Part shown: in pieces, positions 1 through 64,000 of the stretch
How positions within the stretch are numbered: the first letter of the stretch is position 1
Layout of the letters: each line of letters opens with the position of its first letter
Assembly (NCBI RefSeq): GCF_031195445.1
Contig: NZ_CP133480.1
Location: 1,722,001-1,786,000 of the forward strand
Direction: 5' to 3'
DNA: 64,000 bases
Source: Acuticoccus sp. MNP-M23
GTDB taxonomy: Bacteria > Pseudomonadota > Alphaproteobacteria > Rhizobiales > Amorphaceae
Program-made: the position numbers and the translations under genes
The notes under the pieces: model-generated
Told to the model about the DNA's origin: nothing
Seen by the model: only the letters and a program-made list of their open reading frames with translations
Database searches by the model: none

Positions 1-1
1 C

Positions 2-991
2 TGGACGGCGGCGGGGGAGGCAAAGTCCGTCGGGCTTCTCGGCAATGCGGCGGACGTTTTTGCCGAGCTTGTCGCCCGCGGCGTGAAGCCGGACATGGTG
101 ACCGACCAGACCTCCGCCCACGACCCGGTGAACGGCTACCTGCCCCAAGACTGGACGATGGACGAATGGCGCGAAAAGCGCACCAGCGACCCCGATGCGG
201 TGGAGCTTGCGTCCCGCGCGTCGATGAAGGTGCACGTTGCCGCGATGGTCGCGTTCCACAAGGCCGGCGTGCCGACGCTCGACTATGGCAACAATATCCG
301 GCAGGTGGCGAAGGACGAGGGGCTGGCGGACGCGTTCGCCTTTCCGGGCTTCGTCCCGGCCTATATCCGCCCGCTGTTTTGCCGCGGGATCGGCCCGTTC
401 CGCTGGGTGGCGCTCTCCGGCGACCCGGAGGACATCTACCGCACCGACCAGCGCGTGAAGGCGTTGATGCCGGATGACACGCACCTCCATACCTGGCTGG
501 ACATGGCGCGCGAGCGGATCGAATTTCAGGGCCTTCCGGCGCGGATCTGCTGGGTGGGCCTCGGCGATCGCCACCGGCTCGGGATGGCGTTCAACGAGAT
601 GGTGGCCAATGGCGAGGTGTCGGCCCCCATCGTGATCGGCCGCGACCACCTGGATTCCGGCTCCGTCGCGTCCCCCAACCGCGAGACCGAAGCCATGAAG
701 GACGGTTCGGACGCCGTGTCCGACTGGCCGCTGCTGAACGCGCTTCTCAACACCGCATCCGGCGCGACCTGGGTGTCGCTCCACCACGGCGGCGGCGTGG
801 GGATGGGGTATTCCCAGCATGCGGGGATGGTGGTGGTGGCCGACGGCACACCGGAGGCAGCGCGGCGGTTGGAGCGCGTTCTGTGGAACGACCCCGCCAC
901 CGGCGTCATGCGCCACGCCGATGCGGGCTACGACATTGCGCTGGACGTCGCGCGGGAGAAGGGGCTGGTGCTGCCGGGCATCCTGCCCTGA
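2..991 (+). CDS. hutU: Urocanate hydratase, C-terminal part (5' end outside window)
   Basis: Urocanase converts urocanate to imidazolonepropionate in histidine breakdown, using NAD+ as an electrophilic cofactor in the cytoplasm. The frame is open from base 2, so the gene starts upstream; about 329 residues of the usual ~555 are visible. The stretch with [13 protein letters not shown], the RPLFCRG(I) segment with its conserved cysteine, and the [10 protein letters not shown] and HHGGGVG blocks are family hallmarks. It stops 7 bp before a convergent VOC gene. No hutH/hutI is visible here, so the rest of the pathway must lie to the left or elsewhere. Confidence 0.95.
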
Positions 992-998
992 CAGCGAG

Positions 999-1373
999 TC
1001 AGGATGGCGGCCGGTCCGCAAATGCGCGGCTTGAAAGCGAAACGCTGTTGCCCGACGGGTCCTTGAGGTTCGCAAACCGGTAGCCACCGCCATCGTGCAG
1101 CGGGCCAACCTCGATGCCCCTGGCGATCAGCGCATCCCGCGCCGTCTCGACGTCCGGCGTGTCGAACACCAGCTTCACCAGCGCCTGGCCTTCGCGCTGA
1201 CCCTTGCCTGCCGGATGCAGAAGCAGCGTGAGCCCGCCGGCAGGGGGGCAAAGCTCGACAATGCGGTCATCGGCCCGGTGGATCGCCTCGTAGCCGAAGG
1301 CATTGCCGTAAAACGCAGCCATCTCCGGCATCTTCTTGGTGTAGATGACGATGCGGTGGATGGCGGGGATCAT
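999..1373 (-). CDS. VOC (glyoxalase/bleomycin resistance) family protein
   Basis: A 124-residue single vicinal-oxygen-chelate module of the kind found in glyoxalase I, dioxygenases and fosfomycin-type resistance proteins. It begins MIPAIHRIVIYTKKM, the usual first beta strand with a putative metal-ligand His, and ends with the typical DPSGNSVSL strand. The frame is open further upstream, but residues there are Arg/Ser/Pro-rich and run over the ppa gene region, so the ATG at 1373 is preferred. The substrate cannot be read from sequence. Convergent with hutU. Confidence 0.8.
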   Translation of the reverse strand: MIPAIHRIVIYTKKMPEMAAFYGNAFGYEAIHRADDRIVELCPPAGGLTLLLHPAGKGQREGQALVKLVFDTPDVETARDALIARGIEVGPLHDGGGYRFANLKDPSGNSVSLSSRAFADRPPS

Positions 1374-1455
1374 GGGCGGCGGTCCGGTTTCGGCACGGCT
1401 GGCGGGCCGTGCCCGCCGCCCCGTTGGCGCGAGGCCGGAGCCTCGCGCCATACGC

Positions 1456-1992
1456 TCATTTCTTCTGCGCTTTGGCGCGCTCGATGGCGGCGACCACCTT
1501 TTCCTTGGCGACGTTCTCATCCGCCCAGCCGACGATCTTGACCCACTTGTTGGGCTCAAGATCCTTGTAGTGGGTGAAGAAGTGCTCGATCTGCTGCAAC
1601 GTGATGTCCGGCACGTCGGAGAAGGTCCTGATCTTCTCGTAACGCAGCGTCAGCCGGTTGGTCGGCACGGCGAGAATTTTCTCGTCCTCGCCGCTTTCGT
1701 CCGCCATCTGCAGGACGCCGATGGGCCGCGCGCTCATGACTGCGCCGGGCACGATGGGGCGCGTGGAGGCAATCATCACGTCGATCGGGTCGCCGTCGTC
1801 CGACAGGGTGTGCGGGACAAAGCCGTAGTTCACCGGGTAGCGCATCGGCGTGTAGAGGAAGCGATCGACCCAGAGCGCGCCGGATTCCTTGTCCATCTCG
1901 TACTTGATCGGCTCCCCGCCAACGGGGACCTCGATGATGACATTGAAGTCCTCGGGCGGGTTCTTCCCGATCGGAATGGCGTCGATGCGCAT
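1456..1992 (-). CDS. ppa: Inorganic pyrophosphatase (family I)
   Basis: Cytosolic soluble pyrophosphatase hydrolysing PPi to phosphate, 178 residues, the normal length for bacterial family I enzymes. It shows the signature around DGDPIDVMI with the metal-binding aspartates, the [11 protein letters not shown] segment and the C-terminal [10 protein letters not shown] block. A strong Shine-Dalgarno (AAGGAG) precedes the ATG at 1992. An inverted repeat GATTC-AGCC-GAATC at 2009-2022 lies just upstream in the leader; its role is unknown. Divergent from the TRAP operon. Confidence 0.96.
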
Positions 1993-2163
1993 GGCGTCTC
2001 CTTGGTGCGATTCAGCCGAATCAAAAGCGTTTCACCGTGAATTAGCGCGCTTTGCAATGCCGTTCACCTCTTTGTCGCCCATCTCGACAACGGCACCGAG
2101 ATGGCCTGAAATGTGCTCAACGCGAAAATGCGCCGTTTGGAGCGCATCGGACGGAGGAAACCG

Positions 2164-3267
2164 ATGACCACATTGACCCGCAGAGGCCTGATCGGTGGTG
2201 CGGCCGCAGCCGCCGGCGTTGCCGGCACGACAACGCTGGCCGCCCCCGCCATTGCCCAGTCCACCATGACCTGGAAGATGGTCACCGCCTGGCCGAAAAA
2301 CCTGCCGGGCCCCGGCGTTGCAGCCCAGATGCTGGCCGACCGGATCACTGCACTGTCCGGCGGGCGCATCAAGGTCGACCTTTATGCCGCAGGCGAGCTG
2401 GTGCCCGGCAATGGCGTGTTCGACGCCGTGTCCGAAGGTACGGCGGAAATCTACCACGCGGTCCCGGCCTACTGGGGCTCCAAGTCCAAGGGCATCCTCT
2501 TGTTCGGGTCGCAGCCGTTCGGGCTTGGCGCGATGGAGCAGGTGGGCTGGCTGACCCAGGGGGGTGGCCAGGACCTTTACGACGAAATGTACGGCCGCTT
2601 CGGCCTGAAGCCGTTCCTGTGCGGCAATTCCGGGCCGCAATGGGCCGGCTGGTTCCGCAACGAGATCAAGAGTGTCGACGACCTGAAAGGCCTGCGCTTC
2701 CGCACCACGGGCCTTGCGTCCGAGATGTGCAACAAGCTCGGCATGGCGGTGCAGGCGATGGGCGGCGGCGCCATGTTCCAGGCGCTCCAGTCCGGCGCGC
2801 TGGACGCTGGCGAGTTCATCGGCCCGTGGACAGATTCAGCGCTGGGCTTTTACCAGATCGCCAAGAATTATTACTGGCCGGGCGTGGGCGAGCCGTCGTC
2901 CGCAGAGGAGTGCGCCATCAACGCCGAGGTGTACGAGAACCTCCCGGCGGACCTGCAGCAGGCCGTGAAGTTTGCCGCCGAAAGCCTCTACAACCCGGTG
3001 TGGACCGAATACACCACCAAGCACGCGCAGGCGCTCCAGCAGATGGTGGCCAACGAGGGCGTGATGGTGCGCAAGCTGCCGGACGATGTGATGATTGCCA
3101 TGGGCAACGCTGCCGGCGAGGTGATTGCGGAGCTTCAGGGCGACGATGACGAGCTGGTCCGCCGGATCACCGAGAGCTATCTCGCCTACCGCGCGCTGAT
3201 GATGAGCTACATCCCGTACGCGGATGCCGGCGAGTACAACGCCCGCCAGCTCGACTACAAATACTGA
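2164..3267 (+). CDS. TRAP transporter substrate-binding protein (DctP family)
   Basis: Periplasmic solute receptor of a tripartite ATP-independent transporter, 367 residues. The N-terminus MTTLTRRGLIGGAAAAAG is a twin-arginine signal with an AxA-type end (APAIAQ), so the protein is probably Tat-exported. The central region with FRTTGLASEM carries the conserved Arg that normally salt-bridges a carboxylate in this family. Start chosen at 2164 because GGAGGAAACCG precedes it. First gene of a three-gene set with DctQ and DctM. The family often takes organic acids (2-oxo acids, lactate, amides); the actual ligand is not determinable here. Confidence 0.92.
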   Translation: MTTLTRRGLIGGAAAAAGVAGTTTLAAPAIAQSTMTWKMVTAWPKNLPGPGVAAQMLADRITALSGGRIKVDLYAAGELVPGNGVFDAVSEGTAEIYHAVPAYWGSKSKGILLFGSQPFGLGAMEQVGWLTQGGGQDLYDEMYGRFGLKPFLCGNSGPQWAGWFRNEIKSVDDLKGLRFRTTGLASEMCNKLGMAVQAMGGGAMFQALQSGALDAGEFIGPWTDSALGFYQIAKNYYWPGVGEPSSAEECAINAEVYENLPADLQQAVKFAAESLYNPVWTEYTTKHAQALQQMVANEGVMVRKLPDDVMIAMGNAAGEVIAELQGDDDELVRRITESYLAYRALMMSYIPYADAGEYNARQLDYKY

Positions 3268-3298
3268 CCGCCGGGGTGGCTGAACCGGAGCGCGGCGG

Positions 3299-3817
3299 GT
3301 GAACCGGCTCGCCGCGCGGCTCGACCTTGTGAACCGCGCCGCCGGAGCACTGGTGGCGTGGCTGGCCGTGGTGCTGGTGCTTCTCCAGTTTGCGGTGGTG
3401 ATTGCCCGGCACGTGTTCGGCGTGTCGGACATTGCCGCCACCGAGGCGGTCCTTTACGTCCACGCCGCGCTGTTCATGCTGGGTGCGGGCTACGCGTACC
3501 TGGTGGACGCGCATGTGCGGGTGGACATCTTCTACGCCAAGCTCGGCGTGCGCGGGCGGGCGGCGGTGGACGTTGCAGGCGCGCTGATCTTCCTTGCGCC
3601 GGCGCTGGGACTGCTCGCCTACTGGTCATGGCCGATGGTGTCCCGCTCGTGGGCCATTCTGGAGGGGCCGATCTCGGTTGGCGGCATTCCGGCGTCGTTT
3701 CTGATGAAATCCCTGGTGCCGGCCTTTTGCGTGCTGATGGCGGTGCAGGGGGTCGCGCGGCTCCTGCGTGATCTGGAAGCGCTGCGTGGCGGCAGCGAAA
3801 CGGTGGGCGATGCTTGA
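3299..3817 (+). CDS. TRAP transporter small permease (DctQ family)
   Basis: Small membrane subunit, 172 residues with four hydrophobic segments at roughly residues 10-35, 45-65, 80-105 and 125-150. It starts with GTG at 3299, 31 bp after the binding protein. Its last codons overlap the start of DctM by 8 bp (ATGCTTGA), so the two membrane subunits are translationally coupled. The function is as scaffold of the DctM carrier in the inner membrane. Confidence 0.9.
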   Translation: MNRLAARLDLVNRAAGALVAWLAVVLVLLQFAVVIARHVFGVSDIAATEAVLYVHAALFMLGAGYAYLVDAHVRVDIFYAKLGVRGRAAVDVAGALIFLAPALGLLAYWSWPMVSRSWAILEGPISVGGIPASFLMKSLVPAFCVLMAVQGVARLLRDLEALRGGSETVGDA

Positions 3818-5345
3818 CCTTCTGATGTTCGCCGGCCTGATGGTGGCGATCCTGTCCGGCTTTCCCGCCGCATTCGCCATCGGCGGCGTTGCGATGCTGT
3901 TTGCGCTTCTGGGCGCGGCCCTCGGGGTGTTCGACCTTTCGCTGCTCGGCGCACTGGGGCAGCGGGTCTTCGGCATCCTCACGAATGGCGTGCTGATTGC
4001 GATCCCGCTGTTCGTGTTCATGGGCATCGTCCTCGAAAAGTCGCGCATTGCGGAGGACCTCCTCACCACCATGGGGCGCCTGTTCGGCAAGCGCGCCGGG
4101 GGGCTTGGCGTTTCGGTGGTGTTTGTGGGGGCGCTTCTGGCTGCCTCCACCGGAATTGTCGGCGCCACGGTGGTGGCCATGGGGCTGATTGCGCTGCCCG
4201 CCATGCTGAAGGCCGGCTACAGCGCGCCGCTGGGGGCCGGCATTGTGGCCACGTCCGGCACGCTGGGGCAGATCATCCCGCCGTCGACATTGCTCATCAT
4301 CCTGTCGGACGTGATGAGCAATGCCTACCAGCAAGCCCAGTATGCCGAGGGCAAGTTCACGATCGACACCATTTCGGTCGGCGAGACCTTTGCGGCGGCG
4401 CTCGTGCCGGGTCTCGTCCTGGTGGGGATCTACATTCTTTATCTGGTCGGCCGGGCGCTGTGGCGGCCACAGGACCTGCCACCGGTGGCCGACGCGGGCG
4501 GCGTCACCGCGCGGGAGGTGGCGCTGGTGATCGCACCGCCGGTGGCGCTGATCCTTGCGGTGCTCGGCTCCATTCTGGGCGGGGTGGCAACGCCGTCGGA
4601 GGCGGCGTCGGTGGGAGCGGTTGGCGCGGTGTTCATGGCGGGGGCGCGGCTTGGCCGGGCAGCGCCCGTCCTGTGGGGGGCTGCGGCCTTTGTGGTGCTG
4701 GCCGTTCTGGCGGTTCTGCGGCCGATCCGCCTGCAACGGGGCGACACCGACAGCGTGGACATGCTGTTTGCAGCGGCAGCGGGGGCGCTGGTTGTCGTCG
4801 GCACGATCGGGCTCGTTCTGGCGCTGTGGCGGCTGCTGCGAGGCGGTTTGCTGAAGGCGGTGGCCACGCAGACGATGACGGTGACGGCGATGATCTTTGC
4901 CACCATCATCACCGCATCCATGTTCAGCCTCGTGCTGGTGGGGCTGGGTGGGGAAGACCGGATCGAGGCGCTGCTGACATCCATGCCGGGCGGACCGTTC
5001 GGCGCGCTCGCCTTTTCCATGGCGATCATCTTCGTCCTCGGCTTCTTCCTCGATTTTGTCGAGATCAGCGTCATCCTGCTGCCGCTGGTGGTGCCGGTGC
5101 TGATCCTGATGGGACACGACCCCACGTGGCTTGCGGTGCTGATTGCCATCAACCTGCAAACCTCGTTTCTGACGCCGCCATTCGGCTTCTCGCTGTTCTA
5201 CCTGCGCGGCGCGGCCCCGCCGGAGGTGACCACCGGCGACATCTATCGCGGGGTGGCGCCGTTCATCGGCTTGCAGGCGGTGGGCATTGCGCTCGTATGG
5301 GCGCTGCCGTGGCTAGCCACCGCATTGCCGGGCTGGCTTTACTGA
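3810..5345 (+). CDS. TRAP transporter large permease (DctM family)
   Basis: Main carrier subunit, 511 residues, almost entirely hydrophobic with 12-14 predicted membrane spans and the re-entrant-loop-like segments GTLGQIIPPSTLLII and LQTSFLTPPFG typical of DctM. It drives Na+ (or H+)-coupled uptake of solute delivered by the receptor. ATG at 3810 lies inside the end of the small permease; the upstream in-frame ATG at 3768 is inside DctQ and less likely. The segment at roughly residues 290-350 is a variable cytoplasmic/TM insertion compared with short DctM proteins. Confidence 0.93.
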   Translation: MLDLLMFAGLMVAILSGFPAAFAIGGVAMLFALLGAALGVFDLSLLGALGQRVFGILTNGVLIAIPLFVFMGIVLEKSRIAEDLLTTMGRLFGKRAGGLGVSVVFVGALLAASTGIVGATVVAMGLIALPAMLKAGYSAPLGAGIVATSGTLGQIIPPSTLLIILSDVMSNAYQQAQYAEGKFTIDTISVGETFAAALVPGLVLVGIYILYLVGRALWRPQDLPPVADAGGVTAREVALVIAPPVALILAVLGSILGGVATPSEAASVGAVGAVFMAGARLGRAAPVLWGAAAFVVLAVLAVLRPIRLQRGDTDSVDMLFAAAAGALVVVGTIGLVLALWRLLRGGLLKAVATQTMTVTAMIFATIITASMFSLVLVGLGGEDRIEALLTSMPGGPFGALAFSMAIIFVLGFFLDFVEISVILLPLVVPVLILMGHDPTWLAVLIAINLQTSFLTPPFGFSLFYLRGAAPPEVTTGDIYRGVAPFIGLQAVGIALVWALPWLATALPGWLY

Positions 5346-5377
5346 CCAGTATTGTGCGCATGGCACAGGAGACACCC

Positions 5378-5956
5378 ATGCGCACACCGTCGATTTTCGC
5401 CCTCTTGATGATTTTTTGCGCGGCCCCCGCCGCCGCCAGCGAAGCCGCGTGGCAGGCGCTGTCCCGCCCCGGTGCGGTGGCGATGATGCGCCACGCCCTT
5501 GCCCCCGGCACCGGCGATCCCGCCGGCTTCGACGTGGCCGACTGTACCACCCAGCGCAACCTCGATGCGCGCGGCCGCGCGCAGGCCCGCGCCATTGGCG
5601 ACCTGTTCCGCGCCAACGGCATCGACAATGCAAACGTCCTCTCCAGCGCGTGGTGCCGCAGCCTGGAGACCGCGCGGCTGCTGGATCTCGGTCCGGTGGA
5701 GACGCTGCCTGCGCTCAACTCGTTCTTCGCCAACCGGGCGGACCGCGCGCCGCAGACCGAGGCATTGCGGTCCTATCTCGCCAAGGCGCCTGACGCACCG
5801 CTGCGCATTCTCGTCACCCATCAGGTGAACATTTCGGCGCTGACGGGTGAGTTTACCCGCTCGGGCGAGATGGTGGTGCTTCAGGTGGCACAGGACGGCA
5901 CCCTCGATGTGACGGGCGCGATTGCAGTGCCGGTGCCCCCGCCCGGCACCGACTGA
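5378..5956 (+). CDS. Secreted histidine phosphatase family protein
   Basis: About 192 residues with an N-terminal Sec signal (MRTPSIFALLMIFCAAPAAASEA). The motif MMRHALAPG is the RH(G) phosphohistidine site of the phosphoglycerate-mutase-like superfamily, and LVTHQVNIS near the end supplies the second catalytic His. The start at 5378 has AGGAGA 6 nt upstream; the ATG at 5360 lacks a ribosome site. It follows DctM by 32 bp on the same strand and may be co-transcribed. The substrate is unknown; the periplasmic location argues against a glycolytic role. Confidence 0.82.
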   Translation: MRTPSIFALLMIFCAAPAAASEAAWQALSRPGAVAMMRHALAPGTGDPAGFDVADCTTQRNLDARGRAQARAIGDLFRANGIDNANVLSSAWCRSLETARLLDLGPVETLPALNSFFANRADRAPQTEALRSYLAKAPDAPLRILVTHQVNISALTGEFTRSGEMVVLQVAQDGTLDVTGAIAVPVPPPGTD

Positions 5957-6028
5957 ACCGGCGGGCAATGTGCAACCGGGCAAAACAAGGTCATACTCCG
6001 GCAAAAGATAAAAATGGCGGAGGACATG

Positions 6029-7291
6029 ATGCTCGGGATCAGAAATGCCAAGGTGTTCGACGGTGAAAGCGTTGCATTGCCGGGCACCGAGGTGCTGGTG
6101 GATGGGAATATCATCAAATCGGTCGGCACGGGGGTGATTCCCCCAGGCACCGAAACCATTGACGGCACGGGGATGACCTTGATGCCCGGAATGGTGGAAG
6201 GCCACTGCCACCCCAGCTTTACCGACGTGAACGAAGGGCCGGACCTTGGGCGCATCTGCCCGGAGCGACACATGCTGCTCACAGCCCGCAACCTGAAACA
6301 ACTGCTGGATCACGGGTTTACTTCCGTGTTCGAGGCGGCGTCCGCCAAGCCGATGCTGGGCGTGACCGCGCGCGATGCGATCAACGAACGGCTTATCGAC
6401 GGTCCGCGGATGCGGGCTGGCAGCCCGGAGGTGACCAACACCGCCGGCCTCGGCGACGAGCGCAAGCGGCACATTCATCTGGAAAGCTTCGGTCTGGTGG
6501 CCGACGGGGCGGACGAATTCCGAAAGGTGGCGCGGGAATGCGTTCGCGACGGCGTCGACACGTTGAAGATCAACATTTCGGGCGACGATTTCGTCAGCCA
6601 CGCGCGTGCCGAAATCACGCCGCTGGAGGACGAGGAGCTGGCCGCTTTCGTCAAGGTCGCGCGGGCCTATCACAAGACGGTGGCCTGCCACGCCAGATCG
6701 TCGCAGAGCGTGAAGATGGCCGTCCGGCACGGGATCGACTGCATCTACCACTGCGATTATGCGGACACCGAAGCGCTGGACATGCTGGAAAGCGTCAAGG
6801 ACCGGATCTTTGTCGGCCCCGCCTTCGGCCTGGTGCACAACGCAGTGCACGAGGGCGACCGGGTCGGCATGACGCCGGACGTGGTCGCCTCCATGGGGCT
6901 TTACCGCAAGTTCGAGCACACGGTGGCGACGCTGACCGAAATCCGCAAGCGCGGCCTGCGCGTGGTGGTGGGCGGCGATTATGGCTTTGCGATCACCCCC
7001 ATGGGCACCAACGCGCGCGACATTGCGCACTTCGTCAAATTTTTTGGCTATTCGCCCGCCGAGGCGCTGTCCTGTGCCACCCGCGTCGGCGGCGCGCTCA
7101 TGGGCATGAATTTGGGCATGATCCGCGAGGGAATGCTGGCGGACCTCCTCCTGGTGCGCGGTGACGTGCTCGCCGACGTATCGCTGGTTCAGCATCAGGA
7201 CAATCTGGCGCTCATCATGAAGGACGGGGTGCTCTACAAGAATGCCCTTGGTGCGGCGGGGGAACGGCGGGGGCTGATCGCGGCGGAATGA
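6029..7291 (+). CDS. Amidohydrolase family protein (imidazolonepropionase/prolidase-like branch)
   Basis: Metal-dependent hydrolase of about 420 residues with a beta-sandwich flank and TIM barrel. The first metal site is HCH (residues 59-61), followed by a Lys in LKINISGDD, His in ACHARS, His in IYHCDYAD and a barrel-end Asp in VGGDYGF. This arrangement fits binuclear amidohydrolases. GGAGG at 6019-6023 suits the ATG at 6029 better than the ATGs at 6014 and 6026. It follows the TRAP operon on the same strand after a 72-bp gap, so a cyclic or amide substrate imported by TRAP is plausible but unproven. Confidence 0.85.
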   Translation: MLGIRNAKVFDGESVALPGTEVLVDGNIIKSVGTGVIPPGTETIDGTGMTLMPGMVEGHCHPSFTDVNEGPDLGRICPERHMLLTARNLKQLLDHGFTSVFEAASAKPMLGVTARDAINERLIDGPRMRAGSPEVTNTAGLGDERKRHIHLESFGLVADGADEFRKVARECVRDGVDTLKINISGDDFVSHARAEITPLEDEELAAFVKVARAYHKTVACHARSSQSVKMAVRHGIDCIYHCDYADTEALDMLESVKDRIFVGPAFGLVHNAVHEGDRVGMTPDVVASMGLYRKFEHTVATLTEIRKRGLRVVVGGDYGFAITPMGTNARDIAHFVKFFGYSPAEALSCATRVGGALMGMNLGMIREGMLADLLLVRGDVLADVSLVQHQDNLALIMKDGVLYKNALGAAGERRGLIAAE

Positions 7292-7397
7292 GGGGCTTTG
7301 CGGGCCCGGCGAAGGTGTCCCTTGCGCTGTGTGCGGGTCCGGGCTTTGCTCCGGGGAAAGGGGCGGGCCAACCGTTCATCGTCAGGGGAGAACGCGG

Positions 7398-9380
7398 ATG
7401 ACGGGGCAGGTTCCGGCCGGTCAGGCGGCGGGCGACACGTTTCCCAAGCTGCTGCTCGACAATGCGCGCCGCCGCGGCAACCGTCCCGCCATGCGCGAGA
7501 AGGACCGCGGCATCTGGCACACCGTCACCTGGTGGGAATTGCGCGACGAGGTGATGCGGTTTGCCCTTGGGCTGGAAGCGCTGGGGTTCCAGCCGGGCGA
7601 TGCCATCGCCATTGTCGGCAACAACAAGCCGCGCCTTTACTGGACGTTCATGGCGGCGCAATCGCTCCAGGGCATCCCGGTCCCGGTCTATGCCGATGCG
7701 ATTGCGGAGGAGCTGGCCTATGTGCTGGCCCACGCCGGCGTTCGCTTTGCGCTCTGTCAGGATCAGGAGCAGGTGGACAAGTGCCTTGCCGCGCACGAAA
7801 GCGCGCCGGTGCTGGAGCACATCATCTACGACGAGCCGCGCGGCCTGCGGGATTATGCGGCGGACCGGTTGCATGCCTTTACCGCGGTTCAGGCGATGGG
7901 CGACCGGCGGCTTGCGGACGAACCGGGCGTGGCGGCAACGTGGGAGAAGCGTGTGGACGCGGCCAGCGGCGCCGATGTTTCCACCATCCTTTACACCTCA
8001 GGCACCACCGGTCAGTCCAAGGGGGTGGTGCTGGAGGCTGCACGCGCCGTAGAGGCGGCGCGCGACACCGCCGCATTCGACGGGCTGACCGAAAATGACG
8101 AGGTGCTCGCCTACCTGCCGCTCGCCTGGGTTGGCGACCACTACCTCAACTATGCGCAGGGTCTTGTGACCGGGTTCTGCACCGCCTGCCCCGAAGGGCC
8201 GCAGACCGTGCAGCAGGACCTGCGCGAGATCGGGCCGACCTTCTATTTCGCGCCGCCGCGGGTGTTCGAGGAGCTTCTGACGCGGGTGCTCATCCGGATG
8301 GAGGATGCGAGCGCGCTGAAGCGTGCGCTGTTCAACCGCTGCATGGCGGTGGCCAAGCGGCACGGCGAGGCCATTCTGGACAAGCGGCCCGTGCCGCTCT
8401 CCGGCCGTATCGCCTACTGGTTTGGCGAACGGCTGATCTACGGCCCGCTCAAGAACGTGCTCGGCTTTTCGCGGATCCGGACGGCGTACACGGCGGGCGA
8501 AGCCATCGGCCCGGAGCTGTTCTCCTTCTTTCGGGCGCTGGGGATCAACCTCAAGCAGCTCTACGGGCAGACCGAGGCGTTCCTTTATGTCACCGCGCAG
8601 CCGGACGGTGCGGTGCGGGCCGACACGGTGGGGCCGGCAATGCCCGGCGTGACGCTGAAACTGTCGGACAGCGGCGAGGTGCTGTTCCGCTCGCCCGGCA
8701 TGTTCGTCGAATACTTCAAGGATCCGGAGAAGACGGCGGAGGCGCTGACCGCGGACGGCTTTGTGAAGACCGGCGATGCAGGAATTTTCGAGGCTGACGG
8801 TCAGCTGAAGATCATCGACCGGGCCAAGGATGTGGGGCGGCTCGACGATGGCGCTCTCTTCGCGCCCAAATATCTGGAAAACAAGCTGAAATTCTTTCCC
8901 GAAGTGCGGGAGGCGGTCACCTACGGCCACGAGCGGCCTTTTGTGGCGGCCATGCTGAACATCGACCTTGTGGCGGTGGGCAACTGGGCCGAGCGCAACA
9001 ACATTGCCTACGCCTCCTATCAGGAGCTGGCGCAGCATCCGCGGGTGGCTGAAACCATGGCTGCGCACATTGCGCTCACCAACCAGGCGCTGGCGGCCGA
9101 GCCTCAGATGGCGGGGATGCAGATCCGCCGCTTTCTGGTGCTTCACAAGGAGCTGGATGCGGACGACGGCGAGCTGACGCGCACCCAGAAGGTGCGGCGC
9201 GCCTTTGTGGCCGACCGCTACGCCCCGCTGATCGATGCGCTCTACGGCGGTGCGGACACCTGCTTCGTCCGCACCGAAGTGACGTTCGAGGATGGCCGGC
9301 GCGGCTTTGTTGAGGCGACCGTGACAATTCATGACGCGGCGGTGGTGCCGGCGACGTCGCCGGCAAGGGCTGCGGCATGA
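7398..9380 (+). CDS. AMP-dependent synthetase/ligase (long-chain acyl-CoA synthetase-like)
   Basis: A 660-residue adenylate-forming enzyme that activates a carboxylic acid as acyl-AMP and transfers it to CoA. The P-loop-like motif ILYTSGTTGQSKG, the YGQTEAF segment and KTGDAGIFEADGQLKIIDRAKD (A8/A9 hinge) are clear. The pattern with 'PRVFEELLTRVL' and a late DGELTRTQKVRR block matches the FadD15/FAA1-like long form. The ATG at 7398 is preceded by AGGGGAG. It leads the livGHMKF-type region and pairs with a PaaK-like ligase at the far end, suggesting activation of an imported acid. Chain length or aromatic specificity cannot be read. Confidence 0.88.
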   Translation: MTGQVPAGQAAGDTFPKLLLDNARRRGNRPAMREKDRGIWHTVTWWELRDEVMRFALGLEALGFQPGDAIAIVGNNKPRLYWTFMAAQSLQGIPVPVYADAIAEELAYVLAHAGVRFALCQDQEQVDKCLAAHESAPVLEHIIYDEPRGLRDYAADRLHAFTAVQAMGDRRLADEPGVAATWEKRVDAASGADVSTILYTSGTTGQSKGVVLEAARAVEAARDTAAFDGLTENDEVLAYLPLAWVGDHYLNYAQGLVTGFCTACPEGPQTVQQDLREIGPTFYFAPPRVFEELLTRVLIRMEDASALKRALFNRCMAVAKRHGEAILDKRPVPLSGRIAYWFGERLIYGPLKNVLGFSRIRTAYTAGEAIGPELFSFFRALGINLKQLYGQTEAFLYVTAQPDGAVRADTVGPAMPGVTLKLSDSGEVLFRSPGMFVEYFKDPEKTAEALTADGFVKTGDAGIFEADGQLKIIDRAKDVGRLDDGALFAPKYLENKLKFFPEVREAVTYGHERPFVAAMLNIDLVAVGNWAERNNIAYASYQELAQHPRVAETMAAHIALTNQALAAEPQMAGMQIRRFLVLHKELDADDGELTRTQKVRRAFVADRYAPLIDALYGGADTCFVRTEVTFEDGRRGFVEATVTIHDAAVVPATSPARAAA

Positions 9381-9559
9381 ACGGCGCAGCGGCAGCGCCG
9401 CGCAGCGGCCGACAGGGCCTTGCGCGCAGATGCGGATCGCCACGGTTGCAGCAGTCGGCGCCAGCGGTGCAGGCACCTGCGCGGCGGTGGCGCGTGGTGC
9501 TGCCGGCTGCCGGCCGCCGCGGTGGCGGTCCTGCCGCCCGGGCTCTTGTTCGGGTTCGC

Positions 9560-10909
9560 TCAGCTTGCGTAGCGCATCTCGGCCGGGTCGAACTGCGGAC
9601 CGAGAGCGGGAGGCGGCGCAGGAATGTGGAGGAAGGCCGGCATCGCCTCATCCTCCTCCAGCGGTTGCTCGATCGCGCACGGTGGGCGGGCATGAGGGGC
9701 GACAGCCGCATCGCTTGTCCAGGGTCCGGCATGGTTGACCTTGTGCAGGAACCCAGGTTGCGGCTCGTCGGCCTTCTGGAGCGCCGCGCCGGCCGCGTGC
9801 GCTGGTGGCTCGGCGTTGGCCACAGCGGCGAGGTCGCGCGCGCAGGGCGTGGCGTGCTGCACTGGCTGCGCGCAGAAGGCTTCCACTGGCGGACCGAAGG
9901 GCTCGGCGCGGTTCGGCGCGGGATGGAACGCGCCGAGGGGCGGACCGAAGAACTCTGCGGGCTGGCCACCAGCTTCGGCGCCAGCTGCCTCTTGCGCCAT
10001 GAAGGTGTCCAGCGGTGGGCCGTAGGGCTCGCAGGGCGATGCTGCAGTGCCGGGGACCGGCGGACCGAACATTTCCGGCAACGGTGCGGGCGCGTCTGCC
10101 GCAGCTTCGGCGGGGATGCCGCCAAGCAGCGGCGGGATCTGCGCCTCGGGGTGGCGGGCGCCCTTGGCCCACGCCGCCTTCGCCTCGGTGATGGCGGCTC
10201 TGGCCATGGCGGCGTAGGGCACGCGCCTGGGCGCACCGAGAAGCGGCGCCTGGATCGCGAGTTGTACCTGCGGCGCCACGATGGTCGGCTCGGGCACAGC
10301 GGCTGGGTTGTCGACAGCGCCGGGCACGTCGTCCTCCCGCGGGCGGACGGTCTGGGGGCGGAACGGGCGGACCCGGATTGGCCCCGCTGTGGCGTCCGAC
10401 TTGCTGGCGCCAGCCTTGAGGCGGCCAATGATGGGCGGGGCGCGCAGCGGCGGCGGATAGAACCGGCGCACCGGTTTGGGCTGCGGTTCGGCCACGATTG
10501 GCGGCGCGGTGTCCGCAGCGTCCTCGGCGGGATCGGCGTCCGGCTCGGCCTCGTCCGGCAGGGGGCCGAAGCGGTGTCCTGTGCGTTCGCAATAAAGGCT
10601 GGTGGCGGTTTCGAGTTCGGCGCGCACGTCAGCGGAATTGCGGATGTAGGTTGTGGTGATGTCGAACCAGCGGGCGCAATCGGTCCGCTGCGCGGCATCG
10701 GCCAGGACATTGATGTCCTCGATATTCTTGCCGGCAAGGACGGAAGGGTCGTGCTGCATCAGCGCCTTGCGGTGATTGCACATCCGGATTGGTCCTTCGT
10801 CGCCGCAGGAACAGGTCAACGTGACTGTCCGGGGCGCAATGGCGGCACGAACCACATGAATGTGGCCGCCGTCTCCCTTCACGCTGAAGCGAAGCGTCTT
10901 GACGTTCAT
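9560..10909 (-). CDS. SWIM-type zinc finger protein with disordered tail carrying [FY]GPP repeats
   Basis: A 449-residue protein I do not recognise as a named family. Residues 33-46 form CSC-x8-CNH, matching the SWIM pattern CxCxnCxH (C33, C35, C44, H46). A compact, probably helical segment to about residue 115 follows, then a Pro/Ala-rich, low-complexity tail. Four [FY]GPP[LV] repeats occur at residues 281, 296, 321 and 338, three of which are followed by an x-x-F. AAGGAGG precedes the ATG at 10909. It is antisense to and embedded between liv-region genes, with only 36 bp to the divergent livG. SWIM fingers bind DNA or protein; the role here is unknown. Confidence 0.72.
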   Translation of the reverse strand: MNVKTLRFSVKGDGGHIHVVRAAIAPRTVTLTCSCGDEGPIRMCNHRKALMQHDPSVLAGKNIEDINVLADAAQRTDCARWFDITTTYIRNSADVRAELETATSLYCERTGHRFGPLPDEAEPDADPAEDAADTAPPIVAEPQPKPVRRFYPPPLRAPPIIGRLKAGASKSDATAGPIRVRPFRPQTVRPREDDVPGAVDNPAAVPEPTIVAPQVQLAIQAPLLGAPRRVPYAAMARAAITEAKAAWAKGARHPEAQIPPLLGGIPAEAAADAPAPLPEMFGPPVPGTAASPCEPYGPPLDTFMAQEAAGAEAGGQPAEFFGPPLGAFHPAPNRAEPFGPPVEAFCAQPVQHATPCARDLAAVANAEPPAHAAGAALQKADEPQPGFLHKVNHAGPWTSDAAVAPHARPPCAIEQPLEEDEAMPAFLHIPAPPPALGPQFDPAEMRYAS

Positions 10910-10945
10910 CGCCGGCCTCCTTCTATAGCGGGAGTATAACAACCG

Positions 10946-11773
10946 GTGATTGCAAAGCAAGAAAACAGAAAGCAACCGTTAGATGTGAGCAAGCCTCACG
11001 AAAGCGAAGAAATTCTGCTCGCGGTGGAGAACGTCACCCTTTCATTTGGCGGCGTGCACGCCATCCGCGGCGTTTCGTTCGACATCCGCCGCGGCGAGAT
11101 CCGCGCGATCATCGGCCCCAACGGTGCAGGCAAGACGTCGATGCTCAACGTCATCAACGGCTTTTACCAGCCGCAGAAGGGCACTATCACCTACAAGGGT
11201 CGCCAGCGCGCCAAGATGCGGCCCTACGATGCGGCGGCCACCGGCATTGCCCGCACGTTCCAGAACGTGGCGCTGTTCAAGGGTATGACGACGCTGGACA
11301 ACATCATGTCCGGCCGCACGCTGCAGATGAAGCGCGGCTTCCTGTGGCAGCTGATCCGCTTCGGGCCTGCGCTGAACGAGGAGATCGTCCACCGCCGCCG
11401 GGTTGAGGAGATCATCGATTTTCTGGAGATCGAGGCGATCCGCAAGACGCCGGTGGGCAAGCTGCCCTACGGGCTGCAAAAGCGCGTGGAACTGGGCCGG
11501 GCGCTCGCCATGGAGCCGGACCTTCTGCTGCTGGACGAGCCCATGGCGGGCATGAACCTTGAGGAAAAGGAAGACATGTGCCGCTTCATCCTCGATGTGC
11601 GCGAGGAATTCGGCACCACCATCGCCCTCATCGAGCATGACATGGGCGTGGTGATGGACATCTCGGACCGCGTGGTCGTGCTCGACCATGGTGAACGGAT
11701 TGCCGACGGCACGCCGGACGAGGTTCGCGCCGATCAGGATGTGATCGACGCTTACCTCGGCGTGTCGCACTGA
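10946..11773 (+). CDS. livG: Branched-chain amino acid-type ABC transporter ATPase (LivG family)
   Basis: Cytoplasmic ATPase subunit with Walker A GPNGAGKTS, Q-loop region TFQNVALFKGM, a degenerate signature LPYGLQKRVELGRAL and Walker B LLLLDEPMAGM. The C-terminal YLG end is typical of LivG. GTG at 10946 is used; a second in-frame GTG at 10985 is possible and no ribosome site clearly decides. It works with LivF (21089), LivH (12198) and LivM (14414). In the LivG/HutK-type family substrates range from amino acids to urea and aromatic acids. Confidence 0.92.
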   Translation: MIAKQENRKQPLDVSKPHESEEILLAVENVTLSFGGVHAIRGVSFDIRRGEIRAIIGPNGAGKTSMLNVINGFYQPQKGTITYKGRQRAKMRPYDAAATGIARTFQNVALFKGMTTLDNIMSGRTLQMKRGFLWQLIRFGPALNEEIVHRRRVEEIIDFLEIEAIRKTPVGKLPYGLQKRVELGRALAMEPDLLLLDEPMAGMNLEEKEDMCRFILDVREEFGTTIALIEHDMGVVMDISDRVVVLDHGERIADGTPDEVRADQDVIDAYLGVSH

Positions 11774-11777
11774 CGGA

Positions 11778-12002
11778 TTATTTGCCGCGCCCGGTTTCGG
11801 CCTGGAGCGCGTCGATGGCCTTGGACGCATCGGCCTTGGAGAGCGTCTCGTCGAACGGAATGCCGGCTTCTTCCGACAGCGTCTTCAGGTAGGAGGCCTG
11901 GGCGCCGGTCATCGCCTCGTCGCCGGTGGTCCAGTTGTCCGGGTCCTTTTCGGCGTTGGAGGTGGGCTCGGCCTTCGGCTGCGGGCTTGGGGTGGCTGTC
12001 AT
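11778..12002 (-). CDS. DUF3072 domain-containing small protein
   Basis: 74 residues, hydrophilic, with the conserved block MTGAQASYLKTLSEEAG that defines DUF3072. The N-terminal half (PQPKAEPTSNAEKDPDNW) is probably disordered. Proteins of this family are small, cytosolic and of unknown function, often found beside general stress genes. It is convergent with livG (4-bp gap) and interrupts the liv gene order between livG and livH. Confidence 0.82.
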   Translation of the reverse strand: MTATPSPQPKAEPTSNAEKDPDNWTTGDEAMTGAQASYLKTLSEEAGIPFDETLSKADASKAIDALQAETGRGK

Positions 12003-12197
12003 GGATCATGCTCCGGGGTTTCGATGTTCGGTAAATGTTCCGAATGTTGATCCGTTCCTACGGCAGACGCTGCAATTGGCGCCCTGCGTCCATCTGCCCG
12101 CCCGCGCGGATCAACTGCAACCGCGCAGGAAAAGACTTGCGGCGCGGCCCCGGCGCTTCCACGGTACTGGCCCGCTGCCAGACGAAGCGAGGACCTG

Positions 12198-13175
12198 GTG
12201 ACAACGCTCTACGCCGTTCTGATCGATCCGTTCGTGCAGATGTTCGCGATGCCGGATTTCTTCATCCAGGTGCTGTGGGAAGGCTTCGTCGGCGGTGTGC
12301 TTTACGCTCTGATTGCGCTGGGGTTCGTCCTGATCTTCAAGGCGTCCGGCGTGTTCAACTTTGCCCAGGGCATCATGGTGGTGTTTGCCGCCCTGTCTCT
12401 GGTGGGGCTGGTGGAGCTCGGGCTGCCGGCGCCGCTGGCATTTGTCGCCTGCCTCGGCATCATGTTCGTGCTGGCCGTGGGGGTGGAGCGGTTCGTCCTG
12501 CGGCCGCTGGTCAACCAGCCGGACATCATCCTGTTCATGGCCACCATCGGGCTCACATTCTTTCTCATCGGTCTTGGCGAGCTCATCTTCGGCGGCGAGC
12601 CGAAGACCATGGTGACGGAGGCGCTGTTCCTGCCCACCGGCTCGTCGGTGTGGGAACCGGCTGGCCTCGGCCCCGACGGGGCGCCAGGCTTCATCCTCTT
12701 CCAGCACCTCGACGTTGCGGCCGCTGCCATTGCGCTGGCGCTGGTGGCGGCGCTCGGCTTCTTCTTCTCCAAGACGCGGATCGGCCGGGCCCTGCGCGCC
12801 GTGGCGGACGACCACCAGGCCGCGCTGTCGGTGGGCATCTCTCTCAACCAGATCTGGGTGATCGTGTGGTTTGCCGCAGGGGTGGTGGCGCTGTTCACGG
12901 GGATCATGTGGGGTGCACGGTCGGACGTGTCGTTCGCGCTGGAGATCATCGCGTTCAAGGCGCTGCCGGTGCTGATCCTCGGCGGGTTCACGTCGATCCC
13001 GGGTGCCATCGTGGGGGGCCTCATCATCGGGATCGGCGAAAAGCTCGGCGAGATCTATTGGGGGCCGCTTGTGGGGGGCGGGATCGAAAGCTGGTTTGCC
13101 TATATGATCGCGCTTGTTTTCCTTCTGTTCCGGCCGCAGGGTCTGTTTGGCGAACGGATCATCGAACGGATCTGA
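12198..13175 (+). CDS. livH: Branched-chain amino acid-type ABC transporter permease (LivH family)
   Basis: Inner-membrane subunit, 325 residues, with about eight hydrophobic spans. The blocks LIALGFVLIFKASGVFNFAQG near residue 35-55 and a late LILGGFTSIPGAIVGGL are diagnostic of LivH. GTG at 12198 is preceded by GAGGA at a normal distance. Unlike a standard liv operon it is separated from livM by four other reading frames. Confidence 0.93.
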   Translation: MTTLYAVLIDPFVQMFAMPDFFIQVLWEGFVGGVLYALIALGFVLIFKASGVFNFAQGIMVVFAALSLVGLVELGLPAPLAFVACLGIMFVLAVGVERFVLRPLVNQPDIILFMATIGLTFFLIGLGELIFGGEPKTMVTEALFLPTGSSVWEPAGLGPDGAPGFILFQHLDVAAAAIALALVAALGFFFSKTRIGRALRAVADDHQAALSVGISLNQIWVIVWFAAGVVALFTGIMWGARSDVSFALEIIAFKALPVLILGGFTSIPGAIVGGLIIGIGEKLGEIYWGPLVGGGIESWFAYMIALVFLLFRPQGLFGERIIERI

Positions 13176-13201
13176 CCTCCCGCCGGAATGAAGGACACCC
13201 C

Positions 13202-13576
13202 ATGACCCACAAGAGCCGCATCGGCTGCATCGTGATCGACTGCAAGATCGACGAACTGTCCCCTGCGCTGGCGTTCTGGTCCGCCGCTCTTGGATGCGAC
13301 GGCAAGATCGACGAACGCGGCAAATATGCGATCCTCGAAAATGACAGGGGCGACCCGCGCATCCTCCTGCAGGCGGTCGACCATGACCCGCGCGTCCACC
13401 TCGACATCGAGACCGACGACAAGGAGGCCGAAGCCGCACGCCTTGCCGCCCTCGGCGCAACGCGGGTAGAGGAGTTTCCGCGCTGGATCATCATGGAGGC
13501 GCCCACGGGCCACCGCTTCTGCCTGATCGGGCCGACGCGCGACGGGTTTGAGGAACACGCGCCGGCCGTCGGGTGA
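13202..13576 (+). CDS. VOC family protein
   Basis: 124 residues, start ATG at 13202, 26 bp after livH on the same strand. A compact vicinal-oxygen-chelate fold is suggested by SRIGCIVIDCKIDELSPALAFWSAALG at the start and MEAPTGHRFCLI at the end. Proteins with this FCLIGP ending are common stand-alone glyoxalase-like proteins. It probably shares the livH transcript. Enzymatic role unknown. Confidence 0.8.
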   Translation: MTHKSRIGCIVIDCKIDELSPALAFWSAALGCDGKIDERGKYAILENDRGDPRILLQAVDHDPRVHLDIETDDKEAEAARLAALGATRVEEFPRWIIMEAPTGHRFCLIGPTRDGFEEHAPAVG

Positions 13577-13603
13577 CGCGTGGGGGCGAGCGAGGGAAAC
13601 GGG

Positions 13604-13993
13604 ATGAATTTTGTGGCGGCCGTCGAGCGGGTTCTGATGAACTACGCCAACTTTTCAGGCCGGGCCGGCCGGGCTGAATTCTGGTGGTGGACGCTGGCCG
13701 TCTTCATTCTGGCCGCAATCACCGGCATTGCCGACGGAGCACTGGTGGCGCCGGTTCTTGGCTTCGAGGCACTGTCGCGCACGGCGGATGCGCCGGTCAC
13801 GTACCTTCTGCAACTGGCGCTTTTGTGCCCAAACCTGGCGGTGTGCTTCCGCCGGCTGCACGACAAGGGGCGCTCCGCGTGGTGGATGCTGCTCAACTTC
13901 ATCCCGCTGATCGGGACGATCATCCTCATCATCATGTTCGCGACGCCGGGCGATTATGGCGACAACCGCTACGGGCCGCCGCCACCGCGCTGA
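13604..13993 (+). CDS. DUF805 family inner-membrane protein
   Basis: 129 residues with the DUF805 pattern: FSGRAGRAEFWWW at the start of the first membrane span, then FRRLHDKGRSAWW and a terminal hydrophobic span. Function of the family (YhaH-like) is unknown; it is a small polytopic inner-membrane protein. The ATG at 13604 has GAGGGAAACGGG upstream; a GTG at 13580 is possible. Same strand as the VOC gene, 27 bp downstream. Confidence 0.85.
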   Translation: MNFVAAVERVLMNYANFSGRAGRAEFWWWTLAVFILAAITGIADGALVAPVLGFEALSRTADAPVTYLLQLALLCPNLAVCFRRLHDKGRSAWWMLLNFIPLIGTIILIIMFATPGDYGDNRYGPPPPR

Positions 13994-14000
13994 TGGCGCT

Positions 14001-14261
14001 CTACTGCTGGCGTTCGTGCGTCGAGCCGGGCGGGGACAGGAGGAGGATCAGCCTCTCGTGCCCGTCGTCGCCCTTGTAGGTGGGGTAGCGCAGGCGGGAC
14101 GACATCTTGCCCTGCGGCGTATAGCTGGTCACCACCGAGGCGCTGGCCGTGGTGATGACGTCGATCACCGACCCGTCCGGGGCCTTGATGCGGGTTGCGC
14201 CGGCCTGCGCGGCGACGGCGGAAAACGCGATGGTGAGCGCGACGAGCACGATGCGGATCAT
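14001..14261 (-). CDS. Small secreted hypothetical protein
   Basis: 86 residues starting with a clear Sec signal (MIRIVLVALTIAFSAVAAQAGA). The mature part, about 65 residues, contains a beta-rich stretch APDGSVIDVITTASASVV and a lysine/arginine patch. GAAAGGAA precedes the ATG at 14261. Not recognised as any known family. It ends 7 bp from the DUF805 stop (convergent). Confidence 0.6.
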   Translation of the reverse strand: MIRIVLVALTIAFSAVAAQAGATRIKAPDGSVIDVITTASASVVTSYTPQGKMSSRLRYPTYKGDDGHERLILLLSPPGSTHERQQ

Positions 14262-14413
14262 GGCCGTTCCTTTCTTGCGTATGTGTCCCGTCCCCTACCG
14301 CATTTGCGGCGCGGCGGCGATGGCGGGCCGATCACAAGCGCGCGGGGGGCGATCCGCGCTTGACGGCGCGTGCGGTTCGGCTGCGAATGGAGCAACAATA
14401 AACGTCCGAGGAC

Positions 14414-15496
14414 ATGCGCCCCGTGTTTTACCGTGAAGCCGGCCAGTTCAAGACGAGTTATGCGGCGGACCAGGCGGCCTTTCCCGTCCGCGAGGACCGG
14501 ATCGGGATTGCGCTGATTGTGGCGGCTGCGCTGATCGTCCCGTGGTTCGCAAACGATTTCGTGCTGAACACCATCCTCATTCCGTTTCTGATCTTTGCGC
14601 TGGCGGCCATCGGCCTCAATGTGCTCACCGGCTATTGCGGCCAGCTATCGCTGGGGACCGGCGCATTCATGGGGGTGGGCGCCTACGCCTGCTACAAGCT
14701 GACCACCATCTTTCCGGACGTGAACATCATCGTCTGGGTCTTGGCATCCGGGGTTTTCTCGGCGGGCATCGGCGTGCTGTTCGGCCTGCCGTCGCTGCGC
14801 ATCAAGGGCTTCTACCTCGCCGTCGCCACGCTGGCGGCGCAGTTTTTCCTCGAATGGTGCTTCATCCGCATTCCCTGGCTCTACAACGCCAACCCGTCCG
14901 GCGCCATCGAGGTGCCGACGCGGGAGGCGTTCGGCTTTGCCATAACCGGTGCGACGGCGGCACCGCTGACGCGCTATTTTGTGGTGCTGGGCATCGTCCT
15001 GTTGATGACGTGGCTGATCGGCAACCTCCTGCGCGGGCGGATCGGACGCTCGTGGATGATGATCCGCGACATGGACATTGCCGCCGAGCTGATTGGCGTG
15101 CGACCGCTGTTTGCCAAGCTCTCGGCCTTTGCCGTGTCGTCCTTCGTGTGCGGGGTGGCAGGAGCGCTGTTCGTGTTCATGTGGCTGGGGGCGGCGGAGC
15201 CTTCGGCGTTCAACATCCGCCTGTCGTTCCAGGTTCTGTTCATGGTGATCCTGGGCGGGCTCGGCTCCATGGCGGGCTCGTTCATGGGGGCGGCGTTCAT
15301 CTTCATCCTGCCCATCGTCATCCGCATGGTGCCGGCGGCGCTGGGGCTTGAGATCGACGCTGCCACCGTGGAGCACCTCAACTTTCTCGTCATCGGCGCG
15401 CTCATCGTCGGCATCCTGATTGTGGAGCCGCACGGGCTGGCGCGCATGTGGTCGGTGGCGCGGCAGAAGCTGCGGGTGTGGCCGTTCCCCTACTAG
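14414..15496 (+). CDS. livM: Branched-chain amino acid-type ABC transporter permease (LivM family)
   Basis: 360-residue inner-membrane subunit with about nine hydrophobic spans. GLNVLTGYCGQLSLGTGAFMGVGAY is the classical LivM motif and VILGGLGSMAGSFMGA the late permease motif. The basic, hydrophilic ~35 residue N-terminus before the first span is typical. ATG at 14414 with GAGGAC close upstream. It pairs with LivH to form the pore of the importer. Confidence 0.93.
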   Translation: MRPVFYREAGQFKTSYAADQAAFPVREDRIGIALIVAAALIVPWFANDFVLNTILIPFLIFALAAIGLNVLTGYCGQLSLGTGAFMGVGAYACYKLTTIFPDVNIIVWVLASGVFSAGIGVLFGLPSLRIKGFYLAVATLAAQFFLEWCFIRIPWLYNANPSGAIEVPTREAFGFAITGATAAPLTRYFVVLGIVLLMTWLIGNLLRGRIGRSWMMIRDMDIAAELIGVRPLFAKLSAFAVSSFVCGVAGALFVFMWLGAAEPSAFNIRLSFQVLFMVILGGLGSMAGSFMGAAFIFILPIVIRMVPAALGLEIDAATVEHLNFLVIGALIVGILIVEPHGLARMWSVARQKLRVWPFPY

Positions 15497-15616
15497 GTCG
15501 GGAACCCGTCACGGGCAGGCGCAGCGTGTGCCATTTGCTTGTGGGGACGCATGTTTTGCCGGTTTAAGTCCCGCCCGTCATCAACCGGGCGAGACCAGCG
15601 GGACCGGCATGGCAGC

Positions 15617-16111
15617 TCAGAACCCGAACAGGCCGAACACCGTATCAATGACCCCGCCGAGGAGACTGGGATCGTCGGCAGACGCGTCCGGATCTGTGGC
15701 CGCCGCTGCTTCGTTGTCGACCGCCTCCACCAGCCCGTCGGTGTTCGCCCCGTCGACGACCTCGACAACCTCGCCGACTGCGCCTTCGATTGCGCCGCCA
15801 ACTGCGCCTGCGGAGGCTGTCAGATCTTCCAGGGCTTCGTTGGCTGTGGCGACGCTGCTTGCCGCCATCGCCTGAAGCATGGCGATCAGATCCGCGGCCT
15901 TTGCATCATCTGACTGCGCTGCCGCCTGGTTGTTCAGATTGTCGGCGCGCGGCTTGTAGAGGAAGTTGGCGGGAGCGATGGTGGCGGAGTTGAGGATGGT
16001 CCAGTAGTCGTGCTTCACGAACTCGTGGTAGCCGGTCTTCTGCGGCTTCAAGCCTCCGGCGCCGCGGTGGACCATGGTGAATGGCTGTGCCGCGCTGGTC
16101 GAAGAAATCAT
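15617..16111 (-). CDS. Hypothetical acidic alanine-rich protein
   Basis: 164 residues with a well-placed GGAGG before the ATG at 16111, so a real gene is likely. The first ~55 residues are mixed and aromatic (HDYWTILNSATIAPANFLYKP). After that it becomes acidic and Ala/Val/Gly-rich with a possible helix-turn repeat around AVGGAIEGAVGEVVEVVDG, ending in the hydrophobic GVIDTVFGLFGF. No signal peptide or named domain recognised. It lies antisense between livM and the binding protein gene. Confidence 0.55.
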   Translation of the reverse strand: MISSTSAAQPFTMVHRGAGGLKPQKTGYHEFVKHDYWTILNSATIAPANFLYKPRADNLNNQAAAQSDDAKAADLIAMLQAMAASSVATANEALEDLTASAGAVGGAIEGAVGEVVEVVDGANTDGLVEAVDNEAAAATDPDASADDPSLLGGVIDTVFGLFGF

Positions 16112-16479
16112 GGTGGCCTCCGGTTTTTACTCACCTGGGGTGCGAGGATTTGCGCCAACCGCTGCAACGCCCGCTCACGGGAAAGAACGGCCAGTCTCCC
16201 GATGCGTTTCGCATATTGAGGTTATTTCAGAGATAATTGGGCAGGGCAGAAGCAATTCCTGCAATCATTATCGGTTCAATCTGAATGCTGCGCTGCTCCT
16301 GCTTTCGGCGGAGCCGCAATGTACTGCGATTTCTCGTGGGGGCGGTATCTGTCCGGGCGGGCGCGCCAGCGTTGTTGCAACACAAGATGTTTGTGGCGGG
16401 CGCCCGTGCGTGCGTATTGTACTCGCGGAGCGTCCAGAGAGGCGCCGGCAAAAATAGATTGAGGGAAGGTAACAAAAGC
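16112..16479. other. Long intergenic region upstream of the ABC binding-protein gene
   Basis: 368 bp without a supported gene. It must hold the promoters for the divergent acidic protein (left) and the binding protein (right). A perfect 10-bp palindrome TGTTGCAACA sits inside 16370-16385 and a GC-rich inverted pair (GGGCGGGCGCGCC ... GGCGGGCGCCCG) surrounds it; these could be operator or attenuator-like structures, but no known consensus was recognised. Confidence 0.4.
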
Positions 16480-17808
16480 ATGCCCCGATTTCTTGGAGCA
16501 ATACTGGCCGCAGTTACGGCGGCAACGGTCAGCACCGCGCCCGCGCTGGCGCAGGACGGCGAGCTGTACCTGCCGCTGCTCACCTACCGCACCGGGCCGT
16601 TTGCCGGCTCCGGCATCCCCATTGCCGACGGGATGCACGACTACCTCGAAATGCTGAACCAGCGCGATGGCGGCATCGGCGGGGTCAAGATCAAGATCGA
16701 GGAGTGCGAGACCGGGTACAACACGCAAAAGGGCGTGGAGTGTTACGACTCGGTTGTGGGCGGCAATCCGCTGATCATCAATCCCTGGTCCACCGGCATC
16801 ACCCTGCAACTGATCCCCAAGGCGTCCGTCGACGGGATCCCGGTGCTGTCGATGGCGTACGGCCTGTCGGCGGCAGCCGATGGCGGCGTCTTCCCGTGGG
16901 TGTTCAACCCGCCGCTTTCCTATTGGGACGGCGCTTCGGCGGCGGTCAAATATATCGGCGAGCAGGAAGGCGGGATGGAGAACCTCAAGGGCAAGAAGAT
17001 CGGCTACATCTTCCTCGATGCCGGCTATGGCCGTGAGCCGATCCCGCTGCTGGAAGACCTCGCCTCCGAATACGGCTTCACCATGACCCAGTATCCGGTG
17101 CCGTTCGACACCATGCAGAACCAGTCGTCCCAATGGCTCAACGTGCGGCGCGACCGGCCGGACTACATGGTCATGTGGGGCTGGGGCGCCATGAACCCGA
17201 CCGCCGTGCGCGAGGCGGCCAAGGTGCGCTTCCCCATGGACAAGTTCATCGGCGTGTGGTGGTCCGGCGGCGAGGATGACGCCCGGCCCGCTGGCGCTGG
17301 CGCCAAGGGCTACAAGACCATGAACTTCAACGCCGTCGGCGCCGACTTCCCGGTCATTCAGGACATCATCACCCACGTCTACGACAATGGTGCCTCCACG
17401 GTGTCCGACAAGTCCCGGATCGGTGAGAACCTTTACAACCGCGGCGTGGTGAACTCCTTCTACATGGCAGAAGCCATCCGCACCGCGCAGGCGAGGACCG
17501 GCAAGGCAAACGTGACGCCGGCCGAAGTTCGCGACGGGCTGGAGGCGCTGGACATCACCGCCGAGCGGCTGAAGGAGGCGGGGATGGAAGGCTTCATCCA
17601 GCCGCTGAAGCTCAGCTGCAGCGACCATGCCGGGCAGGCCGACATCTACGTTCAGCAGTGGACCGGCGATGGCTGGGAAAAGGCGTCCGACTGGTTCTCG
17701 CCCATGGTGGACAAGGTACGCCCGATGCTGGAAACGGCGGCCGCGGATTATGCGCAGGCCAATGCGCCGTGGCCGGAGCGCGAGGTGCCCTGCGCCGCCG
17801 CGCAGTAG
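16480..17808 (+). CDS. ABC transporter substrate-binding protein (LivJ/LivK-like, Peripla_BP_6)
   Basis: 442 residues. A Sec signal (MPRFLGAILAAVTAATVSTAPALAQ) is followed by a two-lobe type I periplasmic binding fold: LPLLTYRTGPFAGSGIPIADG at the first lobe and GKKIGYIFLDAGYGRE at the hinge. The ATG at 16480 has GAGGGAAGG upstream. The protein is longer than amino-acid LivK (~370) and closer to the variant linked to CoA-ligase gene clusters, supporting an acid ligand rather than leucine. Followed by a strong hairpin. Confidence 0.9.
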   Translation: MPRFLGAILAAVTAATVSTAPALAQDGELYLPLLTYRTGPFAGSGIPIADGMHDYLEMLNQRDGGIGGVKIKIEECETGYNTQKGVECYDSVVGGNPLIINPWSTGITLQLIPKASVDGIPVLSMAYGLSAAADGGVFPWVFNPPLSYWDGASAAVKYIGEQEGGMENLKGKKIGYIFLDAGYGREPIPLLEDLASEYGFTMTQYPVPFDTMQNQSSQWLNVRRDRPDYMVMWGWGAMNPTAVREAAKVRFPMDKFIGVWWSGGEDDARPAGAGAKGYKTMNFNAVGADFPVIQDIITHVYDNGASTVSDKSRIGENLYNRGVVNSFYMAEAIRTAQARTGKANVTPAEVRDGLEALDITAERLKEAGMEGFIQPLKLSCSDHAGQADIYVQQWTGDGWEKASDWFSPMVDKVRPMLETAAADYAQANAPWPEREVPCAAAQ

Positions 17809-17826
17809 CGCCAGCGCGCGCCTGAC

Positions 17827-17853
17827 GGAAGGGGGCCGGCAGCGGCCCCTTCC
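17827..17853. terminator. Hairpin between convergent genes
   Basis: GGAAGGGGGCCG and CGGCCCCTTCC pair across a short loop (one bulged G), with an additional outer pair TGACG/CGTCA. It lies between the convergent ends of the binding protein gene and the SulP gene, as expected for a bidirectional terminator, although no clear U-run follows on the plus strand. Confidence 0.6.
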
Positions 17854-17862
17854 CTGCGCCCG

Positions 17863-19146
17863 TCAGCGTTCGGGTGTGGTCCAGTCGCTGTCCATATCGC
17901 CGGCGCTGGACTTGGCGTAGAGGCGCAGCGCCAGGCCGACGGCGACGCCAACGCCAATGGCCACCGTGAGGTCCACCAGCACGGTGAGAACCAGCGTGAG
18001 GACGAACAGCATCCGGTCCGCCATGGGTGCGCGGAGATAAATCGGCCACTTGTGCGGCTCGCTCATGGTCCACGCGGTCATCATCAAAAGGCCGGCAAGC
18101 GCTGGCATGGCGAGCCGTGAGACGAGCCCGCCAGCGGCCATGATGAGCACCAGCACCGTCAGCGCATGGACGATGCCGGCAACCGGAGTGCGCCCGCCGG
18201 CGCGCACGTTGGTGGCCGTGCGGGCGATGGCGCCCGTGGCAGGCAGGCCGCCCAGCATCGCGGACCCCACGTTGGCGGCGCCCTGCGCCAGAAGTTCCGC
18301 GTTGGGCCGGTGCGCCCCGCCGAACATCCGGTCCGCCACCATCGCCGACAGCAGGGATTCAATGCCCGCCAGAAACGCGATGATGATGGCGGACGGGAGG
18401 AGTTCGGCAATGCGCGCAAAGCTCACCGGCGGCAGCGTGGGGATGGCAAAGTCGAGGCTGACCGCGCCATAGCGGCCCCCGATGGTGTCGACGCCCGCAA
18501 ACAGCGCCGCAAGTGCAGACCCCGCCGCAACCGCGACGATGGCGCCCGGCACCCGCGGGGCCAGCCGGCGCAGGCCAATGAGCAGCGCCATGGTGATCGC
18601 CGCCACCGCCACCGCCGGCCACAGCACCGTGCTGCGCGCCGCCCATAGCGCCTCCACCTTGCCGAGGAAATCGGCCGGGGCGCTGGCCATGTCGAGCCCG
18701 GCAAAGTCCTTCAGCTGGCTGGTGGCGATGATGAGCGCGATGCCGACCGTAAAGCCGTTGACCACCGCTTCCGGCACGAATGCGATCAGCCGGCCGGCGC
18801 GAAATGCGCCCGCAACCAGCAGGATCAGCCCCGCCATGAAGGTGGCGAGCAGGAGCCCGTCATAGCCGTGGTCGACGATGATCTGGTAGACGACGACGAT
18901 GAAGGCGCCCGTCGGCCCGCCGATCTGGACGCGGCTTCCCCCCAGCGCCGAAATGAGAAAGCCGCCGACCACCGCCGTCAGCAGGCCCTGCGAGGGCGTC
19001 GCACCGGAGGCGATCGCAATGGCGATGGAAAGCGGGATCGCCACCATGGCCACGGTGATGCCGGCGGCCGCATCGCCCGCAAACAGTGACCAGGAGTAGT
19101 CCCGCAGGGTGGTGAGAATTTTGGGTCTGCGCATGGCAGGGCTCAT
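17863..19146 (-). CDS. SulP-family inorganic anion transporter lacking a STAS domain
   Basis: About 427 residues, with 10-12 hydrophobic spans. The N-terminal DAAAGITVAMVAIPLSIAIAIASG and the later QIGGPTGAFIVVVYQI block are SulP signatures (sulfate, bicarbonate or dicarboxylate carriers). Normal SulP proteins have a C-terminal cytosolic STAS domain of ~100 residues; here the protein ends about 25 residues after the last span. Starts at 19146 or 19134 are both possible. It separates the binding protein gene from livF and has no obvious link to them. Confidence 0.85.
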   Translation of the reverse strand: MSPAMRRPKILTTLRDYSWSLFAGDAAAGITVAMVAIPLSIAIAIASGATPSQGLLTAVVGGFLISALGGSRVQIGGPTGAFIVVVYQIIVDHGYDGLLLATFMAGLILLVAGAFRAGRLIAFVPEAVVNGFTVGIALIIATSQLKDFAGLDMASAPADFLGKVEALWAARSTVLWPAVAVAAITMALLIGLRRLAPRVPGAIVAVAAGSALAALFAGVDTIGGRYGAVSLDFAIPTLPPVSFARIAELLPSAIIIAFLAGIESLLSAMVADRMFGGAHRPNAELLAQGAANVGSAMLGGLPATGAIARTATNVRAGGRTPVAGIVHALTVLVLIMAAGGLVSRLAMPALAGLLMMTAWTMSEPHKWPIYLRAPMADRMLFVLTLVLTVLVDLTVAIGVGVAVGLALRLYAKSSAGDMDSDWTTPER

Positions 19147-19373
19147 AGCACAACCGCAGGGGCGGCCGCTTCCCATGTTTGTAAAGGCAGGGGTGCATTG
19201 ATGGACCATCGGGCCAGCGCCCGGCAGGAATGGGGTTAGCGCCGGGGCCGGTGCAAGGGTCGGGTGCCGGCTTCCATCCCTGATCCAGCTTGGATTGATA
19301 TAGCTGGAGACGTCGTGACCGGGGGGCGCCTGCTGACCTCAGCCCGCCGTCATTTCAAACTCAGGATGGTTCG

Positions 19374-20999
19374 ATGCGAGAAGAGGCAGGTCAGCTGACC
19401 GAGAGCCCGCTGCGGGCGCCTGCTGACGAAATGCTGTGCGCCGCCCGCGCGCGCTTTGCGAGAGCGCTGATCGTCTTTTTCTGGGCGCATCCGCCCATCG
19501 TTCTGGCCGTTTCGCTCGGCAGCGGTCAGCCGCTCGGCGCGACCATCGTGCTGACGGTCCTGGCTTCTGCCATCGCGGGCGCAGCGCAGTTTGCCCGCTG
19601 GCGCTGGGGCGTTGAACCAACCGCCCGCCATGTGTCCGCCGCATGCGGGATCGCGCTGACCGGCGTGTTGATCGCCGCAGCCAGCGGCACCCCCTACCAG
19701 AACGACATGCATATGTACGTTGTGGTGATGGTCGGCGTGATGATCGGCTGGTGCGACTTCAAGGTCTTCATCACCACAACGGCTGTGGTCGCCGCCGGCC
19801 ATCTCGCCGTCAATGTCGTTGCGCCGCATTTCGTCTTTTCGGATGGGGCGGCTTATATCCGCCTCCCTCTCCACGGCGCCATCGTGCTGGTCCAGGTCCT
19901 GTTCCTCGTCCCGGCCACCAGGTGGCTGGCGGCTGCGCTGCATGACGCTGAAGCAAGCGGCAACGCCGCGAGGGCGCAGGCGGCTGCCGCCACCCGCGAG
20001 CTTGAAGCCAACTTCGCCGCCGAAAAACACCGCCAGGCCGCGATCAGCGACCTCATCCTCGACTTTCGCAAGGAGGCTGACAATTCGGCGCAGGCTGTGG
20101 TCCGCGAAACAGGTGCCATGGACAAGGTCGCCAGGATGCTGACCGAAATTACCGCAGACGGGCAGGAGAAGCTCGAAGGCGTGCGCGGCAGCGCCGAAGC
20201 GGTCGAGGCCGAAGTGGGCACGGCGCGCGCAGCCAGCAACACGATGACCGGAGCGTCGCGAAACATCCGCGGCAACATCGACGGCGCCGTCCTCCACATG
20301 GCCGACGTGATGCGCCAGACCGAGGAAAGCGCCGAGGCGGTGCGCGGTCTCGTGGAGGCCAGCAACGAGATGAACGGCATTCTCGACGTCATCCGGTCGG
20401 TCTCCGAACAGACCAGCCTGCTTGCCCTCAACGCCACCATCGAGGCTGCCCGCGCCGGCGAGGCCGGCAAGAGCTTCGCCGTGGTCGCCGCCGAAGTGAA
20501 GGGCCTTGCCGAGCAGAGCGGGAAGGCAACCGACACCATCGCCAGCCGTCTGACCGCCTTGGGCAACTATACCGAAGAGGTTGTCGAGAAGATCCGCCGC
20601 ATCGGCCAGTCCGCCGCCAAGGTCAACGAAAGCTCCAGCGCGGTTCTGGGCGCCGTGGAGGAGCAGACCGAAGCCAGCACCGCCATGGAGCACTCGCTGT
20701 CCGAAGTGGCTTCGTCCGTCGACCGGTCGATCCAGTCGGTGGAGGTGCTTTCAGGGGTGATGGACAGCGGAGCGCAGGCGGCCGGCCGGGTCGACGAGGT
20801 GGCCCGCAGTGTCTCCACCCTGTCCCACGCCATGCACCAGGCCATCGCCATGCTGCTGGCCAATGTGGAGAAGCACGAAGCGGGCGAGGGGCCGGACGGC
20901 AAGGGCACCCACGGCTATCTCGACCCGGACGCCCCGGCGCAGATGCACTTCCCCTCGCATGCGAACCGCAACCAGCAGGCCAGCCACCGGGCTGCCTGA
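19374..20999 (+). CDS. Methyl-accepting chemotaxis protein with polytopic membrane N-terminus
   Basis: 541 residues. Residues ~30-190 hold five or six hydrophobic spans with very short loops, so there is no periplasmic sensor domain; sensing may occur within the membrane. A coiled-coil region leads to the conserved signalling hairpin [39 protein letters not shown] at about residues 342-380 (quoted in part, the core being [14 protein letters not shown]). No HAMP domain is evident. No che genes are nearby. Confidence 0.88.
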
Positions 21000-21088
21000 C
21001 GGGCGGAGGGGCGGTCCGCGCACCATCTGTACACTGGCGGTTGTGTTGAACTACGCTGACAGGCCCGGTTCCGGAGGAACGCGCCTCG

Positions 21089-21937
21089 ATGTCGACTGCC
21101 GCAACGTCCCCGATGCCCGCGCCGTCTGCCGCAGACGCCGCGATCCTCGATGTCGCCAACATCGAGGTGATCTACGACCATGTGATCCTGGTACTGAAGG
21201 GCGTTTCGCTGCAGGTGCCCCAGGGCGGCATCGTCGCGCTGCTGGGTGCCAACGGGGCCGGAAAGACCACCACGCTCAAGGCCATCTCCAACCTCCTGCG
21301 GGCCGAGCGGGGCGACGTGACCAAGGGCTCGATTCACTTTGCCGGCGAGGAAGTGCAGGCGCTGTCGCCCAACGCGCTGGTCACCCGCGGCTGCATCCAG
21401 GTGATGGAAGGCCGCCACTGCTTCGGCCACCTCACCATCGAGGAAAATCTCCTAACAGGCGCCTATACGCGGCGGGACGGCTGGGGCGCCATCCGCGCCG
21501 ATCTCGACAAGGTGTACGCCTATTTTCCGCGGTTGAAGGAACGGCGCAGCAGCCAGGCCGGCTACACCTCCGGCGGCGAGCAGCAGATGTGCGCCATCGG
21601 CCGCGCGCTGATGAGCCGGCCCAAGATGATCCTGCTGGACGAACCCTCCATGGGCCTTGCCCCGCAGCTGGTGGAGCAGATCTTCGAGATCGTGCGGGAG
21701 ATCAACGCGGCGGAGGGCGTCTCATTCCTCCTGGCCGAGCAGAACACCAACGTGGCCCTGCGCTACGCCACCTATGGCTACATTCTGGAATCCGGCCGTG
21801 TGGTGATGGACGGCGACGCCAGCCGCCTGCGCGAAAACGACGACGTGAAGGAATTCTACCTTGGCGTTGCCGGCGAGGGCCGCCGCTCGTTCAAGAACGT
21901 GAAGCATTATAAGCGGCGGAAACGCTGGCTGAATTGA
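21089..21937 (+). CDS. livF: Branched-chain amino acid-type ABC transporter ATPase (LivF family)
   Basis: 282-residue ATPase with Walker A GANGAGKTTT, signature YTSGGEQQMCAIGRAL and Walker B MILLDEPSMGLAPQLVEQIF, the last being the LivF hallmark. GGAGGAA precedes the ATG at 21089. The basic C-terminus (KHYKRRKRWLN) is an extension over typical ~235-residue LivF. It is followed after 24 bp by the PaaK-like ligase, likely on the same transcript. Confidence 0.93.
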   Translation: MSTAATSPMPAPSAADAAILDVANIEVIYDHVILVLKGVSLQVPQGGIVALLGANGAGKTTTLKAISNLLRAERGDVTKGSIHFAGEEVQALSPNALVTRGCIQVMEGRHCFGHLTIEENLLTGAYTRRDGWGAIRADLDKVYAYFPRLKERRSSQAGYTSGGEQQMCAIGRALMSRPKMILLDEPSMGLAPQLVEQIFEIVREINAAEGVSFLLAEQNTNVALRYATYGYILESGRVVMDGDASRLRENDDVKEFYLGVAGEGRRSFKNVKHYKRRKRWLN

Positions 21938-21961
21938 ACCCGGCTGGATCGGACATGCGCC

Positions 21962-23191
21962 ATGACTGACCATTATGATGCCAGCGAAACCCGCACGCCC
22001 GCGGCGCGGGAAGCCGCGCTGATGCGGGCGTTGCCGCAGCTTCTTGCGACCGCCAGGGCGAAGGCGCCGCGCTGGCGCGCGCATCTGGCGGAAGTCGACC
22101 CGGCAAGCGTGACGGATCGCCAGGCGCTCGCCGCCCTGCCGGTGATCCGCAAGGCCGACCTGATGGCAGCGCAGGCCGAGGCGCCACCCTTCGGCGGCTT
22201 CCTGATCGTGCCGGAGGGGCGGCTCACGCGGATCTTCCTGTCACCGGGGCCGGTGCTGGTCCCGCAGGGGCCGGAGTTGGACCCGTGGCGGGCGGGCCGC
22301 GCGCTGTTTGCGGCAGGGTTTCGCAAAGGCGAGCGGGTTGCCAACACCTTCGGCTATCATGTGACGCCGGGCGCCTTCATTCTCGAAAGCGGGCTGAAGG
22401 CGCTGGAATGCCCGGTCTTTGCCGCCGGCCCCGGCAGTCCCGACGATATGTTGCACACGCTCGCCCGCGTCGGCGCCACCGCCTATTGCGGCGTGCCGGA
22501 CTATCTCAACATCCTCCTGGAACGTGCGGAGGCGGCGGGGCTTGCCCTCGGCTTCAACAAGGCACTGGTGTCGGGCGCAGCGCTGCCGCCAGCGCTGCGG
22601 GAACGGATCGAGGCGCGCGGCGTGACGGTGGCGCAGTGCTACGCCACGGCCGATCTCGGCGTCGTCGCCTACGAGAGTGCGGCGCGGGACGGGCTGATCG
22701 TCAACGAAGGGCTCATTCTGGAGATCGTGCGGCCGGGCACGGGCGAGCCGGTGCCGGACGGCGAAGTGGGCGAGGTGGTGGTCACCCGCTTTTGCGACAC
22801 CTACCCCATGCTGCGGCTTGCCACGGGAGATCTGTCCGCGGTGCTGCCCGGGCCAAGTCCCTGCGGGCGGACCAACATGCGGCTGAAGGGCTGGATGGGC
22901 CGGGCCGACCAGCGCACCAAGGTGAAGGGGATGTTCGTCGATCCGGCGCAGATTGCCGAGATCGCGCGCCGCCATCCGTCCATCACCAGGGCGCGGCTGG
23001 TGGTGACCCGGGCCGACCACGTCGATGCGATGACCCTGCGTGTGGCCGGGCCGGACCCGGAAGAAGCCGGCGCAATTGCCGGAACGATGAAGGCGCTGAC
23101 CAGCCTCACGGGCACGGTGGAGGTGGTTCCGGCGGCGGAACTTCCCAACGATGGCAAGGTGATTGCCGATGAAAGACCCGTCGAGGGCTGA
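21962..23191 (+). CDS. Phenylacetate-CoA ligase-like adenylate-forming enzyme (PaaK family)
   Basis: 409 residues. The N-terminal helical part and the block TFGYHVTPGAFILESGLKALECPVFAAGPGS resemble PaaK, where a similar region binds the aryl acid and ATP. RMLKGWMGRADQRTKVKGMF near residue 315 corresponds to the GRxDD/hinge. Variation at several motif positions means substrate prediction is not safe. Its location after livF and the second ligase at 7398 suggest intake and CoA-activation of a carboxylic (perhaps aromatic) acid. Confidence 0.82.
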   Translation: MTDHYDASETRTPAAREAALMRALPQLLATARAKAPRWRAHLAEVDPASVTDRQALAALPVIRKADLMAAQAEAPPFGGFLIVPEGRLTRIFLSPGPVLVPQGPELDPWRAGRALFAAGFRKGERVANTFGYHVTPGAFILESGLKALECPVFAAGPGSPDDMLHTLARVGATAYCGVPDYLNILLERAEAAGLALGFNKALVSGAALPPALRERIEARGVTVAQCYATADLGVVAYESAARDGLIVNEGLILEIVRPGTGEPVPDGEVGEVVVTRFCDTYPMLRLATGDLSAVLPGPSPCGRTNMRLKGWMGRADQRTKVKGMFVDPAQIAEIARRHPSITRARLVVTRADHVDAMTLRVAGPDPEEAGAIAGTMKALTSLTGTVEVVPAAELPNDGKVIADERPVEG

Positions 23192-23298
23192 ACCCCCTCG
23201 ACAAACCCGTCCGCGAACACTATTGAACCAGCCTTGGCTTTCAAGCATGGAATGGCTCAAGCGCGCTCGCCCCGCCAGCGCGATGGGAAACTAGCGAC

Positions 23299-23688
23299 AT
23301 GAACATCATCGACGAGCTCAACGCCGAGCAGATGGCGACCATTACCGAGAAGCGGGCTCTGCCTGCTTTCCAGCCCGGCGACACGGTGCGCGTTGGCGTG
23401 CGTGTGACCGAGGGCACGCGCACCCGCGTGCAGGCCTACGAAGGGGTGTGCATCGCCCGTTCGGGTGCCGGCCTCAACGAGAATTTCACCGTCCGCAAGC
23501 TCTCTTACGGCGAAGGTGTGGAGCGTGTGTTCCCGGTCTTCTCGCCGATGATTGAGGGTGTGGACGTTGTCCGCCGCGGCAAGGTGCGGCGTGCAAAGCT
23601 CTACTACCTGCGTGGCCGCACCGGTAAGGCTGCCCGTATTGTCGAGCGCAAGGAAAAGCGCCCCGAGCCGGCCGCAGCACGCGGCTGA
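23299..23688 (+). CDS. rplS: 50S ribosomal protein L19
   Basis: 129 residues with the L19 core: [41 protein letters not shown] and [25 protein letters not shown]19 sits at the 30S-50S interface. The usual upstream partners rpsP-rimM-trmD are absent, so this is a detached rplS. A Lys/Pro-rich tail extends beyond the core. A -35-like TTGAAC at about 23223 precedes it but no convincing -10 was assigned. Confidence 0.97.
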
Positions 23689-23801
23689 GCCTACGGCGCG
23701 CGGCTTGCGGACCCCGTTTCGCCGCTCATTCCAGGCCATTGACGCTGCCGGGCTTCGGGCTCGGCCGGCGTCTTTGCGCGTTCTGACGGGCCGGCGGTAG
23801 A

Positions 23802-24593
23802 ATGCGCGGCGCTTTTGCAGCCTTGCTGATGCTGGTCACCGCAGTTCTTCTGTGGGCTGCGTGGAGCTATGGCTGGAGCGCACTGACAAGCCTGCCGCAC
23901 CGCGACGAGGTGCGCACCGCGTCCGCCGAGGTGCGCGACATGGTGGCGCGCCAGCCGGTTGAGGTTGGCCGCCCCGCGAATGCCGGCCCGACGCGGCGCT
24001 CGACGGCCAATGACAGCGCTGCGCCCGCAACGGGCGATGGCGAGGGCAACCGCATCCGCTTCGTGGAGAAGGACGGCATCGTCGGTGTGCGCATCGAGGG
24101 GCCGCTGGAGCGGGCGCCGTCCCGCGTCGAGACCGAACCCGCCGACGTTGCGCTTCAGGCCGCGCCCGTGGAAACGCCGGATGTTTACCGGCTGGTGGTG
24201 ATCGAGTCCGCCGGTGTCATCAACGCCCGCACCCACAAGATCCGGCTTGCCCACGTGGACGCGCCGGTGGAGACCGCGTCGTGCACGCGTCCGAACGGCG
24301 ATGTGTGGCCATGCGGCATGCGGGCGCGCACCGCCATGCGCCGGCTGATCCGCCGCCGCGCCATCGAATGTCACGACCTCAAGCCCGTGGACCTCGAGGC
24401 GCCGCTGCGCCTGGCGTCCTGCGAGGTCGCGGGGACCGACCTTGCACAGTGGCTGGTGGAACAGGGCTGGGCCGAGCCTGCCGGTGGCGCGCCCGACGCC
24501 TGGCGCGCGCTCAACGAGTCCGCCAAGGCCGCGCAAAAGGGCATCTACTCCATCGATGCGCGTCGGGGAGGGGTGCCCGGCATCCCGCGCTGA
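23802..24593 (+). CDS. Membrane-anchored thermonuclease (SNase)-like protein
   Basis: 263 residues: N-terminal hydrophobic anchor at about 3-25, a low-complexity linker to ~125, then an SNase-like OB fold (VINARTHKIRLAHVDAPVET through EQGWAEPAG and SAKAAQKGIYS). The KIRLAHVDAP block supplies the Arg and Asp positions normally binding Ca2+/phosphate, but the second catalytic Arg and Glu are not certain. Four cysteines in the fold may form disulfides. Probably periplasmic nucleic-acid binding or nuclease function. Confidence 0.75.
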   Translation: MRGAFAALLMLVTAVLLWAAWSYGWSALTSLPHRDEVRTASAEVRDMVARQPVEVGRPANAGPTRRSTANDSAAPATGDGEGNRIRFVEKDGIVGVRIEGPLERAPSRVETEPADVALQAAPVETPDVYRLVVIESAGVINARTHKIRLAHVDAPVETASCTRPNGDVWPCGMRARTAMRRLIRRRAIECHDLKPVDLEAPLRLASCEVAGTDLAQWLVEQGWAEPAGGAPDAWRALNESAKAAQKGIYSIDARRGGVPGIPR

Positions 24594-24594
24594 C

Positions 24595-24608
24595 ACGGGC
24601 GAACCCGT
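24595..24608. terminator. Short hairpin between convergent genes
   Basis: ACGGG-CGAA-CCCGT forms a compact stem with a tetraloop immediately between the SNase-like gene stop and the dapF stop. Flanking TGA/TCA bases extend it slightly. It may serve as a bidirectional terminator, but no U-tract is present. Confidence 0.35.
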
Positions 24609-25462
24609 CAGGCGGCGTCGCTGGTATCGCGGACGAAGCCGCCTGCCGTGATGGTGCCCGCATACTCAAGCTCGAACGGGCCTTCCATCACGATCCGCCC
24701 GCTCGACACGTCGATCGAAAGCGGGCCGCCGGGAAGCTCGATGGTCACCGCCGGGCCGGTGCGGCCGAGGCGGTGGGCCAGCGCGCCGATGGCACACGCT
24801 GCGGTACCGCACGCCCGCGTCGGCCCCACGCCGCGCTCCCACACGATGGCGCGCAGCCGGTCCGGCCCCGCATCCTCCACAAACGAGATGTTGGCTCTTT
24901 CCGGGAAGGCGGGGTGATGCTCCAGCGCCGGGCCCACCTCGGCGAGCGGGACCTCGGCCAGCGAGGGGACGAAAAACACCGCGTGCGGGTTGCCGACATT
25001 GGCGCAGGCGGCGAGCCCGAAGCGGTCCGCAAAGCCGGGCAGCGCCAATGCCTGGGCATCGGCAGCCGTATCGGCGAGGGGGATGGACGCAGCGTCGAAC
25101 CGGGGCTTGCCCATGTCCACCGCAATGCGGCCCGCTGCGCCGCGCCGGGCGGTCATCGTTCCGCCCAGGCTGTCGATGGCAACGGCCGGGTCGCCGGTCT
25201 CGTCCAGCAGCAGCGCGGCGACGCAGCGGGCGGCGTTGCCGCAGGCCTCCACCTCGCCGCCATCGGCGTTGATGATGCGCATGGTGGCGGCGGCATCCGC
25301 GCTTTTGGGCGGCGCGATCACGATGAACTGGTCGAAGCCGATGCCGCTGGCGCGCGGGGCAAGGCTGGCGATGCGTTCCGGCGACAGGGCAAACGGCACC
25401 GTGCGGGCATCCACGACCGCAAAATCGTTGCCAAGGCCGTTCATCTTCAAGAATGCGGTCAT
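24608..25462 (-). CDS. dapF: Diaminopimelate epimerase
   Basis: 284-residue cytosolic enzyme converting LL- to meso-diaminopimelate for lysine and peptidoglycan synthesis. The two catalytic cysteines are in EACGNAARC and TRACGTAAC, both preserved. NGLGNDFAVVD is the family N-terminus. Its ATG at 25462 overlaps the stop of the YkuD gene by 4 bp (ATGA), so translation is coupled. Open frame upstream lies inside that gene and is disregarded. Confidence 0.96.
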   Translation of the reverse strand: MTAFLKMNGLGNDFAVVDARTVPFALSPERIASLAPRASGIGFDQFIVIAPPKSADAAATMRIINADGGEVEACGNAARCVAALLLDETGDPAVAIDSLGGTMTARRGAAGRIAVDMGKPRFDAASIPLADTAADAQALALPGFADRFGLAACANVGNPHAVFFVPSLAEVPLAEVGPALEHHPAFPERANISFVEDAGPDRLRAIVWERGVGPTRACGTAACAIGALAHRLGRTGPAVTIELPGGPLSIDVSSGRIVMEGPFELEYAGTITAGGFVRDTSDAA

Positions 25463-26046
25463 CGTGCCCTCATCGGCCGCGGCGGAATGCCGATCAGATA
25501 AGGACCCATCGGCACAATACCACGGCGCCATACGGCGGCGGGGAAGGCAAGGCAACCTTCCGTGGGGGTGAGCGCAGGGCGGGCCACATGAAAAAAGATG
25601 GCAGAGCCCGCGCCGCGCACCCGCGGCGTGGCGTTGTGGTCGGTGACGATGACGTGATCGTAAAGGGCATCATCCCGCAGGATCGCTTCGTGCGACATGG
25701 GAGAAGGGTGCGGTACGGCGCGGTTGTAATGCTGGCTGCCGGTGTCGTCGCACCAGCCGTCGCCGGGGCGGATCAGGCGCCAGGGCAGCGGTGAGGGGCA
25801 CGGTTTGCGGCGCAGCAGCGTGCGCGGCGTGAGGCGCCCGCGCGGGGTCGCACCGTCGCCCTCCCGCTTGACCGCAGCGATCCCGCTGCGGCCCATGGCG
25901 ACAATGAAGGTGCGTCCGCCGCATGAGACGATCGCCTGGGTGCGCGAGGTCGGCCGCGGCCGAACGAGGGCAGGGGGCCAACGGGTCGCCCGGCGCGGCA
26001 CGGCGAACGGGCCGCGCGGATCAACTCTGTTCACATTCTTTTTCAT
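25459..26046 (-). CDS. L,D-transpeptidase (YkuD) family protein without signal peptide
   Basis: 195 residues. The YkuD catalytic core is visible as GRSGIAAVKREGDGATP near the start, then IFFHVARP (His153) and the cysteine motif TEGCLAF (Cys165), with a conserved HNATPRVRG in between. Typical members make 3-3 peptidoglycan cross-links in the periplasm, but this protein lacks a hydrophobic signal and belongs to a compact ~190-residue subgroup, so it may act in the cytosol or on a non-peptidoglycan substrate. It is translationally coupled to dapF, whose product is the residue such enzymes link. Confidence 0.82.
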   Translation of the reverse strand: MKKNVNRVDPRGPFAVPRRATRWPPALVRPRPTSRTQAIVSCGGRTFIVAMGRSGIAAVKREGDGATPRGRLTPRTLLRRKPCPSPLPWRLIRPGDGWCDDTGSQHYNRAVPHPSPMSHEAILRDDALYDHVIVTDHNATPRVRGAGSAIFFHVARPALTPTEGCLAFPAAVWRRGIVPMGPYLIGIPPRPMRAR

Positions 26047-26131
26047 TGTGTGAGGCAAAGTAACGCTCGTTTGCAGGGGGGTGCACTCCCACTCTAGGGA
26101 GAGTGTCCCGAAAGGGCGAGGGAGAGCAGAC

Positions 26132-26833
26132 GTGAACCAGCGCACCATTCTTATCGTCGACGATGACGACGACCTTCGCGAAGGCCTTGCCGAACAGATC
26201 GGCCTTTACGAGGAATTCACGGTGGTGACGGCGGACGGGGCCGGCGCCGGCATCAAGGCGGCCAAGGACAACGACGTCGCGCTCGCCATCGTCGACGTGG
26301 GTCTGCCGGATCTCGACGGACGCGAAGCGGTGCGCCTGATGCGGGCCAACGGCTTCAAGGCGCCAATCGTCATGCTGACCGGGCATACCACCGACTCCGA
26401 CGCCATTGTAGGGCTGGAGGCCGGTGCCAACGACTATGTGACCAAACCCTTCCGCTTTGCGGTCCTCCTGGCACGCATCCGCGCGCATCTGCGGCAGTTC
26501 GACCAGAGCGAGGACGCAACTTTCACGATAGGCCAGTATACTTTCAAGCCGGCCGGAAAGCTCCTCCTGGAAAGCGACGGCCGCCGCGTCCGCCTGACCG
26601 AAAAGGAGACGGCCATCTTGAAATATCTTTATCGGGCCGGGGAAAAATCCGTCACCCGGGACGTGCTTCTGCACGAGGTGTGGGGCTATAATTCGGGCGT
26701 GACCACACATACCCTGGAAACCCACATCTACCGCTTGCGCCAGAAGATGGAGCGCAATCCGGCTTCCGCCGAACTTCTGGTGACGGAAGGTGGCGGATAC
26801 AAGCTTATGCCGCGGGCGGCGCACCCCGAGTGA
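26132..26833 (+). CDS. OmpR/PhoB-type response regulator
   Basis: 233 residues. Receiver domain residues 1-120 with acidic pocket VDDDDD, phospho-acceptor Asp55 in AIVDVGLPDLDG, and Lys in VTKPFR. The C-terminal winged helix (trans_reg_C) has RLTEKETAILKYLYRAG and THTLETHIYRLRQKME. Start is the GTG at 26132 with AGGGAGAG upstream. No histidine kinase is adjacent. A cNMP-binding gene overlaps its end by 4 bp, so the two are probably functionally paired. Confidence 0.9.
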   Translation: MNQRTILIVDDDDDLREGLAEQIGLYEEFTVVTADGAGAGIKAAKDNDVALAIVDVGLPDLDGREAVRLMRANGFKAPIVMLTGHTTDSDAIVGLEAGANDYVTKPFRFAVLLARIRAHLRQFDQSEDATFTIGQYTFKPAGKLLLESDGRRVRLTEKETAILKYLYRAGEKSVTRDVLLHEVWGYNSGVTTHTLETHIYRLRQKMERNPASAELLVTEGGGYKLMPRAAHPE

Positions 26834-27279
26834 GCCTTGCACGAACACTTGCCGTCATGCGGAACGTCCCGTTTCTCAGCGTCCTGGGAGACGAGGCGCT
26901 CAAGTTGCTCGCGTTTGGCAGCGACCCTGTCAACCTGCGTGCGCGCCAGAGCCTGTTTGATGCCGGCGACGATGCCAATGGCGCTGTGCTGGTGATGGGC
27001 GGTCAGCTCCGCCTCATCCCGGCCACCGACGGGTCTTCACCGCAGGTCTATTCGGTGGGCAGGCTGGTGGACGAACTGGCGTTGATCATCCCGTCCCAGC
27101 GGACCGCAACCGCCATCGCGCAGACCTCTTGCGAAATCATTCCCCTCCAGCGCACGCAGATGTTGCGCATCCTGGACGAATATCCGGCAGCGGCACGGCG
27201 CCTTCAGGCCATCATCGCCAGGCGAAACGCAACCTTTCTGGCGGATGTGGAAGGCGTGTCGAGCCGGCTGCGGCACTAG
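26830..27279 (+). CDS. Cyclic nucleotide-binding domain protein without DNA-binding domain
   Basis: 149 residues consisting of a single cNMP fold: RNVPFLSVLGDEALKLLAFGS, then the beta roll with LFDAGDDANGAVLVMGGQLRL and a shortened phosphate-binding cassette around VDELALIIPSQRTATAIAQTS. No Crp helix-turn-helix follows. GTG at 26830 overlaps the response-regulator stop (GTGA). It may act as a small sensor or partner for that regulator. The canonical E...R pair of cAMP binding is only partly preserved. Confidence 0.75.
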   Translation: MSLARTLAVMRNVPFLSVLGDEALKLLAFGSDPVNLRARQSLFDAGDDANGAVLVMGGQLRLIPATDGSSPQVYSVGRLVDELALIIPSQRTATAIAQTSCEIIPLQRTQMLRILDEYPAAARRLQAIIARRNATFLADVEGVSSRLRH

Positions 27280-27443
27280 CGCTCGGCGCCATGAACGGCA
27301 TGCGCTGCGTGGGGCTTCAGCCGGCCCGGCGCGGCCGCAAGCGCCCTTGAACATGCCCGGCATGTCTCGCGGGCACCTGTCTGGACGGCGATTTGGCCGG
27401 GGCATGTGCAGCGCATCGGTTTTGATGGCCGTGCGGAAATTGT

Positions 27444-29522
27444 TCAGGCCATTGCGTTGATGTTGCCGCTCGGCCTGTCGCTGCCCTCGTTTTGCAGCAT
27501 TTCGGTCAGCGCTTCGAAATCCATGGCGCGGCAGAAGTAGAAGCCCTGGCCGAGCATGTAGCCGAGCGATCGAAGCCGCTTCAGCTCGCCCTCGGTCTCG
27601 ATTTCGGTGGCGACCAGCTGGATGCCCAGCTGCCCGCACGTTTCGATCATCCCGCCGATGATTGCGGCGGCGCGCTCTTCCACATTCGGATGTGTCAGCG
27701 TCGCCTTGTTGGCCTTGATCTGGCTCACGCGCAGCGATGCCGATTCCACCAGCGCTTCGAACCCGGCAGCCAGGCTATCGAAGCCGAAGGTCACGTTCTC
27801 CTTGAGCATCCGCTCGAAGGTCGGCGCCACGTGGCTGGGCAGAAGGCGCAACGGGTTCTGCTTCAGTTCCAGAACAAGCTCCGTCCCGTCTGTGGAGGAT
27901 TCCTCAACAAAGCGCTTGAGCGCCTCCATGTAGGTGAGGTTGTGCATCTCGCGGGGGGAGAGGTTGAGGCACAGGGGGACGCGCTTGCGGGTGGGTTCGT
28001 CCAGCGTGGACCATTTCGCCTGAAGGTGCTGGAGGATCAGGAGCCCCAGCTGTGGTGCGAGATCGGCATCCTCGAAGGCGGGTTTCAGCATGGTCGCGCT
28101 GAGGATCTGGTCGGCCTCGTCTCGCCACCGGGCCAGGACTTCCACGGAGGCCACGCGGCCGGTCCTGAGGTCGAACACCGGCTGGAAATAAGGGGCAATG
28201 GCGCCCGCTGCGATCGCCTCGCGGATGCGGCGGAACTGGGATTCCCTGCCCTCGCGTTCGGCGCCATGGCTTGGATCGTAGATGGTGCCGCGCTCGTCGG
28301 CCTCTTCCTTGGTGCGGAACAGCGCAATGTCGGCGTTGCGGTAAAGCTCGCGCTCGTTCTCCGCGTCGCGCGGGAAGACGGCGGCGCCCATGGAAAGTTT
28401 CACCGGGATCGGAATGTTGCGATAATTGAAGTCGATCTCCGCGGCGAGCAACAGGCGCTCCAGCGGGCGGCTGAGGTCCTCGGCGGTGCTGAGATCGCTG
28501 ACGATGATGGCAAATTCGTCGCCGCCGAGCCGGGCCAGCGTATCCCCCTGCCTGAGCTGGGCCGACAGCCGGTCTGCCACGGTTTTCAGGACCCTGTCGC
28601 CCGCTTCGTGGCCGTACACGTCGTTGATGGACTTGAAGTGGTCGAGGTCGATCAGGATGAGGCCGACCGACTTGGCCTGCCGCTGCGCGACCCCAATGGC
28701 CGAGTCGAGCCGCTCCTGGAACAGCATCCGGTTCGGAAGGCCGGTCAGCGCGTCGTGGTTGGCGGTCCACCACAGGCGCAGCTCGGCCTCCTTCACATCC
28801 GTGATGTCCTGGAAGATGCCGAACAGCTGATCCTCGCCGCCCTCGCCCTTGATGACGTTGCCGACGCTGCGCACGGTGCGCAGCTCGCCATCGGCACGCC
28901 GGAACGGCAGAACGAAGCTGAACCCGGTCCCGTGCTCAATCGCCTGGTTGATGTTGTTGCGCACCAGCCCGCGGACCTCTTCGGGAAAGAAATCGAGCGA
29001 CGCTTCCATCGACGGGGTGAAACTGCCGCGCTCCACACCGTGAATCTGGTAGGTCACATCCGACCAGGTTGTGGTCTCGGAGCTGAAATTATATTGCCAG
29101 AGGCCGATTTCGGCCATCATCTCAAGGCCGCGGATGACGGTATCGGACCGGGCTGCGGCCTGTTTTGCGACGGTGAGTTCGCCGAGGGTGCGCAGCGTGT
29201 TGAAGAGCGTCTCCACCGACTGTTCGATGGAAACGCGCGACTGTGTGCGGGCGTCGATCCACTTCAGAAGAAGGATTGTGGGCTGCGATCCGCTGTCATC
29301 GACGAACACGCTCCAGTCATCCGCGCCGCGGACGATGGAATCCTTTGACTGCGCACTGCTGGACAGAAGCGTCTCGAGCCAGCGACCGTCAAGCTCGGTG
29401 GAGCCCGCGGTCCCAGAGGTGATGACCCGTTTGCCGGACGAGCGGATCAGAGCCGCGCCCTCTGCGGCGACGGCGGCGCGGGTCAGGTCCAGCAGCTTGG
29501 TCTCGCGGTATTCTGCCGTCAT
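27444..29522 (-). CDS. PAS-GGDEF-EAL protein: probable diguanylate cyclase with degenerate EAL
   Basis: Roughly 690-735 residues. Order: N-terminal GAF-like/uncharacterised region, PAS domain (EIGLWQYNFSSETTTW to FQDITDVKEAE), GGDEF with intact RLGGDEF and an I-site RQGD exactly five residues before it, then EAL. In the EAL domain the signature reads SVEVLARW, the NLSP asparagine and the final QGFYF are kept, but the usual ELTE glutamate reads LELKQ and the DDFG aspartates are missing (GFDSL). So c-di-GMP synthesis with feedback is likely, hydrolysis unlikely. Starts at 29522 (GGAGA upstream) or upstream (to 29651) are possible. Confidence 0.85.
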   Translation of the reverse strand: MTAEYRETKLLDLTRAAVAAEGAALIRSSGKRVITSGTAGSTELDGRWLETLLSSSAQSKDSIVRGADDWSVFVDDSGSQPTILLLKWIDARTQSRVSIEQSVETLFNTLRTLGELTVAKQAAARSDTVIRGLEMMAEIGLWQYNFSSETTTWSDVTYQIHGVERGSFTPSMEASLDFFPEEVRGLVRNNINQAIEHGTGFSFVLPFRRADGELRTVRSVGNVIKGEGGEDQLFGIFQDITDVKEAELRLWWTANHDALTGLPNRMLFQERLDSAIGVAQRQAKSVGLILIDLDHFKSINDVYGHEAGDRVLKTVADRLSAQLRQGDTLARLGGDEFAIIVSDLSTAEDLSRPLERLLLAAEIDFNYRNIPIPVKLSMGAAVFPRDAENERELYRNADIALFRTKEEADERGTIYDPSHGAEREGRESQFRRIREAIAAGAIAPYFQPVFDLRTGRVASVEVLARWRDEADQILSATMLKPAFEDADLAPQLGLLILQHLQAKWSTLDEPTRKRVPLCLNLSPREMHNLTYMEALKRFVEESSTDGTELVLELKQNPLRLLPSHVAPTFERMLKENVTFGFDSLAAGFEALVESASLRVSQIKANKATLTHPNVEERAAAIIGGMIETCGQLGIQLVATEIETEGELKRLRSLGYMLGQGFYFCRAMDFEALTEMLQNEGSDRPSGNINAMA

Positions 29523-29738
29523 CGCCGCTTGTTTCTCCAGTCCCGGCACGTCTTTAACAAGCATCGGGGTCTTCGATTTCCCGTGCCTGCCGGCGCGGAT
29601 CATGCGCCTGTCACTGGCCATGGTCGCCAACATAGCCCGAGAGTCGTACACAGGTCGCGTGAAACATGAACCAGCCTTCTCCTAACAGGTGACTAACACA
29701 ATATTGAATTGCGCTTGCGTGAAAATTATAAACGACTG

Positions 29739-29754
29739 ATATTGCACGCAATAT
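29739..29754. promoter_or_regulatory. Perfect inverted repeat upstream of type I secretion genes
   Basis: ATATTGC-AC-GCAATAT, 7-bp arms with a 2-bp spacer, in an unusually A+T-rich 260-bp divergent intergenic region between the GGDEF/EAL gene and the secretion ABC gene. The placement and symmetry suit a dimeric regulator. No match to a named consensus was recognised. Confidence 0.45.
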
Positions 29755-29785
29755 GGTTGTCCGTCCAGGGGAATCGAGGTCGATT

Positions 29786-31513
29786 ATGGCCACCAGGTCC
29801 AATCCAGTTTCCGAAGCTGTCAGGCAATATCGCTATGCCTTCGGCGCCATATTTTCATTTAGCCTCCTCATAAATTTGCTGATGCTTACCGGCCCGCTGT
29901 TCATGTTGCAGATTTACGACCGCGTGCTGGTCAGTCGGCATGTAGAGACATTGGCCGCGTTATTCCTGCTGGTGATCGGACTATATGCGGCCATGGCTCT
30001 CCTTGAGGTTGTGAGGGCGCGCATCCTCTCCCGGCTGGCGGCGCGGCTGGACAATGTGGCCGGCCGGCCCGCGTTCCTGCGCACCGTTCTTTGTTCCGGC
30101 ATGCCGGCAGATGCAGGCCGCGACGCGGTGCGCGACCTCGACAGGGTGCGCCAGTTTGTCTCGTCCAGCGCGATGGCCGGGCTGTTCGACATGCCGTGGC
30201 TGCCGATCTATCTCGCAATCGTCTACCTGATCCACCCTGCGCTTGGCCTCCTGGCCACCGCTGGTGCGGTTGTCCTCCTGGTGATCGCGCTGGTCACGGA
30301 TCTTGTGACCCGCCCGCTGGTGCGGCAGGCCGGCTCGCTCTCGGGCGAGCGCGCGGCGATGGTGGAGTCCGGCCGCCGTGGTGCAGAGGCGCTGACGGGC
30401 ATGGGCATGGAAGACGCCATCGGCCGTGTGTGGGACCGGCTCAACGCACGCTTCGTGGATGCCACAGCGCGCGCGGGCGATGCGGTCGGCCTGTCGGCAG
30501 TGCTGTCGAAGACGTTTCGCCTGTTCCTCCAGTCCGCCATGCTGGCGCTGGGCGCGTATCTGGCCATCGGCGGTGCGATTTCCGCCGGTGCAATGATTGC
30601 AGCGTCCATCATCATGGCGCGGGGGCTTCAGCCCGTGGAGATGGCGGTGCAGAACTGGCGCCACATGCTGGGCGCGCACGACGCTTATTCGCGGCTGAAG
30701 CTGGCGACCAGCAGCGCGCCCCTTGCGGCTGCGGTGGCGCTTCCGGCCCCGCGTGCGGCGCTGCAGGTGGACAATCTCAGCGTCTCGCCGGGCGAAGGGG
30801 CTGCCGCGACGCTGACCGGCGTGAGCCTTGCGGTGGAGTGCGGCACGGCGCTGGGCGTGATCGGCCACTCGGGCTCCGGCAAGTCCACGCTGGCGCGGGC
30901 GCTCGTCGGCGTATGGCCGGCGCAGGAAGGCACCGTGATGCTGGACGGGGCGCCCCTCCCCCAGTGGATCGCACGGGGCGAACATGTGGGCTACCTCCCG
31001 CAGGACGTGGAGTTGATGGACGGGACGGTGGCGGAAAACATCGCCCGGTTTCAGGACGCTGCACCCGACGATGCGGTGGTTGCCGCAGCAATGGCGGCGG
31101 GCTGTCACGCGCTCATCCTGTCCCTGCCGGACGGGTATGGCACACGCCTCGGGGGTGGTGGGCGCACCCTGTCGGCCGGTCAGCGCCAGCGGATTGCGCT
31201 GGCGCGGGCGCTTTACGGCGATCCGTTCCTCCTGGTGCTCGACGAGCCCAATTCCAACCTCGACGGTCACGGCGATACGGCGCTCAATCGCGCCATTCTG
31301 GGCGCAAAGGCGCGCGGGGCGGCGGTTGTGGTTGTGGCGCACCGGCCGTCGGCGCTTTCGGCCATGGACCGGCTGGCGCTGATCGAGAACGGGGCGCTGA
31401 CCGAATGCGGGCCGCGCGATGTGGTGCTGAAGGCGCTGATGCGGCGGGACAAGACCGCCGCCGCGCCGCGTGCGGAGGCCGCAGATGCCACCGGCAGCGG
31501 GGCCGGCGCGTGA
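29786..31513 (+). CDS. Type I secretion system permease/ATPase (PrtD family)
   Basis: 575-residue half-transporter: about six membrane spans in the first 290 residues, then an ABC domain with Walker A GHSGSGKSTL, Q-loop YLPQDVELMDGTVAENI, signature LSAGQRQRIALARAL, Walker B LLVLDEPNSNLD and His switch VVVAHRPSAL. No N-terminal peptidase C39, so substrates would use an uncleaved C-terminal signal. The ATG at 29786 has GAGG upstream; an earlier in-frame ATG at 29753 falls inside the palindrome. Stop overlaps the next gene (TGATG). Confidence 0.93.
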   Translation: MATRSNPVSEAVRQYRYAFGAIFSFSLLINLLMLTGPLFMLQIYDRVLVSRHVETLAALFLLVIGLYAAMALLEVVRARILSRLAARLDNVAGRPAFLRTVLCSGMPADAGRDAVRDLDRVRQFVSSSAMAGLFDMPWLPIYLAIVYLIHPALGLLATAGAVVLLVIALVTDLVTRPLVRQAGSLSGERAAMVESGRRGAEALTGMGMEDAIGRVWDRLNARFVDATARAGDAVGLSAVLSKTFRLFLQSAMLALGAYLAIGGAISAGAMIAASIIMARGLQPVEMAVQNWRHMLGAHDAYSRLKLATSSAPLAAAVALPAPRAALQVDNLSVSPGEGAAATLTGVSLAVECGTALGVIGHSGSGKSTLARALVGVWPAQEGTVMLDGAPLPQWIARGEHVGYLPQDVELMDGTVAENIARFQDAAPDDAVVAAAMAAGCHALILSLPDGYGTRLGGGGRTLSAGQRQRIALARALYGDPFLLVLDEPNSNLDGHGDTALNRAILGAKARGAAVVVVAHRPSALSAMDRLALIENGALTECGPRDVVLKALMRRDKTAAAPRAEAADATGSGAGA

Positions 31514-32676
31514 TGAATGCGGCACGCACGATAACCAGTCTGCGGCGTACCATCTGGTTCGGTGTGCTGGTTTCGGTGCTCCTCGCCTTCGGTGCGGGGG
31601 GATGGGCGATGACGGCGCGTCTCGCCTCGGCCGTCATCGCGCCCGGCACGTTGGTGCTGGCCGATGGCGCCGCCATGGTGCGCGCGTCTGTGGGGGGCGC
31701 GGTGGCGTCCGTTGCCGTGCGCGACGGCGACAGTGTTGCGGCGGGCGACGTGCTCGTCGAGTTGGCCGAGGCGGGCCGGGCGCGCACCGGCGCGGCGCTC
31801 AACCGTGCCATTGCGGAGCGCCAGGCGAAACTGGCGGCCCTCGTTGCCATGCGGGACGGGGCGGAAACGCTTGTCACCCCGCGCGGCTTCACCGGGGCGC
31901 CCGCCGAGGCAGCGGCTTTTGCAGAGGCGCGGCGCGCGCTGGCTGCCGGGATCGAGGCCCGCGCCGCACTCAAGGCCGCGGAACAGACCCGGCGGGACGC
32001 GCGCGCGGCGCAGATTGCGGCACTCAAGGCGCAAGCAGAGGTCGAGCGGAGCACGGCGCTGGCCGCGGAGATCGCCGAAGCGCAGGCCGCCGATGCGGAT
32101 GCCGCTCTCGCCTTCTTGCAAAGCAGCCAGGCCCGGCGCGCGGCGCAGGACGAGGCGATCGCGGCGCTCAGGACCCGGCTTGGCGAACTTCTGGCGCAGC
32201 GCGACGCGGAGGCCCGGACAATGGCGGCGCTCGTGCTGCGCGCGCCGGTGGCGGGCACCGTGTTCGAGCTTGCGGCCACCGGACCGGGCGGGCTGGTGCG
32301 CGCGGGCGAACGGGTGGCAACCATCGTGCCGGACGGCGCGCCGCTCATAGTCGAGGCGCGGATCGACCCCCTGTCGGTGGACGAGGTGCATGTGGGGCAG
32401 GCAGCCTCAGTGTCGCTCGATGCGTTCAACACCCGCACCGTTCAACCGCGGGAGGGCACGGTGATCTTCGTGGGCGCACAGACGAGCCGCGCCGATGGCA
32501 ACGGTCCGCCCTTCTACACGGTGCGGATCGCGTTGCCGCCGGAAGCCGGCGATGCCGGTACGCTCCGGCCCGGCATGCCGGTGACGGCGTTCATCACCAC
32601 CGGCACGCAGACGGCGGCGGCCTATCTCCTGCGGCCGCTGACAGACCAGATCGCACGCGCCTGGCGGGAAGGCTGA
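31513..32676 (+). CDS. Type I secretion membrane-fusion protein (HlyD/PrtE family)
   Basis: 387 residues: short cytosolic tail, one membrane span at about 15-38, lipoyl-like strand (ALVLRAPVAGTVFELAATGPGG), a long alanine-rich alpha-hairpin with heptad pattern between residues ~95 and 230, and a beta-barrel end. Coupled to the ABC gene by a TGATG overlap. It bridges the inner-membrane ABC to a TolC-type outer-membrane channel, which is not in this window. No secreted RTX substrate was found nearby. Confidence 0.9.
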   Translation: MNAARTITSLRRTIWFGVLVSVLLAFGAGGWAMTARLASAVIAPGTLVLADGAAMVRASVGGAVASVAVRDGDSVAAGDVLVELAEAGRARTGAALNRAIAERQAKLAALVAMRDGAETLVTPRGFTGAPAEAAAFAEARRALAAGIEARAALKAAEQTRRDARAAQIAALKAQAEVERSTALAAEIAEAQAADADAALAFLQSSQARRAAQDEAIAALRTRLGELLAQRDAEARTMAALVLRAPVAGTVFELAATGPGGLVRAGERVATIVPDGAPLIVEARIDPLSVDEVHVGQAASVSLDAFNTRTVQPREGTVIFVGAQTSRADGNGPPFYTVRIALPPEAGDAGTLRPGMPVTAFITTGTQTAAAYLLRPLTDQIARAWREG

Positions 32677-32680
32677 GCGC

Positions 32681-34486
32681 CTACTCCGCGGCGGCCTCCT
32701 TGCGGTCGTTCTCGCCCACATCGTCGAAATTGGTGTAGGGTTCCGGCGTCACCTCGCGCCACTTGGCGTGGCCCTCGGCCAGACCTTCGATGCGTTGGTA
32801 TTCCAGGCGGTCCCGGTCGCGCTTGCGCACCAGCACCTCGGCCTCCTTCGCCGCGTCGGCCTCGGCGCCAAGCGCCACCAGCGCATCGCGCCCGAAGCGG
32901 AGCGCGGAATCGAAGGTCTCGCGGCGCTGGTAGTCCACCTTGTGGTCGAACAGTGTGAGCGCGTGCCGCCTGTCGTAGGCGCGGGCGAACACAAGAGCTT
33001 GCGTGAAATGCGCCTTCACGAGGTCCACAACGGTGGTGGCGCAGGCCGCCGGCGCAACGCACACCATGATGATCCGGGCGTGCTCGGCCCCGGCGGCGCG
33101 CAGCACGTCGAGCCGGCGGCCATCGCCATAATAGACGCGGTTGCCGAAGCGCTGAGCCTCGGTGACGCGCTCGGCGTCGTTGTCCAGAAGGGTCGGCGTG
33201 TGGCCGCCGGCCAGCAGCATCTGCGAGACCAGCTGCCCGAACCGGCCGAAGCCGATCACCAGGATCTCGCCGTCCGCGCCATCGAAGTCCTCCGCCGGTT
33301 CGGCCTTGATGTTGGGGCGGATCAGGATTGGCGTCAGGAATTTAAGGAGGAGCGGGGTCGTCACCATCGACAAGATGACGGTGGCGATAAGGAGGCTGGA
33401 ATCCTCCGTGGTCATCACCCCCTGGGATGCCGCGGCACTGAACAGCACGAAGCCGAATTCGCCGCCTTGCGACAGGAGCAGCCCGGTCTTGGTGGCGGTC
33501 ATGTGGTTTTCGCCGAAACCGCGCGCGAGGCCGTACACGATGAGCCCCTTCAGAACCACCAGCGTGATGACACCGCCGGCCACCAGAAGCAGGTTGTCAG
33601 CCACCAGCGGCAGCTCGATGGTCATTCCCACGGACAGGAAGAAGAGACCGAGAAGCAGGCCGCGGAACGGCTCGATATCGGCTTCAAGCTCGCGCCTGTA
33701 ATTGCTTTCCGCCAGGAGCACGCCGGCCAGGAAGGCGCCCATCGCCATGGACAGGCCGACCGATACGAGCGCGGTTCCGGCAGACAGGACGACCAGCAGC
33801 GCGGCGGCCGTCATGATCTCGCGGCCGCCGAAGCGGGCGAGAATCCGGAACACCGGCGACAGCAGGTAGTGGCCGACGAGGATCACCCCCCCCACTGCGA
33901 GGACGGCCTTGCCGACCGAGACGAGCATTGCGGCGCCGTCCAGCGGCTCGTCCCCGCCGCCGGGCGCGAGGAAAGTCACGATCAGGAGCAGCGGGACGAT
34001 GGCGATGTCCTGCATCAGAAGGACGGCAAAGGTCTTCTGCCCGTATTGCAGGCCCATGGCGCCGCGCTCTTCGATGATCTGGATCACCAGCGCGGTGGAG
34101 GACAGCGCAAGGCCGAGGCCGGCGACCAGTGCGACCTCCCACGGCCGGCCGGCAACCAGCAGCGGATAGATCATCAATAAGCCTGAGCAGACGATGATCT
34201 GCAGAAGGCCAAGGCCGAATATGTCCCGCCGCATGGACCACAGGCGGTTCGGGTTCAGCTCCAGCCCGATCAGGAAGAGGAGGAACACCACCCCCAGCTC
34301 GGCAAATTCGAGGATCGCTTCGGGCCGTTTGGTGATGTCCAGCATGGACGGGCCGAGGAGCACGCCGGCCGCCAGATAGCCCAGCACCGCGCCGAGCCCG
34401 AACCGCTTGAACAGCGGCACGAAAACAACCGCCGTCGCGAGAAACGCGATGACGATCATGAGCTCGGAAGCGTGGTTCTCGTCCAT
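32681..34486 (-). CDS. Monovalent cation:proton antiporter-2 (KefB/KefC-like)
   Basis: 601 residues. Twelve or more hydrophobic spans in the first ~380 residues form the CPA2 transporter, followed by a cytosolic TrkA-N/RCK nucleotide-binding domain with a Rossmann motif VIGFGRFGQLVSQMLLAG. Family members exchange K+ (sometimes Na+) for H+ and are often glutathione-controlled. The C-terminal tail is acidic. No KefG/KefF ancillary gene is adjacent. Convergent with the HlyD gene. Confidence 0.92.
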   Translation of the reverse strand: MDENHASELMIVIAFLATAVVFVPLFKRFGLGAVLGYLAAGVLLGPSMLDITKRPEAILEFAELGVVFLLFLIGLELNPNRLWSMRRDIFGLGLLQIIVCSGLLMIYPLLVAGRPWEVALVAGLGLALSSTALVIQIIEERGAMGLQYGQKTFAVLLMQDIAIVPLLLIVTFLAPGGGDEPLDGAAMLVSVGKAVLAVGGVILVGHYLLSPVFRILARFGGREIMTAAALLVVLSAGTALVSVGLSMAMGAFLAGVLLAESNYRRELEADIEPFRGLLLGLFFLSVGMTIELPLVADNLLLVAGGVITLVVLKGLIVYGLARGFGENHMTATKTGLLLSQGGEFGFVLFSAAASQGVMTTEDSSLLIATVILSMVTTPLLLKFLTPILIRPNIKAEPAEDFDGADGEILVIGFGRFGQLVSQMLLAGGHTPTLLDNDAERVTEAQRFGNRVYYGDGRRLDVLRAAGAEHARIIMVCVAPAACATTVVDLVKAHFTQALVFARAYDRRHALTLFDHKVDYQRRETFDSALRFGRDALVALGAEADAAKEAEVLVRKRDRDRLEYQRIEGLAEGHAKWREVTPEPYTNFDDVGENDRKEAAAE

Positions 34487-34556
34487 GCGTGTCTCCAGAA
34501 GCGGGCCGGGTCAGGGTCTGCCCCGGCGGGGGCCGTGCGTGTCGGCTGAAACGGGT

Positions 34557-35567
34557 TCAGTCGAGTTCTTCGTCGAGGTCGAGCGTGTCGCGCTCGCCAA
34601 TGTCGTGAAGGTGCCGTTCGAGCCAGTGTTCAGCAGCCCGGCGTCCCATTTTATAGAGATGCTCGAGGAATTCCCACTCCGCATTCATCTTCGAGGATGC
34701 CGATAGCGGACGCAGCTCTTCGGCAGCAATCCGGTGCAGGCGAACGCGCATATATTGTTCCGGATGCAGCTTGCCTTCCTCGATCAGCCGGGTGACGAAC
34801 CGGACGGCGCGCAGCTCCTTGAGCAGCGATGCGTTGAAGGTGATCTCGTTGACGCGGTTGACGATTTCGCGCGCTGTGAAGGGAATTTCGGTTCGCTCCA
34901 CCGGGTTGATCTGGACGATGACGGTGTCCGCCGTGTCCGTTTCGTAAAACAGCGGATAGAGCGGCGGGTTGCCCATGAAGCCGCCGTCCCAGTACGCCTC
35001 GCCGTCGATGACCACCGGGGCGAACATCTGCGGAATGCAGGCCGAGGCCAGCAACGCATCCGGCGTCAGCTCGCTGTGCGGGAAGATGCGCACGCGGCCG
35101 TTGCGCACGTTGGTGGCTGCCACGAAGAGCTTGAGGTCGATGCACTGCTTGAGCAGCGAGAAATCCACGTGCTTGTCGACAATGGGCGACAGCGGGTTGA
35201 TGCCGAGCGGGTTGGCAATGGCCGGGGACACCAGCCGGGACGCAATGTCCATGGCGATATAGGCGGGCGACGCGTCGAGGCTCCAGTTGCCCATCAGCAT
35301 GTCCATCGCGCTGCGCCGCAGCGGGCTGAACCTTGCCGCCTCGCTGGTGTCGAACCAGAAGGCTCGCAGTGCGGCAATCGCGGCCGGCTTGCCGCCCTTC
35401 ATGTAGCCGGACATCATGACGGCGGCGTTCATGGCGCCGGCCGAGGTGCCGGTGACGCCGTCGATGGCGACCTCATCGCTTTCCAGAAGAACCGTGAGGA
35501 CGCCCCATGTGAACGCTCCGTGGGCACCGCCCCCCTGGAGTGCGACATTGATCTTCTTCGGCGCCAT
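34557..35567 (-). CDS. Patatin-like phospholipase
   Basis: 336-residue lipid acyl hydrolase with Ser/Asp dyad: oxyanion motif QGGGAHGAF, nucleophile GTSAG (Ser42) and catalytic Asp in YWDGGFMGN. The first ~115 residues of the open frame upstream are Arg/His/Pro-rich and non-coding in style; the ATG at 35567 has GAAGAGAG upstream. No signal peptide; probably cytosolic or membrane-associated, releasing fatty acids from lipids or polyhydroxyalkanoate-type granules. Followed upstream by the EEP gene (14 bp). Confidence 0.9.
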   Translation of the reverse strand: MAPKKINVALQGGGAHGAFTWGVLTVLLESDEVAIDGVTGTSAGAMNAAVMMSGYMKGGKPAAIAALRAFWFDTSEAARFSPLRRSAMDMLMGNWSLDASPAYIAMDIASRLVSPAIANPLGINPLSPIVDKHVDFSLLKQCIDLKLFVAATNVRNGRVRIFPHSELTPDALLASACIPQMFAPVVIDGEAYWDGGFMGNPPLYPLFYETDTADTVIVQINPVERTEIPFTAREIVNRVNEITFNASLLKELRAVRFVTRLIEEGKLHPEQYMRVRLHRIAAEELRPLSASSKMNAEWEFLEHLYKMGRRAAEHWLERHLHDIGERDTLDLDEELD

Positions 35568-35581
35568 ATCGATCACTCTCT

Positions 35582-36505
35582 TCAGGGGGTGGGGGTGAGG
35601 TTCACCAGCACGGGTGAATGGTCCGAGGCTGTGGGCGGAAGTATCGCAGCGGCAACGCCAAGGCCGGGCGTGACCAGAATGTTGTCGATCGGGAGGCCGG
35701 CAAGGCGCGTCAGCCAGCCCGGCAGCATGGTCGGCCAGGTGGTGCCAATGCCGCCCACCGGCTCGGTCCCGGCAGCGCGGGCATAGGCGCGCAGGTTGGC
35801 GCTCCACGGTGCCGCGTTGAAATCCCCGGCAATGACGGTGGGTGCGCGCAAGCCGTTGAGGGTGGGGGCGACAATCTCGACCTGGCGTTGCTGCGCGTGC
35901 GGCCACGGCCAGGACAGGTGCTGCGACACCACATTCAGCGTTCCGTCGCCGAACGGCACCGCGCGTGCCATGAAATTTTCCTGCGGGATGCAGACATCGG
36001 GCGCCGCGGCGAAGGGAAGGCGGGAGAGGATCGCCACGTCGCCGACGCGGCGGGGCGTTTCGCAGCGCGTGCGGTGGGGGTAGTTGAGCGCCGCCAGCGT
36101 CTCCCAGTGCGCCGGCGTCACCTCCTGCAAGGTCACAATATCGGCGTTGCTGTCCGATATGGTGCGCATTGCTGCCGTAAGGTCCGCATTGAACAAGAGG
36201 TTCATCTGCAGGAGCGTGACCCCGGGCGTCCCCGTGCCGGCACTGGCCTTTGCAGTCGGATTATTGCCGAGGGGCAGCACGTATGGCGCCACGGAGATGA
36301 AGGCCGCGAGCGCTGCGACCAACCCGGCGGCGGCGATGCGGCGGGCCCCTGCCAGTGCCGCAAGCGCGGCAAGGCCGAGTGCCACGAGCAGCACGTGCAG
36401 CCGGAAATGGCCGATACTGTCGAACGCAGGGTGGATGCGGCCCAGAAAGCCCGCCGCAAGCACGGCGAGCACCAGAACCATCAAAGCTGTCAGAAACGAA
36501 CGCAT
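35582..36505 (-). CDS. Membrane-anchored endonuclease/exonuclease/phosphatase family protein
   Basis: 307 residues. The first ~85 residues contain three hydrophobic spans, then an EEP domain with LLQMNLLFNA, DIVTLQEVTP (metal-binding Glu), VIAGDFNAAPW and a final SDHSPVL (catalytic Asp-His). Such proteins are exported phosphodiesterase/nuclease-like enzymes, catalytic side outside. Likely on one transcript with the patatin and bdhA genes (short gaps). Confidence 0.85.
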   Translation of the reverse strand: MRSFLTALMVLVLAVLAAGFLGRIHPAFDSIGHFRLHVLLVALGLAALAALAGARRIAAAGLVAALAAFISVAPYVLPLGNNPTAKASAGTGTPGVTLLQMNLLFNADLTAAMRTISDSNADIVTLQEVTPAHWETLAALNYPHRTRCETPRRVGDVAILSRLPFAAAPDVCIPQENFMARAVPFGDGTLNVVSQHLSWPWPHAQQRQVEIVAPTLNGLRAPTVIAGDFNAAPWSANLRAYARAAGTEPVGGIGTTWPTMLPGWLTRLAGLPIDNILVTPGLGVAAAILPPTASDHSPVLVNLTPTP

Positions 36506-36511
36506 GGCGAT

Positions 36512-37291
36512 TTATGCAGCCGTCCAGCCACCGTCCATCGGCAGGATCGCGCCGGTGATCGACTTTGCCGCGTCCTGGCACAGGAACATGGCGAGGGCCG
36601 CCACCTGCTCCACGGTCACGAATTCGCGCGTGGGCTGGGCTGCGAGAAGAACGTCGCGCTTGACCTCCTCTTCGGTGATGCCGCGGGCCTTTGCCGTGTC
36701 CGGGATCTGCTTTTCCGCGAGCGGGGTCCACACATAGCCGGGGCAGATGGCGTTGGCGGTGATGCCGTGCTCGGCCACTTCCAGCGCCACCACCTTGGTG
36801 AGGCCGGCAATGCCATGCTTGGCGGCGACGTAGGCCGACTTGGCCGGCGATGCGACCAGCGCATGGGCCGACGCGGTGTTGATGATCCGGCCCCAGCCCC
36901 TCGCCTTCATCAGCGGCACGGCGTGCTTGGTGGTGTGGAAGGCGGACGAGAGGTTAATCGCGATGATCGCATTCCACTTCTCGTCCGGGAAATCCTCGAT
37001 CGGGGCGACGTGCTGGATGCCGGCGTTGTTGATGAGAATGTCGACGCTGCCGAGCTTGTCGTTGGCCTCGGCGATCATGGCGGCAATCTCGGCGGGTTTG
37101 GTCATGTCGGCGCCGGAGTAGACCGCCTTGACGCCCTTGGCCTCCAGCTTCGCGCGCTCCGCCTCGATGGCATCGGCATCGCCAAAGCCGTTGATCATCA
37201 CGTTGACGCCGGCGTCGGCCAGCGCGGTGGCGTAGCCAAGGCCGATCCCGGATGTCGACCCGGTGATGACCGCGCTCTTTCCCTTCAGCAT
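36512..37291 (-). CDS. bdhA: 3-hydroxybutyrate dehydrogenase
   Basis: 259-residue short-chain dehydrogenase oxidising (R)-3-hydroxybutyrate to acetoacetate with NAD+ in poly-hydroxybutyrate turnover. Rossmann motif TGSTSGIG, NNAGIQHV, the catalytic YVAAKHG (Tyr/Lys) and the CPGYVWTPL segment with W match BdhA closely. ATG at 37291 has GGAG upstream; the frame is open 7 residues further. Adjacent to patatin and EEP, it may be linked to lipid or PHB use. Confidence 0.93.
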   Translation of the reverse strand: MLKGKSAVITGSTSGIGLGYATALADAGVNVMINGFGDADAIEAERAKLEAKGVKAVYSGADMTKPAEIAAMIAEANDKLGSVDILINNAGIQHVAPIEDFPDEKWNAIIAINLSSAFHTTKHAVPLMKARGWGRIINTASAHALVASPAKSAYVAAKHGIAGLTKVVALEVAEHGITANAICPGYVWTPLAEKQIPDTAKARGITEEEVKRDVLLAAQPTREFVTVEQVAALAMFLCQDAAKSITGAILPMDGGWTAA

Positions 37292-37464
37292 CTCGATACT
37301 CCAGATTGTCACTTTGAGGCGGCGTCAGGCGCACGCCATGTTGCGGCGCAACAAATAGCACGTCATCGCGGCGATGGCAGGCCCGGATTTGGACGGCCGC
37401 GTCAATAGTGCGGGCGCCCTTCGCCGTTTTGCGTCCTATATTGCGGGCGAACGAGGGGACGACG

Positions 37465-38823
37465 ATGGACGCAGAGCGCAACAGTTTCACCGGCCGGGCC
37501 AGTCGCTACGCGCGGGTCAGCGGCAACATGACGGGCGTTGCGGCAAAGATGCTGGGCGCGCGCCTGATGGGCGGCACGCAGGACCACGACAAGAACGCCA
37601 TGGAAATCACCAAGGCGCTGGGCAACCTGAAGGGGCCGCTGATGAAGGTGGCGCAGCTTCTGTCCACCATCCCCGACGCGCTGCCCCCCGAATACGCCGC
37701 CGAGCTTGCCTCTCTGCAATCCGATGCGCCGCCGATGGGCTACCCCTTCGTCAAGCGCCGGATGGCGGCCGAGCTTGGCCCCAACTGGCTCCAGCGGTTT
37801 TCAGCGTTCGAGAAGGCGCCGGCGGCTGCCGCCTCGCTCGGACAGGTCCACCGCGCGCGGACGCCGGACGGGCAGGACGTCGCCTGCAAGCTCCAGTATC
37901 CCAACATGGATTCGGCGATCGAGGCGGACCTCAAGCAGCTCGGCTTCGTGTTCCAGCTGCACAAGCGGATGAAGTCCGGCATCGACACCTCGCAGATCAA
38001 CGCCGAGATCGCCGACCGCCTGCGCGAGGAGCTGGACTACGAGCACGAGGCGAAGGCGGCGAAGCTCTACGCCATCACCTTCGCCAACGACCCGACGGTG
38101 CGCGTGCCGACCGTGGTGGACGACCTGTCCACCCGCCGCCTCCTGACCATGGGCTGGCTGAACGGCAAGCGCCTGCTCGACTACAAGACGGCGCCGCTGG
38201 AAGTGCGCAACCGCATCGCCGCGGCCCTCTTCCGCGCCTACTGGCACCCGTTCGCCGACATTGCGGTGATCCACGGCGACCCGCACCTCGGCAATTACAC
38301 CGTGTTCGAGGAAGACGGAGAGCCCGCCGGCATCAACCTTCTCGACTATGGCTGCATCCGCATCTTTCCGCCGTCGTTCGCCGGCGGCGTGATCGATCTT
38401 TACGAGGGCCTTCTCCACGGCGACGACGAGCGCGTGGTCCACGCCTACGAGGTGTGGGGCTTCAAGGGCCTGTCGCGCGAGCTGATCGACGTTCTCAACG
38501 TCTGGGCGCGCTTCATCTACGGGCCGCTTCTGGAGGACCGGGTTCGCTCGCTGGCCGACGGCACCAAGCCCGGCGAATACGGTCGGCGCGAGGCCTTCTC
38601 CGTGCACAAGATGCTGAAAGAGAAGGGGCCGGTGACGGTGCCGCGCGAGTTCGTGTTCATGGACCGCGCCGCCATCGGCCTCGGTGCGGTCCTCCTCCAT
38701 CTGGGCGCGGAGCTGAACTTCTACGAGCTGTTCCAGACCGAGCTTGCGGCCTCCCCGCGCGAGGGCCAGGCGGACCGGCAGGCGGCAGCGCTCGCCGCCT
38801 CCGGCCTCGCCCCAACGGTTTAG
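37465..38823 (+). CDS. ABC1/AarF (UbiB-like) atypical kinase
   Basis: 452 residues with protein-kinase-like fold: MKVAQLLSTIPDALP (variant of the KxGQ motif), ASLGQVHRA Ala-rich P-loop substitute, HGDPHLGNY catalytic loop and LDYGCIR metal loop. UbiB/COQ8 proteins assist ubiquinone synthesis and related isoprenoid-lipid handling. GAGGGGAC precedes the ATG at 37465. Its stop overlaps that of the next gene on the opposite strand by 4 bp. Confidence 0.88.
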   Translation: MDAERNSFTGRASRYARVSGNMTGVAAKMLGARLMGGTQDHDKNAMEITKALGNLKGPLMKVAQLLSTIPDALPPEYAAELASLQSDAPPMGYPFVKRRMAAELGPNWLQRFSAFEKAPAAAASLGQVHRARTPDGQDVACKLQYPNMDSAIEADLKQLGFVFQLHKRMKSGIDTSQINAEIADRLREELDYEHEAKAAKLYAITFANDPTVRVPTVVDDLSTRRLLTMGWLNGKRLLDYKTAPLEVRNRIAAALFRAYWHPFADIAVIHGDPHLGNYTVFEEDGEPAGINLLDYGCIRIFPPSFAGGVIDLYEGLLHGDDERVVHAYEVWGFKGLSRELIDVLNVWARFIYGPLLEDRVRSLADGTKPGEYGRREAFSVHKMLKEKGPVTVPREFVFMDRAAIGLGAVLLHLGAELNFYELFQTELAASPREGQADRQAAALAASGLAPTV

Positions 38824-39734
38824 GCCGTCACGCGCGCTGCAATCTCGCGGATGTGGCGGATATCGGTGCCGCAACATCCGCCGACCACCTTGAGGTGCGG
38901 CAGTTTTTCGCCCAGCGCACGGTAGGCGGCGCCCAGCGCCACTGGGTCGCCGAAGTCGAGCGCCGTCGCGGCATCGAGCTCCGCATGCGAACAGGTTGAG
39001 GCGTTGGCACGAATGCCGCGCACCCGCGCCGCGACCTCGGGGCCGAGCACATGCTCGAAGTGCGCCGGGTGGGCGCAGTTGATCATGAAATACGCGGCGC
39101 CAGCGTCCGTCTCCCGGTCGGTGCGGGCGATTGCCTCTGCCAGCGCCTCGCCGCTCGGCAGCACGCCGTCGGTCTCCACCGTGAACGCGATCGCTGCCGG
39201 GATGCCGGCTTTCCTCGCCGCGCGGACGATTCCGATGGCTTCGGCGGAACTTGTCATGGTCAAGGCCGCCACAATGTCCGCCCCCGCCGCGGCAAAGCTT
39301 TCGACCTGCGGCGCGTGGTAGGCCTCCGCCTCGGCCGGCGTCATCGCATCGCCGGCGACATAGCCGTCGCCCCGCGGGCCGATCTGGCCGGACACGACGG
39401 TCGGCACGGTGGGGTACTGCTCGGCGACCTTGCGGCCGAACGCGATGGCGAAGCGGTTCACCCGGTCGAGCGCTTCGGCGCCATAGCCGACGGTAGCGCC
39501 CCATTCGGCGTTGGCGCGCCAGGTGGCGGCCTCCACCACAAAGCCCATGCCGTGGTCGCGCGCCACACCGAGGTGCTCGGCGTAATAGCGTTCAAGCCGA
39601 TCCCGACCCTGTGCATTATCGTATAGCGGGAATGCAGCGAAGGATGGCAGTTCGTGCCCATCGAGAAAAAGGAGGGTGGTTTCCAGCCCGCTGTCGGTCA
39701 GGTAGGTGAGCTGTTCGTGGAAAAGATAAGTCAT
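38820..39734 (-). CDS. Homocysteine S-methyltransferase family protein
   Basis: 304-residue zinc enzyme transferring a methyl group to homocysteine (donor probably S-methylmethionine, SAM or a betaine; not decidable). Zinc ligands: Cys in FMINCAHP and the pair in VVGGCCGTD. TYLTDSGLETTL is the N-terminal strand. The ATG at 39734 is used; upstream in-frame residues have non-coding composition. The 5' leader was compared with SAM-II and SAH riboswitch sequence features by eye and no match was seen. Confidence 0.88.
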   Translation of the reverse strand: MTYLFHEQLTYLTDSGLETTLLFLDGHELPSFAAFPLYDNAQGRDRLERYYAEHLGVARDHGMGFVVEAATWRANAEWGATVGYGAEALDRVNRFAIAFGRKVAEQYPTVPTVVSGQIGPRGDGYVAGDAMTPAEAEAYHAPQVESFAAAGADIVAALTMTSSAEAIGIVRAARKAGIPAAIAFTVETDGVLPSGEALAEAIARTDRETDAGAAYFMINCAHPAHFEHVLGPEVAARVRGIRANASTCSHAELDAATALDFGDPVALGAAYRALGEKLPHLKVVGGCCGTDIRHIREIAARVTA

Positions 39735-39959
39735 TGTAAAACCTGAAGAAAATTGGAAATATAACGGATCCGTCGCGGTCTCCGTGGCCTTCAAATAGGT
39801 ACGCTCTGGCGCGTGTTGAAGTGCACGCTCGGATTGATTCCCCTGCCGATGAATCAGTCTTTTGCCTCGTGATTGCGCATTTATGACAAACAAATGTCTG
39901 TCGCCCCCTTTCGCTCCGGAGCAGGGCTTGCTAGATGACCTCCAGCCGCAAGGCGTTGG

Positions 39960-40036
<77 letters not shown>

Positions 40037-40516
40037 CGCCAAATACCTGTAAAATCACCGCTTTCTCGGCACCTCGAACCAGATGACCGTGGAACCGGCG
40101 GTGCTGCCGGAATCATACCGGAATCACTTGGCGGTCATTAAGGGCTTGGTGTATCAGCTCTGTCCGGCCGCCAATTGACTGGCTGTAGGTCGCGAGCTTG
40201 GATCCGGTCTCGGCAGCGACCTCCTTATTTTGCCCGCCGGCTGTTTAGCCATGGTGATCTGTGGGACTTCAGGCGCGCTGTCCGCAGCGTGCCCGCAGAC
40301 CTTGGGTGGGTCTCGACGCTCCTCATTCGGTGCAGCAGAGCTTTGCAAATGGTGTTCTGACAATAGTGCACCGCCCGACGACGGGGAGCACGCGCGATGG
40401 GTTGTATGCACGAGCATCCTCGCCGCTAGCGCGTAGCCGCAACTGGCACGAAACATGCCTGCAGAATCGCGAGGAAATGGATCGGCCAGCACGAGCTCTC
40501 AAACTCAAGGGCCGCT
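40037..40516. other. Gene-poor junction next to tRNA-fMet
   Basis: 480 bp without a supported gene, between the tRNA and the truncated LysR gene. It contains a short direct repeat CCGGAATCA (two copies, 12 bp apart near 40108-40130) and lower G+C than the flanks. The location matches the left edge of an inserted island, but no integrase gene and no second copy of the tRNA tail were found in the window, so att sites cannot be defined. Confidence 0.4.
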
Positions 40517-41265
40517 GTGGAATTGCGTCAGCTTCGCTATTTTGTGGCGGTTGCAGACCACGGCAGTGTGCGTGCCGCGGCCGATTTTCTAGGCGTGCGG
40601 CAACCGTCGGTGAGTCACCAGATCCGCAAGCTCGAAAAGCGGGTCAACATCAACCTTTTCGAACGCATCCCGCGCGGAATGAAACTCACGCAGGCCGGGA
40701 GTAAGTTGCTCCACTCGGCCCGCTACATTGTTCGCGATGTCGATCGCGCGTTGCACGATGCTGGACGCGCGAGCGAGGTCAAAGTTGGCGCGCTGTCGCT
40801 CGGCTTCTACACGTCGCTTTGCAGCGGCCCGCTGCGTGAGACGCTCGCCGAGTTTCGTGCCTATTCACCGGAGGTGCGCCTGGAACTTCACGAAGGCAGT
40901 CCACCGGATCTTCTCAACGCACTCCGGGACCGACGGATCGATCTCGCCTTGACTGTCCTCGAGGTTTCTGCTCGGGAATTTGAGACACAATGGCTCTGGG
41001 ATGAACACTTGGTCGTCGCGGTGCCAACGGGCCACGAGATTGCACAACGCGAGGCTCTCACCTGGGCGGAAATCGCAACCCTGCCGCTTGTTGTCAGGAC
41101 ATGGTCGACTGGGTCCCTCGTTTACAATTTTTTGTCGGGCCGGATCGCGGCAAACGCCTATCTGCCGGCTGATCAGCACTTCGTCTCCCGCGAAGCGTTG
41201 ATGGGGCTGGTGGGGATCGGCGCCGGGGTGACTGTGCTGGGCGCCTCTGGGGCGCAAGCCTCCTA
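40517..41265 (+). pseudogene. LysR-type transcription regulator truncated by an IS element
   Basis: Starts GTG (MELRQLRYFVAVADHGSVRAAADFLG), a full LysR helix-turn-helix, and runs through most of the effector-binding domain to about residue 249 (GAGVTVLGASGAQAS). At 41266 the IS3-family element begins; the reading frame continues as junk through IS sequence to 41479. Standard LysR proteins are 290-310 residues, so the last ~50 residues, which complete the second lobe, are missing. Its target is unknown. Confidence 0.75.
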
Positions 41266-41324
41266 TGACGTTGCCCCTTGGAATGTCCTCGGTCTGAACT
41301 GGACTCCGTCAGAAGGAGACGGAG

Positions 41325-41591
41325 ATGAAGAAGAGCCGCTTCAGCGAAGAGCAGATCATCGCGGTCCTGAAGGAGCATGCCGCGGGGATCGGTGTGTCGG
41401 AGCTGTGCCGCAAGCACGGGATCAGCGACGCGACGTTCTACACGTGGCGCAAGCGCTACGGCGGAATGGAAGTGTCTGAAGCCAGGCGGCTGAAGGCGCT
41501 GGAAGATGAGAACGGCCGCCTGAAGAAGCTTCTCGCCGAACAGATGCTCGATGTGGCGACGCTGCGGGACGCTCTGGGAAAAAACTTCTGA
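41325..41591 (+). CDS. IS3-family transposase OrfA
   Basis: 88 residues: [17 protein letters not shown] with a helix-turn-helix, [20 protein letters not shown], and a leucine-zipper-like ending [28 protein letters not shown]. It binds the IS ends. GGAGACGGAG precedes the ATG. It ends at the slippery heptamer that allows production of an OrfAB fusion transposase. Confidence 0.93.
41579..41585 (+). promoter_or_regulatory. Programmed -1 frameshift heptamer A-AAA-AAC
   Basis: In the OrfA frame the codons are GGA AAA AAC TTC TGA. The heptamer AAAAAAC matches X-XXY-YYZ, six bases before the OrfA stop. A slip by -1 reads on as [12 protein letters not shown] and then the OrfB sequence, which matches the normal join of IS3 transposases. 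Confidence 0.75.
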
Positions 41592-41614
41592 CGCCCAGCG
41601 CACGGAGAGGCTTC

Positions 41615-42436
41615 GTGAGTTGGGCGATTGAAAAGAAGGGGTATTCCCAGCGGCGCGCCTGTGCCCTGATCGGGATGCATCCAAGGACTTACCGCTACCG
41701 GTCGCAGCGGCCGGACGATGCGACGGTGCGCCAACGCCTGAAAACGCTGGCGAACGAACGGCGCCGGTTCGGCTATCGGCGGCTGCATATCCTTTTGCGG
41801 CGCGAGGGTATCGAGGTGAACCACAAGAAGCTGTTCCGCCTATACCGCGAGGAGAGGCTGAGTGTACGACGGCGCGGCGGCCGAAAACGTGCCATCGGAA
41901 CGCGGGCGCCAATGACCTTGCCGCGAGGACCAAACCAGCGCTGGAGCCTCGACTTTGTCTCCGACCAGCTCAGCGACGGGCGCCGCTTCCGTGTGCTGGT
42001 GGTGCTCGACGACTTCACCCGCCAGTGCCTGACGCTCGTTGTCGACACATCACTGTCGGGGGCTCGCGTGGCACGGGAACTCGACCGCCTGATCGTCAGT
42101 CGCGGCAAGCCGCTCACGATCGTCAGCGACAACGGCACCGAGCTGACCTCCCATGCCATCCTCGAATGGCAGGAGGACCGCCGCGTCAATTGGCACTACA
42201 TCGCGCCCGGCAAGCCGATGCAGAACGGCTTCGTAGAGAGCCTGAACGGTCGCTTCCGCGATGAGTGCCTCAACGAGCATCTCTTCCGCAGCCTTCCGGG
42301 CGCTCGCCGCATCATTGAGGAATGGCGCACCGACTACAACCACGACAGGCCGCACACCAGCCTGGGCGGCCTCACCCCGAACGAGTTTGCAACCCGGTCC
42401 CGATGGGACCACAACACGAACAGAGTCCAGCTATGA
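41615..42436 (+). CDS. IS3-family transposase OrfB (DDE catalytic part)
   Basis: 273 residues, an integrase-core recombinase. DDE residues: Asp in WSLDFVSDQ, Asp in [10 protein letters not shown] and Glu in [20 protein letters not shown]_21 region near [13 protein letters not shown]. It lacks a proper independent start, and is best seen as the 3' half of the OrfAB frameshift product; the coordinates begin at the first in-frame GTG. The ORF ends before the right inverted repeat. Confidence 0.92.
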
Positions 42437-42462
42437 GCGGGGACACTTCTGGGGCAACGTCA

Positions 42463-42843
42463 AGCGTCACCATCTGGGAACTGGCTTAGTGGCTGAAGGG
42501 GCGCCATCCAAGAGCGGGAGGTACGGAAGCCGCGCCGGGATGGCCGGCCGCCCGAGCCTCAAGGCCGGCTCAGAAGCGTCTGCTCAACTCGGACAGTACC
42601 GGTTCAACGCCCGGTTTGGCGCACCTGGCTGGGGAAGCCGATCAGACGGGGCGCTTCTTCGCTTTCTCCGCGCTGCTTCTGGCGATCGTGCCGGCAGGAA
42701 GCTGCGAAGCACCTTGCGGGCTTTACGCTCGCCCGTTGAATGTCCGGTTGTCCCAATGGGCTATGCCCAATCAAAACGCCGCGGGGACAGGTCAAGAAAT
42801 AACGAAAGCAATTGATCGATACCGACGATGAGTCGCGCCAGGT
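42463..42843. other. Spacer between IS and PD-(D/E)XK gene
   Basis: About 380 bp right of the IS end. A frame running from 42261 to 42815 includes a GAPGWGSRSDGALLRFLRAAS-like stretch resembling a LysR C-terminal end, but the frame is not continuous with the LysR codons before the IS, so identity is not proven. No other coding signal. Confidence 0.35.
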
Positions 42844-43839
42844 CTACAACCAGAACACCATGTCAGACACCTGATATTCCGCTCCGACAAGGACGGGGTC
42901 GCCGTAGGGATATGCCCGAAGCCGTTCGACAACACGTGCCATCATCGGCCCTTGGTTAAGGACCGGGAAAATGACATTCGGCATCGCCCGGTCGTCTCCA
43001 AAATCCATAGCGTTTGTTCTATCAATCAACGGCTCCTCGCGAGAGCCGGAGATAAAGTAGTTCAGGTGACGCAGTGCGACGACGGCATCCACGTTGGGAA
43101 AGGCCAGCGGCTCTCCCGACCCATCTTTGGCGTAAGTGTTCGCGGTCAACAACCCTGACTCCGCGTTCATCAGTACGGAAATCGGTTCGTAGATGAAGTC
43201 ATCCCAAACTATTACAAGCATCGACGTGGTGAGACCATCATGAAAGTCCGCGAACTTTGCATCGGCATCCTTCAAGAAGCCAAGGATTTGGTTGTCGCGC
43301 GGGAGGGTGGTCTCTCCGTCCAACAGCGTTTCCGCGGTACGTCGCCCGACCACACTCCTGTACGAGAGTTGGTTGGGGTTGGTCGCCCGATTGCGGATGT
43401 GCGTCAGTTGGCTTGGCGTCTTCACTTCGATCACAAACCGGTCCGCTTCAGTCGTGACAAGCAGCTCCGGCCTCTTGCCCCCGCGTCTCACCTGTGGCTC
43501 TTGCTCGAACGTCGTCCCTTCGGGCCAGTTTGCCGTTACGATGCGCTCGATCACAAGGATCTCGCTCATCTTCTGAAGGAGTTGCTCGTAGTGAGGTTCG
43601 TACCGGTCCCGACCGCCGATCGAAAGCAACTCGCCGAAGAGCGTCGTACCAATGCGCGGAGCCGCCCGGTCGATTGCCATGCACGAGCGGACGATGGCCA
43701 TCCCAAAAGGGGTCGGTCCGTTCGAGAAGTGGTAGCCGAACCAGTGCCAGCCAGTGGACTTCAGGCCCCGCCACATCTGCATCATGTAATCGCCGAAGGC
43801 ATCGACCTGAGCAGCTTGGTCTTCGGCGTGCATAGGCAT
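42844..43839 (-). CDS. Hypothetical protein with PD-(D/E)XK nuclease-like core
   Basis: 331 residues, not recognised as a named family. Central region around residues 110-145 has an acidic and basic pattern, EQEPQVRRGGKRPELLVTTEADRFVIEVKTPSQL, fitting P-(E/D)-x..-ExK: PE at the beta hairpin and EVK at the strand, the active site of restriction-like nucleases (abbreviated here). The N-terminal part resembles an uncharacterised helical region. Codon use and lower G+C than neighbours suggest transfer. No methyltransferase is adjacent. Confidence 0.55.
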   Translation of the reverse strand: MPMHAEDQAAQVDAFGDYMMQMWRGLKSTGWHWFGYHFSNGPTPFGMAIVRSCMAIDRAAPRIGTTLFGELLSIGGRDRYEPHYEQLLQKMSEILVIERIVTANWPEGTTFEQEPQVRRGGKRPELLVTTEADRFVIEVKTPSQLTHIRNRATNPNQLSYRSVVGRRTAETLLDGETTLPRDNQILGFLKDADAKFADFHDGLTTSMLVIVWDDFIYEPISVLMNAESGLLTANTYAKDGSGEPLAFPNVDAVVALRHLNYFISGSREEPLIDRTNAMDFGDDRAMPNVIFPVLNQGPMMARVVERLRAYPYGDPVLVGAEYQVSDMVFWL

Positions 43840-44253
43840 CGCTCCGAATTGTTTTCAAGGCCCAATGAGATGGTATGGGATAGTGGACATCGCCAGGCTT
43901 CCGTGATGGACCGCATACGACCGGCTCTACGAACATCTTGGCGCAAGTGATGATCCGAACCTACGCGACCGATTGCGACATTGCCGAGTGCTGGAACGCC
44001 AACGCCGATCAACGGACCGCGAACGTGTGCGCGGTTTACGAAAGATACAGCGATCTTTTCTCATGGCCCGCGTTCGACAGCAAATCAGTCAAGTCGCGCA
44101 AGAGGCCCGCATTGTCCGCTGAGCGCCAAAGCAGAGGGCGCTGGCATAGCCGTTCCTATCCACGGATCTGAAGGCCCGCTTTCGCCCCGCGAACACAAAC
44201 GTGGATTCGCCGACAAAGGCCCGGTTCTGGCGCGTTCTTTTCCTGATCTGCGA
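43840..44253. other. Gene-free interval
   Basis: 414 bp between the nuclease-like gene and the broken MFS gene. Short frames exist on both strands (e.g. from 43938) but have no conserved look, ribosome site or domain. Nothing regulatory was recognised. Confidence 0.4.
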
Positions 44254-45227
44254 TCAAAGTCGTGAGGCCCAGCGCGGGTGGTCATCATCGACCACAAAGG
44301 CGTGCGCATGTCGCCGTTTGCCTTTTAGATGCGGGTGATCGAGCGGCAGCTTGTCGTGAATATGCTCGAAGGTCTCGGGATCCTCGTGCGGCCAAAGGCG
44401 CAGTGCCGCCAGGGCGCCTGCCGCGGCAAGTGCCGCCAGAGCTGTGAGTGCCGTCACGGGGCCGAACGCGGTCATCATCCACCCCGCGAGCGGATAGGTC
44501 ACCAGCCAGCATGCGTGGCTGAGCGCAAATTGCGCGGCGAAGAGTGCGGGGCGGTCCTCAGGATGAGATGAGCGGCGTAGAAGAGCCGCGGCGTCGCGAT
44601 ATAGATGCGGATGCCTCGTGTGGTCCTGTCGTAGACCCCGCGCGGTTCCGATGGTTTTGGGTTGGGCAGCACAACTGACATAACGAGAAGCGCGGAGGCC
44701 GCGAACCCTGCGACAGTACCGAGAAAGAGCGCGTTGTAGCTCAGCACCGCGAGCAGAAGGGCCGCCAGCGTTGGACTAACGATGTTCTCAAGGTCATAGG
44801 CAAGGCGCGAGAGCGACAAGGCCCGCGTGTAACGCTCCTCCTCTGGCAGCACGTCGGGGATGCTGGCCTGAAAGGTCGGCGTGAAGGCGGCAGACGCCGA
44901 CTGGAGCAGGAAGATCAGCACGTAGATCTGCCAAACCTCGCTCACGAGAAGCAGGCCCAGCGCAACGCTGGCTCGCACGAGATCGAGCGCCACCAGGAGC
45001 GCCCTGCGCGGCACCCGGGCGGCGAACGCCCCAGCGATCGGCGCGATGCACACATATGCGATCATCTTAATGGTGAAGACCGTTCCGAGCACCATCGCCG
45101 CGCTGTCGCCCGCGAGGTCAAAGGCAAGTAGCCCCAGAGCGACCGTGGCGAGCCCTGTGGCGAGCAGCGCGACGACCTGCGCCGCGAAGAGGTGGCGATA
45201 GGTGCGGTCTGCAAGGATCTCCAGCAT
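44254..45227 (-). pseudogene. NreB-like MFS metal-efflux transporter, internally deleted
   Basis: The first ~230 residues (MLEILADRTYRHLFAAQVVALLATG to PRGVYDRTTRGIRIYIATPRL) are an MFS N-terminal half with six spans. The frame then jumps: near 44550 the normal continuation is lost and a C-terminal piece in another frame begins (ALFAAQFALSHACWLVTYPLAGWMM) and ends with a His-rich tail WPHEDPETFEHIHDKLPLDHPHLKGKRRHAH. About 130-150 residues covering spans 7-10 are missing. The His-rich tail is typical of NreB nickel exporters. Non-functional as it stands. Confidence 0.72.
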
Positions 45228-45236
45228 CGGTGCCTC

Positions 45237-45497
45237 TTAAAGGTAGCGCGCGATCGTCCTTAACTCGTCGCGGTCGGTCTTGGAGCCTTCCGCGTCCAGA
45301 CAGTGGTCCATGTGATCGTGAATGAGCTCTCGCTTTGCGTTTGCGATCGCTTTCTCCACCGCCAGCAGCTGTTGGGCGACGGCGAGGCACGGCTTTCCCG
45401 CCTCGATCATCGCGATGACGGAACGCAGATGCCCGTCGGCGCGCTTCAGCCGGGCAATGATGGCGGGGTGGCTTGCGTGGAGATGGCGCTCTGTCAT
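45237..45497 (-). CDS. RcnR/FrmR/CsoR-family metal-sensing repressor (NreA-like)
   Basis: 86 residues. DUF156 helical repressor with the pattern His near residue 5 or 7, Cys37 (GKPCLAV) and HDHMDHC (His60/His64 region), which resembles the nickel/cobalt site of RcnR rather than the C-H-C copper site of CsoR. ATG at 45497. It sits 9 bp before the broken NreB gene and faces the divergent His-rich/HupE operon. Likely represses both in absence of nickel; a candidate operator is at 45509-45525. Confidence 0.85.
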   Translation of the reverse strand: MTERHLHASHPAIIARLKRADGHLRSVIAMIEAGKPCLAVAQQLLAVEKAIANAKRELIHDHMDHCLDAEGSKTDRDELRTIARYL

Positions 45498-45508
45498 AGG
45501 CTGACGCT

Positions 45509-45525
45509 ATCCTCCCCGGGAGGAT
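45509..45525. promoter_or_regulatory. Candidate operator of RcnR-like repressor
   Basis: ATCCTCC-CCG-GGAGGAT: 7-bp inverted arms around a G/C tract, 11 bp upstream of the repressor ATG and 55 bp from the divergent gene start. DUF156 repressors bind G/C tracts with flanking AT inverted repeats, so the match is in kind; the exact base consensus is not identical to RcnR. Confidence 0.5.
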
Positions 45526-45579
45526 CGAACAAGACGTTGTGTTGTGTAAGCGCCTGGCTGCGACAGACAGGGATCATCG

Positions 45580-45930
45580 GTGAGACGCGTACGGATCCTA
45601 AAACACCAAGCGTTCGTGGCGTTGTTGTGCATGACGATCGCCGCGTGGTCCGTCGTGCCAGCTGTCACCCACGCGCCTGCCGTCTACGAGGCGATCGGCG
45701 CGCATGCGCAGTTTGCCGCCGAACATGGCCATTCGCACGGCTTTGATGACGTCTTGCGCATACTGCATGGCCATGGCCCTGAGGCGGCCGACCATGACCA
45801 CACCCAGGCGCTGCCAACACGCGGCGAGGGATACGCATCGGCCCTCGTTGTGAAGCGGGGGTGGCAGCTTCGGCCGTCCGATGGCTGGATTTCGCGGCTT
45901 GCCCGCATCGAACGACCTCCGCGCGCCTGA
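45580..45930 (+). CDS. Small secreted histidine-rich protein
   Basis: 116 residues from GTG 45580. N-terminal hydrophobic signal (HQAFVALLCMTIAAWSVVPAVTHA) followed by a His-rich region: EHGHSHGFDDVLRILHGHGPEAADHDHTQ (9 His in ~30 residues), then a basic tail. Likely a periplasmic metal-binding (nickel) protein feeding the downstream HupE. No named family is recognised; it is similar in style to DUF2946-type accessory proteins. Confidence 0.65.
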   Translation: MRRVRILKHQAFVALLCMTIAAWSVVPAVTHAPAVYEAIGAHAQFAAEHGHSHGFDDVLRILHGHGPEAADHDHTQALPTRGEGYASALVVKRGWQLRPSDGWISRLARIERPPRA

Positions 45931-45993
45931 TCACCTGAGCGCTAACGTGCGCCTTGAATGATCAGCGAAAAAACTCTCAGCGGAGATTTATCT

Positions 45994-46722
45994 ATGGCCG
46001 TGAATGCACAGAGCGTGAGCCGCTTCGGCGCGCGCCACCCGACCCTTCGGTTCTCATTGATCTTTGCCGCGCTTGTCTTGAGCGCGGGGACTGCCTTAGC
46101 ACACGCAGTTACACCAGGCGACGCGGGCTACATACAAGAGATCTGGGGCGTGCACATCATCCCCTTCATGTATCTCGGCGCCAAGCACATGGTGACCGGA
46201 TACGACCACATCCTCTTTCTCCTCGGTGTCGTCTTCTTCCTCTACCGGATGAACGACGTCGCGATCTATGTGAGCCTCTTCGCTGTCGGCCACTCGATCA
46301 CGATGCTTGCCGGCGTCTGGTTCGGCTGGGGCGTGAACGCCTACATCATCGACGCGATCATCGGCCTCTCTGTGGTTTACAAGGCCCTCGACAATCTCGG
46401 TGCGTACCAGCGCTGGTTCGGTTTCCAACCCAACACCAAGGCCGCGACATTCATCTTTGGCCTGTTCCACGGTACTGGCCTCGCGACGAAAATCCTCGAT
46501 TATCAGATCTCTGAGGACGGCCTTCTGCCGAACCTTCTGGCCTTCAATGTCGGCGTGGAAATAGGCCAGATTCTCGCGCTTGCCGTGATCCTCATCGTGA
46601 TGAGTTACTGGCGCAAGACTGTGGGTTTCTTCCGCCACGCCTACACCGCAAACGTCGTCATGATGTCCTTGGGATTCATGCTGATGGGCTATCAGATCAC
46701 CGGCTACTTCGTAGCAGCCTAA
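45994..46722 (+). CDS. HupE/UreJ family metal permease
   Basis: 242 residues with 6-7 membrane spans. The N-terminal extension (RHPTLRFSLIFAALVLSAGTALAHAV) gives a signal-like span, then HxxxD-type motif YLGAKHMVTGYDHILFLLG (His and Asp), FAVGHSITMLAG (second His) and FIFGLFHGTGLAT. These are metal ligands of HupE/UreJ nickel transporters. RBS GGAGA at 45980-45984 supports ATG 45994 over 45958. 18 bp before the anchor protein gene. Confidence 0.9.
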   Translation: MAVNAQSVSRFGARHPTLRFSLIFAALVLSAGTALAHAVTPGDAGYIQEIWGVHIIPFMYLGAKHMVTGYDHILFLLGVVFFLYRMNDVAIYVSLFAVGHSITMLAGVWFGWGVNAYIIDAIIGLSVVYKALDNLGAYQRWFGFQPNTKAATFIFGLFHGTGLATKILDYQISEDGLLPNLLAFNVGVEIGQILALAVILIVMSYWRKTVGFFRHAYTANVVMMSLGFMLMGYQITGYFVAA

Positions 46723-46740
46723 AGACTTGGGAAGACAAAC

Positions 46741-47358
46741 ATGTTCAACGCAAAGCGACCCAGCCTCGAAGAGCTGCCGAGCTCGGCCCAGCTCCTTCGC
46801 TCCACCATTCTCGCGGCCGTGGCCGCAGCGGCAATCTTAGTCACCGTCGTCCTGCCTGCAGAATACGGGATCGACCCGACCGGTGTTGGTGGCGTGCTCG
46901 GTCTCGCCGACATGGGCGAGATCAAGCAGGAGCTCGCGGAGGAGGCCGAACGGGACCGTGCAATCCACGGCGGGTCCGACGAGAGCTCCGGTCTCCTCGA
47001 CGACGTGTTCGGCCTGTTTGTATCACCTGCGCATGCGCAGGAAGCCTGGCGTGACGAGATCACCTTCACGCTCGCCCCCGATGCCGCGACTGAAATCAAA
47101 CTGGCCATGACAGCGGGCGATGCGGCTGAGTACGCATGGGGCGCGGAGGGCGGCCGGATCAACTTCGATCTGCACGCCCACGGCGACGGCCAGTCCATCG
47201 ACTATGAGCGCGGCCGTGGCGAGACGTCAGGCGAAGGTGGCTTCGAAGCGCCTTTCGCAGGCGAGCACGGCTGGTTCTGGCGCAACCGCGACGACACCGA
47301 CGTCACGGTAACCTTGCAGCTCCGCGGCGACTACAGCGAGATCGTACAGAGCGACTGA
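46741..47358 (+). CDS. Transmembrane anchor protein (HupE-associated)
   Basis: 205 residues. One membrane span at about 20-42 (STILAAVAAAAILVTVVLPAEYG), then a periplasmic domain with acidic linker and beta-rich end (DEITFTLAPDAATEIKLAMTAGDAAEYAW, GGRINFDLHAHGDG). Annotated in many proteobacteria as a transmembrane anchor protein next to HupE/UreJ permease; role unknown, perhaps docking metal-loading partners. Last gene of the nickel module, followed by a hairpin. Confidence 0.8.
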   Translation: MFNAKRPSLEELPSSAQLLRSTILAAVAAAAILVTVVLPAEYGIDPTGVGGVLGLADMGEIKQELAEEAERDRAIHGGSDESSGLLDDVFGLFVSPAHAQEAWRDEITFTLAPDAATEIKLAMTAGDAAEYAWGAEGGRINFDLHAHGDGQSIDYERGRGETSGEGGFEAPFAGEHGWFWRNRDDTDVTVTLQLRGDYSEIVQSD

Positions 47359-47381
47359 GATCCTCACGAACATTCGCGCCA

Positions 47382-47404
47382 GCCAGGAGCTAATGGTTCC
47401 TGGC
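47382..47404 (+). terminator. Hairpin after nickel module
   Basis: GCCAGGA-9 nt-TCCTGGC: 7-bp perfect stem with a 9-nt loop, 24 bp past the anchor-protein stop. No T-run of note follows, so terminator strength is uncertain. Confidence 0.45.
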
Positions 47405-48000
47405 AGCGCCTTCTTCCATTCTCGGGAGAGGGCCATATCGGAAGCAAAGGCGACCCTCGCCGAAGGTACGGTTTCCTGACCGCGGCGGCCGCGGTAATGC
47501 GAGGCCGAAGGCCCAGTTTTGGCGCCTCGCCTTCACAGAAACTGCCGCGGAGCCGGCTTTCATACGTCAGTCTGTTCAGAGAACGCCTACGTAACTGCGC
47601 CTCCACACTCAAGTCCTCTATTCACACTTTCCAGCGGGCAGGGGGTCGGACATGCGTGTTCAGCCGGGGTCAGAGTTCTCTTGCGCCCCTTCGCGTGGCG
47701 ACGACATGTTGGCGTTAGAGCGGAGATCGGCGCAGATGGTTCACTCCGTGGGGACTGGCAAGCCCTCATGCCCGTCATGGGCATCACGGGCGGCGGTCTC
47801 ATCCGCTGTGTTCTGACTCTGTCCGAGCGGAGCGGGTTTCGCATGGTCGGGCAGCATCGTCCGACCCGGCGCATAATCCCTCAAGGTCGAGAACGTGCGA
47901 GCAACAAGCTTCACACGGTTAAGACAAATATCGCGAGCGTGATGGTCGCGTCGGGGTGTCGAGCCTTGACATGTTGGACCGTCATCCGTACACAGGCCTC
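47405..48000. other. Long intergenic region before copper operon
   Basis: About 600 bp. Scattered frames on both strands have no ribosome sites or recognisable proteins. Near its right end a sigma70-like pair TTGACA (47966-47971) -17 nt- TACACA (47989-47994) may be the promoter of the whole copper operon; transcription would then start at or just past 48001. Possibly decayed DNA from an earlier insertion. Confidence 0.35.
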
Positions 48001-48381
48001 ATGGTTCGCCGACTCGTCCTTTGTGTTGCATTTGTCTTCGCGCTTCTGGCTGGAAGCGCGGGCTGGGCGATCGTGGACGGGCCGAGCGCCATGGCGCATC
48101 CGGTCGGGGACGTATTGCTCGCCGATGCAGGTGCCGTGGAGGCGCACGTAGTGCGGGTGGACGCTTCGGCCGGAGATCGCTGCCCGCCGGGCGGTTGCGA
48201 AGCGGATCCGGCTGCCGATAAGGAATGTGTCGGCCCATCGGTCTCGTGTAGCGTAGCAGCGGCGATGAGTGCTGCAATCGGCCTTGGCGTCGCCGATCAT
48301 TCGTCTACAGACGTCGGCTCGTCTGCCGATTTCGGTTTGAGCGGCGTTTTCGGGCCAGTAGAGATTCCGCCTCCCCGCTGA
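48001..48381 (+). CDS. Small secreted cysteine-containing protein at the head of the copper operon
   Basis: 126 residues from ATG 48001 (upstream in-frame GTG 47956 and ATG 47971 are possible). Signal peptide MVRRLVLCVAFVFALLAGSAGWA, then CPPGGCEADPAADKEC and SVSC, three or four cysteines that may bind metal or form disulfides, and a Gly/Asp-rich tail. No named domain. If 48001 is used the transcript could be leaderless given the promoter-like pair just upstream. Confidence 0.55.
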   Translation: MVRRLVLCVAFVFALLAGSAGWAIVDGPSAMAHPVGDVLLADAGAVEAHVVRVDASAGDRCPPGGCEADPAADKECVGPSVSCSVAAAMSAAIGLGVADHSSTDVGSSADFGLSGVFGPVEIPPPR

Positions 48382-48441
48382 CCGCCTGACGGCGCGCCAC
48401 GTGCGCAAAGTCTTGGGGCTTGGTCACAGGGAAAACGGACA

Positions 48442-49053
48442 ATGAATCTTCGAACGAAGTGCGCCTTGGGCGCTGCGGCAGTGCTTTCGCTGTCGCTCTC
48501 GGCAGCTGCTATCGCCCACACTGGGGCAACGGGCATCGTCAAGCAGCGTATGGACGGGATGGCGGCAATCGGCGACGCCAATAAGGCGCTGCGCGCGATG
48601 TTTGCCGGCGAAGCACCCTACGATGCAAAGGCGGTTGCCGAACATGCGGAGACGATCCGCGGGCACGCGGGCGAGGCGATCACCAGTCTCTTCCCGGAAG
48701 GCAGCATCGACGGCCCTTCTGAGGCAAAGCCCGAAATCTGGGAGAACTGGGACGAGTTCGCAGCGCTCGCCAACCGGCTCGAGCGTACCGCGGAGGGGCT
48801 CGCCCGTGCCGCCGAAAACGCGCCCTCGGGCGAGGATGCAGCGCCCTCGATGGGCGCGATGATGGGTGGCGACACGCCCAACATGGGAGCCATGATGGGC
48901 GATCGCTCCATGTCGGACATGATGGCCGGCGGTGGCCAGGATATGGCGATGAGCGCCGAGATGATGGCCGAGATGCCGACGGACCGTGTGTTCGACATGC
49001 TCGGCGATACCTGCTCGTCCTGCCACACGAAGTTCCGCGTCGAGAAAGACTGA
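48442..49053 (+). CDS. Cytochrome c' with methionine-rich insertion
   Basis: 203 residues: Sec signal, four-helix cytochrome c' body (RMDGMAAIGDANKAL, VAEHAETIRGHAGEAI) and C-terminal heme site CSSCHTKFR (Cys191, Cys194, His195). Between helix 3 and 4 (about 137-178) there are 14 methionines in 42 residues in repeats such as PNMGAMMG, unlike normal cytochrome c'. This resembles Cu(I)-binding Met-rich loops of CopA/CueO/CusF-type proteins. First cytochrome of the operon; ends 3 bp before the next start. Confidence 0.85.
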   Translation: MNLRTKCALGAAAVLSLSLSAAAIAHTGATGIVKQRMDGMAAIGDANKALRAMFAGEAPYDAKAVAEHAETIRGHAGEAITSLFPEGSIDGPSEAKPEIWENWDEFAALANRLERTAEGLARAAENAPSGEDAAPSMGAMMGGDTPNMGAMMGDRSMSDMMAGGGQDMAMSAEMMAEMPTDRVFDMLGDTCSSCHTKFRVEKD

Positions 49054-49056
49054 CCG

Positions 49057-49953
49057 ATGCGGTTCTTGTTTGCGTTTATCGCCCTCCTTACGGTGGGGGG
49101 GGTCGGCTATGCTGCGCTCGTGGCCTGGCCGCTGGATGCCGATGCCGCTCTCGAAACGGAGCTGAAAGGCGATCCCATGCGCGGTGCCTATATGGCCCGC
49201 GCCTCAGGGTGCATCGGCTGCCATACGGATATCGAGGGCGGCGGCAAGCCGCTCGCCGGTGGACCCGGGCTGGACACCGATTTCGGCACGTTCTACGCGC
49301 CGAACATCACCACCGACCTGGTCGCGGGTATCGGCGACTGGAGTCTTGAAGACTTTGCGACGGCCGTGCGCAACGGTATCTCTCCGGACGGCGAGCCCTA
49401 CTACCCGGTCTTCCCTTACATCTTCTACACGCGGCTGACCGATCAGGACGTCGCCGACCTTTACGCGGCGTTCCGGACTGTGGCCCCGGTATCCGAGCCC
49501 GCGCCCGCCTCGGATGTGCCCTTCCCCTTCAGCGAACGCTACATGCTCAAGCTGTGGCGCGCGCTTTTCATGGATGCTGGCGAGTTCGATGCCGATTCGG
49601 CCCGCTCGGACGCGTGGAACCGCGGCAAGTATCTTGTCGAGGGGCCGCTGCACTGCGGCGCCTGCCACACCCCGCGCAACGTTTTCGGTGCGCGGGACCA
49701 CGGCCATCACTTCGAGGGAAGCAACGCGCTTCCCGGCGATGAATCGGCGCCACCGATCACGCTCGAAGCCCTGAAGGAGAACGACTGGAGCGCCGCCTCG
49801 CTCGCCTACGCGCTGAAGAGCGGGCTGACGCCGTCGGGCGACGCCTTCGGCAGTCTGATGGGCGAGGTGGTCCGCGACTCCACCTCCTTCCTGAACGAGG
49901 CGGACCGCGAAGCCATTGCGGCATTTCTGATGGGAGAGGACCCGCAAACATGA
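49057..49953 (+). CDS. Membrane-anchored diheme cytochrome c
   Basis: 298 residues. N-terminal span (2-25), then two c-type heme domains: CIGCH near 50 and CGACH at ~200, each in a ~100-residue unit. Met sixth ligands are likely but only the second (AFLMG) is convincing. The arrangement resembles cytochrome subunits of periplasmic dehydrogenases. Its stop overlaps the multicopper oxidase start by 4 bp (ATGA), suggesting fixed-ratio expression as redox partner. Confidence 0.88.
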   Translation: MRFLFAFIALLTVGGVGYAALVAWPLDADAALETELKGDPMRGAYMARASGCIGCHTDIEGGGKPLAGGPGLDTDFGTFYAPNITTDLVAGIGDWSLEDFATAVRNGISPDGEPYYPVFPYIFYTRLTDQDVADLYAAFRTVAPVSEPAPASDVPFPFSERYMLKLWRALFMDAGEFDADSARSDAWNRGKYLVEGPLHCGACHTPRNVFGARDHGHHFEGSNALPGDESAPPITLEALKENDWSAASLAYALKSGLTPSGDAFGSLMGEVVRDSTSFLNEADREAIAAFLMGEDPQT

Positions 49954-51383
49954 CTCTTTGCCGCGTGATCGATCTCAACCGGCGCCACTTCCTTGCCGGC
50001 GCCGGTGCTTCGGTCCTTGCCGCAGGTGCCCCGCGTCTCGCTCATGCGACGCCAACCGGGCAGCGATTGGTGGCGGACGAGGGCCGCGCGGTGCTGACCA
50101 CCGGGCGCGGAAGCCTCCCCGTCGACGCCTGGTCCTATGGCGGGAGCGTTCCGGGGCCGCTCTTGCGTTACCGGCGCGGCGAACGGCTTGACGTGACGTT
50201 CGAGAACCGCCTGGCTGAGCCGAGCGCGGTCCACTGGCACGGGCTGCGTCCGCCCAACGGCATGGATGGCGCGGCCCCGCTGACCCAGGCGCCCGTGCCA
50301 CCCGGCGAGACCTTCCGCTACGCCTTCGACCTCGATGACGCCGGAACCTACTGGTATCACACGCACTTTCGCGGCTGGAACCAGCAGGACCGTGGGCTCT
50401 ATGGCGTCGTCATCGTCGACGAAGAGACGCCGCCGGCGGTCGACCGCGATCTCCTCCTAGTGCTCGATGACTGGGTGCTGACCCCTGCTGGAACACTCTC
50501 CACCGACTTCGGGAACATGCACGAGTGGTCGCACGCCGGCCGGCTCGGCAATCTTGCCACCATCAACAATGCGGCCGACGCCGACGTCCCCGTCGCGGCC
50601 GGCGAGCGCATCAGGTTGCGGCTCGTCAACGTCGCCAATGCGCAAATATTCGCGCTGATGTTCGATTGGCACGATCCTGTCATCATCGCCGAGGACGGCA
50701 ACTCGGTGACGCCATGGGCGCTCGGCGCGGACGAGCTGCTCCTTGGGCCCGGGCAGCGTGTCGATCTCATCGTCGATGCGGTCGGTGCGCCGTCCTCGCG
50801 CCACGCGATCCGCGCCTACACGCTGCGCGACGAGGTCAACATGGGTGCCTTCGTCTACGCCGACCGGGAGGGCGGCACCGGGCTTGCCGGGACCGAGATC
50901 GCGCCGCTGGAGGGCAACGCGCGCCCGAGCCTCGACCTTGCCGGCGCGCGTCGTCTGGAGCTTCGCATGGAGGGCGGCGCGATGGGCGGCATGGGCCGCG
51001 CCATGATGGGAGGGCGCATGATGGGCATGCGTGAGCTCATGCTACACCGCCGGATCTGGGCCTTCAACGGCGTCGCCGGCGACATGGACGCGCCGCTCGC
51101 CTCCCTGAAGCGCGGCGAAACGGTGGTCGTCGACATCATCAACGACACTGCGTTTCCCCATGCCATGCACCTTCACGGAATGCATTTCCGCGAGATCGCC
51201 CGCAACGGCGCGCCCATCGAGGACGGCGCCTGGCGGGACACCTCGCTGATGGCCTCCGACGACAGGGTGGAGATCGCCTTCGTCGCGGAAACGCCGGGCC
51301 GATGGATGCTTCACTGCCACATGATCGAGCATCAGGCGGGCGGCATGATGACCTTCCTCGAAATCGAAGGAGACGAGGCGTGA
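49950..51383 (+). CDS. Tat-exported multicopper oxidase (CueO/CopA-like)
   Basis: 477 residues, three cupredoxin domains. Tat signal NRRHFLAGAGASVLAAG. Copper ligands: H95/H97 (HWHG), H137/H139 (HTH), H404/H407/H409 (HAMHLH), H455-C456-H457 with H461, and M466 as likely T1 axial ligand. A Met-rich insertion GGAMGGMGRAMMGGRMMGM (342-360) sits where CueO carries its Cu(I)-binding hairpin. Probably oxidises Cu(I) to Cu(II) in the periplasm. Downstream gene overlaps by 4 bp. Confidence 0.94.
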   Translation: MTLCRVIDLNRRHFLAGAGASVLAAGAPRLAHATPTGQRLVADEGRAVLTTGRGSLPVDAWSYGGSVPGPLLRYRRGERLDVTFENRLAEPSAVHWHGLRPPNGMDGAAPLTQAPVPPGETFRYAFDLDDAGTYWYHTHFRGWNQQDRGLYGVVIVDEETPPAVDRDLLLVLDDWVLTPAGTLSTDFGNMHEWSHAGRLGNLATINNAADADVPVAAGERIRLRLVNVANAQIFALMFDWHDPVIIAEDGNSVTPWALGADELLLGPGQRVDLIVDAVGAPSSRHAIRAYTLRDEVNMGAFVYADREGGTGLAGTEIAPLEGNARPSLDLAGARRLELRMEGGAMGGMGRAMMGGRMMGMRELMLHRRIWAFNGVAGDMDAPLASLKRGETVVVDIINDTAFPHAMHLHGMHFREIARNGAPIEDGAWRDTSLMASDDRVEIAFVAETPGRWMLHCHMIEHQAGGMMTFLEIEGDEA

Positions 51384-51979
51384 TTCCTGAAGAGCATTGC
51401 GACGACGATCTTTCTGGCGAGGAGACCCTTCTGTCGCGCCGCAATTTGTTGCTGGGCGCCGGCGCGCTGTCGCTGATGACGCTGGCGCCGGCTGCGGCGA
51501 TCGCGCACCCGCACCCGGTGAAAGCGCCCACCGTCGTTCGATTTTCCACGAAGGCGCGACCCGGCTCCATCGTCGTGCGCACCGGTGAGAAGCGCCTCTA
51601 CTACGTGCTCGGCCGCGGCCGTGCGCTCGCCTACGTCATCGGGGTGGGCAAGGCCGGCCGCTCGTTCCGCGGCAACGGCGTCATCGCGCGCAAAGCCAAG
51701 TGGCCGAGTTGGACGCCGACGCAGAATATGATCCGCCGCGAGCCGGGCAAGTACGCCAAATATGCGCGCGGCGTCCCCGGCGGACCGAACAACCCGCTCG
51801 GCGCCCGTGCCCTCTACCTCTACAAGGGCGGCCGGGACACCATGTACCGCATCCACGGCACCAACGATCCTTCAAGCGTTGGCCGCGCGGTGTCGAACGG
51901 GTGCATCCGCCTCCTCAACGAACACGTCAAGGATCTTTACACGCGCGTCGGCGTCGGCGCCCGCGTTTATGTCCAATGA
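51380..51979 (+). CDS. Tat-exported L,D-transpeptidase (YkuD family) I
   Basis: 199 residues from GTG 51380 (GTGA overlap with the oxidase stop). Twin-arginine-like signal LLSRRNLLLGAGALSLMTLAPAAAIA. Catalytic H159 (RIHGT) and C175 (SNGCIRLLN) are in the canonical YkuD pattern. Family forms meso-DAP 3-3 cross-links or attaches proteins to peptidoglycan. It is unusual as Tat substrate and as member of a copper operon. Confidence 0.9.
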   Translation: MIPEEHCDDDLSGEETLLSRRNLLLGAGALSLMTLAPAAAIAHPHPVKAPTVVRFSTKARPGSIVVRTGEKRLYYVLGRGRALAYVIGVGKAGRSFRGNGVIARKAKWPSWTPTQNMIRREPGKYAKYARGVPGGPNNPLGARALYLYKGGRDTMYRIHGTNDPSSVGRAVSNGCIRLLNEHVKDLYTRVGVGARVYVQ

Positions 51980-52012
51980 CACCTCAGAACCGACCTAATA
52001 CCGGAGTATCAC

Positions 52013-52474
52013 ATGCGTATTCATAAGATCGGCGCCCTTGCAGGTGCTGCAATGATCGGCATCATCGCCACCTCGGCGAAGGCGGAGCCGCAGGATCACA
52101 CCATGTACGTCTACAAGACGCCATGGTGCGGCTGCTGCACCGACTGGGCCGAGCACATGGAAGGGCTCGGCTACAAGCTGGAAATCACCGAGCTTGAAGA
52201 TCTCGCCCCGGTTCGCCGTCAGGCCGGCATTCCCGACGAGGTGCAGGGTTGCCATTCGGCCGCGATCGCCGGCTACGCGCTGGAGGGTCACGTGCCGCCC
52301 GAAGCCATCGCCAAGCTGCTCGAAGAGAAGCCCGACATCCGCGGCATTGCGGTGCCGGGAATGCCGCAGGGATCGATCGGCATGGGGAACAACCCCCGCG
52401 CAAAGTACAACGTCCACACCTTCGGCGCCGGGACGACCGAGGGCAGCACAGTCTTTTACCAGGCGGGCCGTTGA
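52013..52474 (+). CDS. DUF411 periplasmic metal-binding protein
   Basis: 153 residues: Sec signal MRIHKIGALAGAAMIGIIATSAKAE; WCGCC (Cys39, Cys41, Cys42), a later Cys80 in QGCHSA and the conserved GIAVPGMPQGSIGM ending. DUF411 proteins accompany copper resistance genes and are thought to bind Cu. It lies between the two L,D-transpeptidase genes; 1 bp separates it from the second. Confidence 0.9.
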   Translation: MRIHKIGALAGAAMIGIIATSAKAEPQDHTMYVYKTPWCGCCTDWAEHMEGLGYKLEITELEDLAPVRRQAGIPDEVQGCHSAAIAGYALEGHVPPEAIAKLLEEKPDIRGIAVPGMPQGSIGMGNNPRAKYNVHTFGAGTTEGSTVFYQAGR

Positions 52475-52475
52475 G

Positions 52476-53147
52476 ATGATCGGCCGGCGTGCCTTTATGA
52501 TCGGCGGCAGTGCGGCGGTTCTCGGCGGCTGCACGGTCGCCGAGACACCGGCGCCGCAAGTGGCGACCGCACCGCGGATTCCTGAGGTCTATAAGCTCAT
52601 GTACGGCCCGCGGCCGAACGAGCGTTTTCCCATTCCCGCGGTTCATCTTCGGCAGGTTGATCGCAAATACTGGCGGCGTGAGGTGCCCGACCCGACGGGC
52701 GAGGGACCGGGCGTTGTCGTCGTCGATACCGGCACATTTTATCTCTACTGGACGATGGAAGGCGGCCGGGCGATGCGCTACGGCGTGGGCCTCGGCCGCG
52801 AAGGCTTCGGCTGGGACGGTGAGGCGCGCATCCCCTTCAAGCGCGAGTGGCCCACATGGACGCCGCCAGCCGAGATGATCGCCCGCGAGCCCGAGCTTGA
52901 AAAATACCGCGACGGCATGGAGCCCGGGCTCGACAATCCGCTCGGCGCGCGGGCGCTCTATATTTTCCAAGGCCGGATCGACACGCTATATCGCCTGCAC
53001 GGCACCCAGGAAGCCTACTCCATCGGCCGTGCGGTGTCCTCGGGCTGCGTGCGCCTTCTCAACCAGGACGTTATCGACCTTTATAATCGCGTGCCGAACG
53101 GGACGCCGATCGTCGTGCGCCCGCCAAGCCGCCCGCTCCTGACCTGA
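52476..53147 (+). CDS. L,D-transpeptidase II, Tat/lipobox signal
   Basis: 223 residues. Signal MIGRRAFMIGGSAAVLGGC has a twin-arginine pair and a lipobox LGGC (Cys19), so a lipoprotein is likely. Catalytic H175 (RLHGT) and C191 (SSGCVRLLN). It shares the WPTWTPPAEMI / NPLGARALY blocks with the first L,D-transpeptidase (WPSWTPTQNMI / NPLGARALY), so the two are paralogues that diverged after duplication, the second longer and lipid-anchored. Same operon. Confidence 0.9.
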   Translation: MIGRRAFMIGGSAAVLGGCTVAETPAPQVATAPRIPEVYKLMYGPRPNERFPIPAVHLRQVDRKYWRREVPDPTGEGPGVVVVDTGTFYLYWTMEGGRAMRYGVGLGREGFGWDGEARIPFKREWPTWTPPAEMIAREPELEKYRDGMEPGLDNPLGARALYIFQGRIDTLYRLHGTQEAYSIGRAVSSGCVRLLNQDVIDLYNRVPNGTPIVVRPPSRPLLT

Positions 53148-53160
53148 CGGCACCCCGGTC

Positions 53161-53640
53161 ATGCAGCGCGCCATCATCCTTATCTGCCTCGGCGTCGCGA
53201 TCGGCGCGGGCGGCATCGCGCTGGTTGCGTTGTGGCCGGGCGCGGCGTCGGACGCCGTGGTGCTGCGCCCGGGCGACGACGCGGTCGTGGCGCTCGGCGC
53301 AACGGTTTATGCCGCTCAATGCGCCTCCTGCCACGGCGCGAACCTGGAGGGCGAGCCGAACTGGCGCGAGCGCGGCCCAGACGGCCGGCTTCCCGCGCCG
53401 CCGCACGATGAGACGGGGCACACCTGGCACCACCCCGATGCGATGCTCTTCGAGCTGACGAAGTACGGGCTGCCGAAACAGGTCGGCAATGGCGAGCCGT
53501 ATTTTTCGAACATGCCGGCGTATGAAGGCGTGCTGAGTGACGAGGAGATCGTCGCGGTGCTCTCCTACATCAAAAGCCGCTGGCCGCAGGAGGTTCGCGC
53601 CCGCCACGACGCGCTCAACGAACGGATGGAAGCGCAGTGA
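53161..53640 (+). CDS. Membrane-anchored monoheme cytochrome c
   Basis: 159 residues. N-terminal span (4-25), heme site CASCHG at about 57-62, axial Met in SNMPAYEGVL. Similar to small cytochromes delivering electrons to or from periplasmic oxidases. Stop overlaps the scsB start by 4 bp (GTGA). Confidence 0.9.
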   Translation: MQRAIILICLGVAIGAGGIALVALWPGAASDAVVLRPGDDAVVALGATVYAAQCASCHGANLEGEPNWRERGPDGRLPAPPHDETGHTWHHPDAMLFELTKYGLPKQVGNGEPYFSNMPAYEGVLSDEEIVAVLSYIKSRWPQEVRARHDALNERMEAQ

Positions 53641-55703
53641 CGCGGTGGTCATTCCGCACCGCGGCCGCGACCCTCGTGGCGGCGCTCGCCATCGCCGCTG
53701 TGCCGCAGGCGTTCGCGACCACCCCTTGGCAGGAGAAGGCGAACAGCGCGGCGCGGCTTCACGTTGCAAGCGCCGGGGACGGGAGCGTCGTCGCCGGCCT
53801 GGAAGTCAGACTTGCGGACGGCTGGAAGACGTACTGGCGATCGGCGGGTTCCACCGGTCTTCCGCCGGCGCTCTCCACCGATGGGTCGCAGAATGTCGAG
53901 GCGATCGAGCTTGTCTTCCCGGCCCCGGAGCGCTTCGTGGCGTTCGGCATCGAGGCGCTGGGCTACTCCGAGCGCGTCACCTTCCCGATCAGGGTGGAGC
54001 GGGAGGACCCTCGCCGCGGCGCGACCTTGTCGCTCGTGGCCGACCTCCTCGTTTGCGGCACCGTGTGCGTGCCGGAGCGCTTCGCATTCGAGGCGCTGAT
54101 CCCGGCCGATCCGGCCTTTCTGCCCGCGCTCGGCGAGACCCCGACCGACAAGGCGATGGCCAGGGTCCCCGTCCCCGCGCTCGATCGCGATGTCGCCCTC
54201 TCTCAACTTACTGCCGTCGAAAATGGTCTGTCGGTCGAGTTGAAGGCGTTCGGCGAGACCGGTGGGGCGCTGAGCGGCGCGCTCCTCGTCGCCGAAATCC
54301 CTGACGAGGATCCGCTGATCGGCGCGCTCGTGCCGGTGGGAGACGGGCTCTACCGCGGCACGCTTGAAGCCGCCGAGCCGCCGCCGCTCGGCTCGCGACT
54401 GCGCTTGACGGTGGTGGGCGCGGACGTGGCGCTCGATCTCACCGGCGCCGTCACGGCCTTCGTCGAGGGCGAAGCGCGCGGCGGCTCGGCGGTCTGGGCC
54501 ATCGTTCTGATCGCCTTCCTCGGCGGCCTCCTCCTCAACGTGATGCCGTGCGTCTTGCCGGTCCTATCCATCAAGCTCGCCGCGCTCGGCCGCACCGCAC
54601 ATCTCGAGCGCCGCCATCAACGCCTCGCCTTCCTTGCGACGGCCGCCGGCATCCTCGTGTTCGTCGGTCTGCTCGCGGCGGTGCTCGGCGCGCTGAAGGC
54701 GCTCGGCCAGGACGTTTTTTGGGGAATGCAGTTCCAGTCGCCGACCTTCGTGGCGCTGATCTTCGTCTTGTTCGCGCTGATGACGCTCAATCTCGCTGGA
54801 CTGTTCGAATTGCGGCTTCCGGCCGGACTTCAGAACCGGCTCGGGCGGCTCGGGCGCACCGGCGACTTCGCCGACGGCTTCGTCATCGCGCTGATCGCGA
54901 CCCCGTGCAGCGCGCCGTTCCTCGGCACGGCCATCAGCTTCGGTCTTGCGGGCGGACCAGGCGACCTTGCCCTCAGCTTTGCCGCGCTCGGGATGGGTTT
55001 TGCGTTCCCGTATCTTGCGGTCGCGATTGCGCCGCGCGCGGCTTTCTTCCTTCCCAGGCCAGGCGCCTGGATGCGCTGGGTGCAGCGCGGCCTCGTGTTG
55101 CCGATGCTGGCCGTCCTCGTCTGGCTCGGCTCGATCCTGGTGGCGCAGGCGGGGTTGGCTGCGCTCGCCGCAGCGGTCGCCGCCGTCCTGCTTGCCGGTG
55201 CTGCGGCAAGGCGGCCGAGCCGTCCGCTGACCGCTGCGAGCGTCGCGGTTGGCCTCGCAGCGATCGTGTTCGTTGGCTTCGGTAGCGCCATGACGGGCGG
55301 AGCGACGGACGAGCCTGTCGAGGCGGCGCACTGGCAGGCGTTCGACCGAATGGCTATCGACGAGCACGTGGCAGACGGCCATGTCGTGTTCGTCGACGTG
55401 ACCGCCGACTGGTGCATCACCTGCCTCTACAACAAAGCGGCCGCGATGGACCGTGACCCCGTCGTCGCGGTGCTGGAGCGGGACGACACCTTCGCCATGC
55501 GCGCCGACTGGACCCTGCCAGACGAGGCGATCGCCGCCTTCGTCAAGGCGCAGGGGCGCTATGGCATTCCGCTCAACGTCGCCTACGGGCCCGGCCGCCC
55601 AGGCGGCGTTCTCCTTCCCGAAATCCTGACCGTGAACAGCGTTCTCGCCGCCATCGACGAAGCGCGCGGCAGGCCGCAGACGGTCGCGTCCACCAAGGAA
55701 TGA
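53637..55703 (+). CDS. scsB: ScsB/DsbD-like thiol:disulfide membrane reductase
   Basis: 688 residues from GTG 53637. Periplasmic N-terminal domain with LLVCGTVCVPERF cysteine pair, central TM block of eight spans with catalytic cysteines in NVMPCVLPVLSIK and TPCSAPFLG, and a C-terminal thioredoxin domain with DWCITCLYNK. ScsB brings reducing power from cytoplasmic thioredoxin to the periplasm; scs stands for suppressor of copper sensitivity in enterobacteria. The partner scsC follows with a 4-bp overlap. Confidence 0.93.
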   Translation: MTRWSFRTAAATLVAALAIAAVPQAFATTPWQEKANSAARLHVASAGDGSVVAGLEVRLADGWKTYWRSAGSTGLPPALSTDGSQNVEAIELVFPAPERFVAFGIEALGYSERVTFPIRVEREDPRRGATLSLVADLLVCGTVCVPERFAFEALIPADPAFLPALGETPTDKAMARVPVPALDRDVALSQLTAVENGLSVELKAFGETGGALSGALLVAEIPDEDPLIGALVPVGDGLYRGTLEAAEPPPLGSRLRLTVVGADVALDLTGAVTAFVEGEARGGSAVWAIVLIAFLGGLLLNVMPCVLPVLSIKLAALGRTAHLERRHQRLAFLATAAGILVFVGLLAAVLGALKALGQDVFWGMQFQSPTFVALIFVLFALMTLNLAGLFELRLPAGLQNRLGRLGRTGDFADGFVIALIATPCSAPFLGTAISFGLAGGPGDLALSFAALGMGFAFPYLAVAIAPRAAFFLPRPGAWMRWVQRGLVLPMLAVLVWLGSILVAQAGLAALAAAVAAVLLAGAAARRPSRPLTAASVAVGLAAIVFVGFGSAMTGGATDEPVEAAHWQAFDRMAIDEHVADGHVVFVDVTADWCITCLYNKAAAMDRDPVVAVLERDDTFAMRADWTLPDEAIAAFVKAQGRYGIPLNVAYGPGRPGGVLLPEILTVNSVLAAIDEARGRPQTVASTKE

Positions 55704-56437
55704 TGATGCTTAGAACCCTTGTTGTCCTGCTTTCACTGACGCTGCCCGCCGCCACCGTGTCGGCGCAGAGCCTTACCGACGCGCAGGAAGCAGCGGTGCG
55801 CGAACTGATCCGCGAACACCTCATCGAGAATCCGGAAATCCTCGCCGAGGCGTTCGAGGCGCTGCAGGCCCGCCAGCAGCAGGCCGAGGTGAAAGCCCGC
55901 CAGGATGCGCTCGCCGAGCTCAGCGATGTCTTGCGCAATGCCGGCGACGACCCCATCGGAGGCAACCCAGACGGCACGATCACCGTCGTCGAGTTTTTTG
56001 ACTACAACTGCCCGTTCTGCCGTCGAGTGAAACCTGAAGTCATAACGCTTCTGGAGAACGACGAGCGGATCCGGTACGTCTTCAAGGAGTTCCCGATCTT
56101 GTCGGAGTCTTCGGCGCAGGCCGCCCGTGTGGCGCTCGCCGTGTGGGACATCGACCCGGCGTCTTACTGGGACGTGCACAACGCGTTGATGGGCCACGAC
56201 GGCACACTCGCCGAGGATCAGATCCGCGCAGTCGTCGTCGAAGCCGGGCTCGATTGGGACGCGGTCGTAGCGCGCGGCGATGACGAGGACATCACGCAAA
56301 AGATCCGCCAGACGCTTCAGACGGCGCAGCGGCTTGGTATCAACGGCACGCCGAGCTTCGTCATCGGCAGCGAGATCATTCCGGGGTTTGTCGAAGCAGA
56401 ACAGCTCGCGGCGGCGGTCGCCGCCATCGACCGCTGA
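55700..56437 (+). CDS. scsC: ScsC-like DsbA-family thiol oxidoreductase
   Basis: 245 residues. Sec signal, N-terminal helical stalk (DAQEAAVRELIREHLIENPEIL, resembling the trimerisation region of ScsC), thioredoxin fold with CPFC (Cys104/Cys107) and cis-Pro GTPSF. Works as disulfide isomerase/copper-binding protein reduced by ScsB. Starts at 55700, with two further in-frame ATGs at once after. RBS AAGGA just upstream. Confidence 0.92.
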   Translation: MMMLRTLVVLLSLTLPAATVSAQSLTDAQEAAVRELIREHLIENPEILAEAFEALQARQQQAEVKARQDALAELSDVLRNAGDDPIGGNPDGTITVVEFFDYNCPFCRRVKPEVITLLENDERIRYVFKEFPILSESSAQAARVALAVWDIDPASYWDVHNALMGHDGTLAEDQIRAVVVEAGLDWDAVVARGDDEDITQKIRQTLQTAQRLGINGTPSFVIGSEIIPGFVEAEQLAAAVAAIDR

Positions 56438-56469
56438 GGACGTCAACACAGCACGTCCAAGGAGCACGT

Positions 56470-57135
56470 ATGAGTTTGCTCACGATGTTGCGAGAATTTG
56501 CGGTTCGCTCCGCGCTCGCGGGCGCGGCGATCGAGTTTATAGCCTCGCCGGCCGCGGCGCATCCGCATGAGTTCATCACGGTTCAGACGGAGGTCGTCTT
56601 CGACGACGCAGGTCGCGTGATCGGCATGCGCCACGCCTGGCTGCTCGATGAGTTTTTCACGGCCTACGCCGTGGAAGGCGCTGACAGCGATGGCGACGGC
56701 GCTCCCGACCGCGAGGGCCTGACCGATCTGATGCTGGAAATCCTCGGCAACATCGCGCAGAGCGGCTACCTGACCGACTTTCGCACAATGGGTGAGGCGC
56801 CGAAGATCACCTCGCACAACCCCCTGTCGGTCGATCTCAAGAGCCGGCGGCTCTCGCTGAATTTCGAGGTCGTATTCGCAGAACCCTACGACGCCTCGCA
56901 GACGCCGCTCAGGTACGCGCTCTACGAGCCGACATACTATATTGCCGTCAACCATGTGCCGGGCGCATCGGCCGTCACGCTCGACAATGCGCCGGAGGGC
57001 TGTCGCTCGTCGCTCCAGGAGCCCGATCCGGGCGAGGATCTGACCGCGTTCGCCCTCGCGCTCGACAAGACCCAGAGCGCCGGGGACGACCTCGGTGTCA
57101 ACTTCGCCGAATGGGTGACGGTGACATGCAGCTGA
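56470..57135 (+). CDS. DUF1007 family periplasmic protein (ZevA-like)
   Basis: 221 residues. Signal peptide ending ASPAAA, then HPHEFITVQTEVVFDDAG (His-rich DUF1007 N-terminal motif) and LNFEVVFAEPYDASQTPLRYALYEPTYY. DUF1007 proteins pair with NicO permeases (ZevAB) for zinc, nickel or cobalt. Here the gene overlaps the NicO start by 10 bp. Confidence 0.88.
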   Translation: MSLLTMLREFAVRSALAGAAIEFIASPAAAHPHEFITVQTEVVFDDAGRVIGMRHAWLLDEFFTAYAVEGADSDGDGAPDREGLTDLMLEILGNIAQSGYLTDFRTMGEAPKITSHNPLSVDLKSRRLSLNFEVVFAEPYDASQTPLRYALYEPTYYIAVNHVPGASAVTLDNAPEGCRSSLQEPDPGEDLTAFALALDKTQSAGDDLGVNFAEWVTVTCS

Positions 57136-58046
57136 CGCTCACCCTCAGCACCCGCCTTGCGCTTGCGGCGTTCGTCGCCGCGGCTGTCATCCTCCTCGGC
57201 TGGGACGCAATGACGGCCGCCTATAGGGACCTCCTCGGCGTGGTCTATTTAGAGCAGCGCGCCTTTCACGGCCGCATGACACAGGCGCTGAGCGCGCTGG
57301 CGGATGCACATCGACCCGAGACGATCGTCACCGTTCTCACCGGCAGCTTCCTCTATGGCGTGTTCCACGCTGCGGGGCCCGGCCATGGCAAGGTGGTCCT
57401 GTCCACCTACCTCCTGACGAACCCGGAGAAGGTGCGCCGCAGCGTTGGGATGGCGGCAGCCGCGGCGTTCTGCCAGGGCGTCGTCGCGATCGCGCTGGTT
57501 TACGGCCTCTTCTACGTGTTCGGGCTGATGGCGCGCACCAGCAACGTCGCCGTGATCTGGTCCGAGCGCCTCAGCTACGCCCTGGTGATCGGCTTCGGCC
57601 TCTTCCTCCTCGGCCGCGCGGTGCGTGCCTTTCTGCCGGCATCGGCGAAGGAACATCATTGCGATCACACCCACGTGCCGGCCGGCGCCGACGTCGGGAA
57701 GGCGGGCGACCTGAAATCGACCCTCGGCGTAATCGCCTCCATCGGCGCGCGGCCATGTTCGGGTTCGGTGCTGGTTCTCGTCTTTGCCCGGTTCGCGGAC
57801 ATTCCGCTGGCAGGCGTCCTCGCGGTGGCGGCCATCTCGACCGGCACCGCGATCACCGTCATCACGCTCGCGCTGACAGCGCTCTACGCACGGCGGATCG
57901 CGGTCCGCGCGCTAACGGCGCAAAGCCGCCTGCCGGGCCGGCTCGGCGCAGGCCTTGTTGCGGCAGGCGGTGCGTTCCTGGTGATCGTCGGCGCTGGGCT
58001 CCTGTCCTCGTCGTTCGAGCCGCAAGCGCGCTCGCTCGGGCTGTGA
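57126..58046 (+). CDS. NicO/RcnA-type nickel/cobalt transporter (ZevB-like)
   Basis: 306 residues with six or more hydrophobic spans. FLYGVFHAAGPGHGKVVLSTYLL (HxxxGPGH metal motif), a His-rich cytoplasmic loop KEHHCDHTHVPAG and GARPCSGSVLVLVFA are NicO features. May export excess Ni/Co or import zinc with its ZevA-like partner. Last gene of the operon; next are convergent copZ and a palindromic repeat. Confidence 0.88.
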   Translation: MQLTLTLSTRLALAAFVAAAVILLGWDAMTAAYRDLLGVVYLEQRAFHGRMTQALSALADAHRPETIVTVLTGSFLYGVFHAAGPGHGKVVLSTYLLTNPEKVRRSVGMAAAAAFCQGVVAIALVYGLFYVFGLMARTSNVAVIWSERLSYALVIGFGLFLLGRAVRAFLPASAKEHHCDHTHVPAGADVGKAGDLKSTLGVIASIGARPCSGSVLVLVFARFADIPLAGVLAVAAISTGTAITVITLALTALYARRIAVRALTAQSRLPGRLGAGLVAAGGAFLVIVGAGLLSSSFEPQARSLGL

Positions 58047-58074
58047 GGTTCCGATGCCCGGCGCAAGCAACCTC

Positions 58075-58192
58075 CTAGAGCGGTTTCGGTTGGAATGGAA
58101 TCATGACGAACAGGACGAAACCGCTCAAGAGTCCGAATCTGGGGCGATTTCTCTTCGACCGAATGACTCCATTCGGTCGGAAAGCGCCCTAG
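58075..58192. repeat. Palindromic repeat element (MITE/RIME-like)
   Basis: About 118 bp flanked by CTAGAGCGGTTT (58075-58086) and AAAGCGCCCTAG (58181-58192), near-perfect terminal inverted repeats. Inside are two further hairpins: GAGCGGTTTCG/CGAAACCGCTC (58078-58088 and 58116-58126, 11 bp exact) and GACCGAATG-ACTC-CATTCGGTC (58157-58178). The right end overlaps the copZ stop codon. It lies between convergent genes and may end transcription from both. Similar short palindromes are scattered in Rhizobiales genomes. Confidence 0.65.
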
Positions 58193-58383
58193 CGAACCTC
58201 GGCCGGAAAGCCTGCCTTCTGGAGCGCTTCGAGGACATCCGCCTCGCTCGCCTTCGTTTCGATGACGGCCTCGCGCGACGGCGGGTCGGCACTTACCGTG
58301 GCCCGCTCGTCGAGCTCGGCGATCGCTCGCCTGACACCGGCGGCGCAGCCGCCGCACGCCATATCTGGAATGCTCAGTCTCAT
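58189..58383 (-). CDS. copZ: Copper chaperone (HMA domain, CopZ)
   Basis: 64 residues: one heavy-metal-associated domain with MACGGC (MxCxxC) near the N-terminus. Delivers Cu(I) to CopA. RBS GAGAGG upstream of the ATG at 58383; frame has a TTG 15 nt further upstream. Divergent from copA with two MerR-type promoters between. The stop codon lies inside the repeat element's right end. Confidence 0.92.
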   Translation of the reverse strand: MRLSIPDMACGGCAAGVRRAIAELDERATVSADPPSREAVIETKASEADVLEALQKAGFPAEVR

Positions 58384-58413
58384 GCTTGATCCTCTCAACG
58401 GTCTGGTTTGCCC

Positions 58414-58444
58414 ATCGTGGGACTTGCCACAATGGGAAGGTCAA
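58414..58444 (-). promoter_or_regulatory. CueR-type promoter/operator for copZ
   Basis: On the minus strand: -35 TTGACC (58444-58439), 19-bp spacer containing TTCCCATTGTGGCAAGTCC dyad-like sequence, -10-like CACGAT (58419-58414). The elongated 19-bp spacer and ACCTTCCCA half-site match operators of CueR activators. It points to copZ, 31 bp from its ATG. Confidence 0.65.
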
Positions 58445-58468
58445 CACCTGCAATGCGGCGTTCACCAC

Positions 58469-58499
58469 TTGACCTTCCCATGATGGGTAGAATTACCTC
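58469..58499 (+). promoter_or_regulatory. CueR-type promoter/operator for copA
   Basis: -35 TTGACC (58469-58474), 19-bp spacer TTCCCATGATGGGTAGAAT, -10-like TACCTC (58494-58499). The dyad ACCTTCCCATGATGGGTAG is the CueR operator in kind. It lies 30 bp upstream of the copA GTG start and faces the copZ promoter back to back, with 24 bp between the two -35 elements. Confidence 0.75.
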
Positions 58500-58528
58500 T
58501 TGGGGGTATATAGTGTGGAGGTGATGCC

Positions 58529-61063
58529 GTGACGAGCACGGTCGAGCAGACGAAAACTCCCTCACTCGCTTCCCCCTCAAGCGTCGAGATCGGGATCGAG
58601 GGCATGTCCTGCGCATCCTGCGTCGGGCGCGTCCAGAAGGCGCTGGAGCGATTGCCGGACGTCGCCTCGGCCAGCGTGAACCTTGCGACCGAGCGTGCGC
58701 GGGTCGAATTCGACGGCGCGGCCGACCTCTCCGCCGTGCGGGACGCCGTGGAAGCCACCGGCTACACGGTCCGCGAGGAGACCACGGAGCTTGCCATCGA
58801 GGGCATGAGTTGCGCCTCTTGCGTCGGCCGAATCGAACGTGCGCTCACTGCCGTCAACGGGGTTTTCGAGGCCAGCGTCAACCTCGCCGCAGAGCGCGCG
58901 GTCGTGCGCCACGTCGCGGGCGCGGTGACCGCTGATCGCTTGGTGCAAGCCATCGAGCGCGCAGGCTATGAGGCGAGGGTTGCGGCCGGCGCCGAGGAGG
59001 ACAGCGGCGAGGACAGGCGAAGCGCCGAACTCACCTCGCTGCGCCGCGCCGTCCTCCTGTCGGCGATCCTGACGCTCCCCATCGTCATCCTCGAAATGGG
59101 CGCGCACCTCGTCCCGGCGCTGCGCGATGCGATCGACGCGACCCTCGGCCGCCAGACGAACTGGCTGATCCAATTCGTGCTTACCACCGTCGTCCTCTTC
59201 GGCCCGGGGCTGCGCTTCTTCCAAAAGGGCGTGCCTCAACTCCTGCGCGTTGCGCCGGACATGAACTCGCTGGTGGCGCTCGGGACCAGCGCCGCCTGGG
59301 GCTATTCGGTGGTGGCGACCTTCGCGCCGAGCGTCCTGCCGGAGGGCACGCACAACGTCTATTTCGAGGCCGCCGCCGTCATTGTCACCTTGATCCTCGT
59401 CGGGCGCTTCCTGGAGGCGCGCGCCAAGGGCCACACCGGCGAGGCGATCAAGCGCCTGATGGGCCTGAAGGCGAAGACCGCGCGCGTGGTGCGAGATGGC
59501 ACCTCGGTCGACGTGCCGCTGGAGGAGGTGCGCGTCGGCGATACCGTCGCGGTGCGGCCCGGCGAGAAGGTGCCTGTCGACGGTATCGTGCTGGAGGGCT
59601 CGAGCTTCCTCGACCAGTCGATGATCACCGGCGAGCCGATCCCGGTCGCCAAGGGCGAGGGCGACGAGGTCGTCGGCGGGACGATCAACAAGACTGGCGC
59701 CGTCACCTTCCGCGCGGCGAAAGTGGGCGCCGACACGGTGCTGTCGCAGATCATCAAGATGGTCGAGACGGCCCAGGGCGCGAAGCTGCCGATCCAGGGG
59801 CTCGTCGACAAGGTCACATACGTCTTCGTGCCCATCGTGATCGGTATCGCATTGGTGACCTTCGCGGTGTGGCTCGCGCTCGGTCCGGCGCCCGCGCTCA
59901 CATTCGCGCTGGTCAACGCGGTGGCAGTCCTCATCATCGCTTGTCCGTGCGCAATGGGGCTTGCGACGCCGACCTCGATCATGGTGGGCACCGGCCGCGG
60001 CGCCCAGATGGGCGTCCTCTTCCGCAAGGGCGAGGCGCTGCAGACCTTGCGCAGCGCCGACATCGTTGCGCTCGACAAGACCGGCACGCTGACCAAGGGG
60101 CGGCCCGAGCTAACCGACATTGCCACCGCCGAAGGGTTTGGCGAAGACGAAGTGCTGGCTCTCGTCGCCGCCGTGGAGGCGCAGTCCGAACATCCCATCG
60201 CCGAAGCGATCGTTGAGGCGGCGAAGGCCCGCCAGCTCGAGCCATCGAGGGCCAGCGACTTTTCCGCCTCGCCGGGATTTGGCGTGTCGGCGCGGGTCTC
60301 GGGACGCCGGGTCGAGGTCGGCGCCGACCGCTACATGGACCGGCTCGGGATCGACGCGCGCCCGTTTGCGCAGACGGAGGAGCGCCTCGCTCGCGAAGGC
60401 AAGTCGCCGCTCTACGCCGCAGTCGATGGCCGGCTCGCGGCAATCGTCGCCGTCGCCGACCCGATCAAGCCGACCTCGCGGCAGGCGATCGAGGCGCTGC
60501 ATGACGCGGGGCTCAAGGTCGCGATGATCACCGGCGACAACCGGCGCACGGCCGATGCCATCGCGGCGACACTCGGCATCGACACGGTGGTCGCCGAGGT
60601 GCTGCCGGAAGGCAAGGTGGAGGCGGTGAAGTCGCTGCGAACGGACGGCCGCGTCGCATTCGTCGGCGACGGCATCAACGATGCGCCCGCGCTCGCAGAG
60701 GCCGATGTCGGCATTGCCATCGGCACCGGCACGGACGTCGCGATCGAGGCGGCCGACGTCGTCCTGATGTCCGGCGACCTGAACGGCGTGCCGAACGCGA
60801 TCGCGCTGTCGCGCGCCACCATCAGCAACATCAAGCAGAACCTGTTCTGGGCGTTCGCCTACAACACCGCTCTCATTCCGGTGGCGGCGGGCGCGCTCTA
60901 CCCCGCGTTCGGGATTTTGCTGTCGCCGATCTTCGCCGCGGGCGCGATGGCGCTCTCCAGCGTCTTCGTGCTGACGAACGCGCTGCGCTTGAAACGTTTT
61001 CGGCCGCCGCTCGGCGCGGCATCGAAGTCCACCGGGGACCTCGAGCTTTCGCCGGCTGAGTAG
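58529..61063 (+). CDS. copA: Cu(I)-exporting P1B-ATPase
   Basis: 844 residues. Two N-terminal HMA domains (GMSCASC, Cys28/31 and Cys95/98), eight membrane spans, actuator TGEPIPV, ion site CPC (472-474) in [15 protein letters not shown], phosphorylation Asp516 in DKTGTLTKG and hinge [10 protein letters not shown]. Pumps Cu(I) out of the cytosol. The GTG at 58529 is supported by GGAGG at 58517-58521; the ATG at 58524 would stop after two codons. 18 bp ahead of cueR. Confidence 0.97.
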
Positions 61064-61081
61064 AGTTTTGAGGAGTCGCAC

Positions 61082-61531
61082 ATGAATATCGGGCAAGCTT
61101 CGAAAGAGTCGGGCGTCACCGCCAAGATGATCCGCTATTACGAAGATATCGGATTGATCGAGAAGCCTGCCCGGACGTCTTCCGGCTACCGGAGCTATCG
61201 CCCGTGTGACGTTCATACGCTGCGCTTCATCAAGCGCGCCCGCGACTTCGGCTTCTCCATCGAAAAGATCTCGGAGCTGTTGGCGCTGTGGCGGGACCGC
61301 GAGCGGGCCAGCGCGGACGTGAAAAGGCTCGCGCAAGAACACCTCGAACGTCTCGACAGCAAGGTCGCAGAGTTGCAGGCGATGGCCGACGCCTTGCGGC
61401 AACTCGCAGCGCATTGCAGCGGCGATCACCGGCCGGACTGTCCGATCATCAAGTCACTCGCCGATGACGAGCGTCCTTCCGACGGCTTGCAAGCGGCAAG
61501 CCGCAGCGATCGTCCGCCTGCCCGGGTTTGA
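61082..61531 (+). CDS. cueR: Copper-responsive MerR regulator (CueR)
   Basis: 149 residues. N-terminal MNIGQASKESGVTAKMIRYYEDIGLI helix-turn-helix, a long dimer helix and metal loop CSGDHRPDC. Cys112 and Cys120 and Ser77 fall exactly at the monovalent-metal positions of E. coli CueR, so it should sense Cu(I)/Ag/Au and activate the copA and copZ promoters. Shares the transcript with copA (18-bp gap). Confidence 0.94.
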   Translation: MNIGQASKESGVTAKMIRYYEDIGLIEKPARTSSGYRSYRPCDVHTLRFIKRARDFGFSIEKISELLALWRDRERASADVKRLAQEHLERLDSKVAELQAMADALRQLAAHCSGDHRPDCPIIKSLADDERPSDGLQAASRSDRPPARV

Positions 61532-61610
61532 ACGACACGGTTGATCCCTGCAGCGGCGCTGAACGAAGTGATCGAAGCGTTGGATACCCGCCTCGGTGAA
61601 AAAAAACATA

Positions 61611-61641
61611 TTGACCCTGGACCATAGTCCAAGCCGTACGG
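61611..61641 (+). promoter_or_regulatory. MerR-type operator/promoter for the second regulator
   Basis: TTGACC (61611-61616) and a 19-bp spacer to GTACGG (61636-61641). The spacer has a dyad TGGAC-CATA-GTCCA. This spacing is diagnostic for MerR-family activators and the site precedes the second MerR gene by 20 bp, so autoregulation is likely. The dyad differs from the CueR box, implying a different regulator. Confidence 0.6.
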
Positions 61642-61661
61642 TCACAAGAACGGAGCGAATA

Positions 61662-62126
61662 ATGCCGCTGACGATCGGGCAACTCGCGAAAGACACCGGA
61701 GTGACTGTGGACACCATTCGTTTTTACGAGCGCAAAGGTCTGCTGCTGCCGGACGACCGGACTGTCGCGAACTATCGGACTTATTCCGCCGAATCACTGC
61801 GACGCCTGAAATTCATCAGAAAGGCACAGGCGCTCGGTTTCACGCTGGAGGAAGTTGCCGAACTCCTGACGTTTGGTTCCTCCCCCGAAAGCACGGCGGG
61901 TGATGTTCTGCATGCCACCGAACGCAAGATCGAAGAGCAGCGCAAGAAGATCGAGCAGTTGTCGCGATTGCGCGATGTCTTGATCGAACTTGCCGCCGAG
62001 TGCGACGGCGAGGGGCCGACGGAAGAATGCCCCATCATCAACTACTTCTTCGACGAAGACGGCAATCGCCTTTCTGACGGGCATAGCGAGGAGACCATTC
62101 AGAAATCCCGGCAGCTCAGCTCGTGA
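61662..62126 (+). CDS. MerR-family metal regulator of unassigned specificity
   Basis: 154 residues from ATG 61662 with GGAG upstream. MPLTIGQLAKDTGVTVDTIRFYERKGLL is the MerR winged helix. The metal loop has Cys114 and Cys123 separated by eight residues (ECDGEGPTEEC), as in MerR/PbrR type, but the position equivalent to CueR Ser77 / MerR Cys82 is Ala. So neither the CueR nor the classical divalent pattern is met. Acidic and hydroxyl residues in the loop may matter. Metal unknown. Confidence 0.85.
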   Translation: MPLTIGQLAKDTGVTVDTIRFYERKGLLLPDDRTVANYRTYSAESLRRLKFIRKAQALGFTLEEVAELLTFGSSPESTAGDVLHATERKIEEQRKKIEQLSRLRDVLIELAAECDGEGPTEECPIINYFFDEDGNRLSDGHSEETIQKSRQLSS

Positions 62127-62334
62127 ATGTCGGGCGGCTCTGTAGCGCCGATCGCCGCAGCGCGACCAAAGTAAGGGCCGGCCGGATCGAGCGAAAAATG
62201 ACCGTTCCATAGAACTTTCGCGACGACGAGGGCAATAACGTCGCCGAAGATCGCCGTCTTTGTTGCGGCGATGCCCGTCGGTTTCCACCGATCGTGGCGC
62301 TTGAATGAAACCCCAAGAAAGAAAGGTTGGGTCA

Positions 62335-62655
62335 ATGACGACTCACGCCAATACGGACGCTTGCATGACGGCCTGCATGGAGTGCCTGGCCGCCTGTGCT
62401 CGATGTCTCGATGAGTGCATCGGCAGCGAGGCGATGGCGCAGTGCGCACGGCTTTGTCGCGACTGCATGGTCACCTGCGGTGCGTGCGCAACGCTGTGCG
62501 CGTCGAACTCGCAGAATTGCGGCACGCTGTGCCGCGCGTGCGCCGAGATCTGCGAGGCCTGCGCCGCAGAATGCGAGAAGCACGATTCCGAGCACTGCCA
62601 GGAATGCGCCCGCGCCTGCCGCAAGTGCGCCGAGGAATGCCGCAAGCTGCAGTAA
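62335..62655 (+). CDS. Cysteine-rich four-helix copper-storage protein (Csp3/DUF326-like)
   Basis: 106 residues with 23 cysteines in CxxxC, CxxC patterns repeated along amphipathic helices (ACMTACMECLAACARCLDEC and similar). No signal peptide after ATG 62335, so cytosolic like Csp3. Such proteins fold as four-helix bundles storing many Cu(I) ions. AAAGG lies upstream. Its location after the regulators suggests metal-inducible control, either from a promoter in the 208-bp gap or from the preceding gene. Confidence 0.9.
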   Translation: MTTHANTDACMTACMECLAACARCLDECIGSEAMAQCARLCRDCMVTCGACATLCASNSQNCGTLCRACAEICEACAAECEKHDSEHCQECARACRKCAEECRKLQ

Positions 62656-62740
62656 CATTGGGTCGGCGGGCGTTTATACGGCGCCCGCCGTCACTCTCCC
62701 CCCCAACGCTCGCGCAACGGCGATCGCATACGAGACAGTC

Positions 62741-63175
62741 ATGACCACCGCCATTCTCCTCACCGCTGTTCTTCTCCTCTTCAGCACCTCGATCCACTAC
62801 GCCACTTTGCGTGCCGTTTCGGCCGCGATCGCCGCGCGGCCGGACGCCCGTTATTTCGGCCTGCTCTTGTCGGTCGGCGCGATCACGCTCGCGCACGTTG
62901 TGGAAGCGTCGCTCTATGCGGGGGGATTCTGGCTTGGCGACGATGTCTTCATGATCGGTTCGTTCAAGGTTGAGGATGAAATGGGGTGGATGGACTACTT
63001 CTACTTCTCTCTCGTCAACTTCACGACGCTCGGGCGAGGCGACATCGCACCGACCGATCATCAACGTTTCATCGCCGGCATCGAAGCCTTCAACGGCTTC
63101 CTGCTGATTACCGCGTCGGGCAGTTTCATCCTGCAGGTGATGCGCGGGAAGGCGCCGCTCTCACGAGAATGGTGA
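62741..63175 (+). CDS. Small two-pore-domain-like ion channel protein
   Basis: 144 residues. Three hydrophobic segments (2-20, 38-62, 105-135), with a P-loop region WMDYFYFSLVNFTTLGRGDIAPTD. The filter is TLGRGD instead of T(V/I)GYGD, so K+ selectivity is doubtful. Ion_trans_2-like. The ATG at 62741 is preceded by GAGACAGTC. It ends 6 bp before the ccmI stop. Possible role in adjusting membrane potential during metal stress; not proven. Confidence 0.7.
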   Translation: MTTAILLTAVLLLFSTSIHYATLRAVSAAIAARPDARYFGLLLSVGAITLAHVVEASLYAGGFWLGDDVFMIGSFKVEDEMGWMDYFYFSLVNFTTLGRGDIAPTDHQRFIAGIEAFNGFLLITASGSFILQVMRGKAPLSREW

Positions 63176-63181
63176 CGCGTC

Positions 63182-64000
63182 TCAGCCGCCGAGCGTCGCA
63201 AGCGCCTCGTCGACAACCTTCTGCCGAGGATCGCTCTGGGGCAAAGCCGATAGCAGATCCTTGGCGCGCAGGTAGGCCGATCGCGCCTCGTCCGGTTCGC
63301 CGAGCACGGTGTAGGCGTTTGCCAATCGAAGCCAGCCGTCGAGATCGTCAGGCTCGGTCTCGAGCCGTTTGGCGAGCCTTGCCACCATCGAGCGGATGAA
63401 CTCGCCCCTTTGCTCGTCGGACATGCGGCCGGCAGCTTCCACCTGCTGCGCCGTCGGCCCTGGTCCCGACGTCGGTGCGGTTGCATCCGGCGCACCGTAG
63501 GCGGCAAGATCGAGCGGCGCGATCCCGATGCGCGCGGCAAGGACATTCGCCCGCTCGACGAACGAGCGCATCCATGGCGCGAACGCGTCTTCGGCGTCCA
63601 GCAGATTTTTGAGCGCCTCGAACGCCCCCTCGACGTCACCAACCTGCTCGCGGGCGAGCGACTGATAGTAGATCGCCGCAGGGTTGCGCGGATCGAGCTC
63701 CAGCGCTCGCTCGAACGCCTTGGCGGCCTTCGGCGTCACCGTGCCGGCCTCGGCGGCGACGAGCGCCTCGCCGTAGCGCGACAGCGTGTCGGTGCGCGCG
63801 TCGGGCCGGTCGATCACCTCGGCAAAGGCGTCGGCGGCGTCGCGGAACCGCCCCATACGCATGTAGGTTCGGCCGAGCAGCACCCAGCCTTCGGTAGGAC
63901 TGCCCGGATCGCTTTCAAGCTGCGAGCGCAGGCGAGACGCCACCTCGGTGACGTCCTCGAGCTGTTGCCGCTCTTCGGCGCGCTCGGGAATCGGAACGCT
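63182..64000 (-). CDS. ccmI: Cytochrome c biogenesis protein CcmI, C-terminal part (5' end beyond window)
   Basis: About 272 residues to the window edge, frame open at 64000. Tetratricopeptide repeats: PGSPTEGWVLLGRTYMRMGRFRDAADAF, PRNPAAIYYQSLAREQVGDVEGA, and DDLDGWLRLANAYTVLGEPDEA (abbreviated). CcmI's periplasmic TPR part binds apocytochrome c during heme attachment. At least three cytochromes c of the adjacent operon need this system. Whether it belongs to the island or to the core is not decided. Confidence 0.82.
   Translation of the reverse strand, partial: SVPIPERAEERQQLEDVTEVASRLRSQLESDPGSPTEGWVLLGRTYMRMGRFRDAADAFAEVIDRPDARTDTLSRYGEALVAAEAGTVTPKAAKAFERALELDPRNPAAIYYQSLAREQVGDVEGAFEALKNLLDAEDAFAPWMRSFVERANVLAARIGIAPLDLAAYGAPDATAPTSGPGPTAQQVEAAGRMSDEQRGEFIRSMVARLAKRLETEPDDLDGWLRLANAYTVLGEPDEARSAYLRAKDLLSALPQSDPRQKVVDEALATLGG

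Follow-up and report, generated by a model that had tools for sequence, protein, structure and literature searches.

Why should two genes for L,D-transpeptidases (LDTs) of the YkuD type lie in the middle of a copper operon? The question is raised by a locus of a probably marine bacterium in the window, i. e. the whole stretch of 64,000 nucleotides that was analysed. E. coli can dispense with L,D-transpeptidases. In the accessible text of a study on A. tumefaciens (PMC11527210), LD-transpeptidation seems to be essential and LD-crosslinks make up about 30% of the crosslinks; copper should therefore hit such walls hard. The word 'copper' is absent from the main text of that study, and no literature was found on how copper-resistant members of this order cope. 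Inhibition of L,D-transpeptidases by copper, which the preliminary description had mentioned for E. coli, is described in the accessible parts of the literature for DpaA (IC50 about 0.1 mM) and LDTBcn, and for the E. coli enzymes only as cited there.

Two YkuD genes in a copper operon

Both YkuD genes belong to one run of eleven co-directional genes (48442-58046; open reading frame list and Pfam), in which the order multicopper oxidase, YkuD1, DUF411, YkuD2, cytochrome c is found and which also encodes ScsB-like and ScsC-like proteins (Table 1). The two YkuD proteins exceed the curated cut-off of PF03734 (23.4 bits), their fold is supported by a PDB sequence match (6v45, E 1.6e-41), and the catalytic His and the S-[NS]-G-C-[IV]-R Cys motif are intact in both (HGTNDPSSVGRAVSNGCIR and HGTQEAYSIGRAVSSGCVR). 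Thus two intact L,D-transpeptidases do flank the DUF411 gene between oxidase and cytochrome, as had been described. The NCBIfam equivalogs NF007563, NF047955 (LdtE) and NF007612 assigned no subtype to them (best score 90.9 bits vs 517).

Table 1. Features of the YkuD-bearing run and the adjacent copper genes
Feature	Position	Strand	Evidence
Cytochrome c' family protein, first gene of tight run	48442..49053	+	PF01322 86.2 bits
Cytochrome c, two CxxCH haem motifs	49057..49953	+	PF00034 34 bits; motifs from translation
Multicopper oxidase, three Cu-oxidase domains, RR-type N-terminus	49950..51383	+	PF07732/PF07731/PF00394
YkuD1, L,D-transpeptidase, soluble periplasmic type	51380..51979	+	PF03734 79.2 bits; GTG start
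DUF411 protein, CopG-like copper protein	52013..52474	+	PF04214 80.6 bits; PDB 6wis
YkuD2, L,D-transpeptidase, Tat-lipoprotein type	52476..53147	+	PF03734 80.9 bits; ATG start
Cytochrome c, N-terminal hydrophobic stretch	53161..53640	+	PF00034 50.9 bits
DsbD/ScsB-like thiol reductase (DsbD_N, DsbD_TM, thioredoxin)	53637..55703	+	PF11412, PF02683, PF13899
ScsC-like DsbA-family thiol oxidoreductase	55700..56437	+	PF01323 92.1 bits; PF18312 ScsC_N 38.2 bits, cut-off 25.8
DUF1007 protein	56470..57135	+	PF06226 171.6 bits
NicO-type metal transport protein, last gene of run	57111..58046	+	PF03824 75.2 bits
Small protein, presumably CopZ-like (MxCxxC motif), divergent from Cu-ATPase	58189..58383	-	translation
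Two CueR-box-like palindromes, between copZ-like gene and Cu-ATPase	58422..58491 (58422-58440, 58473-58491)		2 mismatches each
CopA-type heavy-metal P-type ATPase, two HMA stretches	58529..61063	+	PF00122, PF00702, PF00403
CueR-like MerR regulator	61082..61531	+	PF09278 75 bits, PF13411 69.4 bits

The DUF411 protein belongs to the CopG/DUF411 proteins, with the CGCC and CH positions aligned to PDB 6wis (E 3.7e-21). The oxidase did not reach the cut-off of TIGR01480 (177.2 vs 478.95 bits) and also stayed below that of CueO. With DUF411/CopG and Cue/Cop-type operons the window shares the oxidase, the DUF411 protein, the Cu-ATPase, the CueR-like regulator and the cytochromes; the YkuD genes set it apart (see below). 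Small Cys/His-rich proteins without a Pfam match are encoded upstream of several YkuD1 genes, and a look-alike is present in the window at 48001-48381.

The palindrome scan used what we take to be the CueR-box consensus. Intergenic CueR-like boxes with up to two mismatches (45-62 kb) were all located at the Cu-ATPase, and the run with the YkuD genes showed no copper-regulator site. A one-mismatch palindrome at 51352-51370, inside the coding end of the oxidase gene, was taken as chance, although the window has more matches to the loose pattern than expected (53 vs 35.0 when up to three mismatches are allowed; 0/100 shuffles as high). A search of 45000-62500 for sigma-70 sites gave no match.

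Linkage to copper genes across genomes

The copper association extends beyond this genome. Eleven of the 28 listed YkuD1-query loci outside the window's genus (L130-L157; up to 12 candidates scored per genome; five of them, L153-L157, outside both YkuD clades) lie near copper genes, compared to 0/29 control YkuD loci (P = 1.2e-4), with L197, one of the 20 controls from other genomes, later placed in the YkuD2 clade. The positive loci span eight genera, one of which supplies 4/11 of them and four of the six loci with at least two copper-set genes. This set is a cleaner test than the YkuD2-clade loci L161-L168, which are not context-blind because they were retrieved after their neighbourhoods of about 3.6 kb were already known.

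On the tree, members of the YkuD1 clade (30 rows, support 99/96) and the YkuD2 clade (36 rows, support 99/96) have a copper-set gene nearby in 38 of 66 cases, the other YkuDs in 1/30, and this sole exception is part of a clade member that carries a frameshift. When picked plasmids and the window's genus are dropped, the counts are 23/46 and 0/20. Annotated copper or heavy-metal genes occur in 12/12 of the annotated plasmid regions retrieved around YkuD1 or YkuD2 matches. The hand-set copper label changes 16 times on the tree vs 31.4 times after shuffling, and at least nine changes are forced by strong branches. Tandem pairing is found in 20 of the 30 YkuD1-clade genes, and a cytochrome c gene follows 16 of the 36 YkuD2-clade genes.

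Seen from the copper side the picture is different. The preliminary description had considered the ordered set of oxidase, YkuD, DUF411, YkuD and cytochrome c as a possible system of its own. Among 77 sampled DUF411 loci only one has a YkuD gene nearby (0/37 stretches from the class, 1/40 from the order), so the exact order was rejected as a general system. The link is thus one-sided, recurrent from the YkuD side and rare from the copper side, and the recurrent unit is the YkuD pair and not a DUF411 insertion. An excess of redox genes beside YkuD genes is weak (10/31 vs 1/16 loci, P = 0.046), and four of the ten loci depend on a thioredoxin query drawn from those same loci. More than one ScsC_N-family gene is present in 7/92 positive genomes; there are two in genome G000 and three in G002, and the extra copies sit in islands.

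The linkage could be due to hitch-hiking, i. e. the pair would be a mobile duplicate of wall genes that travels on metal-resistance plasmids and islands, giving general envelope fitness and having no copper-specific role. Consistent with this, no copper-set gene is close by for 28 of the 66 genes in the two clades, and some of the islands are plasmid-borne and include arsenic or mercury genes. We nevertheless consider it rather unlikely: YkuD1 sits in a tight operon and overlaps the stop of the oxidase gene by four bases, oxidase, DUF411 and cytochrome c recur as YkuD neighbours in different families, and none of the control YkuD loci was near copper-set genes. The recurrence of the pair in copper clusters suggests that it helps to maintain wall integrity during copper stress.

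Export signals and active sites

YkuD1 starts with an SRRNLLLG signal and has no lipobox. The signal of YkuD2 (GRRAFMIGGSAAVLGGC) combines RR with a lipobox Cys, which makes it a Tat-lipoprotein type. Twin-arginine signals on both proteins had been described before and are present as RR-plus-hydrophobic N-termini, called by motif alone. Contrary to the earlier view, they are not unusual for L,D-transpeptidases: RR signals occur in 25/30 YkuD1-clade members, 35/36 YkuD2-clade members and 14/30 other YkuDs, and the LDTs of A. tumefaciens carry Sec, TAT and lipoprotein signals according to the accessible text of PMC11527210. In both clades Tat-type signals are usual whether or not the gene is copper-linked, and Tat export was rejected as a copper-specific trait.

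The accessible literature on LDTs of Hyphomicrobiales (A. tumefaciens group 3; the Brucella lipoproteins Ldt1/2/4) reports the same combination of a YkuD domain with Tat or lipoprotein signals; these enzymes differ in being known for polar growth and outer-membrane protein tethering. An LDT encoded on plasmid At of Agrobacterium C58, probably Atu5196 judging from its plasmid, groups in the YkuD2 clade; of the seven group 3 members the comparison covered this one. The annotation shows no copper-set gene over 12 kb on its upstream side and 22 kb on its downstream side. Could the YkuD proteins then be dedicated linkers that, under copper stress, anchor outer-membrane or copper proteins in the peptidoglycan? 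Tethering by LDTs of this order (PMC12729407, PMC11527210, as far as accessible) and the lipoprotein type of YkuD2, resembling Brucella Ldt1/2/4, would fit. Yet no outer-membrane protein was found among the ten Pfam-scanned proteins of the run or in the NicO gene, and nothing positive emerged for linkage of copper proteins, an idea of the preliminary description, so we regard this role as quite improbable.

Fourteen YkuD genes are present in the source genome. Among them is a second copy of the pair, 67-68% identical, which lies at C1:1862 kb beside sdh subunit genes and has no copper-set genes near it. This second pair and the count of YkuD genes had escaped the preliminary description, as had the YkuD2 lipobox and the DsbD/ScsB-like and ScsC-like genes of the run.

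With a resident pair at hand and a copper context for the other, the latter might encode intrinsically copper-tolerant enzymes that replace the poisoned resident ones. The domain stretch contains a single Cys in YkuD1, in 30/30 members of its clade and in 35/36 of the YkuD2 clade, and in neither clade does the alignment hold a column that distinguishes copper-linked sequences from the rest at P < 0.002, a test of limited power because only 16 vs 14 and 22 vs 14 sequences were compared. A copper-specific active-site change was rejected on this basis. As Tat-type signals are independent of copper and no residue separates the groups, nothing marks the enzymes as copper-tolerant, and intrinsic tolerance appears very improbable. 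Of the 'copper-tolerant replacements' proposed earlier, 'replacement' agrees with the data if it means a spare copy; tolerance is not supported. Another wall chemistry (LD-carboxypeptidase, D-amino-acid exchange) that alters how the wall binds copper or how permeable it is appears highly improbable: several activities are known among YkuD proteins (accessible text of PMC12729407), but the analyses, which had other aims, brought up no sequence sign of it.

Proposed spare copies for a wall under copper stress

The best reading, for which we see an even balance, is that the YkuD pair in the copper cluster is a set of spare Hyphomicrobiales-type L,D-transpeptidases, which would sustain the wall under copper. 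Walls of this order are rich in LD-crosslinks and, in the one species tested, depend on them. Periplasmic copper would attack the catalytic Cys of the resident enzymes. Fresh enzyme from the operon, soluble YkuD1 and lipoprotein YkuD2, would then be supplied under copper stress and keep LD-crosslinks or outer-membrane tethers forming. Against this reading, the active site is unaltered, and copper should poison the spares just as it does the resident enzymes. Free Cu(I) would be lowered by the oxidase, the DUF411 protein and the Cu-ATPase, and oxidised catalytic Cys of the YkuDs would perhaps be reduced by the co-encoded ScsB/ScsC-like pair.

This pair belongs to the Scs (suppressor of copper sensitivity) type, as a DsbD-type protein adjoins an ScsC-like protein with a ScsC_N domain (PF18312). 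It differs in that the Scs genes of the window are joined to genes for L,D-transpeptidases, which have one catalytic Cys and are candidate substrates. The DsbD-DsbG system reportedly protects the L,D-transpeptidases of E. coli; to our knowledge it is not part of a copper operon there. A membrane thiol reductase, a periplasmic DsbA-fold protein and single-Cys L,D-transpeptidases are common to both, and a similar thiol partnership may exist at this locus.

More tentatively, copper islands of bacteria with LDT-dependent walls might carry envelope spare-parts kits that duplicate the reported targets of copper, i. e. L,D-transpeptidases, the thiol-disulfide enzymes Scs/Dsb and the lipoprotein maturation enzymes LspA and Lnt, together with bypass enzymes such as PBP2. 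PMC12582456 gave no confirmation that an M23 peptidase is part of the copper-silver island of enterobacteria.

The recurrent linkage of YkuD and copper genes makes the question of the wall directly testable. A protective role of the pair would add cell-wall maintenance to the strategies of copper resistance and, if the idea of a spare-parts kit is true, copper resistance would include replacing and repairing the wall machinery, not just removal of the metal.

Operon anatomy and the two L,D-transpeptidases

Gene calls on the window give eleven genes running in one direction; no gap between them exceeds 33 bases, and there are short overlaps at five junctions. By Pfam the order is cytochrome c', two-haem cytochrome c, multicopper oxidase with a twin-arginine-type (RR) signal, the L,D-transpeptidase YkuD1, a DUF411 protein, the L,D-transpeptidase YkuD2, cytochrome c, a DsbD/ScsB-like protein, a ScsC-like protein, DUF1007 and a NicO-type protein; beyond the run lie a divergent CopZ-like gene and genes for a CopA-type ATPase and a CueR-like regulator. 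Within 45-62 kb, the intergenic CueR-like boxes with at most two mismatches are those at the Cu-ATPase. The CGCC and CH positions of the DUF411 protein align with PDB 6wis, the CopG of Pseudomonas aeruginosa. Both YkuD genes are intact, exceed the PF03734 cut-off and retain the catalytic His and Cys; the window thus contains, as the preliminary description had it, two intact paralogues between a multicopper oxidase and a cytochrome c, with DUF411 in between. On their left side, the metal genes are preceded by a transposase-like frame, of IS3 type by eye, and by one for an MFS transporter, which fits a mobile origin.

Coordinates of the features discussed (window positions unless a locus is named)
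Feature	Position	Remark
Transposase-like frame	41615-42436	
MFS transporter frame	44499-45227	
Look-alike of the small Cys/His proteins	48001-48381	upstream of cytochrome c' gene
Eleven-gene run	48442-58046	
Multicopper oxidase	49950-51383	
YkuD1	51380-51979	
YkuD2	52476-53147	
Small Cys/His protein	L148:9284-9721	upstream of YkuD1 gene
Small Cys/His protein	L141:9531-9878	upstream of YkuD1 gene
Small Cys/His protein	L152:8404-8787	upstream of YkuD1 gene
Split YkuD1 frames	L158:9520-10197 and 9539-9925	genome G002, contig C4
Locus of the second YkuD pair (L123)	C1:1850000-1869000	window's genome (G000)

The wide loci yielded 96 YkuD proteins in which the motif is clear (four more were dropped, the motif being absent by the pattern used), and 95 formed the tree input. 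YkuD1 and YkuD2 belong to clades of 30 and 36 rows, with support 99/96 each. The recurrent unit is the YkuD1-YkuD2 pair: a same-strand YkuD2-clade gene lies within 2.6 kb of 20 of the 30 YkuD1-clade genes, and YkuD1 comes first in 19 of these 20 tandem pairs. Of the ordered set of oxidase, YkuD, DUF411, YkuD and cytochrome c, it is the pair that recurs and not the DUF411 insertion, which is present in five of the 20 (the window, L125 from its genus, L051 on a Hoeflea plasmid, L135 and L137). Cytochrome c comes next after 16/36 YkuD2-clade genes. In G002, the genome of a relative, a second copper copy has YkuD1 split into two overlapping frames and an open YkuD2 frame.

Both operon enzymes are apparently Tat-exported, the RR motif claimed earlier being readable in each. 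RR signals without lipobox were found in 25/30 YkuD1-clade members, and RR signals in 35/36 YkuD2-clade members, 33 with a lipobox by pattern, so the operon encodes one soluble and one lipid-anchored enzyme. The supposition that such signals are unusual for L,D-transpeptidases found no support. They occur in 14/30 YkuDs outside both clades and in 6 of 12 inspected YkuDs of the window's genome (14 exist; two of the stretches may miss the start), and are about equally frequent in copper-linked and other clade members. The idea of copper-tolerant enzymes fared no better, as at P < 0.002 no column of the alignment told copper-linked members apart from the rest (16 vs 14 YkuD1, 22 vs 14 YkuD2 sequences). 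Exactly one Cys lies within the domain stretch in 30/30 YkuD1 and 35/36 YkuD2 sequences, and YkuD1 is strongly basic in any context, averaging a net charge of roughly +15 to +17 across about 140 residues.

Copper linkage beyond the window

The test set comprised all 28 listed places matched by the YkuD1 query at E <=1e-55 in 249 genomes of the order, with the window's genus excluded and at most 12 candidates scored per genome; five of them (L153-L157), all without copper genes, fall outside both clades. The 29 controls were 20 weaker YkuD places (consecutive list rows except one of the window's genome), of which the tree placed one, L197, in the YkuD2 clade, and nine other YkuD loci of the window's genome. 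At least one copper-set gene (oxidase, DUF411, Cu-ATPase, CueR, three cytochromes, ScsB) was present in 11/28 test loci and at least two in 6/28, compared with 0/29 controls (Fisher test, P = 1.2e-4 and 0.01, respectively); one of the 20 weaker places has a ScsC-like gene alone. The 11 positive loci span eight genera, a single genus accounting for four of them and for four of the six with two or more copper-set genes. The copper association is thus not confined to one genome.

Sorted by clade, 38/66 clade genes are copper-linked versus 1/30 others, that one being a piece of a frameshifted clade member. With plasmid picks and the window's genus removed the counts are 23/46 versus 0/20 (P = 2.4e-5), the YkuD2 loci being partly not context-blind. 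A hand-set copper label (42/95 rows) changes 16 times on the tree versus 31.4 times when shuffled, and strong branches force at least 9 changes; this is repeated recruitment or loss.

Seen from DUF411, the link is rare and thus runs one way. A YkuD gene was present in 0/37 DUF411 stretches sampled across the class and in 1/40 sampled across the order (roughly one list row in three, own genus omitted). Among these 77, by contrast, genes for oxidases (28), for Cu-ATPases (20) and for the cytochrome (14) are frequent. This marks the pair as accessory to the copper clusters of some lineages rather than part of their core.

All 12 annotated plasmid regions around YkuD1 or YkuD2 matches contain annotated copper or heavy-metal genes; they were picked by similarity and genus spread (9 Hyphomicrobiales, one from the window's genus, and 3 Rhodobacterales), with DUF411 already visible in one row beforehand. 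A YkuD2 match lies on plasmid NZ_CP094829.1 of the seawater isolate Acuticoccus sp. I52.16.1. A thirteenth region, from plasmid At of Agrobacterium fabrum C58, was examined for its L,D-transpeptidase, which we infer from its plasmid to be the studied Atu5196. The gene belongs to the YkuD2 clade (at most 70% identity to its members), and no annotated copper genes were found around it in 35 kb.

Resident copies and other envelope genes

Another YkuD1-YkuD2 pair lies elsewhere in the window's genome, at C1:1862 kb (67-68% identity, tblastn). It adjoins genes for two Sdh_cyt membrane subunits and an amidohydrolase, and no copper-set genes are present nearby in 19 kb. A bacteriorhodopsin-family gene also lies near this resident pair. 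The ScsC_N family occurs in 92/101 genomes of the order, in more than one copy in 7/92; in two of these seven, the window's genome (two copies) and G002 (three), the extras lie within copper islands.

Duplicated envelope genes (PBP2, M23 peptidase, LspA, Lnt, other-type murein L,D-transpeptidase, MsrP) were found in 11/70 copper-labelled loci versus 2/52 others, the two exceptions being L055, an annotated metal-resistance plasmid region missed by the label, and L178, chosen for its YkuD. Because four of the 11 loci themselves supplied a query, and only 4 of the 77 DUF411 stretches contain such duplicates, this pattern is a lead rather than a test. PBP2 (mrdA) accompanies YkuD genes in the metal islands L055, L056 and L201. 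For the L056 PBP2, the closest plasmid-borne homologues (>80% identity) lie on two other Rhodobacterales plasmids, one of them a copper island. PBP2 is described as missing from A. tumefaciens, a member of the family to which the L055 host belongs (PMC11527210). LspA occurs in the copper or metal islands L055, L092, L118 and L203, and Lnt in the first two; this agrees with lipoprotein maturation being a reported copper target (PMC6538781), which a commentary lists beside L,D-transpeptidases and disulfide formation (PMC6593411).

Several YkuD1 genes directly follow a gene for a small protein that is apparently secreted, has Cys/His pairs and is rich in Pro towards its C-terminus; no Pfam match was found for these proteins.

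A possible role under copper stress

The single-Cys L,D-transpeptidases of E. coli are kept reduced by DsbG. Work by Peters in 2018 reportedly found the E. coli L,D-transpeptidases to be inhibited by copper. Inhibition by copper is also described for DpaA (IC50 about 0.1 mM; PMC8263019) and, at 1 mM, for LDTBcn (PMC10864386). For a DsbG-like protein of Helicobacter, reduction of a putative L,D-transpeptidase in vitro has been cited, but the citing paper calls for clarification and finds the protein to act as an oxidant in the cell (PMC3463561). Possibly, the catalytic Cys of the YkuDs is reduced via ScsB/ScsC. Redox-gene neighbours were present in 10/31 loci versus 1/16 control loci (P = 0.046), a weak excess, as four of the 10 hinge on a thioredoxin query taken from those loci and three more come from one genus.

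In A. tumefaciens, LD-crosslinks are described as about 30% of crosslinks, LD-transpeptidation as seemingly essential, and seven L,D-transpeptidases as mostly restricted to Hyphomicrobiales and some Rhodobacterales (PMC11527210). Copper-linked YkuD genes were seen here in these same two orders.

The enzymes and the operon are each already known. Their coupling, put forward earlier as undescribed, still looks so, no account of YkuD or L,D-transpeptidase genes linked to copper resistance, oxidase or DUF411 clusters having been found among the open-licence papers listed. The interpretation proposed here is that the operon supplies extra L,D-transpeptidases while its remaining genes would bring copper down.
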